Shown here: in pieces, positions 1-64,000 of the stretch | How the letters are laid out: each line of letters begins with the position of its first letter | Numbering within the stretch: position 1 is the first letter of the stretch | NCBI GenBank assembly: GCA_015501075.1 | Contig: JADNYJ010000160.1 | Coordinates: 1 to 64,000 of the forward strand | Direction of reading: 5' to 3' | From: Gymnopilus junonius | Taxonomy: Eukaryota; Basidiomycota; Agaricomycetes; Agaricales; Galerinaceae | DNA length: 64,000 bases | Translations under genes and position numbers: made by a program | The notes under the pieces: model-generated | The model's input: the letters and a program-made list of their open reading frames with translations, nothing else | Databases searched by the model: none | Told to the model about the DNA's origin: nothing

Positions 1-468
1 GGCGCCGAGAAGCTTGCCGACCTCACCTATGGCAGGGCGGGAAAAGTCAGTAAAGCTGACAACTGGGATTGAAGACAAGGGAACGCATACCGAAACCGGC
101 GTCGGGTTCTCAGCCTTGATCCTCTCGCGCCAGTCTTGGCTGAAGAACATGTACGCAGACAGTGCACGTTTCGGGCCCTTGCGGTCTTTCTTTCCCTTAC
201 GGACATTCTTCTCGGCCTTCTCTGCGGCTTTGCGCTGTGAAAATGGATAAATTAGTAAGGTCCGTGCGTGTGAGACATGCTATGAGACCGTCAGCACCGT
301 CAATGACGGCCAAACGCCCAGGGAGGGCAGAGTGGGTTTGCGAGGGTTTCTACGCTTATGAGGCGCAGGAGACCATTCCATGACAAGTTGGTTAATCCCC
401 CCCACCCTGCTGACGTGTAAAAATGAACCAAAAACACCCACCTTAGGTTTGGTAGCTTCCTTGGGCAT
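1..468 (-). CDS. NHP6: Nhp6-like HMG-box chromatin protein, 3' end outside window
   Basis: Small non-histone chromatin protein with one HMG box, which bends DNA and assists nucleosome remodelling. Exon 1 (442-468) encodes MPKEATKPK. After an intron, exon 2 (about 98-235) gives a basic stretch followed by [19 protein letters not shown], the classic fungal Nhp6 box start. Exon 3 begins near 26 and reads EVGKLLGA before leaving the window. The ATG at 468 fits the short basic N terminus of the family. Joining exons 2 and 3 in the conserved frame needs one extra base at about 104-106, where a CCC run should be CCCC (ENPDAGFG expected). This is either a base-calling deletion or a real frameshift. 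The family call is very safe; intactness is not. Confidence 0.88.
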
Positions 469-514
469 CTAGATGGGCGGCATCGCGTCAGAACACAGTT
501 TAAGAGAGGTTTAG

Positions 515-830
515 AGGCAAAGAGAGGGATAGAGTAAGAAAAAGAGCCATCGGAATGAGTCTACCGCTGGATGCAGATCTTGACGATGAGCAGGGCCAGT
601 GTGAGAATGACCAACGACGCGAGAATAAATTGGTTTTGCAGGGATCAACAGACCAGAGGTCCGTTGAGGGCAAAGCGCGACGCGTTCTTAGGGGTCGGGC
701 CAAACAAACAAAGCGTCTGTAGGACGCCGCCCGCCAGATGAGCCCGTTATGCAGAGGGTGCTGGACGACGACGACGGCGGTAAGAAGGGTGGATATATGC
801 GCCAAAATGGTCGCAGAGAAAGAGTGTATA
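515..830 (-). other. possible small membrane-protein remnant
   Basis: On the minus strand one frame reads SATILAHISTLLTAVVVVQHPLHN. A second, about 565-640, ends in a hydrophobic segment (QFILASLVILTLALLIVK) and a stop. The two frames are connected by a third with an in-frame stop, and no splice pair repairs them. No ATG opens the first frame. It may be a decayed or miscalled short tail-anchored protein, or simply non-coding. I do not recognise a family. Confidence 0.2.
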
Positions 831-2478
831 GAGGGTAAATTTATTGAGACTCACTGTGGTGTGTTTAGAAATAAGAAATTGTTGGGCGGTGGGAGGGCTG
901 CTACAGTGGTACTGCGCTGGCTGGCTGGGCTAAGGCTGGGGACTCACTGCGCTGGGCAGGCAGTTTAGAGCATATCAGGTGGGAAAATATTCGGCACTTT
1001 CCGCAGTGCACGGACTGCAATCAACAATCGGCCCGTCTGTCCGTGGGTCACTCACGCGTACCTCCCACCATCTCCGCCAAGTCTCCGAATCGGATTTTCC
1101 CTTTGCTTTTCCTTTGTCGCAATCCTTGCCAAGCATCATCACCAAAAGTTCAGATGCTTATTCTTTTCTCCCTTTTTAAAGGCCAGGGTTTGAGCTTAGG
1201 ACTCTGCATTTCGCCAACGAAAGTGCCAGCAATCCATCCGATACTACTTGTACTATTACTGCCGGTCCAATAGCTGTCCAGTATCTAGCCACGATGTTGT
1301 CTTACAAGATTTAATTGATTTCTCAATCTGTCATTCTGCATAGAGATTGCCATCCACGCTGTCGGAAAGGATCACTCTGCTCAGCCTTTGCTTCGCTGGC
1401 ATCCTCAATAGAATCACTTGCATGGACTTGTGCTGGCGCTTCCATGCAATCCATGCTCCCATTCCTGGTTCTATGTCTCTCGAGCTACGTCTGTTGAATG
1501 TTAATTCCTGAGACTCCCTGTGGCTTCAAATTATATGTATATGGCTTCCATATCTCAGAAATTTATTGATACATAATCACTTATCGTTGACATGTTACAT
1601 TAAGTCGCTGAACCTGGAACGATATGTACGGCGCAACACCGAGCTATCTTGATCGGGGAATGATCCGTCAGGTGACCCGAGTCCCATTCATCACACCGGA
1701 GATGAGAAGGCCACTGCGCTGTCTCATAGACGCGCGTCAAGTTTCGATCGTGAATCATGCCATAAACGTGAGGGGACTTACCAGGAAAAAAACACCTCCC
1801 ATACTCCGCTGCCCATCATCTTAGAAGAAAATATTTAAAACCACGGACGCCTGCTGTTGCTTGTGCTTGCGACGCGGCTGTTCATGGCTATTTGAGTGCC
1901 AGAAACAGCTCTTTTCACATCGGCCTAGCGCCACCACTTCAAGAGTAAATTGGGATGTAACGTCTGGCTAATAAAGTTGCGGTAAATTTTTCTTAAGGCG
2001 TTTCATGATAGACCCCCGTTGGGGGACGAACCTTGCCCCCCCTTCGATTTAATGAAATACATTCATTAATGATATCTGCATTTCTGGTCCCAATCCATTT
2101 AACGAAATTAACGATAATATAGGGTACACACTTGAACGTCAATAAATATAAAGTAGTCCGATCCTGCAAGCAAAGAGGGTTAATGTGAAACCCTTCATAA
2201 GTTTATGATACTGCAATAAAGATCGAAAGTAATAAAGTAGCTCCCATCCAGCTCCCATCGTCTTGCTGAGGACAGGAGGTAGGGGGCAAGGATCTGGAAT
2301 GGGATGTAATGCAGACAAGCACTCTTCAAGGTTACAAACCAACCTATACTCGATCACAAATATCAGTGTGACAAGCCCAAATCTTCCTGGCGTACTGATG
2401 GTCCGACCTATCTTCGAAGGCGAGCGGACCTGGGGCCAAATATCGGCCATCCGAGTGCGAGGGGTTGAAACAGAATAT
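831..2478. other. intergenic, no supported gene
   Basis: Only short unconnected reading frames occur here, without domain-like sequence or coherent splice sites. The left part is the likely upstream region of the small minus-strand remnant. The right part would be the downstream region of the metacaspase. Confidence 0.5.
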
Positions 2479-4674
2479 CGGTGTTGAACAACCGGGATGA
2501 CGATGGATGCCCAGTGTTTCTGGACAATCTGGTCCAGGAGGCGTAACGGAATCAAGTGATGTGTGGATAGCACAAGTTTGAGGAAATTAACCGCAAGGTT
2601 TCGTCCTCGCGAAGACCAAAGCTTAAAGGCGCCATTCCCCCGGAACCATAGCCAAGTGTTAGGGACCCTCCTTTTTCAAGGGCGGTTCAGTGAGGTAAAG
2701 CCCGCTACAAGGCGATCGGTAGCAAGCGACTGTTTGGTAGGTTATTACCAGGTTGCCGATCGCATGTTTCACAAGTAAGAGACTCACCAATAGTTGTGAA
2801 ATCCACGTTGTCGAAATATAGAAGGGTAGGATAGATATCGAAACTCCCTTCGTTTTCGAGTTTGATGCCAAAGTAGCTCTCTTCTGCAACAGTGATGTTG
2901 ACCTCTCCATCGTTGAAAAGATTGGCTCCTTTGGGACGCATTTCAGATCTCTTCACGTCTTCGAATAACGATTTACTTTCTTCAAGTTCGTAGAATGCTA
3001 GCCGGATATCTTTCATAAATGCAGAATCGCCATTGGGTCGGTCCAATTCCAAGAAGTACTGTGACAAGGTTCCAAGAAATGAATCGACCGAAGAGGGTTC
3101 CTTGATGTCTAATGAAGTCTTTCGAAGGTCGGGACCATACTGTGTCAGCTTCGACCATAAAATGCAGAAGGTGATAACACTGTCATCTAAGTGCACGAGT
3201 TCCAGGTGGGCAAGACTAGGGTCCTCCACAAAGGCGATGTTATGAATACTGTGTTTGGGCATGGGGCCCTGTAACAAGGCAGTTAGACGTTTGGAAAAGA
3301 TTTGGTGATTCGGTCCAGGAGGGATGTGGATGGAAAGGGAAGCTTCTCCCCCTGATCGCGTTTGAACGAGGGAGTATGAGATCTCAGAGGAAAAGCAAGA
3401 TTCTGGACAGGGACCGGCGATATGAATTGGGCAATGGCCAACCATTTGAACTGCAGCTGAGAACGCGCGAATATCGTGGGTGACAACAATTTTGGGCCGT
3501 GGTCGCACGTCGACCGCTCCCGTTGACGAGATGACAAACTCGCTCCCTTGAGTGATTCCATGCGCTGCACCAGCGTTTATGACCCATGACTTCGAAACGA
3601 CATCACGACAAAGGAAATGATGAGGAGAAGCCGGCAGAACCTTAGCATCAAAAAGATACCGATCCAGATTGGCACCTTCAATTTGTGGATGTTGACTAAG
3701 GAATATTGCTTAGTGTCAATTACAGTAAAGTAATAGCTAAGTGAAGACATACTTTGGGATCCGTTCCATTCGATTCAAAAGCTCCGAGTAACATAACTGG
3801 TTGGGTGGGATCTTCCGTAAAAGCTTAAGGAGAGCTTTGGAAAAACGGCCACCAACTGCAGGTCCCTTGGCAGTTTCCCTTGCAGTTTCCCAAGAACGGC
3901 AAGCTGCAATGAGGACATGAGATCCAAAGCCATTGAAGCGAAGTCTAGATGGAGGGCGTCGGTCCTTAAGCATCCTTTCCAATAGTTCGTAGTCAAGACC
4001 TTGCGTGTGGATGGAGGGTTTCACGCGCACAGAACAAGCTCGCCCGCCAGATCTCCTGTTGGAACCTCTTGTCCCCGATGTGGCATGACAACAGTCAAGC
4101 ACCACGGTCTAATAAATAGGAATGGCAGATCGAGTCAGGTCCTAGGCCACATTGAGATTGGAAAACTTACAATATTATTTCCCTTTTTTTCTGCGACATC
4201 TTCCAAAATTGCCCCTATTGTGCGGTCCGGAATGCCAGGAATGTTCAACTTGCCCAGTGACTCGCAGTAATCTTGCGGAAGAATCATTTGTATCGGGGAA
4301 TCGCAACCACCAGATTCCCAATGCGGAGGTGCAGTGAGCTCTGAACCATGTCCGGCAAAAAAAATGAAGATCGGGTCCCCCACGCAGATGCGCGGATCGT
4401 CCTTGAACTCCTTCAATGCTTCGAGGATGGCGGAACGGTGGGCTTTCCTGTTAACCAACATCCGAATTTGCTCTTCTGGGACGTGATAGTCTGTCAACAA
4501 GTCCCTCCAGGCAAAGGCGTCCCCCGCAGCTCCGTACAAGTTGTCAATTTCTTCTGCTTGATAATTGTTGATCCCAATGAGCAGAGCAAAAAGTCGGACA
4601 AAGGGGCTAGAAATGTGATTCTAGTGGCAAGTAGTGTATAATAAAGACAATGGACTGACGCTGAAGAGGACTCC
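2479..4674 (-). CDS. caspase-domain metacaspase (peptidase C14), frame-damaged at 3' end
   Basis: Cytosolic cysteine protease of the metacaspase type found in many copies in agaricomycetes. The N-terminal exon carries FALLIGINNYQAEE and the catalytic-His motif FFAGHGSE. After an intron at about 4109-4170 the next exon carries the catalytic-Cys motif VVLDCCHAT. An intron at about 3690-3750 joins to a long exon encoding the C-terminal beta-rich half (YFDNVDF and following). The last exon (about 2480-2705) holds the conserved GSLTLGYGSGG and FLKLVLST motifs. These sit in different frames: one missing base in a CCC run near 2665 and one near 2600. The exact start and the C-terminal end are approximate; I used the ATG at 4674 and the usual family end after VVQH. 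Neighbours are unrelated. Confidence 0.82.
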
Positions 4675-5605
4675 ATATTGATTCTGACGGGCCAGAAAGT
4701 CAATACAGGACAGAAGATGAATATGACGGATTTGAGCATCCACACAGAGCACTACCATGCTTTAAGTATACCACCGCAGTGTGCAGTGCGTCCGAGAATG
4801 TCTGTTTCAATTAAATTAATGAAAGCCCAAGAAACGCCTCGTACGCTCGTACGTACTCAACCAACTTAGCTCAGCTGCTAGCATTCCGATGGGGAATACT
4901 TTTGCGGATAGATTAGTGGAACCTGTTCTCTTTCATAACCTGTGTAGATGTCAATACATGCCGAGTGAGACATATGAGTGAATGTTGAACGTTTGAAACG
5001 TCTCTCTCGAGGTAAGTAACTCCGTGGGTCATCGAGTGAGAGTGCGTCGGGACAACACCTGCTTGAATTTAATATCAATTGCCAAAAATTCATCACGTGC
5101 TCCCGTATATCTTTAAGCCGTCGAAGAAGTTCTTACTTCGCGTTCTTCGTGTGCACTCGTGCGCCCCTTGACGTTGTTCCAATATGGTTCGATCGCGCTT
5201 TTCTTGTGGGTTTGACCCGGACTTTATTTTGGCTCCTTATCGCAAGGTGGTCGTAATATGGTTCGGAACTTCGGATCCTGTAGGTCCATCCCAAAGCACA
5301 CATTCAAGCTGATCAATCTGCAAAAGGATTCCAATTGGGGCATTTCTTGCTAGTGTAAGTGGAATCTAAGCAAACCAGGTCGATTTAGCATCTATCCTGC
5401 ATATCTTCCTCGAGCAATTGACTTAGTATGGTTATGAAAATGAATGACGGAGTCTTTGGTATCATATGAAACTACTAGTTACTAAATAGATACTGTTGCT
5501 AGAAAACGAGTGGAATAGTGACGGGGTGGACGACGGAATATAGTGTCGGGTATATTGAACAAATTTGCAACACTACCCCCATTATTGTTTACGAAGCGTT
5601 AGGCA
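4675..5605. other. intergenic, no supported gene
   Basis: This lies between the metacaspase start and the 3' end of the minus-strand membrane-protein gene. No open frame here has recognisable content. It should hold the metacaspase promoter. Confidence 0.5.
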
Positions 5606-7230
5606 CTAATTAACTGTATAGACTGGAGGACTTCCGAGAGCATTCTCGGGGTTGGGGGCAACGTGATAAGCCAACCTTATGCCGCTGTCAGTGTGGACGA
5701 CATTGGGTTGAGGAGAATGTACAAGGCTGGACACTTCCGTAACCGAAGGACTTGCTATGATTTCTGAAGTCGAATAAATTGCTGATGTATTCATCAGAGG
5801 AGAGGAAGCTGATGGAAGGGATTTCAAGTTGCGCGCTGAGATGGGACTAAGATCCGATGACGTGACTTCCGAAGTGGAATAGCTTGCCGATGCATGCATC
5901 ATAGGGGAAGTAACTGATTGAGTTGGAATTGACTTCAGATCGCGCGGTGGAATTGGAGTAATGTCCGATGGTGGTGAATATGTGTAAGGAACGTCTGCAC
6001 AATAAAATTAACAAACCCTGCATCTTGTACTACAAACAATTTTGACTCACGTTGTTCATTGACACGATTGTCCGATAAATTCCGTTGCTTACGACGCAGT
6101 AAGAAAAGGCCGAGGATTAAAAGAAGGATCAGAGCTACTCCCCCGATGACACCTCCAACGATGGCACCAACATTAACGGATCGATGGTTGAATGTAGTCA
6201 CTGGAACCATAGTTGGGCCTGTAGTCGAAGCACCAGCAGATGTAGCAATACTGGTTGACGATGACGACGTATGCGTCGCTTGCGTCGTGACAGCTTGATG
6301 AACTAGCACGTAGTCAAGCCAGACTAGATGTCCGTTTTTGGGGGTGACCACAAGTTTGTGAGATTTCTGAGGCAGCGTCCCTGAATCGTAGAGCTTGTTA
6401 TTATAGGTGATGTCGGAAGTTTGGGCTGGAGGAGCGTAGGTCGTCGTAGAGGTGCCGTCAAGCACAAACTCAGCTAATAACATGTCTCCAACGCTGCCAT
6501 TATTGATCAATCCGTAAAATTGAATGCCATCGCCTACATCATGGAAAGTGAGATAAGCTCATACAACGCACTTATGCACGTTTTATCTTACCAGTAAATG
6601 GAATCGTAACGTTTGCTAACGAAGTGTCATCCGCCGCACGGCTTGTATGTCTGAAGTCCGAATCGGCCGTGTCGAATCTCCAGTTACCAGCATATTGCAA
6701 ACTTGGGTCTCTATCGTCTATGAAGAGGTTGAGATTACTCAAGTTCGTCTGGCTGGACGGAGTATAGAGAAAATAGTCGATGAAGATACCGATGTCCGTT
6801 GTGGCCAAGGAGGTGGAGATCGTCAAGACATGATTCCCTTCGCTAAGATTGCCGATAGTGAAAGTGGAATCATGGTAAGAGTATATTCCAACGTTGGCGA
6901 AGTTAGTAATGCCTGTTGAGGAGTTTGAATAGAGTGTGCCATCAAGGTTGAACTGAAGAGAGAATGGCGCGTCCCGTACGACTGTGGTAACCACAACAAC
7001 TGAACTACCGGTAAAATTAAGAGAACAGGTGGTTCCTGCCGTTTGGGAACCAGTTGCAAATCCCTTGTATTGTACAGGGTCTGCGAGCTGAGGCAGAGAA
7101 GAGGTGAGTATCTAATGGGCAGACTCGGATGACAAAATTCACAGATGCCACTACTTACATGATCCCACTGTCCAGTGAAAACGACGGACGGGTCTTGCTC
7201 GTCAACAATTACCACACCAGAGGTAGACAT
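5606..7230 (-). CDS. single-pass membrane protein with extracellular beta-sandwich-like region
   Basis: A common agaricomycete architecture of unknown function. The ATG at 7230 opens MSTSGVVIVDEQDPSVVFTG. A long N-terminal region contains two similar halves, each with a DDRDPSxxYxGxW-like start. It is followed by a Ser/Thr-rich stretch and one strong transmembrane helix (GAIVGGVIGGVALILLLILG), then a basic stop-transfer RRKQR. After an intron at about 5995-6051 the cytoplasmic tail continues with a partial internal repeat (two YSTSE blocks). It ends in the motifs VHTDSGIRL and PPVYTVN. All splice junctions keep frame, so the gene looks intact. There is no classical N-terminal signal peptide, so the membrane segment probably directs insertion. 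Ligand and role are unknown. Confidence 0.8.
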
Positions 7231-8158
7231 TGAGGTGCTCTAGCTGCCCGCGAAATCTGTGCGCTCGAAAGAAAAGCAAGTTGGATGAGACGTTATCGGT
7301 CGCTTTCTGTCCTGAGAATTGTGTTCCTCGCCATTGAGGTGAGTCACATGTCGTCAGCGCTGATCGAGACAGGTTAGATCGCTTTTTTATTAATTCCGGT
7401 TACCAGGTCTTCAACTGTTCAACAAGCGTACTTGATCTCCTCGTTGAATTAGAAGTTTTCCCTCTCTGAACAACTACTTTTGACAGAGTCCGCATTTCAG
7501 GCGTTTCGAAAATGTTCCATCTAAATGCGAAGAAAAGCTAAAGGCGATCTCTAAAGCCTGAAGGTGCAAAAGCGGTCTAACCTCAATTCAATTCGCTTAT
7601 GCCAGAATTCAACTCCCGCTGTTCTACGAGATGATGCGATCCACGACATTTTGGTCTAAAAAAGGACAGGTTAAGCGCCCTGACACCTAAAATAGCTTCG
7701 GCAAACCCCTAAGTACAAACAGCTTTCAATGCGGCGAATCAGATGACTTTTTACCCAGTCATTCTCAGAAGTATGTAGTTGCACATCAATCTGCGCGGTC
7801 TCGCAATGACACCCTCGTCAACGAACGATCAGAAAGAAATTGGTCAATTTATTGTCATGAAAACGGGAATTACCGCTTCAGCTTAACTTCCGAAATGAAA
7901 CACTCCGCTTTATCGATAATTGCGGACTTGGTTACGTTGACGGGCATCGTCGGGATGTACGTTGTTCCGGGTGATGCCAAGACGCTTTGTCTATTACTTA
8001 GTACCAGTTAGTACCGTGAGAATTCAAGTCTTTGTTCTTGCGATCGGCGCAGAAGCGTCCATTGAAGGCGATAAACCTCCATTCCTTAATCCTATCGCAT
8101 TGTCGTGGGTTGCATTGCAATGCGAAGACGAAACTCTCAACCAAGGCAAAACCCCAAA
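7231..8158. other. divergent intergenic region
   Basis: This is the shared upstream region of the minus-strand membrane protein and the plus-strand GH47 gene. I see no coding content or clear repeat. Confidence 0.5.
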
Positions 8159-10724
8159 ATGACTGAGGAGCCAGTTCGAGAATCATCCGGTTGGTTCATC
8201 TCACGGCGACTGGAAATCTTCAATCTCTCATGTATCCTCTCAGATAATCGGAAAAGATATACCGGAGTCGCATATATAGTTGGCCTCATAACAGTTAGTT
8301 TGACATTTTATGTGGTGCGTCAAAGACCCATACCCCCTTGTTTTGCAATGTACCATCACCTTACTAGTTGTCTAGTATTTCCTGCCTCTATTATCCGGAA
8401 ACTCGTCAAGAACGCATATCGCCCACGATGTCCATGAAACGTCACATCCTGCAGATATTAAGAAACAAAAGGCAATTGTCGAGGCATTCCAAGTGCGTAC
8501 TCCACCGTGTTCACCTTCCGTTTTTCATTTGTCAAATCAATCGTTTAGCATTCTTGGGGAGCATATGGTACATTCCCAATTCCATATTTGGGCGCGCCTT
8601 GCTAATAAGATACAGAGAGAGATGCCATGGGCTCAGACGAATATCACCCTATCAGCCATGGAGGGTCAAATATCTCGTCTTCGGGTGGGATAGGCTACAC
8701 CGTTGCCGATACCCTCGACACCATGATTATTTTGGGACTGACCTCCGAGCATCAGAGAGCTCGTGAATGGGTGAAAAACAATTTAGTATTTGATCGGGAA
8801 GGGACCTTTAGTACATTCGAAGTATTGTCGCTCTCTGTTCACCTCGACGTTGACTGAAGTGGACCTTGGCAGACAACGATTCGAGTACTAGGCGGCCTCC
8901 TGTCGGCCTATCATTTAACCACGGATAAGCTCTACTTGAAGCGCGCCATCGACCTCGCCGATCGTTTATTGCCTGCCTTCAATACGGCGTCGGGTTTACC
9001 TCTACCTTCGGTAGATTTGGCGAGGAGAGTTGGAGTTCCGGATCAGTATTCGCCACAGGTAATAAGCACCGCCGAAGCTGCTACTCTACAGCTTGAATTT
9101 CGTTACCTTGCAGAACTGACTGGTAATCCTAATTACTGGTACAAAGCGGAAAGGGTAATGTCGATCATTGATAAGTTGCCACATAATCTTGTTCCAATCT
9201 ACATGAAGTGGGTTGCCTATGCCGACTATTCTTCAAAGTATGTACTAACCACTCTCCTTTGCTCAGCATTGAAACTGGTACATTTATACCATCAGAGATA
9301 CGGCTGGGTTCGCGCGGTGACTCCTATTATGAATATCTTCTGTGCGTGATCAGCCTCTTTCGCTTCAGTTGTTCAAATCACCTTATCACCATACATTGGC
9401 ACAGAAAACAATTTTTACAGACGGTAGGCTTTATATACGTTTGATTCCCAGGGTCTCCTTCTGACAAAATTTCCAGAATCAAACAGAAGAAGTATATAAC
9501 AAGGTGAATACCTGAAACTTGCTTCCTGAATAAAAGTCACGTACTTACATGAAATGGAATAGATGTATGAAGAATCAATGCAGGGAATCCACGATTATCT
9601 GGTTCAGAAAACCTTAACTAAGCATATGACATACATGGCGGAGCTCATCCCTCAAAATGGTGCAAACGGTCAATTGTAAGTGACATCTCTTTGCCAGACA
9701 TATTAGTTTGGTATTCTAAGGTGACATTACGACTAGGAGTTGGGAACGACAGGCCAAGCAGGACCACCTAGTTTGCTTCCTGGCAGGATCATTAATGCTC
9801 GGTGCGACAACATCAGGTTCCGTGGTCAAGGCCATCTCCGTTCCCCCTCGGATGGAAGAACTATCTGAACGAGGACAGCGTGACTGGAAGACAGGAGTTG
9901 ATCTACTGGAAACTTGCATGTATACGCATGAGACTTCAACGTATAGACCTACTTTACTCATCGTCTGATGTCGTCATTTATTTTTATTTCTCAGTGGCCT
10001 TTCTCCAGAAATTGTCCAGTTCAAAACACTCGAAAGTCCTGGGCCTGAGTCGGACAGAGACTGGTATATCAAGGGCTCTCAGTATGTTTCCTAATATCAA
10101 AAGCGTGCCTGCGACAATCTAACTTCAACATCGCATCTCTAGAAAAGGAGGTCCATCATCGTATGATGCTAGATATATGTTACGGTAAGCTTTGAATTCC
10201 TTCAATCTTTTAATAATCCTTATGAGTACTTATATCCTTGACAGGCCAGAGACTGTCGAGTCTCTCTTTATAGCCTGGCGTTTAACAGGTAATATTCGGT
10301 ACCGCAACTATGCATGGTCAATATTCTCCGCTATAGATAAGCACTGTCGAGTTCAGTCAGGCGGGTATGCAACGGTGTTGGATGTCGACACTGTCCCGGT
10401 AACTTTAGATGACAAGCAGGAGACATTTTTCCTAGTAGGTTGCTTGTCGCTTCTATTTATTTGTCATTGACATTTCGAAGAGTGAGACCCTGAAATATCT
10501 GTACCTCACGTTTAGTGATTCAAGTGTTCTGCCACTGAATGGTATGTACATGCCCGAGATCTTGCAAACTTGTGTATCTGACATCACACCATCGCAGAAT
10601 ATGTTTCAATACGGAAGTAGGTTCCTTATCGTTTAAATAATTCATCTGCAGAGTCATAATCATTTCGCAGGCACACCCGCTTCCGATTTTTAGGCCGTCG
10701 ATCAAACTTGCATACGTTGGATAA
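8159..10724 (+). CDS. class I alpha-1,2-mannosidase (GH47)
   Basis: Trims alpha-1,2-mannose from N-glycans in the ER or Golgi. The ATG at 8159 opens a short cytoplasmic tail and a type II signal anchor (YIVGLITVSLTFYVV). The catalytic domain is spread over about 13 exons. Recognisable blocks are GGIGYTVADTLDTMIILGL, STAEAATLQLEFRYLAELTG, GSRGDSYYEYLL, SYDARYMLRPETVESLF and LDDKQETFFLSETLKYLYL. It ends in the usual AHPLPIF-type C terminus. A 50-base intron hides two apparent stop codons near 8607, so these are not lesions. In the penultimate coding exon (10597-10615) the conserved EYVFNTE is in frame only if one T is added to the TTT at 10604-10606. Length and domain order match the family. 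Confidence 0.88.
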
Positions 10725-10748
10725 CATTATTTACAAAAGTATAGTTTG

Positions 10749-11527
10749 TTACAGCTCTTTTCAATTCGATACGGAATCGCGGTTCTTTTCTTTTCTCGCT
10801 CAACCCCTGACGTCACCACAGCAAAGGTCAGGTGACGTACGGCGCGCCTTCGGCAACCTCCCCCTTCCTGCTCCTGCTCGAAAGCGTATATAGTCTGCCT
10901 GTTGCGCCTCCCTCCCACTGAATGCCGTACTTAGTGATGTATATATCTGTATACTAGTAATTTAAATGTGTCAGCTATAAAATAGTGGCTTTTTATCTCC
11001 TCTGAGAGTTCATAAGGCATCTAAAGTCAAGAAATATTATCATTTGCACCTGCAAGAATGAAGTTGGATAGGAATACTAAACCTCTAGCAATCATGAAAT
11101 CTCAATATAAACCTGTGGGTACTCTCCTGATGCACTACATGGATGACAAGATGCTTTCAATCATGTTTGTAGTCATAAGTAAGTGTCCCTGCATTTGAAG
11201 TCACGGCTGCTAAGAGTTTCAATTTTGAAGCATGTATGGTAGGCTGAATTCGATGGCAAAAAATGACTAATGGTATATAATATAATTATAGGCATATTTT
11301 TATACAATAGTCTCTCATTCCTAAGGGGAAAAAGAGGGAGAAAGAGCTACGGAACGGAAGGAAATTGAGGGCGAATCAAAGGCGAATACGACAAGCCGTA
11401 ATGCCGGAGTCGCCGCTGGCTGGCAAGACCAAATTTGAAATCTGTTTGTTGACGTGATGACATCACGTCAGGTGGGGTCAGGAAAAAATGAATTGCGATT
11501 CCGTATAGAATCGAAAAGAGCTGTAAT
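10749..11527. mobile_element. MITE-like element with imperfect terminal inverted repeats
   Basis: About 35 bases at 10749-10780 (TTACAGCTCTTTTC...GGAATCGC) recur inverted at 11493-11527. Similarity continues inwards to paired CRE-like sites: TGACGTCACC near 10808 and GACATCACGTCAGGTGGGG near 11458. The interior has no coding potential. No clean target duplication was found, so the type is uncertain. Confidence 0.5.
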
Positions 11528-11953
11528 TAGTAGAGAAGAAAATTTAATAAAAATGTGTCTATTTGTATTTACAAGCTACTTGATTGAATTTAGTGCTGAA
11601 TGTTTCGGATTTCCAAATTCCAGCTGCATTAAACGGAAAAGTCGGGGATTCCTGATTAGGCTTACCCGCTCTCCGGCAATGCCTGAATAATCACATCACT
11701 CACCATTGCAGTTTTAAGATCAACACTTGGGTCATTTGACTGTCTGCCTCACTCCTAGGCCAGAAAGGAAATGGCAAATGCAATTCGATAATTCGAAAAA
11801 AAGGATCGCGAGCCAGAACAATGAGAATGAGGCAATCTTATCTCGGGAAATGCCGCAGATCACACGTGCCGCAATGGCGGGACGAAATTCAACGTGCCTT
11901 TGCAATGTGCAACTCATTCTCCATTCTAATTCTAATTGATAATCCCTTATCAG

Positions 11954-14900
11954 ATGGCCGAGAAAGCAAATGAAGAGGGAAGTTTACGTTACAAGCAGGG
12001 GAAATATGCCCAGTAAGTTCAACATGTATACAACCATCGAACCCGAGGAAGCTGGTCATTGAAAATTTCGTCATTTTCTGCCGTCTCTTCTACCACTTTC
12101 AAGAGCCCAGAAATACTTTCAAGAGGTACTGTGCTCAAGATCGGCTTGTTTTCTTGCTGATAGATTTTTTAGGCCACGAAAATTAACTCAATTGAAGTCA
12201 AGTATCCATCCAACCTTAGCGCAGCCCTTTTCGAGCAGGGTAAATATCCTCCATGCATCTCGGCCATACATGTCGCGTGGACGCGTCTCAAAACCCAAAA
12301 CTCTATTGAGCCGATTAATTCCATCTCGCCAGATGACATCACGATGTCGGTGAAGCTAGCAACACGCTTAGCGAAGTCCAAGCTCCAGGGCGTACACAGC
12401 AGGGGCCTCTCGCTGCACCCAGAATCCAATAAACCACCAACCGCCAATCAGCAAACCGCCAAGTCCATTGAGGAAGACATAGAAAATTTCGCGTTGTCAC
12501 ATGTATTAGAGAGCAATGGAAAGGTTCAGGAGATGAAGTCAACTTGGGAGCAATGGCTGCATCTGCAGGACAATTGTGCTAAGCACACCAAAAAGGAATG
12601 CAAGATCTTGATTTCAGAGGCTGAATCGCGTTTGCGCAACCTTCCCATACTCAAGTCCTCATCGTGAGTGTAGTTTTTTATATTTTATTAGATCTGGAGT
12701 TCATGCGATCATATCCGACAGCGACCCAACATTGGAATTTTTCAGAGTAGGAGGAATCCTCCTGAGTGCAACTTTCATCTAACACTTTTTATAGTTCGCC
12801 ACGATCAAGTTCAGTTGCTCATGAACGGGATCAACGGTTATGCCGATGACCCATATTCCCTTGGCGTACCTCAATATCGGGATAAAAAATCCTGGACATT
12901 TCTCTTTGGAGGTTGTGGTGACGGTAAGCCCCCGACCATTATGGATGGTGTGCCTTCAACTAATGTCATTTGTTTAGGTCGTCACATTTTTGGAACACTC
13001 ATCCATCTCGCGTTTATGTCCACGGTAAATGAAAAAGAGCATCATGATCCACTGACTGTTCATATGATGCTGGTGGATATCCATCCTGCGATGCTAGCTC
13101 GCGTACTGCTCGTATTCGCGATACTTCGCCAGATTCCCGAACACGACTTTCCAAGGACCCAAAGAAGAACATGGAGCTTCATACCACCCTATTCTACCTC
13201 TATACAGGCTTGGTGATGCCTGAATATTGTCGCCAAATGTATGTGTAACAGCTGACTTAATATTCTTCCTTCTGCAAATTGATAATGAATAAATACCACA
13301 AGTCGTGTCCATTTGCAAATCTTTGGTTGACGAAATCTCAAAGGGTACCTGCGACCTTCTGAAATACGTGCACATTAATGAAAACAGCATGCCTGCCATT
13401 CTCGATACTGTTCAATATTGGTCCACGCCCCTTCCAAAATCAACGAAGATTTTTTTGGAGAGAAGTTCGGCCGTTACGCAACAATCGTTTCCCAAACGCC
13501 CGGGATTTACATCCGATGGTTCATTCCTTGAGCCAGCCTTATTGGAAGCTCGTAGCAACTCTCAATACGTCAGGGTTCCTTCCGGAATGTCAGGTCCGTA
13601 TGCGGATCCTGATGCTGAATATAAAATATTCCAGCGCCTCAAGGTCCTCATCCCACCCAAACCCCTGTCATCGCGCCACCCTGCTTTCGCAAATTGATCA
13701 CATCGTACAAGAGTGCGTCTGGCGGTCTGTATGCTGAAGCCGCACGAGAAATCGAACAGACTTGGGTGCCTAATCCAACACTTTTTGTAGGCGGCTTCTT
13801 TTTCCGTCTTTTTTCTGCCCTGAGAAATTGCATTAGGACCAGAGTTCTACTGAGCATCCCGGTCCTGGACAAGAGAATGGTTATCCAAGGATTTCCAAGC
13901 CACCTTTTGAAACTTTGGCATCCTTCGCCGAATTTTCAGGCAATCTTCACAGAGGAAGACCCCCGCTTTCTGCTAGCGGCAATTCTGGATTCGCCACTAT
14001 CAGTCAATTCTTCGACCAGGCTGCGGACGCGATTTCGCACTGCAGAAGAATCTCATGATTGAAATCGTCATCGGAGACGTCATCACCGGGTCTCTAAGCT
14101 CTTTGCGGGGAGCTAGGGCGATGACCACCCAAGTTTCCTAAAGACTATTCCCGCATATTTTTGAGTAATGTGCCGTGAGTGTCTGTTCTTTCCTTCATCT
14201 TATTAAGCTATGCAAACCTGTCATGCTCAGTGATTATACTCATGGAATGTTGAATACCGCGGTACATCTTGTTCAACACCTTCAGCCGAATGCACTTGTA
14301 ATGGCAAATTGTCTCCTCAATTCTTTGGATTTTCCTACTCTCGCAGACTTCTGCTACAAGTACGGCCTTCTTTCCCATTCATAGCATCTATCTTGATGAA
14401 CCTATTCTATAGCTATACTCTTTTGCTTCCTGATGATTTACGCCGAACTTTGGGCTGTGAACTCTTGAACCCAAGAGAAATGCCTTCGATGATATTGCTC
14501 TGAAGCGACTTCCGCTTCCTTTACCATTTGACCAACTTGTCCGACCAAAGGAACTTCATACCTGGCTAGCTCAGCTTCTTCTTTGCATTCTTTACAATGG
14601 ACGCCCTCATCATCCACCGCACAGAGTTGATCTACCTGGCAACTTGAATACCTTTTTGAACACGCTCGTGCACCTGCAGCGTGTTGGATATCCTCCTCAC
14701 TGGATCGGCGATTTCCTCCAATTCATCCTTTCAGATAACTTGGTAACTGATGTTCAACCGTACCTGGGCACGACTCCTATTCCAAAAATGGAAATTAACA
14801 GAAGGACAGCCGTCCCTCGGAAGGTACATCTTGGCGCCTGGCAGGCTGAGCTAGAAGTTATGCTGGCATTGACTATGCCTGCCCTTCCTTTTGCCGTCTC

Positions 14901-15372
14901 AGTTCCTCGTGTCTATCCCACTCTTTCTGATATTTCAACATTCAAAGCGACTGTCGAACCTATAGATCTCTCTTATCATCCCCTCGCACACGTCTGGAAA
15001 GTACTGATATCAGGAGTAACAAAGGCGATCGGGTTGATGTTCTACAGACCGACGCAAGGCATTGATACCACCTTTTTGGCGCGCCAAATTCCTGGTATTA
15101 TTGAAGGTGAACGCGACGTTCGCCATGCGCAAGTTCAGATCATGCTAAGCCAAGAAAGCGTTGATCTTCTGAAGGGTGAGATCTCATGGAAGATGAGCCA
15201 ATCCTGGTATGGAAAGATGAAAGCGGAGGCATGGTGCATGGCCGCATATCGTACTGATCTGAAGGTTGCTGGTAAGCTCGGTTACGTTTCGTTTCATTTG
15301 CCATCAGCAACACTTACTGGTCCGTATTTAGCATCTGAACCTGCTAGTGTTACTGAGTGGTCGAAGGTTTAA
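11954..15372 (+). CDS. DUF4470-domain protein, copy 1 (several frame slips)
   Basis: Large protein of unknown function. A short TPR-like N terminus (EGSLRYKQGKYAQ, ALFEQGKYPPCISAI) precedes the DUF4470 core: FGGCGDGRHIFGTLIHLA and the SAM-methyltransferase-like VHMMLVDIHPAMLARVLLVF. Long helical regions follow, including PSGMSGPYADPDAEYKIFQR, a conserved WVPNPTLF block, and the last exon from 14644 to TAA at 15372. The ATG at 11954 gives a short first exon spliced at GTAAGT. Continuous homology requires single-base additions near 13135 (AA), 13692 (TT), 14034 (TTT), 14105-14125 and 14478 (AAA). Each restores a conserved block. Either the assembly is imperfect here or the gene is decaying. It is followed by a tandem paralogue. 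Confidence 0.75.
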
Positions 15373-15732
15373 TTTTTGTGAAGAGGTTGGTCAATTTGAG
15401 TCCAACCGGGCTCGATATGGCCTGTAAAGCAGAGATGCAGTTATGGGTCACATACCGTTCATTTTACTCTGTAGAAGTTGCTACAATGACTGAGTGTGGT
15501 GTTTTATCAAGCGTACTTTACTCTCTCCTTCCTTGGAGCATCCTTCGCAGACTCGTCGTTCGCGGTACTGCTTTTGCCTTCATTGTTTCCCTTTTCGGGG
15601 ATTGATCGGAAAAGAAGCGCATGGACGTTTCGTCCTTATAAAGCCACCTCCCTAGGCATTCCTCTCTTTTGCTTCTTTTCTATCCCAAAGCCCTACTTTC
15701 TCTGTTCTCTGTAGCTATCTAATCGACAGTTT
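15373..15732. promoter_or_regulatory. promoter region of DUF4470 copy 2
   Basis: This is an intergenic gap between tandem paralogues. A TATA-like TTATAAAG lies at about 15635-15643. It is followed by a pyrimidine-rich stretch up to about 15715, shortly before the ATG at 15733, as is usual for basidiomycete transcription starts. Confidence 0.4.
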
Positions 15733-17406
15733 ATGGCAGAGGAACACAATCAGAAGGCTACAACATGCTTAAGGCTGGACAATACACAAGGTAAGAGTTT
15801 TCCAAAGGACCATCAAAGAAAATGCGTTGACGGGTTGTGAATTTTGCTTCCGCAGGGCCGAGCAGCTCTTTGCAAAGGTGGGTTTCTGGTTTACACCAAA
15901 TATTGTAGTTAACTGACACTCTTTGTACGGTAGGCTTCAAGTCTTCGCCCGGATGAACCAAAGTACTCCTTAAATCATAGTGCAGCCCTTTATGAACAAG
16001 GCAAATACAGACAGTCTATCGACACCGTTTTAGAAGCCTGGAAGAAGATTCAAGCCAAATGGTGTGAAGAAAGTGGGAACGCACAAGGGGGATGGGATAC
16101 TTTGTCCATCAAACTTGGTGTTCGATTTACCAAAGCTAAACTCCAGCTGGCGGCTTCATCTGACTCAACAACCAATCACATTCAGGAAGTCAACGCGATA
16201 ACTCTGGAAGATTCTCAGAACGAGTCGAGCATCAGTGATTTAGATCATGGCGTGAGTATTAAACTTTTTGTGACTTCGAAAATGGGTTCGGAGGATGCTC
16301 GGAGCCAGGATATGGTTAATATTTGGCACCACTGGAAGGCGGTCCGTGATCGACATGCATCCCACACTGTTAGCCAATGTAAAATCGTTATATCTGATGC
16401 ACAAGCGTGCCTCAGGGGTCTCAAGATTTTTAAATCTACTTGGTAAGCCGATAGTTATACTTTAAACAGTCAAACTTGTCGCTCAAGCTATTCAGTGACC
16501 CGACTTTGGACCATTACAATGTACGCCCTCTTGTCGCGATGAACTTCTCGGCCCCGCTTACTGTTTCTAGTTGGGCCATGATGAAATCCACTCTTTACTG
16601 GACGGAACGGAAGAGGAAGACGATATATATCCCATTCATCTTGACAAGTTGAATAGCCAAGAGAAAGAGATGGCTTTGTCATTTCTTTTTGGAGGCTCTG
16701 GTGATGGTTCGTCATCAATTCATCTTTTCTCCAGTACTTATTGATTTCTTTCCGTTTCAATTCCAGCTCGTCACGTCTTTGAAACCGTCATTAACGCCGC
16801 AGACTTCGTCGAGAATTCGAAATTCATGAAGAACATAGAGCACTAAAGGTTCACATGACTCTAGTGGATATTCATCCGTCTACTTTGGCTCACATGCTCA
16901 TCATTTTTAAGCTCCTTGATATTATTTCTAAAGTAAAGGAGTAAAGGATAAAGAAGACCAAGTCAAACCACAGACGAAACTGAAACAGAAAAACATACCT
17001 ATGATACCCTGCGGGTTTTGTTACCACCGCAATCCTCGTTTCCAGACCTCCCTTCCCTCGATAGAATGGTTGATTGTTCTGATCAACTCAGACCATTCAA
17101 CATCTTGGATGCAAGAGAAGAAATTTTCGAATTTTGGAAACCGAATCCAACACTTCTTGTAAGTAACGGTCGCGTTCTCTCTATCAAGGCGCCGGGCAAT
17201 TACAGGATAGAATATTGATAGAGCACGCTATGTTCTGTCAAGTACCAGGTTGCCCAACTGTCACTATGGACCCTTACGAAACCGTACACGCTATGATGAT
17301 ATTCAATAAACGTGTCAATCTGCAAGTCACACTTCCCTTTGGCAAAATAGCATTTTCTGTCATCTCGACATTCTTCAATAACGTTATGGATGCTTTCAAG
17401 TTGTAA
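15733..17406 (+). pseudogene. DUF4470-domain protein, copy 2, truncated
   Basis: Tandem paralogue of the gene at 11954-15372, with the same order of early exons: MAEEHNQKA start, ALYEQGKYRQSIDT, LGVRFTKAKLQL, then LFGGSGD/RHVFETVI and VHMTLVDIHPSTLAHML. The frame slips once at about 16827 between VFETVI and VHMTLV, and again near 16940. Later blocks KPNPTLLV (about 17145) and DPYETVH...FFNNVMDAFKL (17262-17403) line up with the middle of copy 1. The reading frame then stops at 17406. The whole C-terminal half of copy 1 is missing. Just beyond lies the convergent 3' end of the kinase gene. Confidence 0.7.
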
Positions 17407-17599
17407 CTTAAAATAGAATGCGCCTTGTGAATTAAGGATCGAACAGTAGAGCATACGATAATACAGTCTTCTAATCAACTCCAGAAAACCATGGATCTTC
17501 AAGCAACTTTTCTGCGCTTGCTCTTGCTTTAGGATCAAGGTGCAAATACTGTCTTATTAGGCCCGCAGTAGATAGGATGCCAGGTTTCTCGATGACATG

Positions 17600-18345
17600 T
17601 GTCGGAAAACCGTTAAGGGCATTATAATGCGATAATGCCGGTAATGCGGAGCCTTAATTATAATCCAATTATAACGCAAAGTGGATATTCCGTAATTCGG
17701 CATGCCAATTATAATGCTGGAGCTCGATTATAATGCACAGGGCCTATTTTAGGAAAACGGAAGCAGTGCCTCCGGGCACTCTCCTTACTTCATTCTTACC
17801 TTTGTATTTCAGGCTCTCACGGTTCTTACTTACTTACTTACCTAAGACTGTTGAAATTAAGTGGCCTACGCGTGAATTGAACATGAGACTTACCTGACAT
17901 AATAACCTTGAGACGTGCATAACTTACCGCTACGCCATAGCGCTTTTTTATGGTAAAGGAACCTAGAGCTTCATAGCAGCCAGTGACGGCATCTGCCTAA
18001 AATGGCCTGATTGATCACAGTCCCTGTATTTGCCTATCCAGACACTACAGTGGTCTCCTCTCTACTTTTAGCTGCTTAATGTCAGTGATAATTGATGTAA
18101 AATATAAAATATCTAATTGCACTTTGAATGACAGGCAAATCTTAGGGAGATCACGCTGAATCGACGTTGAACTCAATGCCATATAAACCAACCGACAGCT
18201 CGGGACTTGATCACTCAGACCGCTTAGCCGGCTCCGGCATTACCGAACATCTGATTTGCATTATCTTATCAGTCCCTTTGATTATAATTCAGCCAGTAGA
18301 GTTATAAATGGAATCCGGGCATCATAATGTGTATTATAACGGGGT
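17600..18345. repeat. MITE-like duplicated end of the transposon family
   Basis: A third copy of the family end (GGCATCATAATG...GGGGTTTGCC) sits at about 18318-18352, inverted relative to 17600. GCCGGTAATGCGGAGCC at 17637-17653 has its approximate complement at about 18228-18244. The block is rich in ATTATAATG units and has no coding content. It looks like a short related element abutting or nested at the left end. Confidence 0.45.
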
Positions 18346-18833
18346 TTGCCTGGGAAATACAGTGTTTTGCATATTGTTTTGCACAACTGAATTTCGTGAG
18401 AGCTGTTTGGTTGTGTTGTGATGTGACCACAACATCACTGATCCAATCCCGGCCAAGCGTCTTCATCCGGAGTGCCTCGTTTTTCGGAGTCCAGAGGCAT
18501 CTTCAATGGCTCTTACCCGCCATTGACATCAAGGTTCGACACTGAGCGATATTGGATTATCATCAGGTGACCGCTTTTTAGCATGAAACAGCATGGATGG
18601 AACATCCTGGATGAGGTCCCAACTTTTTATAAATGAGCTTGGTACGTCTTTTTTATTGAGTTGCTCTCCTGTTTTCCCTGTTCTTCCTTATCAAATTCAC
18701 TTCGACCTTGCCCTGCAGCTCGCAAAGGCTCCCGAAAATCCGATCAATGTGCAGGGTTCTTCATGAGCGATGAATAAAAGGTGAGCAATGAACTCAAGAA
18801 AAGTCATCTACTGACTGCACAATCTAACTCATC

Positions 18834-20691
18834 ATGAACTCTCAGATCTCTACTGTCGACTTACCCAACAATGGCAATGATGAGAACCACCCACCAGCGC
18901 CGCCAATCGCACCGATCACGAATGCACAGCATCCGTCTGAAGGCTGGCTGCGTAATCTGGCTTGGATTGGTATGTCGGCCTGATCTATATATTCTAATAT
19001 TGTGAGCTGATCATTGTATAGATGGTGGAGTGAATCCTCCTCACTACTACTACACACACGAAGAAATCAATGAGGCTCTCACTGCAGCTGGGGTCATGCC
19101 TCGATGCACTGAGTATGAGCAGCAGGTTGCGAGGGTTACCCCGACTCCCACAGCACCAGCACCGCCTATGCCACTTACGCCATCTCTCATGAATATCTCT
19201 GGAAATCATTACAGGATGGGAGTAACTGTCAGTGAGTTATTTTGTCATTGATGTTTGCTTCAAAATTTAAAGAACTTTCCAGCTCCTGCCCCTACTCCCA
19301 CCACCGGCCATCTTGTCAACATGACGCTCAACTATTCTGCCCCGGCAGTAGCGCCCCCTGGACATGGAAAAGTCATTTCGAAGAAAGCAAAGATCACAAA
19401 GATGGATACAATCTCACTGGAGTCCATCACACGAGTCGAGTTCATCAAGGCCATCTTGGCAATCCACAACCTTTCCGACAAGTTCGCCCCAGGAGTGCAT
19501 TCGGGCCCCAATATGAAGGTCTGGTGGACAGGCGCTAGGTATGTAAACCACCATGTTACAATTCATGTCCTAATACATTCTGTGCAGTGGTGGCAAAGGT
19601 GGTGCGCCATCAATTCAAACAGACCATCAATTTGGCATTGCCCTCGAAGCCCTCCTTAAGAAGGACAAAACCAAGGTCCAAGTCTCTGTCGAGCTTGACC
19701 TTGACGACATGGAGGGTTTTAGGATTCAACAAATTGTATGTACTATCTCTTCGCATTGATAAACCTGCTGATATCAATCTGTAGTCTCTTCCTGGTATCT
19801 CTGATGCAACAGCTGTGCCCACAGATGAGGAATTAGCCTATGGGACTCGGGTAAGGAACACATGGTTTAACACACACAGCCCTGCTCATCTGCCCCCAGG
19901 TTCCACAGGTTGACAACTTCAGCGACCTTGCCCAGCTTCACGGTAGGTTCATCTTGGAGCTCAAGAAGAAATGGCCCTGTCAAATGCACCAGGGTGAACA
20001 TGGGGAAACTGGTTATTGCTACATTACCCCAACCAGCGAGCACATTTGCCTTAACCCACTTCGATTCAAGGCTTGGGCTGCCGCTATGGTAAGTTCTCAC
20101 TCACTCTTATTTCCATGTAATTCATCCTGATCTTCGTAAAAGGCTGCTGGAGATGCCACCAAGCACGAACTGCCCAATGTGACCGCATTTGATGGTGCCC
20201 GTGATGGTCACTGCACTGGTCCAAGGGCACGCGGCCGCACTGGACCTTTCACTTCTGCCACCCAGCCTGCGGAGCTTCCGACCCTCAGCTCTGATGTCAT
20301 GGGTATGTTGATGGCAGCACTCCTCAGAGGCCTTTCTTGCAAACGGTCCCACTCGGAGTCCGAGTCCCCAACCAAGCTTGCCCTTTCCACTCCAAAGCGA
20401 CTCAAATCGACCTCAGCCACTACTGTTGCTGTCTCTGACTTGCCAATGCCAGAGAAGGGCCTCGAGCTTCGCGCGTGTTTACATGATTTTGCTGAGTTGG
20501 AAGGGATTGATCTCACTATTCATGAGGTCCCACTTCATTTGGAGGATTACTCCCCTGATATAATTCCCTTTGTAGATGATGCTGAGCTTCATAGGATTAC
20601 AGGTGCTACTAGTGGCATAGTCATTAAGTTCAAGAGGTTTTGTAAGGATTGGTTCAACCGATACAAACAGAAACTCCATGCTAACAATTAG
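18834..20691 (+). CDS. transposon-borne accessory protein of unknown function, intact
   Basis: Seven-exon gene wholly inside the transposon, convergent with the transposase. ATG at 18834 (MNSQISTVDLPNNGNDENHP); every GT-AG junction keeps frame to TAG at 20691. The N terminus is Pro/Asn-rich and low in complexity. A middle domain reads VEFIKAILAIHNLSDKF, KVWWTGASGGKGGAPSI, VQVSVELDLDDMEGFR and PCQMHQGEHGETGYCYI. Next come a basic possible NLS (TPKRLKS) and a C-terminal helical region (IPFVDDAELHRITGATSGIV) that resembles a SAM-like fold. I recognise no enzyme motif. The absence of lesions contrasts with the dead transposase next to it. A DNA- or chromatin-binding helper is a guess from the NLS and location only. 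Confidence 0.75.
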
Positions 20692-20784
20692 TTACCTGTT
20701 CTGATATCTTGTTTCTAATTTTCTTTTGTCTTTGCTCTCATTAATAGTTATTGCTCTTGTCATAGCTACTACATGTTCTATAGC

Positions 20785-21872
20785 TCAAATGTCTGCATCG
20801 AATGAATATCCACAGTTTTGAATCCATCCAACTGCCATGTCTTCTGTCACTGCCTCTGTTGCTTGATGAATCAACCATGGCCTAACTTCAGGTGATGTTG
20901 CTTGAGCTTCATGCCATCTCAACCAAGATTTTATGGTATGAAAAGCTTGCTCTATTGGGTTGAAGTCAGGGGAATAGGGTGGAAGGTATACCAATTTTGC
21001 ACCTTGCGCAAAAATTAAAAGGTAAGCCTTTCACATTCTGAAATAACATGCACCACATTCATCTTCAATAATTTGTCATATATCTTCATCGTGATGAATC
21101 GCGCAATTATCCATGATTACAACACTCCATGGTGCTGGATAAGGATTCAACCGTGGAGCCTCCAAAAGAATAATTAGCCTGAGCCAACTTGTATTACCTT
21201 TGAAAATAGACTACTTACAACCTGCTCATTGATAAATTGAATAAACCTCTCTTTATTGACTGCCCCTTCGAAAATGTCGAGAGCAATGATTCCTTTGGAA
21301 GTCAATGCTGGAAGAACAGAGTAGCGTTGCCCACGAATAAATGTCTCCCAGCAGACACATGCTTGCCCAACTGGGCTCCATCCATTCTGCCGCTGATTTG
21401 TTTTGTCATCGACACTGGCCTCATCCAACCAGACACAGTATTCAGCTGGAATGTCACTGTGTTCACCTTGCCAAATGGCTCAGAGGAGTTCGTTCCTCTT
21501 GAGAGCAGCACTCGCCACATGCTTGTTGCTCATCTCCCAATGCCGCAATGCTCGAGATATTGTTGCAATTGATACATCAACATTCCTTGTGACGTAGAGC
21601 TCTTCCTGTAGCTCATCGAGGTAGACCTTGGGCTTTGCAGCTATCAGAGAGATCAAGTAGTTCGTATCTCCAACATCAAGGCTGCGAAGTCGCCCAACAG
21701 CTTGGGCAAATGGGTTTTTTGTTGTTCCATAATCGCGATCAAAGGATAGGATGTAGTAGACGGTATGACGACTGCATCCCGCTAGCGTTGCAATTTCATC
21801 GGGGGTTTTCCCTTGCTCTTGGTGCCAAACCAAAATGCGCTTTCATAGATCCTCTGAGAGTCGAGGCGCCAT
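20785..21872 (-). pseudogene. Tc1/mariner (DDE) transposase with three CGA-to-TGA stops
   Basis: Cut-and-paste transposase. ATG at 21872 (MAPRLSEDL). Then a helix-turn-helix (TPDEIATLAGCSRHTVYYIL), the first Asp in VWLDEASVDDKT, the second in SVVIMDNCAIHHDEDI, and the Glu in YLPPYSPDFNPIEQAF. Two introns are supported: about 21151-21210, and about 51 bases near 21000-21052. Three in-frame TGA codons replace an expected arginine: DL*KRIL (about 21845), ELL*AIW (about 21480) and EDI*QII (about 21080). All fit CGA-to-TGA. The protein cannot be full length from this copy, although the rest of the frame and the DDE residues remain. Confidence 0.85.
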
Positions 21873-22386
21873 TTTGAATGTAAGAAATCATCCATTGCAG
21901 GCAATGCGATTCTATGTACAATCGATCTGCGCCATGCATCTACCTCATGGCTGGCCAGATCCAGTGGACTCCCGGAGCTACCGCTGGACGTTGTAGTCAC
22001 ATCACAACACAACCAAACAGCTCTCACGAAATTCAGTTGTGCAAAACAATATGCAAAACACTGGAATGCGCACCGCATTATAATGCCCTCCGGGGTTTTC
22101 CGACATGATAAGCTCTGATACATATGTCAATGGATGTTAAAGAGATCTGGATTGGCATTCAGATTGCCTATACAATGATAAGTCAACATTCATGATTGTG
22201 ATGAGGAAGGAAAGCACTGACAGGTTAAATCAAAGTATTTAGCAGCCTACAACCAGCGGAAAGTTGTTCTGGACTGAAAATTTCACATGAGTAGCAAACC
22301 ATTTGGAAGAGTATGTGTTCCGTCTCATCCAGTTTGAACTTGGGATCGGGTCTGTATTCAAAAGCGGTTGACCGGTCACCAGTTCA

Positions 22387-22456
22387 AAAAGGTAGATATA
22401 TGGACATTTGGATGCTTGGTAATATCTTACTTCAAATTCGTAATCTTATGCATTTT
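22387..22456 (+). other. micro-inverted segment inside the kinase gene
   Basis: The host kinase is on the minus strand. Here the plus strand reads AAG GTA GAT ATA TGG ACA TTT and on, giving KVDIWTFGCL, followed by a GTAATATCTTAC donor. That is exactly the block missing on the minus strand between WNEK (about 22460) and FELVTG (about 22385). Short A/T runs flank both ends. Confidence 0.75.
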
Positions 22457-24324
22457 ATTTTCGTTCCAGGGCCCACGAATGAAATTTCAGGTGCACAGAG
22501 GTTATATGGCGTGATTTATCTGTTTGATGGTCGGTGATGGATTGGGCTGAGACAATAATCTAGCATATGTATTCAGTTAGCTAATCAAAACCTACCACTT
22601 CAAAAGTTGACCACTACATAGGTGCGCTTCATGGCTTCTTCCAAAGAAGGTAATGGAAATGGTGTGGAACTGCAGCTTGAACAACACCATCATGCGATGC
22701 TTCAGGAGGATGACGATGAGCAGGTTTAGATGCAAGGAGCTTCTTGATTTCAGTGGCGGACAATGTGGTGTCAAAGATATTGTCAGGCTTCAGATCAGTA
22801 TGCACACACTGCTTCGATGAGCATGAGCGATCCCACGAAGCACATGAAGGAGGACTCGCTTCGCCAAGTAAGAGGGAAGAACCTGCTCTTATGCGTTTCG
22901 GAGAGGGATTTGATGTCCCCACTGAGAAGTTGAGTAACTAAGCAGATGTGTTCACCAGCACTACCTTTCCCAGGTATCGTGAAGTTAGAAAGGAGTTTTA
23001 ACAATGAGGCGATGCATTGGATGATGCAGAGACTCGCTTGAGAGCCTCGAGCTCCCAAATGAAACCTTGGTGAACAAGGTTGGTGGTAGTACCAGTAAGA
23101 CCTTTGATGGCTACATATCTGTTTTCCCTGACAGACAAGGCAAATAAATCATTTGAACTGTGCTTGAACAGTTCAACTGGACTTGTTTTTGATCATGGGC
23201 AAGCCAAGTGCTGAGATCATGCCCCAGCCGAGTTTCCGGACATTGACATACCTTTAATTGGGCCCAATAGATTCACCAAACTCAAGCTGGGGCCAGCCAT
23301 AGCCATCTGAAGCTGGCATGCCCAGGGGTTCTTCAACAAATGTCAAGTCAACATTGACATCCCATCTGGGCCAATGGAAATATGTTGATTAGTGAGTACA
23401 ACAGAACTCCCCATATTTGAAGACGCCATGAGGGATCTGAAGAATACACTAGGAATTGGTCCTTGAGGAGTATAATATTGAAAGCAGCGCATTGCTGAAT
23501 GAAGCATTAGAAATGAATGTGAGGTTTTCCAAATTTCTTTTCATAGCCAGATCACGTGTTCAACTCTGATGTTATTCCTGAATCCTTGAATCCTTCCACT
23601 AAAAGTATGCCTTTTGCACCAAGACCCTCAGCCAGCAGTGCAGATGTCCCAAAGCAACTCTTTCTCCTGGGCTTACATCGCAATCGCAAGAGATTATATA
23701 CCACTGAGGTCCAGTGAACAAGCAGTGAAGATGAGAGGTGCGTCTTATTTACTTGCAGATGTTCTGCAGAGTGGAAGCTGACTTTCCTTTGCTCATTGAC
23801 TCACAGGTTCCTAGGGGTTGGAAGATATTTATTAGGCACAGCAATCTACTTCATCGCCGCCTTTATAACATCGCCACTTATTACTACAGAGTAAGGAAGC
23901 AATTTCATTGCCCTTGGTTTGAGCTTATGACCAAATTCTCAGACCAGCCAAGTTCGCTTTATTGTTCAGGTGGATAAACCGCCCTTATGCTGGTGGGCGA
24001 GTTCAAGAGACAGCATGAAGGAGCCAAGACCAAGGTCAGGGACGTAATGATCAAGGAGAACAAGGCATTTGCGAATGTGGAGCCTGAGGGTTTGGTCATC
24101 TCAGGCAGCGCAGATGAATGTGTGGTTGCACTGATGGACCAGTGGTACTTGGACTACGGAGAGCCTGAGTAAAGGAAGCAGACTGGGGGGTATGTTGAAT
24201 GCTTTTGAGATGGTTATATGTGCTGACTCTTTGAATAGATTGCTGTCAAGGATGAACACGTACTCGCAAGAGACGTGTCATGCCTTCGAGAAGACCTTGG
24301 ACTGGCTGAACAAGTGGGCCTGTG

Positions 24325-24333
24325 CGCATACCT
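24325..24333. repeat. left target-site duplication (9 bp)
   Basis: CGCATACCT precedes the element end TAGACCGG and is repeated directly at 25716-25724 after its other end. Collapsing the two copies restores the LeuRS reading ACAHTYGLGS. Confidence 0.85.
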
Positions 24334-24575
24334 TAGACCGGTAACCGTCCGTCGAATGAGGTTGACGAGGCAAGCAGAGAAACCTCGATTCGACGACCGG
24401 TACAGCTGAGTTTAAAATGGGGGTGTAATGCTAATGATCGAAAATTGATGATGGAACCGTTTTGGGCGAATGCCCTGTAGGGTAGCGTGTCAAACTAAAA
24501 ATAGTCAAGCCATTTTTTCTCTTCACCGTCGCGTCGCGTCGCGTCGTCCTCTCCTCTCGTCGCGTCCTCCACGCG

Positions 24576-25052
24576 ATGGACACCGTCCCTGACCTGCCAA
24601 CCCACCTTGAAACACTGAGGGCATGCCCTGCTGCACGTCTGGATGACTTCATACGTGATCTCTCTCTCAATGTCGATGAAAGGATACCCCTTGCTTTCCT
24701 GAATGGACTGAATGACTCGGACAAGCTTCTCTGCTGGAGAGCGATTCTCATTTGCTATACGGTGACTCAAGGACAACAAATTCCTCGGGAAATTCAATTA
24801 CGCGCTGTCCTAGTAGACTTCAATGGTCTTGATTCACTCATCTCAGCTGGGACCGGTTCCGGCAAGATGTTACCAACTGCTCTGAAGATACTGTTGGACA
24901 ATCCTGCAGATCATCTGACTACAATTACTTTATCTCCTTTGAAGTGGTTACAAGTCACCCAAGAAAATGATTTCAATTCTCGCTACAATATCTGCACGGT
25001 TGTTATCAACGAAGACACTCCTCGCGATGAGGCTTGGTGGGATGTAAGTCGA
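24576..25052 (+). pseudogene. RecQ/DEAD-type helicase N-terminal fragment inside the Mutator-like element
   Basis: The ATG at 24576 opens MDTVPDLPTHLETLRACPAA. It leads to REIQLRAVLVDFNGLDSLIS, the Walker A-like AGTGSGKM (normally GKT) and ITLSPLKWLQVTQE, then VVINEDTPRDEAWWD before a GTAAGT donor at 25044. These match the start of RecQ-like helicases that are repeated in agaricomycete genomes. The motif II to VI region is absent. The Thr-to-Met change in Walker A would remove nucleotide binding. It may be captured host DNA or a remnant of the element's own gene. Confidence 0.65.
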
Positions 25053-25081
25053 TGTCAATAAATTCTCATCAAGTATAGACA

Positions 25082-25456
25082 TTATAACAAAAATGAAGGT
25101 CTGCAATACTCGTTGGCATAACTGTTCCTACGCCATCCCAAATCCACGCGTTCTTGCGCATGAGAACCCATCGAAGCAACTCTTAGATCATTCCCATACT
25201 CCAATGTGTTCGAGGGCGTAGGTCCTGTCGTCTCGTGAGCTGAGTGTTGGAAATCAGAAGGCCCGAGAGATCGAAAAGACGTGTCGGAAGAGTTCCATGG
25301 CATCGTGGATGCTCGTTTTCGTTTTCGTGGTTGCTGTACAGCAGAACTTCCATCTGCACTGAAAGTAGATGTCGATGGAGGTAAATTTGGCGCGTTTTGT
25401 AAGGCAACAGCAGAGTTGACAGAAAAGGTGAAGTTTTCATATGAGGGAAGAGGCAT
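25082..25456 (-). other. open frame at the other end of the Mutator-like element
   Basis: Starts just inside the right TIR with MPLPSYENFTFSVNSAVALQ and runs to a Ser/Thr/basic stretch (QQPRKRKRAS, a possible NLS). It is oriented opposite to the helicase fragment. There are no known motifs. It may be the first exon of a second element gene. Confidence 0.35.
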
Positions 25457-26194
25457 ACTAGCGAGCCAACGGGCTGAGGAATTGAGGACGACGTGACGCG
25501 ACGGGGTGGCGGGAGAGGAAAAAAATGGCTGGAGCTATTTTTAACTTGACAGGCTACCTTACAGAGCATTCGCCCAAAACGGGCATTCTAAAAGACGTTC
25601 CATCATCAATTTTCGATCATTAGCACTACACCCCTGTTTTAAACTCAGCTGTACCGGTCGGGGTATCGAGGCACCTCAGCTCATCCGCCTCATACACCGA
25701 ACGGTCACCGGTCTACGCATACCTACGGTCTGGGCTCTAAAATCCCCTAGCATCGTCAGTTTCTAGTCGAGTCCTTGAGTGACTCCACCGTCTACATGAG
25801 CTACTACACCGTCACCCAGTTGCTGCACGGTACATCTACTCCTTTCTTCGTGCATGTATCCACATCGATCTCATACTCAACCCGACAAATACGTCTTCTG
25901 CCAGGGCCCTTTCCCTCCCCAGCTCCTATGCGTCAAAGCCCCGCCAACGCCCTCTGACATGAATACAAGCACTTCTGCCCTTTCGACATCTGCTCTTCTG
26001 CCAAGGATCTCGTGCTTAACTATGTAACGTTTGCCTTATGCAACCACGCCGCTTTGTTCCCGCGGACTAGTTGTCTCTAAGCATGTGCACGAATGGGCAC
26101 TTGATGCCGAACGGGAAGAAGATGAGCAAGAGTACACCGACCTCAGTGCCATATGAGCCCTTCGTTTCTGGATTTCCATTGCCAGGAATCTTTG

Positions 26195-26840
26195 CTAAAG
26201 AGGCAAAGGAAAACATGCCTTGAACGCTTGAATGAAGGGCATAGCACGATTATCCTTGATCAAACCCTTCTCGACCTGCAGCTCCTTCACTTTGGCATCA
26301 TCCACCTTGTCCTCTGCCTTTGAATAGCTCTCCTTCACAATCTGCACACAGGTGTCCTGCCACTCCGGGAAGGCAGTAGCCACGTACACTCTGATAGCCT
26401 TGGTCTTTTTCGGGTCGAACGGTGGCTCTTCACCTCATGGAGCACCGCCCTTATCCTTCATTCCCTTTGCTTTCACCATAGCTTTCAACAATGATGTCTC
26501 AGCATCTCTAATGTCTTGATCGTTCCGCGCATCTACTGCCCAGCCTCGATCAGCGTGGGGTTCACAGGCATAGCGGGTGTGGGCCACAGAGCCAGCTGCA
26601 CGGATTTGGATTCCTGTAGGTTGGTGCTCCAGATATGTTCGGCGAAATGGGGCGCGATGGGGGTGACGAGCAGGGCGGCGGTGCGGACGCTGTATATGGC
26701 AAGATTCCCTTCCCTTCCGCCACACCCTGTCCTTCGAGAGCGCTGTCCTGCACGAATTGTTGCATTGCTTCAAAAAGACGCCGAACCTGAGGATGCTACT
26801 GTCCTCTCCGTTGAGGGCAGGCAGAAGGAGGGTGAGCATG
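26195..26840 (-). pseudogene. leucyl-tRNA synthetase fragment, C-terminal part, inverted
   Basis: Minus-strand pieces read RTAALLVTPIAPHFAEHIWS, SVQLALWPTPAMPV, ETSLLKAMVKAKGMKDKGG and YVATAFPEWQDTCVQIVKES, then EKGLIKDNRAMPFIQAFK. This is the anticodon-binding and C-terminal part of LeuRS in correct order, with several frame slips. It faces the plus-strand fragment head-on, with the junction at about 26165-26220. The region between KMSKS and the C-terminal part is missing. Confidence 0.8.
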
Positions 26841-27045
26841 GGTGTACGAAAACCATCATTAATTCATCTGAACCTGGTAGTCCCACTTTCGAGTATTATA
26901 ATGTATAGACTTTCATGTACGTGGAGTCAAGTAATGAAGTAATGGCTGTTCTTGTTTTTCTTTTGTTAGTTTAGAAATTGAATGTGGGTTCAGTGCCTCT
27001 TTTCGGGGGGAAAACGGCGCTGGCGTGAAGGTGAATCTATAGCCA

Positions 27046-28254
27046 TTGCAAATGAATGAATTTGGCCATCCTATTTCCTTAACTTTGCATTACAGGACGG
27101 TCGAAGTCTACAGCAAGTTCAAGTTCAAGATCGTGTTGATGATGCCCAAAGGAGGAAATATCGACCGTGGAAACAGTCTGATCATCCGAGAAAAAAAAAA
27201 CAAGGACATGGTCAACATCCCTCCTCCCACGAAAGCTTCACGTAAATCTCCTGGAAAGCGATTCTTCTCTCTGAATTTCGGAAGCCTAAAAACCTTCAAG
27301 ATTCAAAGCAATACGAAGGAGCAGCGTGAACACACTGTCATACCATGTAGTACGTCCCATCCAGTTTGTCCATGTTCAAAAATGAACATCCATTTTTCAG
27401 CCATCGACAATCCCCAAATGTACATGTCTGATTCCTCCATTCACCTCAATGGAATTAGGGAGTGTAGCTGCGCCATCCAGGTAATTTCTTGTTCCTGCAT
27501 GAGATCAGGACAATAATTTGGACTATGACCAGCAAACCTCTCGCAGGAATCAAACACCACCATCCAACATCGTCTCAGTTTTCTCGACTATGTGATATCA
27601 GAGCTGCCAGAAGAGGGGAAAAGACAGTGGACTCCCTCACCACCTCCCCAACCATTCCAACCAATGAATGGATCTGCACTATTACAAACAGAAGAAGCAC
27701 AACAAGATCATCCCGATCTTGATCAGCTTCGTACCTTGTCCTTGTCAGACATGCTCACCATATATCCCAATGATCATGTACCAGCCCCGACAGCACCCTT
27801 GATACATGCACCAATTCCACTTCCCAGTGGTTTCGGAGGGCAGAATCTCAAAAATTTATAGACCATTTCGATGTTACTGAACATTACATGTCCAGCTCCG
27901 AGTACCCGCTCGCTGAGCAGGAGGGCAATCAAACCCCGACGAACGGTCACAGGTAATGTTTAAGGGTTTCGCCTCTCGAAACAGAGACTCATAACAGTGG
28001 CTCGGCGCAGGTATCAGCTGAAGGACAATGATTGTCAAACTTCAGATATGTCCTGCTACCCATCCGCAATGTCAGCGGGACAAAAGCGAAAGGAGCGCGA
28101 AGAGGACAGTGAATGGCCTGCAGAGCTGTCATCTTTGCTATGGGCTTGGCTAAATGGTACTTTCGTTGGCAATGAGCAGGAAATGCCAACTGAGCCGCCA
28201 TCGTCTCCCAAGCGGCCGAAATTGGATGTTGTGGCAGCGAACGAACGAACGTGA
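27046..28254 (+). CDS. hypothetical multi-exon protein
   Basis: No family recognised. Start near 27046 (MQMNEFGHPISLTLHYRTVE; 27052 is an alternative in-frame ATG). Exons join cleanly at about 27347/27402 and 27480/27547. The second and third exons give SSIHLNGIRECSCAIQ and IQHRLSFLDYVISELPEEGK, followed by a Pro/Gln-rich low-complexity region. A stop at 27861 can be passed by one extra A in the AAAAA at 27849, opening KFIDHFDVTEHYMSSSEY. A later exon ends in SSPKRPKLD (a possible NLS) and TGA at 28254. A nuclear role is suggested only by the basic motif. It could also be two pieces of unrelated ORFs. Confidence 0.4.
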
Positions 28255-29457
28255 GGTGCCCAGAGTCCTTATTTGGTCAAAACCTGACACTGATCAGTAA
28301 TAACAGATGAACACTACCGCAGACACAATACCGAATGTTACAATCCCCGAAGGCAGCAAGTGGGCCTTCGAGCGCGACGTTGACGGGATAGAACGATAGG
28401 AAAGATGGAGGACAACGTGGTATGTGTGTATAATGTATTTCTTTCATTGTGAACTGCTTGTTTTGTCGCCTCATGGGATTCGACATGGCGTTTCCGAAAT
28501 TCTTCATTGCTTTTACCGAACAAAGTGCTGCAGACGAAAATCAGTAATCCAATATATATGTTTAGTCATAAACTTGACCTACGAAGTCCGCTCTTGATCT
28601 TTGAGGCTACGATCTTTCCGATGGAGCAGGCAGGAAGTTCCCAAGGATGGCCCCTACAGGCAGTGATAACCTGAAGCAGAAGTATATCCTGGTAGTTACA
28701 GATCGGATATCACGGGGAGAAAAGGCAGTTATTCAGGAACGTGCCCAGAATGAAGGATAGTTTCAGTCGGTACCATCCACAAAGAAAACTGCCAGTGAAC
28801 GGCTCTCCGAAATTGGTTGGTCTCCAACTGTTCTCTACTGGTACTTCGCTGCCGCCTCTTCTCCCAGCCTCTCGCTGCTGCCACCTTTCCTTCCGGACCA
28901 GCTGAAAAGTGGATCAAGACGATTCCTGTTCAGCTTTGAGGTGCTTTGTCGGATATGCCCAACACATATCCCGACGTACATTCGCCACCAATCTCGACGT
29001 CACCTACGAAACATGCTCCAGGTACACATCCGAGCTAGTTCTGCACAGAGGCGGAACCAGCTTCAATGTCTCTGGGTCATTTGGTTGCACCCATTGAGCG
29101 GCAAAAACAGCTCCAGTGTTCTTCTCCCACCACTACGTTGGGTGACTTAGGACATCTCAGTCAGTGATTGGTGATCATCGCATGACGACCGCTTTGCTAT
29201 CATTTTCCGATTGGCGAAGTGTGGATTTGAAGCACAACCTGGAGGCTGCACACTCATAATCAGGCTTATGTCAAGCAAAGGTAAGTTGAACGTACCCAGA
29301 TGTTTGAAGATCAACAAACTCTGGGAGTACCATCCACAACGAGAAACAGGGCTATTAAAGCTGGCGATTTGAAAGGATCTCAAACAGCCTCGTGAACAAT
29401 TTAGTTGAAAAATAATACCCTTCGAGATTCTGATGGATATTTAGCTGACCCAGTTCT
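28255..29457. other. intergenic, no supported gene
   Basis: Only short frames with no conserved content were seen on either strand. Confidence 0.45.
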
Positions 29458-30163
29458 CCCCCACACTGACTTTCCCGAAAAAGAAATAAAGTGCACGTGC
29501 ACTCTTTCTCCAGGGATATGAGGCAATCAATGTTGCCATTTTTAACGGTGAAATGCTCTAGTGGTTAATGTGTCAGTACGGCATAACAACGAGTCTAGTG
29601 TTCAACTTCGGCTGAGTGCAATTTCTTTCTCCTAGCCTTCTCAGTCGCTTTCGCCCTTCCTCGACTTCCTTCAACTGTGTTGGTTATTTGTACTTTTTTT
29701 TTTTGCTCATATACATTTCACTTTATTTCATTATAATTTTGCCTCAAAATTTTTGTATTTTGTGGTCAGGAGATTTAAACTCGGAAAATAGCCTTAAAAT
29801 ATGTGATTATTACCTCTCACAGGGTATTTACTACCTTTATAAATAATTTATGGAGACCTGGGTTAATTCAGCAGTCTGAAAAAAATTAAATGGGGTCAAA
29901 AAGCCGCCCTTAGACAATAAAAGCATCATTAATTTCGATTATTTTCACCCATTTCTCTCATAAACCAGCTTATGTATCTATTTTAGCAATACTATAGTTA
30001 CTTTACATTATCCTAGCTCTATAATTTTTTTTGTTACCGAGCTCGCACTGACTTTGAGTTGACTCCGAGACGAGGGTGTCAGTGCGATGTTGCCAAATTG
30101 TCAGTGTGGCTGTGTATATTACCTTAAAAGGGCCTTCGGTGATTTCCGGATGTCAGTGTGGGG
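29458..30163. mobile_element. MITE-like element, about 706 bp
   Basis: CCCCCACACTGAC at 29458-29470 is matched by GTCAGTGTGGGG at 30152-30163. Extra copies of the CACTGAC/GTCAGTG unit occur at about 30046, 30079 and 30099. The interior is very AT-rich with no genes. No clear target duplication was found. Confidence 0.45.
29549..29625 (+). other. possible tRNA-like promoter boxes (SINE-like)
   Basis: GCTCTAGTGGTTAATG resembles a tRNA A box. GTGTTCAACTTCGGC, about 40 bases later, resembles a B box. A run of T follows at about 29694. The sequence does not fold as a complete tRNA by inspection. Confidence 0.2.
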
Positions 30164-30762
30164 AGAGCAAGGGAACTTTGGATATTTCCTCAGAATGTCT
30201 TCGATGAAGTCCTGGCAACAATATTGAGATTAACGAGGCAAAGAAGATGCGATTGATAAAAGTCATACTAGAGGCAGGACACCATCGTAGAGTAGTGATA
30301 TTCGACAACATTGAAGGTGGGACACAGTGAGTTCAGTTTGAGTCAAACGCTTGGTCCGCTCTGCTCCGCTCCGTCCTCGCTTTGCCCCGTGGAAATTTGA
30401 TGGCGGCGGCATCCTCAGTATAATACTATCGCTCAGGTATTGAAATCACCAACCGTGCGGTAGGTTCCAAGAACTTCGACCAATACATTTATTAGAGTAC
30501 CATTTTCGCTGAGCATGATGTTCTGGAATGTGTCAATAATAAGGTATACCTTGGTTTGGGTCGAAAATTTGCATTTTATCTATTCCCATAAATTTGATTA
30601 AGAACTAAAATGGCCTATCTTGAAAGATATTCTACGTCAGCTTTCAACTACTACCAGCTAGTTGATAAGTCGTAAAATTCCTTCCACTTGGGAATCACCA
30701 GGTCGCACTGTCCCGACGTGTTTGTTCTGTGTGGCAAATCGTAAAATTATTGACTGAATTTT

Positions 30763-31575
30763 TCAGGGAGTTGTTCTACTTACCAGCCGCAACACAAGAT
30801 CGACCAGTGTAGCCGCATCTCTTGCGGCATTACCCACGAAGCGATATTCGTTTCCGTGACGGAGATAGGCAGAATAAGCTACAGCAATTCCTGTAGTCGC
30901 AGCCATACGCGTAGAGAGGATAGCACCCTCGATTGTCCAGGTAATGATCTCCGGCACTGTCGGAAAAACATCTAGACCACTTCCCTGGTCGCATCCTTGG
31001 AGCCGAAAATTGGTGTTGTATATGTCCGTCCACTTCCTTAAATTTCCAGCGAGGCTGGAGGAGAACACCGCAGTGAGACTGTCTTCCGAAACTTCTTCTT
31101 TGTGGCCATCCTTGTCGGCTGCCCATACGAAGGAGGTTAGGTAGTCGTCGAAAATGTGATATTCATTGGCGTTTTTCCAATTCAATGAGTCTTGATTTTG
31201 AGTCAGAGTAATTTCCTCCTCGTCCGAACAGGGTGTAATCACCACAATAAGGGAATCGCCGCGAGTAGCTGGTACACTTTCATTGGCTGGGGAAATGCAG
31301 ACGTCCATGCCTGCCACTAGTAGATGAATTGTACCCTTGTTTTCTGGAGAAACGCCTGGAACGATAGCTTCGCCGTGGAGCCTTTGAAAAGCTTGAACGA
31401 GGCTACTGTCATTAGGCAAAGGGACGGTTTCTTCTTTATTTTCACGGTCATGATCCTTGTTATCTGCGACAAGATGGAGTGTGGCACCAGGAACTTGCTG
31501 CACTAGTCGAGCAAAGTATACGACCTGATCAAACGTGAAGTAGGGGGCTCCTTCGGGTGGACGTTGGGTTGCCAT
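30763..31575 (-). CDS. hypothetical protein, 270 aa, single exon
   Basis: One uninterrupted frame from ATG 31575 (MATQRPPEGAPYFTFDQVVY) to TGA at 30763. The N-terminal half looks globular (QVVYFARLVQQVPGATLHLV, LLVAGMDVCISPANESV). An acidic linker (CSDEEEITLTQNQD) follows. The C-terminal half includes DDYLTSFVWAADKDGH and a mildly hydrophobic helix (MAATTGIAVAYSAYL). There is no signal peptide, transmembrane anchor or enzyme motif that I recognise. The length, clean frame and absence of introns make it a credible gene, perhaps lineage-specific. Confidence 0.6.
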   Translation of the reverse strand: MATQRPPEGAPYFTFDQVVYFARLVQQVPGATLHLVADNKDHDRENKEETVPLPNDSSLVQAFQRLHGEAIVPGVSPENKGTIHLLVAGMDVCISPANESVPATRGDSLIVVITPCSDEEEITLTQNQDSLNWKNANEYHIFDDYLTSFVWAADKDGHKEEVSEDSLTAVFSSSLAGNLRKWTDIYNTNFRLQGCDQGSGLDVFPTVPEIITWTIEGAILSTRMAATTGIAVAYSAYLRHGNEYRFVGNAARDAATLVDLVLRLVSRTTP

Positions 31576-32527
31576 GTCGTTCGAGTCTTGGAGCTTGGGG
31601 GAAACTGGTTACTTCGAGAAACGACTGATCTGCGGATAAATTATGCATGAACTATTTTTAAATTTCAGGCAGACTTGATTTTATTACGAACGGGGGATGT
31701 CCCACTAGAGAACCCCACTTCCAGACCCTGTCATTATGGGGTAATAGAAGACGTTTGGAAGCACTTAAGAACAGGTAAACGTGTATGAGTACTTCTACTT
31801 CTTTTCAATGGAGGTGGCCCCCGAGCATGGGGGTGGCGCTGTGAATCGTGGAGTTGCCATTACTTCTGAGAGCCTTTTCTTTACAAGATGAAATCCAAAA
31901 GCGGTAGTCCAGTTGCCAATTTGAGTAACGATTTTGTCCTCCAAGGTTCAGATGACCAGCCGAAGCTTGCACTTGAAGATCAAGTTAACTCGTTTTAGAG
32001 TCAAGGCGTTCTATTCGCAACAGATGCTGATAATCGAAGCAGCGGTCACTGTAAAGTTGCTCGATCCCGTGGTCTTGCAAAACAAGGGCAGGCAAAGACG
32101 CCGCAAGCTTCCATTACATCCAATGTCCACCACTCATTTAAGTAAAATAATTTGATAATAATGGTTATGGCCATTCCAAGCGATACTGAAAGTGATAAGT
32201 CGATATATCGGTCAGTGAGTGGTCTCCAACTACGGTCAGAGCCGTTAACCATTTATCAGATATAATTTTTCGGATGGCATAGGTTAAGAACCAGGGTTGG
32301 AACAATAATCTTATAGGCTATGGAGACGCCTCTCCAGTATCGTACGTTAGAAGAGAGTCAAGTAGAGTAAACGCGTTCGAGATTACATACTTCGAAATTC
32401 GATTTCCAGATGCCTGGTCATAACTGGCATTGATCGGCAACCTGCCACAGCCAGCATATAAAATCACTCCATCCTCTCTCTGAACTCTTCAGCGCAAGCG
32501 ATTTACACCTACCAATCTACCAACAAA
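31576..32527. promoter_or_regulatory. divergent intergenic region with TATA box for the secreted-protein gene
   Basis: This is the shared upstream region of the orphan gene (-) and the small secreted protein (+). A CATATAAAATC TATA-like box lies at about 32455-32464, some 65-70 bases before the ATG at 32528. No coding content was seen. Confidence 0.5.
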
Positions 32528-33241
32528 ATGCGTTTGTTCAGTTCGTTCCTCGTTGGCTTTTACTTGATCGCCACCCTCGTCTCTGCTCTTGCCGTCATCA
32601 ACCCGGTTGGTAATGATGTCAAGCAATTCAGCGACGGAGAGTTGCTTTCCCCTCGCGGAGATGTTTCTCCTGTAAGCATTTATCGTTCGTCGAACGTTTC
32701 CAAGCTTGATTGTATATCTCTAGTCTGTGGAGATCCTCGAGCGGTCCCCTCTTTCATTGGTCAGTGTCAGATTATTCTCAGAGTAATATACAATACTCAT
32801 ATTTATCTCTTCGTAGACGACCGCGGCCGTTAACCTAACGCCTGAACAGCAGGCGCTCATCAAGGAAGCGCAGGCTAACGGGGTCAAAATAACTGCTGCC
32901 AACGTCTTGAACATCTGGAGGACCACCTTGACCATCCAGGGCATCACCGCCAAGATTTTCTTCCTCGAGAAAGGCAACGCCAATGCTGGAATGCAGCATA
33001 TCTGGCAGAGGCATAGCGCAGAATTTACCGCAAAGGGCATCACAGAGGCTGAGATCCCAAACTTGGTGCAACAAGCGACGACCTCTGGGCCCCCATTGGG
33101 TACCAGGGAAGGACACAGGACGCCCGATTTCAGATTCAGATATAAAATTCAGACCTTGTCGTCGCAATCACGATCGGTAGCAATGGTTTCATTGTCGGCA
33201 TGAACCCTTGCAGTTCTTCTACTACGTGTTCCGCTGATTGA
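32528..33241 (+). CDS. small secreted protein of agaricomycete type, frame-damaged
   Basis: ATG at 32528 opens a clear signal peptide (MRLFSSFLVGFYLIATLVSALA). Two short introns (about 32672-32723 and 32761-32818) precede a helical domain: LTPEQQALIKEAQANGVKIT, FFLEKGNANAGMQHIWQRH and GITEAEIPNLVQQA. The conserved C-terminal block IGSNGFIVGMNPCSS lies at 33166-33215 in another frame. Connecting them needs about four added bases, each at a short run (near 33090, 33120, 33128 and 33150). The mature protein would be secreted; its function is unknown. The density of slips in 100 bases suggests either local base-calling trouble or a dead gene. Confidence 0.65.
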
Positions 33242-33759
33242 GTGTTCGAGGGAGCTGAGGAGGAAGGATGTTTGAGTGAGGGAGAAGAGGGTGCATTGGC
33301 CGATATTGCGGCCAATTAAATCTGTACTGTAAAATGGGGGGAAAATGCATTTTAAGTCTTGAAGAATGTGCTTTGTGAAGTATCAATTGACCGTCCCAAG
33401 TTCCTGTAGAAGAGAGCAGAGTATACTGAGCAAGATGCAGAAAACGGGCCGGTTGTGCCTGAAGGAGCTTCCTTTGAATTTATAGCTCGCCCACCATCCC
33501 ACAGTAAGCAGAAGGCCTACTGGTCGGTTCTGAAGCTGTCAAGATATTCAAAGAGCAGGGGCTAATGGGCTAAGACGTAGAGCCTTTCAAATCAATACGA
33601 ACGGGTACTGAAGCTACTGAAGCGTCAATTAGCTGTTTGCGCAAGGTCTGAGAGTTATCTTCCAAATCCGCATAACTCACCCATCAAAGATTTATATTGC
33701 AAATGGTATACATAAGCCTGAATCTGAAACACACAAAAAAAAAGCGATTCCGAAAGTTA
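33242..33759. other. convergent intergenic region
   Basis: Lies between the 3' ends of the secreted-protein gene (+) and the GMC oxidoreductase (-). No gene seen. Confidence 0.5.
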
Positions 33760-35805
33760 TCAGTCCATCTTCTCTCTTAGCAGAATTTCTGCGCATTTTT
33801 CTGCAACACATACGGTGGGTGCCTGCAGATGCGTTCCAAGCACCCAAGGAAACACGCTCGAATCTGCCACACGCAGCTTCTTCACTCCAAACACCCTAAG
33901 CTGCTCGTCTACGACGCCTCCTTTCCCATCTTTCCCAGCTCTATCCTCCGATGCCGCCATCCTGCATGTCGACGAGTAGTGGTACGTTGTCCTGTTCCGC
34001 CGGTGGATGAATTCGTCCAGAGCTTCGTCGCTCTCGTCTGCAGGGCTGGCACCCTTCCATTCAGCTAGGGTATACCCTTCCTTTTGCATTTGCTCTCGTA
34101 TACGCATGCACAGGCGTAATGCAGTCCGCAGAGGAGGCAGGTCGGCTGGGTTGGTGAGGTACCCAACGTCGATGTGTAGCGGGGCAGAAGGATCAGCGGA
34201 AGTCAGCTGTACGACACCGCTGCTCTTTGGGTGAAGTAGGGTGGCGAGGAAGGAGAACGTTCCGTGCGATTTCTCAATAAGAACTGTAGCGGTGTCATAG
34301 GCCATCTAAGGGGTAGAGTCAGTGAGGAACAATGGGTGAAAATGGGGCTGGGAGGACGTACAGGCATGATTTCAATATCCGGAACGGTTTTCTCGTCGAT
34401 CATTTCACTCTTGGATGGGAGGCCCCTGTCGTCGAGGTGAAGAGAGGACGCGAAAATAATGAGCTGAACTACAGGCGCGAGTAGTAGACCAGTGCCGAAG
34501 ACGAGGTACTTGAAGAGTTCGATGAAAAACATCCATGGCCGACGCTCAAGTCCTAGCAAAGATTCGTTCATGGGAATGTAGTAGCACGATGAAACACCAA
34601 AGTGGTCTTGCTGCAGAGCAGAAACAACAGGTCAGCCTCTGGAGCAAAAGCAGACGAGGAACAAAAGGAAGTGGAAATACCAGATTCTGTCCGACCTCCG
34701 GAAGGTCTTTCACCACCTCGATTCCATGCTTTGTGAGATGTTCCTTGGGCCCAATCCCGCTCAGCATCAGCATATGCGGCGATCCAAAAGGGCCCGCACA
34801 CAAAATCACTTCTTTTTTTGCCTTGACAGTCTTCCTCTCCTTCTGGTCATAACGGGCCACAAGGGTCACGCCAGTCGCCTCACCGGACTCGACATTGATC
34901 TTCTCTACGATGGTGTTGGTTGCAATGTGCAACCTGTCCCGACGTTCGTAAGCAAGGGAGGGGGGTAGGAAGGCGTGGTAGGTTGAATGTCTTCGTTGTG
35001 ATGCATCACGGGTAAAGTGAAGCAGACCGCAGCCAAGCACTGGATGCTTTGGAGAGTTTACATCGGGGACGTACGGTAATCCGATGGCTGTTGTGGCAGA
35101 GACCGTTCTGGATGTAATTTCGTTGGTCAACGAGCAGGATGAAAGATACAATAATTCTTACTTGGTAAAGCCCGGGAATTGAAGGCTCGTGTTGGTCTGG
35201 TTGCACCACTCTCCTAATGAAGGGCACTTGAGTAAATATATCTCGCCACAAATCTACAGAAATCCTCACCGTTGACTCCATGCACATCTTCGTCGATTTC
35301 ACCCGGACCTAATGCTTTCTCCGACTTCTTGAACAGCGGTTCCACGTCCTCCCATCCCCAACCCTTCAGTCCAGCCTCCTTCATCTGGTCATATTCCTGC
35401 CTCAAACCACGCGTGTATATCATTGAATTAATTCTCGAGGACCCTCCGAGAATTGAACCCGTGCATAGCTCGACTGTGCGATTGATCGCAGGCTGGAACG
35501 TGCTCTCACGTTTCTGTGTTCGAGAGCCGTCCGAGGCAAAGTCGGAGGAGAGCAGAGGTACGCGTGAGGCCCAAGAGTCGGCGACGGGACCACGCTCAAT
35601 GACTAACACAGTCGTTCCTGGAGAAGTGCTAAGCCGATTGGCGAGGACGCAGCCAGCGGTGCCGCCACCTAGCACCGTTGCCAGTGAGGAAAATCTCGCG
35701 GTACCAATGCAGGCGCGTACCGCACATACCTACGATAATATAGTCATACTCGCGATGAATATCGTTTGTCTTCACCTCTGGGTAGGCAGCATCAAATGGC
35801 GACAT
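33760..35805 (-). CDS. GMC-family FAD oxidoreductase (aryl-alcohol oxidase/choline dehydrogenase type)
   Basis: Flavoenzyme that oxidises alcohols. I chose the ATG at 35805 (MSPFDAAYPEV), since the upstream extension has no ATG. The FAD-binding dinucleotide fold is DYIIVG, an intron, then GGTAGCVLANRLS. The GMC signatures are TGSILGGSSRINSMIYTRG and GPFGSPHMLMLSGIGP. The C terminus carries the paired active-site region YHYSSTCRM and GTHLQAPTVCV. The exon after the acceptor at 35216 joins in frame (VNGEWCNQT). A one-base slip is needed at the junction near 35107. There is no signal peptide, although a hydrophobic helix near 34480-34540 (FGTGLLLAPVVQLIIF) suggests membrane association. Substrate cannot be told from sequence. 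Confidence 0.88.
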
Positions 35806-36719
35806 GTCGGAAAGGAGCACTGCGGGGTGTCGTGAATGTGTGCTGGATTAAGTACCACAAAACTTCCTTTCATCACACGGGAGCCTGATCATGACTCCGC
35901 CGTTCTATCTGCCACGAAGAGAGTAAAAAAAGAAGTGCTAGTGAGCCTTTATTAGAAACTTGCAGTCTGTAGAACTCCCTGCGGTCGGTGATGAATGGCA
36001 TGCCCGGTCAGCTTGATATTCTTGTTCAATGTTGATCTTGATGCACCTTCATCACGCCTCATCATGATATCTGGCATCACTTTCTCTGCTCATCCTCTCA
36101 ACTGAAAAATGTATTGCCTTCATTGCGAAGCGCGAGACTTCTTCAGATGACGTCAAGCACATGCATACAGTGAATGTCACCTTACGTCTTTCTCCCTTCG
36201 GCATTGGCATCCCTTTAATCTCGGAAGCTGTTCTGCATTATTATAAGCAAAGATATCATGTCAAAGAAAAAGATGTCTCACAGATGATTTCAAGACGTGG
36301 TTTCCTAAGTAAAGATGCCAAAGATCAGTGCCTCTTCTGCTTCTCTTCTTTCTGATGACATTTCCACTTCTGTAGGGCGGTACTGTAGGGCGGTACGTTT
36401 ATTTGTATAGCACTCACGACAGAAAATTTCTTATTGGTTACGCCTTTGGTAGTAGATTGGCGCTCCAGTGCGCTTTAGGTTTCAGGTTTCAGAGGTTCGG
36501 ACGGCCCTGCAGGATCATGATCAAATTGTACCAAGATATCCAACTGTTGCAGTAAACTTTTCTGTCTGATCAATCGTGCAACAGGAATCGCTTATGATCG
36601 AAAGATGGGGCTAATAAGAAAATCCATTCAACGTTCTAACACCCTTTAAAAGAACGGCGGATAGAAGGATTTCTCTCCACGAGCCTGCCGTTAAGACCAT
36701 CCAGTTCTTTGTACTCCCT
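35806..36719. other. divergent intergenic region
   Basis: Upstream region shared by the GMC oxidoreductase (-) and the 7-TM gene (+). A direct GTAGGGCGGTAC repeat occurs near 36374-36394. No coding content was seen. Confidence 0.45.
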
Positions 36720-38076
36720 ATGTCAAATAGTAGTATGTTCCCCCCTCCCCCGCCCGAAGGCCTCAACTACATTGCCGCCATCCGCCCTTCACTCAATTTC
36801 ATTCTCGTCGTAACTCCCCTTGGATCAGTCCTTGTTCCGCTCATCCTCACACTTCTTTTCTTTTCTACTCCTGACTCTCGGCGCCATCCCGTTTTTATCC
36901 TCAATATCCTCGCTTGCTGCAGTGGGATATGTGAGGCAGCAACAAATGCAGCTCTTGAGGTCAAACAGATCATCTACCCCCTGGAGCCGGTCTCCACATC
37001 GCTCCTCACAACTGTAATCGCATTTGCAACCATCTCCCTCTGTTCATAGATTCAATCCTTCTCTTTCGAATTCTGGCTTTCTATCCGCCCTATCGGACAC
37101 CAAAAAAGATCCTAATCGCCATTTTCGCACTGCCTGTGTTACTCAAATGTGGCAGATTCACGGCGGTGGTTATGTATCTTCACACGTTTACACATTCTAG
37201 TGGGAGACTGCCTAGTGTCTTATTGGCAGCTGAATCGACATGGCCGAAAAATCCGTATATAATTACGGAATGGACTTTGCAAATGACTGATAATACGCGA
37301 GTGTTCCACCTCCATCCCTTCCTCCCTTGGTTGACAGATTCTGTCCAGATATGCCTCCGCCTTTTTTATTTACAAAATTTATCAGTTGAGGAAGACTGAC
37401 AGGGACTTCGACATATTTATCATCAGAAATAGTGGGTGCGGGTTTATATTTCAAGATTCGTTCTAATATACTCGTTCTAGGAAGTTTCCTTTCATATATG
37501 CGCTCTTTATTCCTCATTGCTTTAGGCAACTTCATCTTCCCGTATGTCTTTTTTTTTTCTTGTAGCATTGTCGGACACCCACTGACAAAGCCGCTCTTGA
37601 TAGGGTTATCATGAATATTGCTTCCCTTGTTCTCATAATTACTGACCCTTCCTTTACTGATGGCACGTACATTCTCCTAACTAACAACGTACGTTCCCGA
37701 TAACCTTCCTTCTGTTGGCCCTGATAAATATCACGCAATTGCCATAACCTGGCAGTATATTTCCATCATAGGAGTTGTCTTCGCCACAATTTGGACACGC
37801 AAATACAGATGGAACCTTCACAATTCAAAGGATTCGGACACTGGTGGATCGGATAAAAATACCATAGATCAGGAGCAAATAAAATCTCCCCCAAATCATT
37901 TCGTTTTTGATCCATCCATCAATGTCCGATCTGTGCAGCTGTCGACTCTCCAGTTGGACCGCACCGAAACAAGTATGGCTGACACCAGCGAACGAGTGCA
38001 TACCGTGCATACTGTGCTGGTAGGAGGAGAGGATCTAGAGAATGGTGAGAATGCGAGTATTAAAATTCTAGTCTAG
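36720..38076 (+). CDS. seven-transmembrane protein of agaricomycete type, frame-damaged
   Basis: Integral membrane protein of a lineage-expanded family with receptor-like topology. ATG at 36720 (MSNSSMFPPPPPEGLNYIA). Then hydrophobic segments VVTPLGSVLVPLILTLLFF, FILNILACCSGICEAATN and SILLFRILAFYPPY, with conserved MYLHTFTHSS and NPYIITEWTLQM. Later come FLIALGNFIFP, TDGTYILLTNN and IIGVVFATIW. The cytoplasmic tail ends with SVQLSTLQLDRTETSMADTS and a stop at 38076. The frame changes at about 37045 (one base missing after ISL), around 37303 and in the middle segment, so an intact receptor cannot be read directly. No ligand is known for the family. Confidence 0.7.
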
Positions 38077-39744
38077 TCATACTGTAAAGAGTTTGCATCA
38101 ATGAATTGCCTTTTGGTCCCACACAATGATGTGGGTTTGACTTAAAACAGTTTTACAATAAATCTCTTACTCTTACCCTCTATTAAAGGTGAAAAGTTCA
38201 TTACCTCCTTGAATTGTCACTTGCCTATTACGTCACTTGTAAAGCAGAATCCCCTATCAGCAGTCGACTGATCACTTAAACATGCCATGGCTCGGGGAGC
38301 AGCGAGCATTTTGCCTGACTTACCCACCTCTCGCTGACACTGAATATGAGCAATGAATTTGCTCTGTTCCAGTCAATCTCTTCTACATATATTTGAGAGT
38401 GCACACTGAAGAGGAATGGAGAGTGTAGGCTATCATTGGAAAATTGGATTAGTATCATGATATCACTTCTCTGGCCTTTCAAATTTCCATAGCAAAACCA
38501 TGTATTCCCATGGAGAACAAGGGAAGATGAACACGCTGTGGGACACACTTGACTATCATTAACTGTCGCCACCTGTCAATCAAGTCGCCACATATCCGAA
38601 GTCGGGCCGAGCCGTTGACTCACCATCAAACTCCTGTTCAACTACAACCCTATTTAGGAACAACATCCTTTTGTGGACTGCCGGACATTGCTGCAACAAG
38701 CAAGAACAAACTATACAGCAGCTTTTAAAATCGTTTCATGGTCTGAATCGGATGGGAGTGCGCTATTTTTGTCCTTGAATTCGACAGGTACATCCAGGTC
38801 TCGTCTACGCAGCCGTTTTATTACATCAGACCCCATGCCGAGGAACTTCAGGGTGTATAAGTATGTTCTTTTTCTGTTGCAGTTGTGTGGAAAGTATTAG
38901 TGAACCGCCTCTCATTAGCAACAAGAATTCACCTCTGTTGGGTTTAAGCACCACACAAATGACTCAAATGCTTCGTGTATATTTCCTTCCAGCATCATTG
39001 TGTGTTAGACTCATGTTCGATACGTTTGGCAAGCTCAGGTATGCTTTTATCTGGGAGATGAGCAAAATTCCTCAGAATACCGGAGAGCGAATTTGAACTA
39101 ACAATAGGCAATCAAGTTAGTAGCCTAGGTGGCGTTGCGGGTCATAGAATGCCGGGGGTCGACCAACAGAATCTGATTCCTTGTGCGTGTCATATAATCT
39201 AAAACCCTTGGAAGAATATGGGCAACTTCTAGTTCGGTACGCGTTGCGCATCTGCATCCTCTTGTAGAGGATGCGAAAAACAAATTGTGAGGCTCTTAGG
39301 CTGCTGCAATTAGGCATTGGTATACCTATAGGTATAGGTGAGTTAACCTCATCAACTTACTACATTGGTACTCAACTAGTCTGTAGCAAATAGCGTACTT
39401 ACGGGACTATATCTGCTTTGGAGTCATTGATTTGAGGCAGCCGGTAATCGCGGACTAGTGGACCAAACGATGACCAGAAAAGAATTGCAACTTTAGTAGT
39501 GGTGAAATAGCTTCCAAAAGGCGACGGAACAGTACCAGGAGGAGCACGGGACGATTGCCTTCAACAATTCAGATGATAACAGGAGAAGAACAAATATAGT
39601 ACATGGTATTTATGTCATCCATAAACGGTCAATTGAGACTGGGCAGAATCTTCTGCTTTACAGCAAGGCAGTTTGGAATGCCGTATGGATTCCTACAGAA
39701 AGTCATTTCCTTCTCCATGATATAAAGAGTATTCCTGACTCACT
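38077..39744. other. intergenic, no supported gene
   Basis: Short frames only. An ORF at 38673-38900 has no ATG and no recognisable content. The 3' end of the HET gene follows. Confidence 0.45.
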
Positions 39745-41728
39745 TCACTGTCGAGCCCTAACAATATTCATCACAAATGAACCCTCCACATAGAGTTCCC
39801 TGGTTAACTTTACCTTGACATCCACGTCCCAATCCCACAGCCTATGACCCCTACTGCCATTATAATATGAGTCCCTAATTTCCCGCGCCGCTCCTGCCTG
39901 GTTCTTGATATCCAGAACCACGTCCGACCAAGGCTTGTAGTTATGCATGCCAAGCAATAGGTGGCCTTGTCACGCAGAACCATAATACCTGATGTGCCAC
40001 TATTTTTGAATGCCAATGCAAGTGACTGATCCTGTCGGCGCTGCCAGTTAGCGGATTCGACCACTTCGACAACCTCCCAGGCAAGGTGATCGAAGATGAT
40101 ATGGAACGGTAGGCTGCTTGAGGCATGGTCAAATCGAGGTCATCAAAGCCGCCGGCAGAAACGTTGGGTGGTTTACTGGTTGTAATGGTAATGTCGACGA
40201 GATATTGGTAGTTAGATTTGAGAGCACCCTTGCGGGCGCCACATAGACATATTTGTCATGTATCGTGAGTCGTCTGCAGAATCAGTCACGGTTCTCCCAG
40301 AGCATCGTCCCATCTCCGTTGTAGTATGATTTGGCCATCGTATCAAGCATGTCTGACGGCGAGATGTTGGTTACAATGTCGCACCAAACGTTATAGTTGT
40401 GCATGCCAATCATGACGACGAATCGTTCGTACAGGCCGCTTTGGCTCTCAAAGAGAATCCCACCTGAAATTCCACTTCCGGCGAGTGTTAAGCGATGCAG
40501 GACACCCGGGGAACTGGGCACTCTACTCCAGTTAGTGTCAGACTCGGGATAAAACTGTGTCGCTGCAAACCCGTCAATTCGGGCGTCCGGTAGTGTCTTG
40601 ATTAGGAACTGATAGTTGGTGCGGGGTCGCATCCATTGCATAACATCGAAGCGGGATGGCACTGGCTCCTTAATGTAGATTCGTTCTCGCTTGTAATTTT
40701 GCGGATTTTTGATGGTGAATGTCTCCGTGGTGTATGTACGCACGTACTGACCCTCCTCGTCTTTATTCAGGTAGATGCCGTACATTGGCGTGCAGTTGAG
40801 GAGGGCCCGGAATAGGTTCGCATGTCCATCGACCGGCTGGAGCGGAAGCTCAATCGAGAGTCCAACGTTGGTGATGTTATAGGGAGACCTATTGTTGTCT
40901 ACTTTTTGATGCGCCAGGTGCGAAGCTCCCGTAAAGTCCGCTGGGGATTTCGCAAGTAGTCCTGCCCCTCCTGCGCCGCCATGACCTCCAGTCCATGCGA
41001 AAATAGTATGATCATCCGACGTTGCGATGATCTCTCGCTGAAGCCTAGTGAATGCGTTCTGGCCCTCCCCATATAAAATGGGCATGTTAATGCCAAACAA
41101 CCCGAGTAGGCAATACGCCATGTCCTCTATCCTTGTTGTCTGTCTATTCGCTGCCCACAACATCCTCGCTGCGATGCTGATTTCGCCAGAATGATTGACC
41201 AACAGCACTTGCTTGCTGATATTTGTGACCTGTGTGATTACCTTCCTCAGGCTGGACTTCGTCCCAATCTCCATCCACTTTTTGTCGTAGAACACTAAAC
41301 TTAAAGGCGCAATCAACTCCTGTAGGGTCCACCCTCTTGTGAACCACTTGCACCTACGGAACTGGGAGTCGACGTCGAATGCATTCTCGCTAGCTGAGAC
41401 GTCCACTAGGTAGGCGTAGCAAACTTCTGCTTCCTGGTACCACTTGTACATAGAGTTGATAGCTTCGGAGAGTTCGCTGCTGCTGGTCTTATCGATGCAG
41501 CAAGTGTCAACCCAGACGTAAGTGAACCCGTCAAGGAGAGCCTGTTTCGCAGGCTTTCTTGATCTTTGTGAAACCGCTCTTGCGCTCGATGGCCGGCTGC
41601 GTCTTGTGTGCGATCATCTCCTGATATGTAACCTCTTCGTCCCCCCAGGTGTGCGAAAGAATCGCATACACTGGTACCTTATTCCAGAAGTCCTCCACCA
41701 TCATTGTTTTCGCGTTGATAAGACGCAT
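39745..41728 (-). CDS. HET-domain (heterokaryon incompatibility-type) protein
   Basis: Fungal allorecognition-type protein. ATG at 41728 (MRLINAKTMMVEDFW). HET-domain blocks in order: YAILSHTWGDEEVTYQEM, YVWVDTCCIDKTSSSELSEA, MYKWYQEAEVCYAYLVDV, FTRGWTLQELIAP and YCLLGLFGINMPILYGEG. After a long C-terminal region come two similar modules: MIGMHNYNVWCDI...SYYNGDGTMLW (about 40300) and LGMHNYKPWSDVV...SYYNGSRGHRLW (about 39900). The frame shifts once near 41546, between KKACET and LLDGFTYVW. It meets TGA at 40282 between WENRD and the continuation RRLTIHDKYVY, and slips twice more before the end. The domain is unambiguous. Whether the stop at 40282 is real decides if the protein is 390-480 or about 650 residues. 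Confidence 0.8.
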
Positions 41729-43207
41729 GACTGCGGGTGCGTGTGCAGGGGGAAGGGGTTCATTAGAATCGATTACCAGTGGACGAAGTGGTTTTTACAT
41801 GAAGCAACATCGGTCATGTGTGATATCCTAAACTCATCGATGGGAACACTTTGATATCGATGTGAGGTAGCTGTCAGACCATGCCTTATCTGATTCAGCA
41901 GGACGAAGGTTCCGTTCAGCACACGGGAACCTCCCATTTAATTGAACACCACCGAGGCATTATATTTGCATGAACCTATGTAGGGAATAGATTCTAGAAT
42001 CTAAAGGATCGTCATGAAGAATGACGTATTCATCAGAGCTTAAAAACGAAAAGAACGAAGAGACCCATCCAGTAATAATAATATGCCCGGAGCTGGAAAG
42101 GTTGGTCGAGTGATGGAATAGATTCAGAGGGGAAGGATTGCCTGTGTTTGTTATTCTCAAGGTTGACAAGCAAATAATGACGTAGGCCTTTTGTCCGACC
42201 TGCCACTATCCAGCTTACCCTATTGCTTCTAAAGGGCCTCTTTGTATGATAGTAACGCAGAAAGTTATCCACAAGGACGCTCATCCCTTTCATGTCGCGC
42301 GAACTCGGTGCGTCTTCTCTTCTTTTCACTTTTGTTATTTAACGCAAATTTAACCCTAATTTCTTTAGCAATTCGTATGCGCCCTTCGACCTAGTCTGGG
42401 GACTCTGGGCTATACGCTCACATCGACACATCAGCTTATGATGTGAGGAGGCCGTATGATGCGCAAAGATGACTAAGACAGAAGGTAAGAACTGCAACAC
42501 TTTTGAATTCAGGTCTTTGCTCTATTTTTTTGTGGAAGAAATTTGGCTCATTTTTCCTTTTACCAGAATAGGACGCTCAGGCAAGGCGAAGATAGAAAGG
42601 TTGGATGACAGCAATTAAGAAGGTGGAGTACATGTTGGGATTTTATACTTATCTTCTTCTTAGTTCTTTGTCATCCTAGTCTGACAGCCTTTACTACTTC
42701 TCTATAGTCTTCGTTCCTCACTCATTTACGACGCGACGTAATATTGCGTGTCAGCTTGCAACTTTGCCTCTTCTACTCTGGTTTCATTCTTGATGCTGAC
42801 TCTCGACGGACTTTCCTTGATACGTTCTGTCTGGCTAGATTCGTACTTCACCTGGCTCGCCAAAATTGCTTTGAATTACTGCCTTCGCTGCTCACCGGCC
42901 TACATAATAGGGAACACACATTGCGGCTCACTATTCCCATTCTGAAATCTCGATTGTGACCCTTCCGCTAAATCGTATGAAAGTCTGGATCGAGCGTGCA
43001 TATGTCAATTCCAATACTATTTACAGCAGGAATAATGGAGGACGACTAGCGAATAAATCCGACATAGTAGTAAGCAGCAGGTGAAAACATCCTATCCCCA
43101 ATTTCCCGCAGTCTCTGATCAACGATCCCAAACGTATATCGCCTTCATAGGATGTCTGCTACGACGTAGGTGAGTACCAGTGATTCATAGTAAATATACC
43201 AACTTAC
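41729..43207. other. intergenic, no supported gene
   Basis: AT-rich sequence with short frames only, on both strands. The left end holds the upstream region of the HET gene. Confidence 0.45.
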
Positions 43208-43543
43208 TTAGACTCCCCGGTATCCCAGCGGTCTAACTTGGCGATTGTAGCAGCTGTTAGATATGTAGCTGACCCCGCAATTAGGGTCGCCACATCCTAA
43301 ACAACCAGGCCTGCTGCCTCCTCCACCTCCGCCGCCGCCTCCACCTCCGCCTCCACGTCCACCGGGATAGCCAGAATTACCTGGGTTTCCAGGGTAGCCG
43401 CACGGTGCGCCATCAGCGCCATTGTTGCCGTTATTGCCAGGGTACCCATTCCATCCTCCACCACCACCTCCGCCGCCACCTCCGCCACGTCCACCACAGC
43501 CAGGTTTTCCTGGTCTACCGGGTCGGCCTCCGTTGTAAGGCAT
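43208..43543 (-). CDS. collagen-like, cysteine-containing glycine-rich protein, 111 aa
   Basis: Single exon from ATG 43543 (MPYNGGRPGRPGKPGCGGRG) to TAA at 43208. Two polyglycine runs of 11-13 residues alternate with Gly-X-Y blocks (GYPGNNGNNGADGAPCGYPG, GNPGNSGYPGG). The C-terminal tail is different: GCLGCGDPNCGVSYISNSCY, with closely spaced cysteines. There is no signal peptide. A TATA box (GTATATATAC, 43618-43627) lies about 80 bases upstream on the coding strand. Glycine codons GGT, GGA and GGC are mixed. An upstream in-frame extension exists but lies beyond the TATA box, so I prefer this start. It is one of four such genes in 8.5 kb. No homologue or function is known to me; a structural or cell-wall role is only a guess. 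Confidence 0.7.
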   Translation of the reverse strand: MPYNGGRPGRPGKPGCGGRGGGGGGGGGGGWNGYPGNNGNNGADGAPCGYPGNPGNSGYPGGRGGGGGGGGGGGGGSRPGCLGCGDPNCGVSYISNSCYNRQVRPLGYRGV

Positions 43544-43617
43544 GTTTATGATTTGTTTTAGTCTCGAGTGTAGTAGTTTTGAGACTGTTGGTGCTGAAAG
43601 TAGCGGTAGGATAAGGA

Positions 43618-43627
43618 GTATATATAC
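43618..43627 (-). promoter_or_regulatory. TATA box of the collagen-like gene at 43208-43543
   Basis: GTATATATAC about 80 bases before the ATG at 43543. The other three glycine-rich genes have comparable boxes. Confidence 0.5.
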
Positions 43628-44549
43628 GAAATGGGGCGCAGCACTCACTGGCCTTCTTGGCTCTAAGAGGCTCTGTCGGCCCCTGATGTCTTCCGGCACA
43701 AGCCAGAAGAAAACTAGCCTGTCAGGTAGAACAGCATGCCTGTGCATCATGTTTTGCCTCTCGTTTGTCAAGCCTGTTCATGGTCTGTTCACTCCCTTGA
43801 ATTCGGAGGCTTTTCTCCGCCGTTGGGGGTAAGCGGGGTGATTGCTAGGATAAGTTATCTCATTACCAGGGCCGTGCCACTGAAAGAACATATGCGGGTG
43901 GAATGATCTTTACGTGGGACACCGCCTTAGCGTGTCATACCATGCAGTACTTTATCCTGGCTGTATCTTTCAATGTCAAATTTACTTACATAATTTCTCC
44001 CCGCAGGATTGGGTGTCGTTGGAAAAAGCCTATATCATGCGCGCTCAATTTATTTCCACTGATCATCTCCGCCGAAGCCCCAACCAAGTTAGCAGTGGAG
44101 AAATGCCAGAAATAAATGAAAAGAGTCCGACACTTGACATAGGTCAGGGAAGATTTATTGATGACATATCGACATGAGTTTGTGGAGCTTTCAGTATTCA
44201 CTAATTGTTATTGTCTTGCGGAATTTACCCTTGACACGCCCGCTTTATGCTCAGTAAACATAGTTCCTGTTGAAGGATATTTCTGGACCCTAAAACGTAT
44301 AGATAGCCCTGATTAATGATTGTGAAACCAAGTATCCTTGTGACCATCCATCTTTCTTCCACTGTCAAACAAGGTTTGAGATGGGCATGTGAATGCAGCA
44401 TGGCGATTTTTATTTCAGCGCCAAGCTAGGCGCCTTGATTTGTACCCCAGTGGTATAGCCTCATCCGCCTATTTTGGTCGAGCTTTCACTTTCCACGGAT
44501 GTACTTCCCCGGCACATGGGGACGGCCCAACTCCATATATTCTCCGGCG

Positions 44550-45360
44550 TGTTACCTACTCCGATGGGAAGTAGTACCCGATAAATACTTAGCAACTTTA
44601 AGTCATCATAGAAATAAATGGACGTAATAAACCTCGGCAGGCCGTGCGCTGTAATGGCCTTGAATGTAGATATCTAGTAGATATGTTATGTCAGCCAGTG
44701 CATTCCCGTCGGTACAGTATACTATCATCCTTATTACGAAGCAGGGATAGACCTCTTAGATGTGAAGTCCGTGGTACATACTGATGCTAGTCAGGGCTCT
44801 TTCCAATCATTTGATCACCACCCGTTTCTCGAATTCAGGTCAACATCGAACACGCAGTCCTATAATTTTTCAAAATTTATATCCGAAATAAGACTGACAC
44901 TGATTCTAAACCAAAGCACGACTGCATATTATATCCAAGCTCTCCATGTAAGAGTCGAGAGTGAACGCGGTGCGCAGGCAGAGCGCTTCTGAACTAAATT
45001 TAGAAACGGTATCATGTGACTGACTTAATCGCAAATTTGATTCGGAAATGCTGAAAACCTCCTGCTGTCGGACTCTCAAACCACCAAAACAATGGCGACA
45101 GGAAAGCGGTCATACTAAGTCAAATGCGACTTCAGAACGCACCTAGACATGCGACACTGCATACCGCACAGCCATTCCCAGCACCTCGTATCCTTTTCTG
45201 CGAAATTCTAAGCAACCGCCGCAGCTCAGCACTCCGAGTCATTTCTTTCTCTCCGTTTTAAACTGCGCCTCATTCATTCCAAATCATCTCCCAGCTTCCC
45301 ATTCTTGCTTTAGCCGTACAGAACGTAAGCAGAGTTAGCTAACGAATAAGGATTTATACA
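44550..45360 (+). repeat. copy A of diverged intergenic duplication
   Basis: In order it contains CCTACTCCGATGGGAAG, ATACTTAGCAACTTTAAG, TGAACTAAATTTA, GCACAGCCATTCCCAGCAC and GTTAGCTAACGAATAAGGAT. Each recurs in modified form at 46520-47110. Confidence 0.5.
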
Positions 45361-46519
45361 AGAAGCACTCCAGAAAGAACTGGTAACAACGCGGGCTCCG
45401 ACAAAACTCTTGTGAGCCCTCGGCCTTCTGTGTTTTATTCTCTTTGATCTTTATCTACTAATTACTTCCGTCTGTTGTTGATTTTTCTAGCGACTCGAGG
45501 TTCCACTCTCATGGGCCCTCGGCCACCCGACCGATAATGCATTACGAATTTCAAAGAACACACCGGTTACTTACCTTTTTCTGAATTTCTTTCGCCGGTT
45601 CGTTCTGATATGCTTTTATCACATCTCTCTAGATTCAATCCTTCGCCCCTTTACGATACACTTAAACTCCTCAGCGTTGAGCGTCTGCTTGTAAATAGCT
45701 CCCGCTGTTCAATTTGCGCTGTCGATCTGGATTCTCTACGCGGACGTTGCTTCATATGTTCGCTTTGGCTATACTCTTATTCCAAAGGCTCATAACTGTC
45801 TGCTAACCATATAAATTTGGACGTTTGTTTACTTCCTGTGGTCTATTCATGCCATTAAAGGAACTGAGGCTCAAGCGCGCAGATATGAAATTCACTGCTG
45901 TTTGTTACAAAACTGATGAGGGCAATTAGCAGCACGTAAAATCAACTCACTCCTGATTTCCAACAACCTCCGATTAGTTATTGCAAGCATATCTGGTCTT
46001 CGTAGGTAAGACGACTCCTTCGGATGCTCATATCTTTCAGTACTGGTCAGAAGGCATTCCGCAGACTGTCAACCACAATAGTATCCCTATCCTATTTTTT
46101 TTTCCACTCTTTTGTCAACCTTTATCGTGGTGACTTAGTGGTCGGGGACATCTCTCCGCTACTGCAGCTAAGCCAAATAAGTTTGCTGTTTCGAGATATA
46201 CGGGATGGACTCTCAGAATAAGGCACAGCGCGTCACTGAAAGAGACGTATGTGGAGTTTTGCATGGTTTTTGGCATGTCATACTAGGAAATATCATTCAT
46301 TCAAAACAAGTTAATTTCTAGCGCTCTACCTCCATAATCGAACATCACTAGCTCAGCCAATTCCAAGCGACTTACTAATGCTAATATTCTCCACAGACTA
46401 CTTTCTTCATTGAAATATACTCACTATCTAAACGTTTATACGCTCCTGTTTCATTCCACAATTACCCTAACCGACTACTCATTAAGCAAAGTTCTGTAGT
46501 CTCTGGTCCTTCACTAGCT

Positions 46520-47110
46520 TCCCTTCCGATACCTACTCCGATACGAAATATTGCCTATCGCCATAAAAATATTTAGTAACTTACAAAGACCCTCAAAAGG
46601 TGTGCGCCGCAACTTCCTTCACTTCAAGGAGAGAATAAGTATTGTGCCTCTTCGTTGAGAAACGAAGCAAGAGAAGGACTGGCAACTTCGATACTTCAAA
46701 ACAACAAACCAATTATATTCTATCACTCCTTCGAGTTAAACTTCAATAATGCGAAATGACGCGACAAGAGAGGCGAAACAGGACTTGCTACTAGCTAGCC
46801 ACTTGGCATCACTCGCGCTGAACTAAATTTACCAAAGATCACATGATAATGGCAAATTTCAATTCCATAATCGCTATCCTCTCTCGAGCGATACCAGTGA
46901 ACTATACACCCTGTAGATGGCAGTCGTACTGAAGTGATTACAATTCATAAATGCACCTGCCTCCGCTCCAGCCACGCACAGCCGTTCCCATCACGTACCT
47001 TTCCTGCTACAGTTCATTCCTCCTAAGTTCCTCCATCGTGAGCCATTCTCCCAGTATCAACTCTTGCGTTGGCTAACGTAACAAGGATTAGGAAGGGATA
47101 TAGAAATGAC
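46520..47110 (+). repeat. copy B of diverged intergenic duplication
   Basis: Matching blocks in the same order: CCTACTCCGATACGAAA, ATATTTAGTAACTTACAAAG, TGAACTAAATTTA, GCACAGCCGTTCCCATCAC and GTTGGCTAACGTAACAAGGAT. It is shorter than copy A, so internal deletions have occurred. Confidence 0.5.
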
Positions 47111-47858
47111 GTGAGGTCCAGAAAAAAGGTGAATCTTTGCTCGACTTTTTTTTGTGGAGAAATTTGGACACATCTGTCTTCGTGTCAGAAATAATATTTT
47201 AGCAGAGGATTGAAGGAAGTGGACGCGATATATCGAAGCTGATAGCGTGTTACTGATAATGAAGAACGGGCAGACTGAATACACCGGGTATTTTGTCCTG
47301 GTTGTCGTTGGTACATCGTTCTGACGTACACCCCTACTAGGCCTCATTTCGCAACTCTGTTTACAATCCATTTGTACATCGCTATGCACTGAACGTCTTA
47401 AGGGTTCCATTTCCGGCTTCAACTAGGCTTCATTTCCTATGTTTCCTATAGCTATGCTTCACGTTCATGCGCCCTGCTTTCTCGGTGCTCGTCACTTGCC
47501 TGTACTCTCGAAAACCATCTATGATTACTACTTTTCGTGGACGTCTCATTGGACCAATCCGTTCAATAGCCGCGTTTACTTTGGATCCGGATTTCCTTTC
47601 TGACAACGATAACATGGTTCTGTCCGGTTCACTTAGGTCCTCATTGTCGGCGCGCGTTCTTCCTTCTAGAACCTAAGTTTCTATATGTGTATCAGATCCA
47701 TGTGTAACGTGCCAGGGAAATGAGCACCAATTTAACCAAGCTCGATATCTCCTGTTTTATACTTCCTAATATCCAAATGCCTGCATCGGAAATTATCCGG
47801 CATCCGAATGTGGAGGCGACTGTTTTCATTTCTTCCTGATCCTCTCATTGGGGGAACT

Positions 47859-48034
47859 TATATAAAATTCCTTTCTTTCATTCGTTTTCTTACAGTGAAC
47901 CCCATACTGAGGATTCGCATCAGCAGAGCGAATCAGCAACTTTTCTGCGATTAACTGCTCAAGTCTATCAAAGGTATGTCGCCCTCTATGTCGAATCGCA
48001 TCATGTTCAAGAAGGCTTATATGTCTTTGAACAG
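47859..48034 (+). promoter_or_regulatory. TATA box and 5'UTR intron of the collagen-like gene at 48049
   Basis: TATATAAA at 47859-47866. A GTATGT donor at 47974 and an AACAG acceptor ending at 48034 define a likely 61-base leader intron, 14 bases before the ATG. Confidence 0.55.
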
Positions 48035-48048
48035 AAACACTACAGACG

Positions 48049-48318
48049 ATGAGTAACGGCGGTAACGGTGGTGCTGGAGGCGCGCCCGGTGCTCCAGGTG
48101 CTCCAGGTGCTCCCGGTGCTCCCGGCGCGCCCGGTGCCCCAGGTGGCAGTGGTGGTGGAGGAGGAGGAGGTGGAGGCGGTGGCGGTGGCGGCGGTGGCGG
48201 AGGAGGAGGAGGAGGAGGAGGAGGAGGAGGGCAAGGAGGTGCAGGCGGACATGGAGGAAGCGGTGGCGATGGAGGGACTAGTGGTGGTAGTGGCGGTGCG
48301 GGTGGTCAAGGTGCATAA
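48049..48318 (+). CDS. collagen-like polyglycine protein, 89 aa
   Basis: Single coding exon: MSNGGNGGAGG, then about seven Gly-Ala-Pro triplets as in collagen. GGS leads into an uninterrupted run of 27 glycines (48151-48231) and a Gly-rich tail with Gln, His, Ser and Asp (QGGAGGHGGSGGDGGTSGGS), ending GGQGA. No signal peptide, no aromatic residues and no Cys. The glycine run uses GGT, GGC and GGA in a mixed order for its first half, and GGA repeats only near its end. The first methionine after the probable leader intron is used as start. Together with its neighbours it suggests a local family; function unknown. Confidence 0.7.
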   Translation: MSNGGNGGAGGAPGAPGAPGAPGAPGAPGAPGGSGGGGGGGGGGGGGGGGGGGGGGGGGGGQGGAGGHGGSGGDGGTSGGSGGAGGQGA

Positions 48319-48908
48319 AGGGAATCTTTAGTTGGGAAAGAAGTGGGTGCATATTAGGATATGTCTTCCACGACATTATCTGCGACATTCTGTGGTTCAT
48401 CGATTCTTCGTTTGCCATTTCATTTGAGAACTTCTGACCTTAACATTCTATCAGGAGTGTCACACATTCCGAATATCAGAGTTCTACATATCATTTATGT
48501 CAATATTATTCGAAGACGTACTTCTTTCGAACCGCAAAGGGTAAAAGTCATGCTTTCTCTAGCTGAACTATAGGTTACGCACCGCAAGTCCTCATATTTT
48601 TAGAGTGAAAGGACATATGATGTGAGTAATCCTCGGAATGAAGAATTCGGTGGTTTCCAGAGGGAGAAAATAAAAAACAAACATTAAGATGTCATGCTGA
48701 AATGTGCAGGGAAGATCTATCGAAAAGAAAACAGCAATCGGGGGACTGTGAGAGTGTGGCCGAAACTTACAAGAATTCACCCCCGACACGTGTCCTTTCC
48801 CTTTCGAAAATCAGAGTTGATTCGACTTGATTGTATTAGCACGCGCATGACCTTCCAATGATTCCAAATGCGGAGGATATGCATTACATTCTGAGTCCGT
48901 TTGGTAAG
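48319..48908. other. intergenic between two collagen-like genes
   Basis: 3' region of the gene at 48049 and the far upstream part of the gene at 49074. No coding content. Confidence 0.5.
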
Positions 48909-49059
48909 TATATAAAGTTCTGTCTACCATGTACTGAAGTCTTCAAAGGCGCGCTCAGTCCAACGCTGAACTCATACAAATCAGCAAACTCTCCGTCTTT
49001 TCTCTCGGTGCGTTTTGTTTTTTTCTTTGTGATTCCGTATAATTTAACTTTTAAATCAG
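48909..49059 (+). promoter_or_regulatory. TATA box and 5'UTR intron of the collagen-like gene at 49074
   Basis: TATATAAA at 48909-48916. A GTGCGT donor at 49008 and an ATCAG acceptor ending at 49059 define a likely 52-base leader intron, 14 bases before the ATG. The spacing equals that at 48034-48049. Confidence 0.55.
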
Positions 49060-49073
49060 AACGACTTTAGATA

Positions 49074-49832
49074 ATGAGTGACGACGGCAACGCCGCCCAA
49101 GGAGGTGCTCCTGGTGCTCCCGGCGCGCCAGGTGGTGCCCCTGGTAATCCCGGTGCGCCAGGCGCTCCTGGTACTCCTGGTGCGCCGGGAGGTTATGGTG
49201 GAGGAGGCGGTTACGGCGGAGGTCCCAATGGTGGAGGTGGAGGAGGTTACGGAAGTAATCAAGGTGGGGGCTTTTGGAGCTGGTCTGGCGGTGGCCAAGG
49301 AGGTGCTGGAGGATTTCCAGGCCAACCAGGTCAGCCAGGTCAGCCGGGCGCTCCAGGTGCACCTGGTGCATATGGCGGGGGAGGAGGAGGCGGTGGAGGT
49401 GGTGGCGGTGGCGGTGGCGGTGGTGGTTGGGGAGGACAAGGCGGTCATGGAGGTTACGGAGGCGGTCCAGGTGCTCCCGGCGCTCCAGGTACCCCAGGAG
49501 GCAATGGCGGCGGAGGATTTTGGGGTGGTTGGGGCGGGGGTGGGCCGGGCGCTCCGGGCGCTCCTGGTGCTCCAGGAGGCTATGGTGGTGGTGGTGGTGG
49601 GGGTAGGGGAGGCGGAGGCGGCGGCTATGGATATTGGGGCGGGAACGGTGGAAATGGCGGTGGAAATGGAGGTCATGGAGGAAATGGAGGTCACGGAGGG
49701 GGAGGTCATGGAGGAAAAGGAGGGGATGGTGGTCGAGGAGGTGGTCGTGGTGGTCGTGGTGGCGGCCCAGGTAGCCCAGGCTCTCCAGGTCAAAGCGGAG
49801 GTGGGGGCGGTTTCTTCGGTGGTTGGTTCTAA
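49074..49832 (+). CDS. collagen-like glycine-rich protein with aromatic patches, 252 aa
   Basis: Single coding exon: MSDDGNAAQGG, then alternating collagen-like blocks and polyglycine. The collagen-like blocks include GNPGAPGAPGTPGAPGG, GQPGQPGQPGAPGAPGAYGG, GAPGAPGTPGG and GSPGSPGQSGG. Polyglycine runs reach about 16 residues. Short aromatic islands punctuate the chain (GGGFWSWSGGG, FWGGWGGG, GYGYWGG), and it ends GGFFGGWF. Almost every third residue in the collagen-like blocks is Gly, and Pro replaces hydroxyproline-type positions. No signal peptide. Glycine codons are mixed. Such a chain could phase-separate or form a structural filament, but that is inference. The opposite strand is also open and is a shadow. 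Confidence 0.75.
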   Translation: MSDDGNAAQGGAPGAPGAPGGAPGNPGAPGAPGTPGAPGGYGGGGGYGGGPNGGGGGGYGSNQGGGFWSWSGGGQGGAGGFPGQPGQPGQPGAPGAPGAYGGGGGGGGGGGGGGGGGGWGGQGGHGGYGGGPGAPGAPGTPGGNGGGGFWGGWGGGGPGAPGAPGAPGGYGGGGGGGRGGGGGGYGYWGGNGGNGGGNGGHGGNGGHGGGGHGGKGGDGGRGGGRGGRGGGPGSPGSPGQSGGGGGFFGGWF

Positions 49833-51493
49833 GAAAACTCGACTTACGCTCTCTCATCATTTGACAATCCATACAAACTTTCCTACCTTCCGCTTCATAA
49901 GTTCATGCCTGTACGCCCTCAATTAAATATTCTTCTCAGTATCTTTTGTACTTGTAGCAATGCAACAAAGTTTACGTGTTGAACAAAATTCCGTTTGGTA
50001 CCACCGCTGCGTACATTAGTATTTATTCTTCATAAGTGAAGACAAATATTATCTACTATGTACAGAAAACCCACATCAACTTATAAGACAGAAAAACCGT
50101 GAAACTCAAAGGATGCCCAATAAGCATAGAAAAGATTTTTGTATTACGGGCGACAATACAGACAAACCAATCATTTGCATTTCATATCTACCAGCTTCTA
50201 GAAAATGACAACATTCCCTTCTTACTTATCTTCCTACTATGTTCCACTATCAACTCACCTTCAGGGTGCAATTGAATCAGAAAGGCAGTACCACTTTAAC
50301 ACCATTATTCGATCACGCAACGACTTCTTCGTATTTTCCCAAATCTTATTTGACAGTGTGTAATACGCCCACGGTGAAGTACAACCCAGTGGGTACTAGA
50401 TCCAATAAATGCCCAAGCACTATAACCACCATTTTCCAATCGCGTCGATCTCTGGTGTTGCTGGTGAAACATTACGGTATCTCTCTCAAGCTGTCACCAC
50501 TGAGAAAGATATAATCCGGGAAGAGGTATATTATTTTTACGCATCGCCAGAATTTGTCCTCCGACATTCGAGAACAGCCCAACAGGCTTTATAAATAGGG
50601 CTTATACGACGAAGGCAGCTCGCCGATTACTATTTCTGGTGCGTGCCGATTTTCCGAGGTCAGGCGCCCAATTACAGCTAATGGCCAGTGACTATCTTTC
50701 TATTTGAAGAATCATATCAAGTTTCCTGCATGTATCCGACAATGGAACTGTATCCTATGACAGTGAAAAGTCAGGGCATTGTTCTACACAGCCTGGTCCG
50801 CTATGAATGATGTGCAGTTGCTGAATTTGGATATGTTAACATTCAAATGCAACGATATACCCGCTTATCCTGTAGTCTGACCCTTTTTTCTATATGCCTA
50901 GACTTGGCATAAGTTTAATGAAGAATATGTCTAAATTTTGACTGTCCGATGACCGTAGGACTATTGTTGTCAAATTGAGGGTACGAAAGCAGAGCGCCTA
51001 TTTTGGATATTGGGCGCCAACCGACGTAACCCCGCCCTGTTCATACGAGCTCCCCGGTTTGTTTGACAGGAAAAATAATGATTTTCCACAGAACGCGTTT
51101 CAGGATTCCATATTCTCGCAATGTATTATATTCTGAATTGACAGGAAGATTGCTGCTGTCCCTGCAGAATTCCGGCAGTTCACATGTGGAGTGAATTTAA
51201 TAGAACTGCCTCATGGAAGATGAAATCGGAATTCCACCCTTTATGGATGGTTATGATAGTAACTTGATAGCCAAAAGATGAATTTGGTGCTTTTAGACCA
51301 AGTAACGGGACTGCTACCGGGCTCAAAGGTATTCCGAGAGGTTTCTATTATCTAAATTAGCAAGGCTGTCTCATTGAACTTGCAATTTGAGCGATAAGAT
51401 TCAGCGCATGACACATATACGACATCGAACTACTACGCATGTGTTGCAAAACATGGAACCATCCGTGACTCATGACTTCAACCCGAGGCATTG
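49833..51493. other. intergenic, no supported gene
   Basis: One short frame at 50239-50514 (MFHYQLTFRVQLNQKGSTTL) has no recognised features. It may be chance. Confidence 0.4.
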
Positions 51494-51503
51494 CATATAA
51501 ATA
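51494..51503 (+). promoter_or_regulatory. TATA box of the polyglycine gene at 51580
   Basis: CATATAAATA, 77-86 bases before the ATG. Confidence 0.5.
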
Positions 51504-51579
51504 CTCTGACGAACATATTCAAGAGCAACAGCTGTTAGTTCAACCGACCCAACCTCAGTAACTGACATCTTCTTGCGCT

Positions 51580-51747
51580 ATGGGTAGTAACCTTAATGTC
51601 TGCCGTGGTGGCGGTGGTGGCGGCGGCGGCGGAGGTGGAGGAGGAGGCGGAGGAGGTGGAGGCGGCGGCGGCGGTGGTGGTGGTGGAGGTGGAGGTGGAG
51701 GAGGCGGCGGTGGAGGCGGTGGTGGTGGAGGCGGTGGAGGATGGTGA
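51580..51747 (+). CDS. polyglycine microprotein, 55 aa
   Basis: Too short to stand out by length but distinctive: ATG at 51580, MGSNLNVCR, then 45 consecutive glycines, a single tryptophan and TGA at 51747. The glycine codons GGT, GGC and GGA are interspersed irregularly, with no GGG, so the run is not a pure trinucleotide repeat. A TATA box at 51494 is correctly placed. It has one Cys and one Trp and no signal peptide. It shares composition with the three collagen-like neighbours but lacks proline. Protein expression is unproven. Without transcripts it could also be a G-rich DNA tract that happens to be open. The opposite strand would read polyproline and has no ATG-to-stop gene logic. Confidence 0.55.
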   Translation: MGSNLNVCRGGGGGGGGGGGGGGGGGGGGGGGGGGGGGGGGGGGGGGGGGGGGGW

Positions 51748-52253
51748 AGCCCTGTAAGCAATCATTGATCATCCATCGCCGGAGCGCTTTTCTAAAGTAT
51801 TTTATTTTTAGCCTTCCTATTCCGACGTCCTCACTGTATTCCATCCAGCGACGCTCAGCTAATGTATCAGGTAAGTTTGGGAGTCAATTTATTTTTTCTT
51901 TTAATTGAAACCCTGGGGCAGGCTCTGGAGCCACAACACAAGATAAATGCAATTGGACGTCGGGTTGAAAGGACTAAACAAATAGATAAATTTCGATTGT
52001 GGAGGATCAGATTACATCATGTACAATATTGCGTGATTTGAGATACATTCATGCCTGGAGTAACGAACGTCCGTCATCTTTGTAAACCATTTCTAGCTGC
52101 GTTGATCCTCTGACTATGAGTAGTTCTTGGCAATTAAAATTTTGTACATTTTACCAATGGTGCATTACTTGGTGTAGAGTATATAAGAGATATCTATAAC
52201 GTGTGTAATCTATTCTATTCCAGAAGTGCTGATGAATCAATAATGTTTATAGC
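51748..52253. other. intergenic, no supported gene
   Basis: Lies between the polyglycine gene and the 3' end of beta-lactamase-like copy 1. Confidence 0.45.
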
Positions 52254-54271
52254 CTATACACGCCTCAAGGAAACTCCTGCAGACGGGACATTCAGAACCA
52301 TTTCACCACAGTCGTCTGAGAAGTAAATGATATCTACAGGTGCACCGCAACAATGGCCTGGGCTATTGATTACCCAGTAAGGCATGGCACCCCAATGTCG
52401 CCAGCCTGTCAATGGCCTATAACCCTTAGCAAGTCTACGAGGTCAAAATAAGTTTCTCATACCCATGATATTCAGAACATCTAGTAAGGACGTACCTAAA
52501 TTCTCGTTTCCTGCCTGTTGAGGCCAAAGCCATCTTCTCTGACCTATCCTCCCGAAGAACGGAAAGGATGTCGTTGCCTTTCAAGTCAAACTTATGAGCC
52601 CAGAGGGATCCGCTTTCTACATTGATGATTGCTTCGCTCTCCCCGTCTTTCGACTTCCACGTCCCGGCATATTCCTTTGTCACAGTTTTGACTTGAAGCC
52701 TATCGAAAACTGGCTGAAAGTGCTCGAAAGCCTCAATAACTATTTTTTTCTATGTCTTGATAGGAACCCGTCATAAGGGCAATCACGCCAAAACCCGAAG
52801 TTGGATTGAAGGCGAAGGCTGAATAATGACCATTAAATTCGCCTACTGGTGTCGTCGAAGAAAAGAGTTAGCAGAACTTAAGAAAGATGATGAACACGCC
52901 TACTCTTTTGGTAGATACGCCGCTGTCGACCAAAAGTATCGGGGATCTTGACAATTTCCCAAAGTAGACCCACTTCAGTCAATTCGTCGGTCCACGCGTG
53001 AACCGGTCTTAACCATTCTCTAAGCGTAGATGGTGTGATGAGGGATTCAGGTCGATTAGGGTCCAAGAATGTCTGCATCAATTTGGAAAGATCGGCTATG
53101 GAAGAAAGCATTCCATACGAAGCGTTCATAGCCTTTAGATCTACATTCTTGATTGAAAAGACAAGTCCGTCAGCTTCACGATTTGCCCTAAGCGCAGTGC
53201 GTAAAATGACCGACCAGAACATCGTTGTCAGTAGATGCAACTGCCAATCGCTCTCGATTTTCCTCAGTGACTTGAAAAGAGCTGGAATGCATGCCCAATG
53301 GTTTTCAAAATATCCGGTGGATTAGCTCTGAGAACGACTTAGATGCACAACCGAATCCATCAGGGGCATCCACTTCTTTGCAAACCATTCCAAGAGTGCA
53401 TACCCAGTATTAGAGTACAAAGGTTCAAAATCAGGCAAATTGGAAAGCGGATGTTTGCTGACTGAGTCCAAGATTTGTTCATCGTCCAACGGAACATCCT
53501 TACTGTGGTAATGTGGCAAGCCGGTGCCTTCCATATCCGTAGGCCAATTCGACAATTGTGGTGGTGGAAGGTCTCGCGGAATACCTGCGAGATGCGACGC
53601 TATTTGTCGCAGAGTGATGGGTTCAGTGTGAGAATGAAACTTCGTATCTTCCGTCAAATGCTGCTCCCAGCTTCCAGGAGCGTACGAGAAACGAGGAAAA
53701 TATTTCCTGATGTCGTCATCCCTAAAGAAAGTAATTTTAGTAGTAGTACGCCTCATTGATAAATATAGGAACAGTCACCCAACTAATGCTAGGGACAAAA
53801 AACCTACCAAGCGACGGCTCCTTTCTCTTTTAACATCCACAACTTAAGAGCAGTGAAAATTTTGTAAGAGAAGCAACGCGGTAAATTGTGTCTTCATCTA
53901 CTTCTTCACAATAGTTTGAGTTTTTCTGTTTCGCGTTCGTAAAGCCGTATCCTCGCGTAAATATGGGACCTTTGGGACCAACAATTGCTACGTTCAAACT
54001 TTCGATTGATCCGCCTTTATAGAGACTTCGCAAACGGATGTCTAAACGACGTGCAGTAGTTTGGATTTCAGGATCATTTGCCGTCATGCCGTCGAGCGGG
54101 AGAACTGGGAGCTCAGGGAAAAAGAGACCAGGTTCATTGTTGTCGATTAGAGACACAAAGTTGTGTATAAGGTGATTATGGGCCCGCTAGATAAGAGACT
54201 ATAACAACGGTGCAGAAAGCGAGAATCACGATTATGGTATGGCATGTAGGTTGCTCCGAGTATGCGGCCAT
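52254..54271 (-). CDS. beta-lactamase-like serine hydrolase, copy 1 (several frame slips)
   Basis: PF00144-type serine hydrolase (class C beta-lactamase/LACTB fold), acting as an esterase or peptidase. The best start is ATG 54271 (MAAYSEQPTCHT), followed by a signal anchor (IVILAFCTVVIVSYLAG). The catalytic SxxK is YRVASLTK and the YxN motif is YSNTGYALL. The C-terminal lipocalin-like part reads EYAGTWKSKDGESEAIINVE, WVINSPGHCCGAPVDIIYF and SLRRV, then stop at 52254. Single-base slips occur near 54183 (CCC), 53856 (TTTT), 53385 (GG), 53310, and an extra A at about 52745 (AAAAAAA). Same exon order as the intact paralogue upstream, so a tandem duplication. Either pseudogene or assembly error. 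Confidence 0.75.
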
Positions 54272-54635
54272 GTTTCCAAGACTGTGGAACGGAAAGTCTT
54301 CAGTTGAGCATAGTAACCTAGAATGAGTTGTGAAATGGCTTCAAAAATCATGACCTTCGGGACGCTGCTAGGGGAACTTGGAGGGAATAATGAGAGTGAC
54401 GTAGAGTCGTTGACCCCACATAATTTTTGCTGCATTAACGGTCACGTGGGCGGGCATGCCGACGTCGCCGTGCCTGGACCCCCGAATTGATTTCCAAAGA
54501 CATCCTCATCTGCATGTACAGATACTATGTCCAATTAGAGTCATAATGTATAAATGAAGGTTGAGTCTAACCATCTTCAAGATTTAAGACATCCCTGTAC
54601 CATAAATATCCATAGCAAATCATTAAAGCAGATGC
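54272..54635. other. intergenic between tandem hydrolases
   Basis: Promoter region of copy 1 following the 3' end of copy 2. No coding content. Confidence 0.45.
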
Positions 54636-56744
54636 TCAGTCAGTCAATCTCTCCAACGAAACTCTCGATGACGGGATTTCTAAAGTTCTGCCATCAGGAT
54701 GTTCAACGAAGTATACTATATCCACAGGCGCATCGCAGCCAGAGTATCCCGGATCATTAATCACCCACAAGGGCATGCAGCCATAATGGGCCTTGCCACT
54801 ATAAGGTCTGTACCCTTTCGCCAGCCTTTATATTTCAATCAGCATGAAACGTAAATATAAGCGGTGACGCGCACTCACCTAAACTCGCCTACTCGTCCAG
54901 TTGAAACAAGAGCGACTTTCTCTGGAACATCGTCCCTCAAAACCGCAAGGATGTCGTACCCATGTAGCACAAACTGGTCTACCCATAACGAGCCGTCATC
55001 AACGCTGATAACCAAAAAAGTATCCAGATTCTCATCCAAGCCACCCCTCTCTGATTGACGCCCCAAGCAGCTGGCTAATATGCCTTGGTCAGACGCTTTC
55101 AATCTCCATGTACCTGCATACATTTCCCTTGCTACCTCCTCGTGGACCATGTCAAATGCCTTTTGAAATAGCTCAAAGGCCCTCAAGACGACCCTTTGAC
55201 TGTCGCTATATGACCCTGTCATGAGCACAACTACACCGAATGAAGAAATTGGATTGAATGCAAAGCCGGAGTAGTGGCCCATAAATTCTCCCACTAGTAG
55301 CAAATAGTGAAAGCCACCCATTAGAGCGAGATCAAGAAAGCCAAGAATCATATGCTCACGTTTCTGATACACCCTTTGTTGGCGCCCATAGGAGTCGGCG
55401 ATCTTTATAATTTCCCAAAGTAACCCAACCTCCGTCTTGTCGTCTGACCAGGCATATGACTGACGAAGCCACTCCCTGGATGACTGTGGAGAAATGAGTG
55501 CATCAGGGCGGTTAGGCTCCAGGAACATCTGCATGGCTTTGGTTAGATCTGCCAATGAGGAAAGTTGGCCATAAGAGGGATTCATGGTGCCCACGTCGAC
55601 GTCCTGGTAGTAAAGATTGCAATCAATAAAGTCAAGGAATGAGTTTCAGGAATAAAGACACTCACAACTTCCCAGCTATCTTGCGAGGCTACAGCTACGC
55701 GATCTTTCAAGTCCAAATCCCTCGTTGTGACAGCATACGCAGTCGAATTCATTTTAAGTTTACGAAACACATCCATACTTAGCAATTCCTCAAACGTGCG
55801 CGCGTGACCGCCCCTGTATCGATGAGCTGTTAAAGCGGCCATACCGAGGAGTGCGTACCCAGTGTTGGAATATAAAGGCGGGCTGCCTGGTACGACAGTA
55901 AGGGGATGCGTTGAAAGAGCTGTTAGAATCTCTCTCTTGCTTGGAGAACGCCTTCGGTTGTAATGAGGGAGTCCAGATCCCTCCATGCTTCTCGGCCAGT
56001 CTGCCAACAAGGCAGGAGGAAAGTCGCGTGGAATACCAGACATGTGCGAGGCGACCTGTTGGAGAGTAATGGACTCGTGAGGACGGTGAGGGGGAAAGTG
56101 AGGATTATTAGACAGTGAGTGCGATCTTCCACGACTCGCCCAGCCTCCTGGAGAGTATTTGAAGTAAGGAATATAGTTGGTGATGTCGTCGTCCCTTGTG
56201 GTTGCAACGTCAGTCAACAAGCATGGCACGACTGCTAGCAAGATCACACTTACCACCTAATCATTCCTTTCTCCTTCAAGATCCAAAGCTCTAGTGCCGT
56301 AAACAGTTTCGATACAGAAGCAATCCTGTATACCGTATTTTCATCGACATCCCCTCTTAGCCGTTCATCCGTCTCATTTGCGCGTCTAACCCCGTACCCT
56401 TTCGAAAACACGGGCCCGTCGGCTGTGACAACGGCTACACTAAGGCTGTCGACCCATTGAATATCCGCAAGCTCCTTCAACATAGCGTCCAATTTCCTCG
56501 CGGCTCGTCGGATGTGATAATTCTCGGTGTAGTTAGTACCCCTGGAAAGCTCAGCTAGAGGAGGGAAAAATGGGCGGCATATTGGATGCACTGGTTCTGA
56601 ATGTAATAGCCACGCTGGGATAAACGGGAATAGATGGGGAAGCCAGTAAGGAAATCGAAGGTGGCTAAGGAGGCTGTGGTACCCAGCAACGTAGACAACG
56701 CAAAAGAAGGGGACGTATTTCAGCAGATGAGGGAGACGAGCCAT
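54636..56744 (-). CDS. beta-lactamase-like serine hydrolase, copy 2, intact
   Basis: Same family and exon plan as the gene at 52254-54271, but every exon joins in frame. ATG at 56744 (MARLPHLLKYVPFFCVVYVA, signal anchor). Catalytic SxxK in YRIASVSKLFTALELWILKE, YxN in PLYSNTGYALLGMAAL, then SSLADLTKAMQMFLEPNRPD and GHYSGFAFNPISSFGVVVLM. A C-terminal domain follows (MYAGTWRLK, DDGSLWVDQFVLHGYDILAV, WVINDPGYSGCDAPVDIVYF). Stop at 54636-54638. Probably type II membrane-anchored or secretory with a lumenal catalytic domain. Substrate unknown; fungal members act as esterases, transpeptidase-like enzymes or carnitine-type hydrolases. Confidence 0.85.
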
Positions 56745-57938
56745 AGAAGAATTCGTGGGGAGTCCTAAACAGAGTAGTATAGAGGTAGCTAGCAGTATTG
56801 CAACAAACTATGAGACTTCCGAGTACAAGCCAGCTTGAAGTGTAGGAGGAAGGCCAACCTGAACATGCGACAGGCAACATGCAAGTGTAAAAATAGAACG
56901 GAAGTCCTTTGCCAAATAAGCGTCCATAGTGCTTACTCCAAAGTCGTGAGTCACCCACTCGACCTTGTGCGCAACCACTGCCTATTACTCGATTCCAGTT
57001 CTTGTGCTAGCCTATGTTTAATGTATCGCTCAGCTGCGGGCATTTGCTATACCCTTATCCGATGGACGTGCCTATCTCCTTCGGCAATTTCAAGTACAAC
57101 TTGCACATCATCAATGGTCACCAACCTGACCGTCCGTCCTGACTCCTCACACCGTCCTTTCACGTTCGAGGTCTATTGAACGTGGCTAAGATCTACCTCA
57201 AATTCTTCTAATATTATCAGCGTGGCGAATCATGACAAAATCATGACCATGGGTGGGAACGCGTAAGTATACTGTATATACCATGAAAGCGAAGGCTGAC
57301 TTTGTAATACCAGCGCATGGGGCAGAGTGAGAGAGTAGGGAATGGCGCTTGAAAAAATCCGAAGTTATTTCTTTGACAATGGTAGCGCTGCCACTGAGAG
57401 AGCTCCTCGGTACCGCTCGAGATGCGCCGCCTGCAGCCCGGCCGGAGAAGGCTTATATTTAATTCGAATTAAAAGGCTTTTCCGCGAAAAGGCCTTGTCG
57501 CCTGCTCCCTGTTTTGATCTCTTTCCATGTAAACATTTCGTACAAGCTCATGCTCTGTAATGGAGAGATTTTTGGTAGCAAAGAAGCCTCAAAGTTGCGT
57601 CCATGATCCGCTGAAAACCACGTTCATGCCACATGGTTCGATCAAAGTATGGTGCCTTCGCATTATCATAGTTCATTACTATGACCACTTACCATGACCT
57701 ACGTATCGAATTCTTCCTTTCGCATCACCACGTAGTCTCGCAGATTCCTCGCTTGGTTGTCCCCGTACTTTTCAACTTTCAAACCGTCCAGCTGACCCAC
57801 TCAATGGTCAACCTGCACGATTCGCTAAAATGTCGCTCGTATCCTCGGAAAATATCGCCCGTTTGTGCGGCATAGCTCGTACTATATAAATGTGGATACG
57901 AGCGATGAGCTCCGTAGGATACTCGCATATTCCTAGCG
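56745..57938. promoter_or_regulatory. divergent intergenic region; TATA box of the xylanase gene
   Basis: Contains ACTATATAAATG at 57880-57891, about 50 bases before the xylanase ATG. Otherwise only unsupported short frames, for example 57342-57560. Confidence 0.5.
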
Positions 57939-59706
57939 ATGTTTGATTCCAGGTCTCTGGTCGTCCTCTCTGTCTTAGCGGCTCCCGTTCTTTCCCAGCC
58001 TGCAGTCTCTCTCTTGATTGACTTTGCAGGCTACCAAAGCACAGGCACACTCAACCTGCGCTCGACCCTCCAGAGCGTCTCTACTCGCAAGAATTCTACA
58101 TTCCATTTTGGCTCCACATACGACACCTACGATGCTGATGCCAGTTGGACCCAGAACGTTTTCAGTACTTTCTTCAACCACATAGTTGCTGAGAACGGCT
58201 GCAAGTGGGACGCGACAGAGCCGACCCGTGGTGTCAGTTCCCTCACTGGATGTATAGGCGTGCAAACGTACGGTACCCAGAATGGCGCCACTTTCCGTGG
58301 CCACAACACCTTCTGGCACTCTCAAACTCCTGTAGGTCTATATAACTCATCAAGATTGAAGTGACTTGTTCGTGTTAATTATTATTTTTAGTCTTGGCTT
58401 CCAGGCAGCATCACTGCCAGTGACCTCGTCACCAATGTTATTCCCCAGCACGTTCAGCAGGAAATCCAGGGTTTGGGTACCGCTGTGACTTCCTGGGATG
58501 TCGTCAACGAGATTGTCGGTGACGGTGTCTCCAATGGCATGGTGAGTTATTCTGGGATTCTTAGGGTACTTTCACCTAAATGCAATGCACCACGCAGACT
58601 GCTCTTCAATGTGTACAGAACAAAAAAGTTTGGCCCACTCAGACGTCCGATGGGTCCAGTACAGCCCTTGTGACAGATCTCTCTTTCGTCCACGCAGCGT
58701 TCACCACTGCTCTCCAATACGCTAGCAGCAGCACCCGTCTCGCCATCAATGACTACAACACCGGCGGGTCTGATGCCAAGACCGCTTGTGTCCTTGCTGT
58801 TCTCGCAGACATCAATGCCAACGCCGCCATTCCATACAACCGTCTCGCAGTTGGGTTCCAATCTCACATTTCGACCACCACTTTCGTCGCCAAGTCTGCT
58901 CTCTCTGCGACATTCTCCGAGCTCGCTGCTCTTGGTGCGACTGCTATGATCACAGAACTCGACATTTCTCTTCCATCAGCCACGAGCGCAAATGAGCGTT
59001 TCCAGGCTGCTATCTGGGGTGACTACCTCGATGTACGTGTTTTTTTTTTGAGATTTTAGAAAAAATTAGTTCGTCTAATTTATCTTGTAGGCTTGCCTTT
59101 ATGCCTCCAACTGCAACGAATTCATCAACTGGGATACCCGTGACGACACCTCCTGGCTTGGCACCTCTGCTGCTGGCACTCTCTTTGACTCTAGTGGTAA
59201 CCCCAAGCCGGCAGCATACGAAGTCGCTGCTCGTCTCCAGCGATACGCCTCTGGCGCCACCGAGCTCTGTGCCACCGCTCTCGGAACCTCTTCTTGCATG
59301 GCGTCCGGCCCAAGCGGAACCACCACCGTCGGTCCGACCACGACCCCGACCACGACTCCAACCACGACCCCAACAACAACGCCTCCCGTCACAACTCCCT
59401 CCCCTACTCCATCAGGCTGGTATGTGTATTTATTAACCTATGTAAGTTTTTGATTAACCGAACTCGTCGCATCTTCTAGTGCATCTGCTCTCTATAGTCA
59501 ATGCGCTGGCATTGGTGAGTATACTGCCCAACGTATGTTTTTTTGGACACGGGTACTGACAACCATCGCAGGCTGGACTGGCTGCACCTCTTGCGCCGCT
59601 GGCTCTACCTGCAAATATTCCAACCCTTGTAAGTACCCTTTCTGGCTTATTCGCTGTCAACTTTTTCATCGTTTTTATTTCAGACTATTCCCAGTGCCTT
59701 GCCTAA
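57939..59706 (+). CDS. secreted GH10 endo-1,4-beta-xylanase with C-terminal CBM1
   Basis: Hydrolyses xylan backbones outside the cell. ATG at 57939 with a signal peptide (MFDSRSLVVLSVLAAPVLSQ). The GH10 barrel follows: WDATEPTRGV, FRGHNTFWHSQTPSWLPGSI, the acid/base Glu in SWDVVNEIVGDG, LAINDYNTGG, LAVGFQSH, the nucleophile Glu in AMITELDISLPS, and NWDTRDDTSW. A Thr/Pro linker of repeated TTTP units leads to a fungal cellulose-binding module, YSQCAGIGWTGCTSC through NPYYSQCLA, with the expected Cys and aromatic residues. Seven or so short introns all keep frame. Stop at 59706. Typical of plant-litter or wood decay. Confidence 0.93.
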
Positions 59707-60778
59707 GTATAAATTTGGGCTGTTATTCCGGGTGCTGGAATTATACGTAGCGTACTCAAAAATAAACGGATTCTTTTGTTTCCAAATATCCGTTCCGAGT
59801 ATGTCCCGTTGAATTTCAAATTGCCTAGAACTCGAGGACATCTGGGATTCGAAAAGCGCGGCGCGCGACGCGGGATCAAAACGCGGCGGCAAACTCCGGA
59901 AGCTCACCTAATCACCACTACAGCGTGCAAATGGCCTCAAAAGTGGGAGTATACAACTGAATTCTGCAAAGGCCTTCGTGTAATTAAATTTATATATCTA
60001 ATTGATAGTAATCCCCAAAATATTTGAAGAAAAGTACATTCAACGTCGCATAATCAAACGAGGAAGCATAATGCTCAACTGGAAGGCAGCATCAGAGGCC
60101 CATTTGAAGTCCTCTTCTCTTAGAAATCCTCAGAGATGCAGAAGGCTATAACAGTAAATTTCTGACAGCTTCATGCCCTGCAATTATTATGCAGAGAGCA
60201 AAGACTGGGCTCGTGAACAGTGCTTTATCCGATCACGCTCCTATTTCAAATGTGCACGTGCCAAAGCTTGCCCGCCAGACGTGCCGATGAGACAATCAAG
60301 CCAAGATCTCGCCCTCGCTTATTTCTAATATTTTCAAAATTTATTAGGTGTACACTAATTACAAGCTAGAGACGCTTTGTGGATTGTGGCAAGCCAAAAA
60401 ATGGTGTAAGGCTTACAGGCCAGCTGGGCAGTGGGCAGCGAGCTTAAAAAATAAGTCAGCCGCCTTTTCAATTTGGGGCTTTTTGGTGGGGGCGCACGTG
60501 AGGGGGTCGGGTTTTGCCGCCGCGCAAAGCGCGTCGCATCACGCGGCGCGTTTTCCGAATTCCAGATTTACTGTAGAACTCAGTGGGTGAAAGTTGAAAG
60601 TGGTAAAGGGCACAGCCACATGAAATATCTAATCTTATCGGTCTACTTTGTGTGGTGTTGTTAGAACTGGAAGCCCTTGAAAGTCGCGCTCACCGCGACT
60701 TCGCCTTTAAGCAACTGTGAACCATTTCATCGAGCCCGACGGAGAGACGAACTCTGACGGCGTCGACACCTCTTTTCC
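59707..60778. other. intergenic with an inverted-repeat element
   Basis: A GC-rich block at 59828-59904 (AACGCGGCGGCAAAC core) has an imperfect inverted partner at 60508-60580 (GTTTTGCCGCCGCGC core). Both are flanked by similar sequence ending near ATTCGAAAAGCGCG and GCGCGTTTTCCGAATTC. This is probably a MITE of about 0.75 kb, or ends of a deleted transposon. No coding content. Confidence 0.45.
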
Positions 60779-63700
60779 ATGAACTCTATCCATCGCTTGC
60801 GGGACGCCCTCGTCAATGTTCTCGCAGCACCCGACCACCATGGCGAACAGGAGCTCTTCGATGAGCTGATGGTTCAAAAACCTCGGCTGCTCAAACTTTT
60901 CGTCGTGGGACCTAGGAATAATATCGAGCAGCGGGAGATTGAGTCAGGTTGGTTGTTTACTTATTCACTTTGGAATACACATTCAATTTCTTAATAGGAA
61001 AACCAACAATCAACGGCAAATCAACAGCAGTGAATGTAGACTTCGCGCGTCAAGCTCTTTTCATCGCACAACAACTCGATTGTTCCGAGAAATATGTCGC
61101 AGAAATTCTGCACTACGTGACCGTCGAAAACCCCAATATCAGTCCTGTCAACTCTATGGAGCTCACTATGGCCACATTTCACCAACGACGGCGTCACCTG
61201 GTTGACTCTTTACGTTTTCTGCTGGAGGCAACGGAAGCTGCTGAACTGCCGGAAGCTCCGTTGACGTACAAGAGGATAGCGAACTTTGTAAAGGGAGAGA
61301 TTTTGAGGCCCCATGGAGAAGACTCATTGGCTTCGAAATTGCTCAAGGAGATTGAACAGTTGGATGGGGTGATTGCACAGGCAGATGCCGCTCGCAAGAA
61401 TGCTGGGAGCAATACTGTACCACCAGGTGGCCAAGGTAGGCGATGATCTCCCCTCCATTTTGAATACAATATAATCTAATGATTGTCAGGCAATCCTTCA
61501 CTTGGATATGACATCCTCAACTCACGCTATGAATCCCTAAAATACGAACGAAGATACCTCGCTATTGTTCTTACATCGGTAGCTCGAATAGGGTTCATAT
61601 CACCCAATGAAGTCAAGCGCATCGTCGACTGGCTTGCTTCTAGCTCAAATCATCCCATGACATACTACCTCTTGACCGCTGTCTTCGTCTCACTCGATCC
61701 TATCGATCCCCTCAGTGCTGTAGCACAGTTGCGCGACAAGCTCGTCACTGATGGCACCCTTATTACTTTCATGACCAAAAATTTCGAACCAGCCACCAAA
61801 TGGCAGGATGCCGGCCTCAAATCGACACTTTTGCTCAAGTGGACCATGTTCCTGACGGAGGCGAGGCATAATGATGCCACTTTGGAAAATCGACCTGGGT
61901 TCGGGGCGGAGGAGTTGGAGACACAGGTGTGGAATGCTGTCCAAGGGGATGCATTTTCCTACCTTGGACGTTCAGTAGTCCATATTGAAAGCAAAGACGG
62001 ACATGGGCCCTCCGCCTCTTTATCAGACAACGTGGTTAGTGATTCTCAAGAGCAAAAAGAGGTCCCACCCCAGGACTTCAAGTTGGTCGTCCTGAATGGT
62101 TTTGAAACCCTGTTGCGGTCTGTCATCACCCACGCCTCTTCCGAGCTCCGGAAAATTAAACAGAGGCAAGAAGATTTAGTGTTAGCCAGTGCTCGTACGG
62201 ATCGCAATAGGACTGCGTCGCGCTTCACTTCTACGCTTCCCCCAGATCCAGAGAGGCCAGGCCCTCCACCACGGCAAGATATTGCCACGTTCTATTCCTT
62301 TATTGGTCTCCTATACAATGCCCTCCCTCCTGAGAGAGCTCTCCAATTCTGGGGTTCAAGTCCTCAATACCCTTCTTCCTCTGTATCATATCAAGAATCC
62401 CTCGAGTCCACTTCTGGTCGCCTTCCTTCCTTCCTGCAATGGGCTGTATGGTCAACATCACCACAAGATCTTACCATGATGGCTGCACTATATGACATGC
62501 TCAGCGGTTTAGCGCATGGGCAGCAGTGCAGTGAACTGGCGTATAATTTCCTGGCGAGAGGCGGAGGAGAGGTGTTGCCTGGCAGTTCGTTGGCCGCTTC
62601 GAGTGCTACCACGCCTTCAGTATCGTGGACAGCAATTTTTGGGTTACTTGAGAGCTGGGCGACGAGTGCGTCTAACCCACGCACGCAACCTCAATTACAG
62701 ACTCTTGGAGGTCTGGCACAATCATTCAACAACATTCAAAGTCTCGCCCCACCCCAGCCATCTGCGCATCAATTTGCGCTCGGCCCCAAAGACGTCCTGT
62801 TCGCTTGCTCCTTCCTCCGCCTGCTATCCACTGTCGCCAAACATTCAGTGGCTGTGCGTACGACAATCTCGGGGCATGCTCATTTCCGTGCCATTCCTAC
62901 CCTCCTGAGTCTCATTCCACTTGGAGTCCCTCTGGAGTTGAAAGGTGCCATATTCGAGACTGTTGCGTCCTTCTGTGAGCCAGGAGCTGGAGCAGCCGGT
63001 GTGGAGATCTGTAAGGCCGTATGGACTCTCATGGAAAGATTTGAAGTTATCAATGTTCGTGCAGGCTCTGCGCCTGGGTTAGGTGCTGGTATAGGTAAAG
63101 GCGTGGAATTAGAATTGGAGCAAGTCGAGTCGGCCCATCGGTTGTACCCCGCCACGATACCTTTCCTCAAACTCCTGGGTGTGCTCATACATACGCCCAA
63201 GCAGATCCCACTGCATGATCGCGCAGCGGGTACAGAACCGCTCAATACGATCCCTGATAACCTTGGACAGCCATACCGCTTACCTGGCATTGGTCCCTTC
63301 GTCTCCTTCGTCATTGACACAGTATTTGGGAACATTCCAAATAGGGAGTACTCAAAGCCATCTGACAGGTGGAAGACCAATGACTTATGCTTGAACTTCA
63401 TCGAGCGCAGTCTGGCTAGTTTCAATTTGGAGACGTTGGTGGAAGTGGGCGACGAGTCAAGTTTGAAGCCCGAGACGCTGCTTCCATTGTTCATACACCC
63501 AGGGTATGAAATTATGAAGCGCATGCTCACCAATACGCCCTTGCAGGAAATTATCTTATCGTACATCGTTGACGGGCTCGGCGGATTCGAGAAAGGTCTA
63601 GCTGATGAAGAGCCGTTTTTCAGGAATACGATCATTCGGGTGTTAAGGATTGTGCATCGGGTTTTGGAGGTGCAAGACATATTTTTGGACGTTTTCCTCC

Positions 63701-64000
63701 CCCTTCTGTCAGACCTCAACGCGTCTTCGGTTGTGGGTCAAATTCACCCAAGGTCGTATTTCACCCGATTCGACCAAGCACTGTCATTTGGGCCTCAATA
63801 CATCCCAGGACTAGCAGCATACATGTCCTATCCTGCCCATGCGGAGCTCGTTCTGCTCTCAGTGAAAATCATCACCAAGCTCTCCTCATCAACTTCTCCG
63901 TCGCCCTTGGTCACGCTCATAGAGCGGAGTCAAGAGTCCGAGAGGATTCTAGGCGGCTTCACGCGGATCATGTCTTCGGAATCGACGGACAACGTTCAGC
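60779..64000 (+). CDS. NUP192: Nup192/Nup205-family nucleoporin, 3' part outside window
   Basis: Large alpha-helical inner-ring scaffold of the nuclear pore. ATG at 60779 (MNSIHRLRDALVNVLAAPDH). Introns at 60949-60996 and 61437-61489 join in frame. A long exon then runs to the window end without a stop. Recognisable family blocks are FARQALFIAQQLDCSEKYVA, RRRHLVDSLRFLLEATE, YLLTAVFVSLDPIDPLSAVA, ELKGAIFETVASFCEPGAG and LYPATIPFLKLLGVLIHTP. About 1,000 residues are visible of a protein usually 1,700-2,000 long. No frame slip occurs in 3.2 kb, in contrast to many genes to the left. Confidence 0.9.

Follow-up and report, generated by a model that had tools for sequence, protein, structure and literature searches.

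Spider dragline silk is a secreted, very long, poly-Ala-containing material for which extended polyglycine-II-like forms have been discussed, and MCL1 of Metarhizium is a surface protein with a signal peptide and an anchor. Gly-dominated repeats characterize the Gly-Gly-X regions of the silk (PMC5187823), and passages of another report describe both Gly-X-Y triplets and a collagen domain in the fungal MCL1 (PMC7776561). Similarly, sections of two further reports deal with cgnA of Aspergillus fumigatus, a fungal gene called collagen-like that lies in a gene cluster (PMC8545126), and with the Gly-rich RNA-binding proteins (PMC13413351). In the human NOTCH2NLC disease (NIID), a long pure Gly run arises when a GGC repeat expands, and passages of two reports describe branched fibrils and ribbons built by such repeat-disease polyglycine, both in neurons and in brain (PMC13383697, PMC13367101), a construct of 100 Gly being used in one of them (PMC13367101). 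In the tomography passages of the other, assignment to polyglycine-I or -II was not possible, and its runs differ from those considered here (PMC13383697).

In the window, that is, the whole 64-kb stretch of Gymnopilus junonius DNA that was analyzed, translation yielded four reading frames of 111, 89, 252 and 55 aa, as an earlier sequence-only reading had described them; they contain 43, 65, 58 and 84% Gly, respectively, and Lys and Arg are scarce. Their features are as follows.

43208..43543, minus strand: gene 1, 111 aa by translation, with a Gly-X-Pro start, Gly11, an Asn-Gly linker, Gly13 and a Cys-rich tail
43620..43626, minus strand: TATA box of gene 1, 83 bases 5' of the start
47859..47865, plus strand: TATA box of gene 2
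47974..48045, plus strand: predicted leader intron of gene 2, read from the sequence (GTATGT ... AG at 48034 or 48045)
48022..48094, plus strand: 73-nt stretch at the 5' end of gene 2, found exactly at C16:101192 and, over 69 nt, exactly on C712
48049..48318, plus strand: gene 2, 89 aa by translation, with an MSNGGN start, (Gly-Ala-Pro)7, Gly27 and a Gly-rich tail
48909..48915, plus strand: TATA box of gene 3
49008..49070, plus strand: predicted leader intron of gene 3, read from the sequence (GTGCGT ... AG at 49059 or 49070)
49074..49832, plus strand: gene 3, 252 aa by translation, with alternating Gly-X-Pro blocks, Gly runs of up to 18, Tyr/Trp/Phe-Gly blocks, an RGG-type stretch and an FFGGWF end
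51496..51502, plus strand: TATA box of gene 4, 84 bases upstream
51580..51747, plus strand: gene 4, 55 aa by translation, MGSNLNVCR followed by Gly45 and Trp

The longest Gly runs of genes 1 to 4 comprise 13, 27, 18 and 45 residues. Outside the four genes, GGN runs in the window do not exceed 3 codons on the plus strand and 5 on the minus strand, and 64-kb sequences simulated 40 times under a first-order Markov model had maxima of 3–5, which indicates that the runs of the genes are not due to chance. Gene 1 has six Cys in all, four of them located after the second Gly run; gene 3 has 21 aromatic residues, and its RGG- and YGG-like stretches presumably resemble those of glycine-rich RNA-binding proteins; gene 4 ends in its single Trp. 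Each gene was confirmed to have a TATA box of its own, with TATAWA at −83, −190, −165 and −84 relative to the start in genes 1–4, and boxes are present in five of five copies when the paralogue of gene 1 described below is included; the same-strand motif occurred at −220..−60 in 151 of 1,724 control positions (8.8%). The reading frames are likely real genes.

The proposal that the proteins are leaderless was borne out, since the most hydrophobic 11-residue window near the N-terminus reached at most 0.18 in each of genes 1–4 (Kyte-Doolittle) and no N-terminal signal peptide of the MCL1 type was thus visible, a call made from genomic frames that an upstream coding exon with a signal peptide could escape. 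Their designation as a collagen-like family, in contrast, was not supported. Consecutive Gly-X-Y triplets number 7 in gene 2, do not exceed 6 in either gene 1 or gene 3 and are missing from gene 4, and the Collagen triple helix repeat (PF01391) was rejected on account of this limit of seven triplets in a row, the missing leader and the lack of a Pfam match either in the proteins or at the locus. The scan of the genome for PF01391 gave nothing here and two weak sub-threshold matches elsewhere, on C134 and C108, which were discarded as unrelated, both being repeats of the Gly-Val type read in a single frame. With E values up to 10 admitted, the four proteins had no match to any Pfam family, and thus no RNA-recognition motif beside the Gly-rich region.

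A second copy of the region, with all four genes present, was found on contig C265, and it is likely that it comes from the other nucleus. Between these haplotypes, gene 1 shows 10 synonymous and 1 nonsynonymous changes and gene 4 shows 7 synonymous differences with an identical protein, adding up to 17 synonymous changes, 1 nonsynonymous change and no indels. Across the four genes, 34 of 38 substitutions in Gly codons fell at third positions (Fisher tests with denominators of 584 and 294, from aligned codons), and within Gly runs of five or more this was so for 29 of 30. GG triplets outside genes lack such a third-position bias (31/1,366 at GG, 13/683 at the next base). However, third positions of Gly codons had changed in 34 of 294 cases, compared with about 2% of bases outside genes, and this faster rate indicates that unit exchange within runs adds to the pattern there. 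An argument based on conserved promoters was dropped, since the two haplotypes diverge too unevenly for it (0 to 33% per 200 bases).

A further observation came from a paralogue of gene 1 at C69:83144, outside the window and 31 kb past gene 4. Both are homologous in their upstream DNA (55 nt align at 74.5%, E 0.002), coding part and 3' part. Within their Gly runs, third positions differ in 18 of 23 cases and first and second positions in 0 of 48, and the second run is nearly constant, with 13 versus 14 codons. Isolated Gly codons, informative because in-register slippage cannot homogenize them, differ at 2 of 24 first and second positions and at 9 of 12 third positions. The saturation of third positions, the lack of change at the first and second and the retention of the second run argue that purifying selection acts on the lineage of gene 1; gene 4 is probably also under purifying selection, and the comparisons support a protein-coding role for both of these strongest cases. 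The paralogue, a fifth copy, is itself interrupted in both haplotypes by single-base frame changes, which are either read errors or decay.

The mixture of codons in the Gly runs had led to the view that slippage alone does not explain them. In gene 2, however, ten identical consecutive Gly codons and an allelic run that is longer by 57 nt, in frame, demonstrate that slippage or unequal exchange does act. Runs broken by frame-shifting indels at a neutral rate would have counted against the earlier reading; genes 1 and 4 have no indel, and in gene 2 the indels keep the frame, although its C265 allele (Gly49) stops early, at 87 aa. In contrast, the C265 allele of gene 3 (245 aa) combines in-frame changes of 9, 18, 6 and 3 nt with seven 1-nt differences and is shifted to another frame across three segments, and real change and assembly error are inseparable for these seven. 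Single-base gaps constitute 72 of the 88 haplotype gaps, and single-base differences are denser in gene 3 (7 in 0.76 kb) than overall (72 in 26.6 kb). Two single-base extras also occur in the C265 frame of a neighbor with a beta-lactamase domain, so that errors may account for some of the frame changes; the Nup192 frame and the interval 62883-63737 had none. The genome was sequenced with PacBio and Illumina reads (PMC8480192).

Of the diversified family suggested earlier, the differing termini (Cys-rich, aromatic, Trp) are present; a paralogue is demonstrable only for gene 1. Genes 2 and 3 are alike in composition, in the way they start and in their predicted leader introns, but their longest upstream match is 17 bases, and the upstream matches of genes 2, 3 and 4 are short (18 bases or fewer). 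In searches with the upstream DNA of genes 1, 3 and 4, only the own locus and the C265 allele were recovered, and the Gly-rich matches of the protein searches of this genome, among those listed and hence as lower bounds, all lay on C69, C265 and C551.

A database of 5.8 billion proteins was queried with genes 1 and 3. Gene 1 gave no homologue at E 0.001 among 175 candidates and gene 3 none at E 1 among 7,992, while 7,908 of 7,999 scored for a control ORF (40285-41451). No annotated protein in this database corresponds to either gene, although that of a neighboring gene is present; the published annotation was made with the help of RNA-seq (PMC8480192). Genes 1 and 4 matched no PDB sequence at E up to 1. 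For gene 3, a single PDB chain reached E 0.01 or better, the 'spindle fibril/axial fibril' chain 8zxl, and kinship was rejected: the best stretch, residues 11-41, lies in the Gly-Ala-Pro part, and no single stretch passes alone, so the match was considered compositional. AlphaFold2 from single sequences gave pLDDT values of 40.6 (gene 1) and 45.8 (gene 3) and no structure was obtained. No fungal polyglycine protein was found in the literature, as judged by titles and the starts of abstracts, mostly without subscription papers. The description of the system as undescribed is therefore supported within the limits of these queries.

On balance, these observations are best read by regarding the four genes as a young family of leaderless polyglycine proteins that would self-assemble and whose function as a material we infer. 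We consider the chances evenly balanced for this proposal of Gly-dominated proteins that TATA promoters likely supply in large amounts and that are predicted to assemble with one another within the cell. In this model, the TATA promoters would drive bulk production of the four proteins, and Gly runs on separate chains would pack together through backbone hydrogen bonds, in ribbons or in polyglycine-II-type packing, with Gly-Ala-Pro segments as soluble extended spacers. The differing ends would set cross-linking and partners (the Cys-rich tail of gene 1, the aromatic and RGG-type parts of gene 3, the bare polyglycine of gene 4), and the outcome would be a cytoplasmic material or condensate of mixed proteins, serving one stage or one tissue. 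Gly identity and run length are conserved despite silent change between gene 1 and its paralogue, and to a lesser degree in gene 4. It is somewhat unlikely, in our opinion, that these are instead young lineage-restricted repeat genes, mostly decaying, whose GGN repeats expanded through in-register slippage and unequal exchange. Some frames would then be open by composition alone, and gene 1, with its paralogue, would be the only one that works or has worked. Such decay would fit the lengthened run and early stop of the second gene 2 allele, the out-of-frame segments and dense single-base differences of gene 3, the fifth copy broken in both haplotypes, the absence of the proteins of genes 1 and 3 from the database and the openness of GGN repeats in other frames, such as one of 273 aa antisense to gene 3. 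However, Gly45 in gene 4 has kept its length through seven silent changes, all five copies have TATA boxes, and the prevalence of single-base gaps in a genome derived from PacBio as well as Illumina reads, together with the extras in the beta-lactamase-domain frame, weakens the case from broken frames.

Two other explanations have less in their favor. Gene 1 might form a compact, folded polyglycine-II bundle in which its runs (11 and 13-14 Gly) are clamped by disulfides and bind ice or surfaces, presumably in the manner of the snow flea antifreeze protein. The six Cys and the nearly fixed second run of the paralogue are consistent with this, but the idea appears improbable, given that without a signal peptide disulfides are unlikely in the cytosol, that the runs are pure Gly instead of Gly-X-X repeats, that gene 1 gave no PDB sequence match at E up to 1, and that AlphaFold2 was uninformative for it. 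Secreted collagen-like coat proteins of the Metarhizium MCL1 type, suggested by the Gly-X-Pro triplets of genes 1–3, are already disfavored by the short triplet blocks and the lack of both a visible signal peptide and a Collagen match, and we regard them as very improbable. Returning to intracellular self-assembly, a bolder version, which we find rather doubtful, would be that a dedicated polyglycine material of the cytoplasm has arisen in the evolution of this mushroom, in which the leaderless products of the cluster co-assemble via pure Gly runs of selected length; if true, the harmful aggregate of human polyglycine disease would be a regulated and useful structure in a mushroom. If the genes are expressed, a natural polyglycine system would be available in gene 4 and in the pair formed by gene 1 and its paralogue, with evidence from evolution that run length matters. 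The use or tolerance of long polyglycine by a cell, otherwise approached via human repeat-expansion disease, would then become testable, and a possibly self-assembling, unannotated class of proteins would be added in mushrooms.

Compared with the systems described above, the cluster shares long pure Gly runs with the NOTCH2NLC product, with 45 residues in gene 4 and 49 in the longer gene 2 allele; unlike that product, the fungal genes use mixed GGN codons, occur on two haplotypes and lie in a gene cluster. The cluster differs from MCL1 in its short triplet blocks, its polyglycine and its lack of a leader, and from glycine-rich RNA-binding proteins in having neither an RNA-recognition motif nor any Pfam family. 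The passages of PMC8545126 on cgnA make no mention of polyglycine. Finally, whereas the silk shares the dominance of Gly in its repeats, the proteins of the cluster are short and leaderless.

The four glycine-rich reading frames described in the sequence-only reading were present as stated when the window was translated, and are arranged as follows.

43208–43543, minus strand: gene 1, 111 residues, 48 of them glycine; longest glycine run 13
48049–48318, plus strand: gene 2, 89 residues, 58 of them glycine; longest glycine run 27
49074–49832, plus strand: gene 3, 252 residues, 147 of them glycine; longest glycine run 18
51580–51747, plus strand: gene 4, 55 residues, 46 of them glycine; longest glycine run 45

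Outside these genes, runs of GGN (the glycine codon, with any third base) in the same window reach a maximum of three codons on one strand and five on the other, and the longest run in simulated 64 kb sequences (first-order Markov, n = 40) was of three to five codons. The same reading was right that no signal peptide is visible, the N-termini of the four proteins not being hydrophobic, and that each gene has a TATA box: TATAWA was found at −83, −190, −165 and −84 in genes 1, 2, 3 and 4, respectively, and between −220 and −60 in 151 of 1,724 control positions. Genes 2 and 3 are the two with a distant box, and inspection revealed in both a GT...AG leader intron, the splicing of which is predicted. 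The 5′ end of gene 2 (48022–48094, spanning the predicted intron end, the start codon and the first codons) has an exact 73-base copy at position 101192 of contig C16, and 69 bases are exact on contig C712 near 183731; the flanks of these copies are otherwise unrelated DNA, and the copies are read as a filler-type insertion bearing the start codon.

The assembly comprises 58.0 Mb in 898 contigs, and the contig studied (C69, JADNYJ010000160.1) has 87,316 bases, the window being its bases 1–64000. G. junonius AH 44721 is among the new genomes of PMC8480192, which gives, for the set and not per strain, Illumina and PacBio reads, assembly by Velvet, AllPathsLG or Falcon, and Quiver polishing, and describes the annotation of the new genomes as RNA-seq-aided. 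A further contig, C265, is 35,085 bases long. It is collinear with the 40.5–68.7 kb part of C69, in pieces of 93–99% identity interrupted by one insertion of 6.8 kb and by lesser gaps, and it also bears all four genes; hence, it was read as the sister nucleus. In the 26.6 kb alignment of both contigs, 72 of the 88 gaps were of one base. Two single-base extras were located in a neighboring beta-lactamase-domain frame of C265, whereas the Nup192 frame and the stretch 62883–63737 were free of them.

Several features of the surrounding DNA were also recorded. Adjoining the cluster, a frame at 40285–41613 (minus strand) carries HET (heterokaryon incompatibility) and fungal fruit body lectin domains, and inside it, opposite window position 41072, lie about 6.8 kb found in one haplotype only (C265:570–7337). 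Window positions 59834–60573 are without a match on C265, and in the spacer at 45100–45500 haplotype divergence leaps to 23–33%, compared with 0–12% in the adjoining 200-base steps. The spacer also holds short diverged direct repeats (44553–45016 and 46530–46845, some 1.8–2.0 kb apart), perhaps an old duplication or element. Downstream of gene 4, several frames at 52881–56807 (minus strand) match the beta-lactamase domain (serine hydrolase type) and are probably tandem genes; a 73% repeat between 52924 and 55380 falls within this stretch.

Comparison of the alleles on C69 and C265 bore on the result that the sequence-only reading had named as refuting, namely frame-breaking indels in the runs at neutral rates. 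Gene 1 shows 11 differences, 10 of them synonymous, and gene 4 shows seven, all synonymous, with Gly45 kept exactly; neither has any indel. In gene 2, the C265 allele carries 57 additional bases in frame within the glycine run, which passes from Gly27 to Gly49 (including the replacement of a Ser by Gly), as well as a further 3-base difference, six nonsynonymous and 10 synonymous changes, and an early stop leaving 87 residues. In gene 3 on C265, as assembled, there are, besides in-frame changes of 9, 18, 6 and 3 bases, seven single-base differences whose sum is a multiple of three, so that its frame, although three segments are read in another frame, stays open as far as that on C69 (245 residues). 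As these differences (seven in 0.76 kb) are denser than the average of the haplotype alignment, they may either be genuine or stem from misread bases in G-rich sequence.

Between haplotypes, the glycine codons of the four genes accumulated 2, 2 and 34 substitutions at positions one, two and three (0, 0 and 17, of 94 each, for genes 1 and 4 pooled). For comparison, GG triplets lying elsewhere than in the genes differ at 31 of their 1,366 GG bases and at 13 of the 683 bases that come next. Thus, first and second positions of glycine codons changed less than outside GG (4/584 vs. 31/1,366, Fisher p = 0.015), whereas third positions changed far more than the base following it (34/294 vs. 13/683, p = 1e-9). 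This third-position excess indicates that in-register exchange of units takes place inside the runs as well. Such exchange alone is enough to preserve GG in the first two codon positions, so the haplotype argument is weaker there. The point of the sequence-only reading that slippage alone does not explain the mixed codons needs a correction for gene 2, where slippage or unequal exchange does act: it has ten identical glycine codons in succession, and the run of its other allele is longer.

A cleaner test was provided by a fifth copy, a paralogue of gene 1. It is located beyond the window at C69:83144, 31 kb past gene 4, and contig C551 carries an allele of it. It has a TATAWA box at −89; upstream, a 55-base stretch aligns with gene 1 (74.5%, E 0.002), and the coding and 3′ parts also align. 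Across codons 9–77 of gene 1, differences by codon position were 10/69, 7/69 and 45/68, distributed as 0/24, 0/24 and 18/23 in glycine runs, 1/12, 1/12 and 9/12 in isolated glycine codons, on which slippage cannot act, and 9/29, 6/29 and 16/29 in non-glycine codons. The first run has 11 codons in gene 1 and the same stretch minus one base in the fifth copy; the second has 13 and 14 codons, respectively, without an indel in the longer alignment, the shorter one treating one fifth-copy base as an insertion at the extreme end of the run. With third positions saturated and both glycine and run length retained, purifying selection has acted on the protein of the gene 1 lineage. As for the fifth copy, its frame is broken in each haplotype in a different way and its tail ends short of the Cys-rich end of gene 1; either decay or sequencing error may account for this. 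A GTAAGT-type intron apparently begins directly past the gene 1 stop codon (43150–43207, minus strand) and is conserved in the 3′ part of the fifth copy; possibly, it is an intron in the 3′ untranslated part.

Searches of the protein database yielded 175 candidates for gene 1, none at E 0.001, and 7,992 for gene 3, none at E 1, while for a neighboring control ORF (40285–41451, minus strand), which matches a G. junonius protein at 98%, 7,908 of 7,999 scored. Given that self-matches in the own-genome search reached 204 bits (gene 1) and 362 bits (gene 3), these proteins are absent from the database, including its G. junonius entries, or annotated too differently to match. The own-genome matches reported, which are lower bounds, all lie on C69, C265 or C551. 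Pfam gave no family for any of the four proteins. Collagen was rejected on the basis of Pfam and of the length of the Gly-X-Y tracts (at most seven triplets in succession). An MCL1-type secreted coat was rejected (N-termini not hydrophobic, short tracts, no Pfam Collagen match), as was a glycine-rich RNA-binding protein (no Pfam family). In the titles and abstract beginnings searched, most subscription papers being beyond reach, a fungal polyglycine protein was not found.

How might such proteins work? Polyglycine is devoid of side chains for packing. Short, leaderless, TATA-driven and glycine-dominated proteins encoded in a cluster suggest abundant products acting intracellularly. By analogy with the polyglycine of disease models, runs of 11–49 glycines would be expected to pair from one chain to another and Gly-Ala-Pro blocks to hold the chains soluble and extended, and the differing ends could act like cross-linkers or adaptors. 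We infer each step from sequence to self-assembly to a role in tissue. AlphaFold2 predictions for genes 1 and 3 were uninformative. That genes 1 and 4 are real protein genes is likely, and the odds are about even that leaderless polyglycine proteins, as predicted, self-assemble inside the cell. A dedicated cytoplasmic polyglycine material, whose products co-assemble via glycine runs of selected length, is rather improbable. Against the self-assembly reading, the RNA-seq-aided annotation seems to be without products for genes 1 and 3, and on the second haplotype, in its assembled form, two of the four copies (genes 2 and 3) show damage. Its chief competitor is that the repeat cluster is young and that gene 1 alone matters; the synonymous allele differences and exact Gly45 of gene 4 speak against this.

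If the self-assembly reading holds, the most similar known system in its working would be the polyglycine proteins of repeat disease. According to PMC13383697 and PMC13367101, polyglycine in disease-model neurons and brain assembles into branched fibrils (about 5 nm) and into ribbons that lack amyloid periodicity; polyglycine-I and -II, the classical forms, are mentioned by the authors, who could assign neither. In contrast to that system, mixed codons and signs of constraint belong to the four genes described here.
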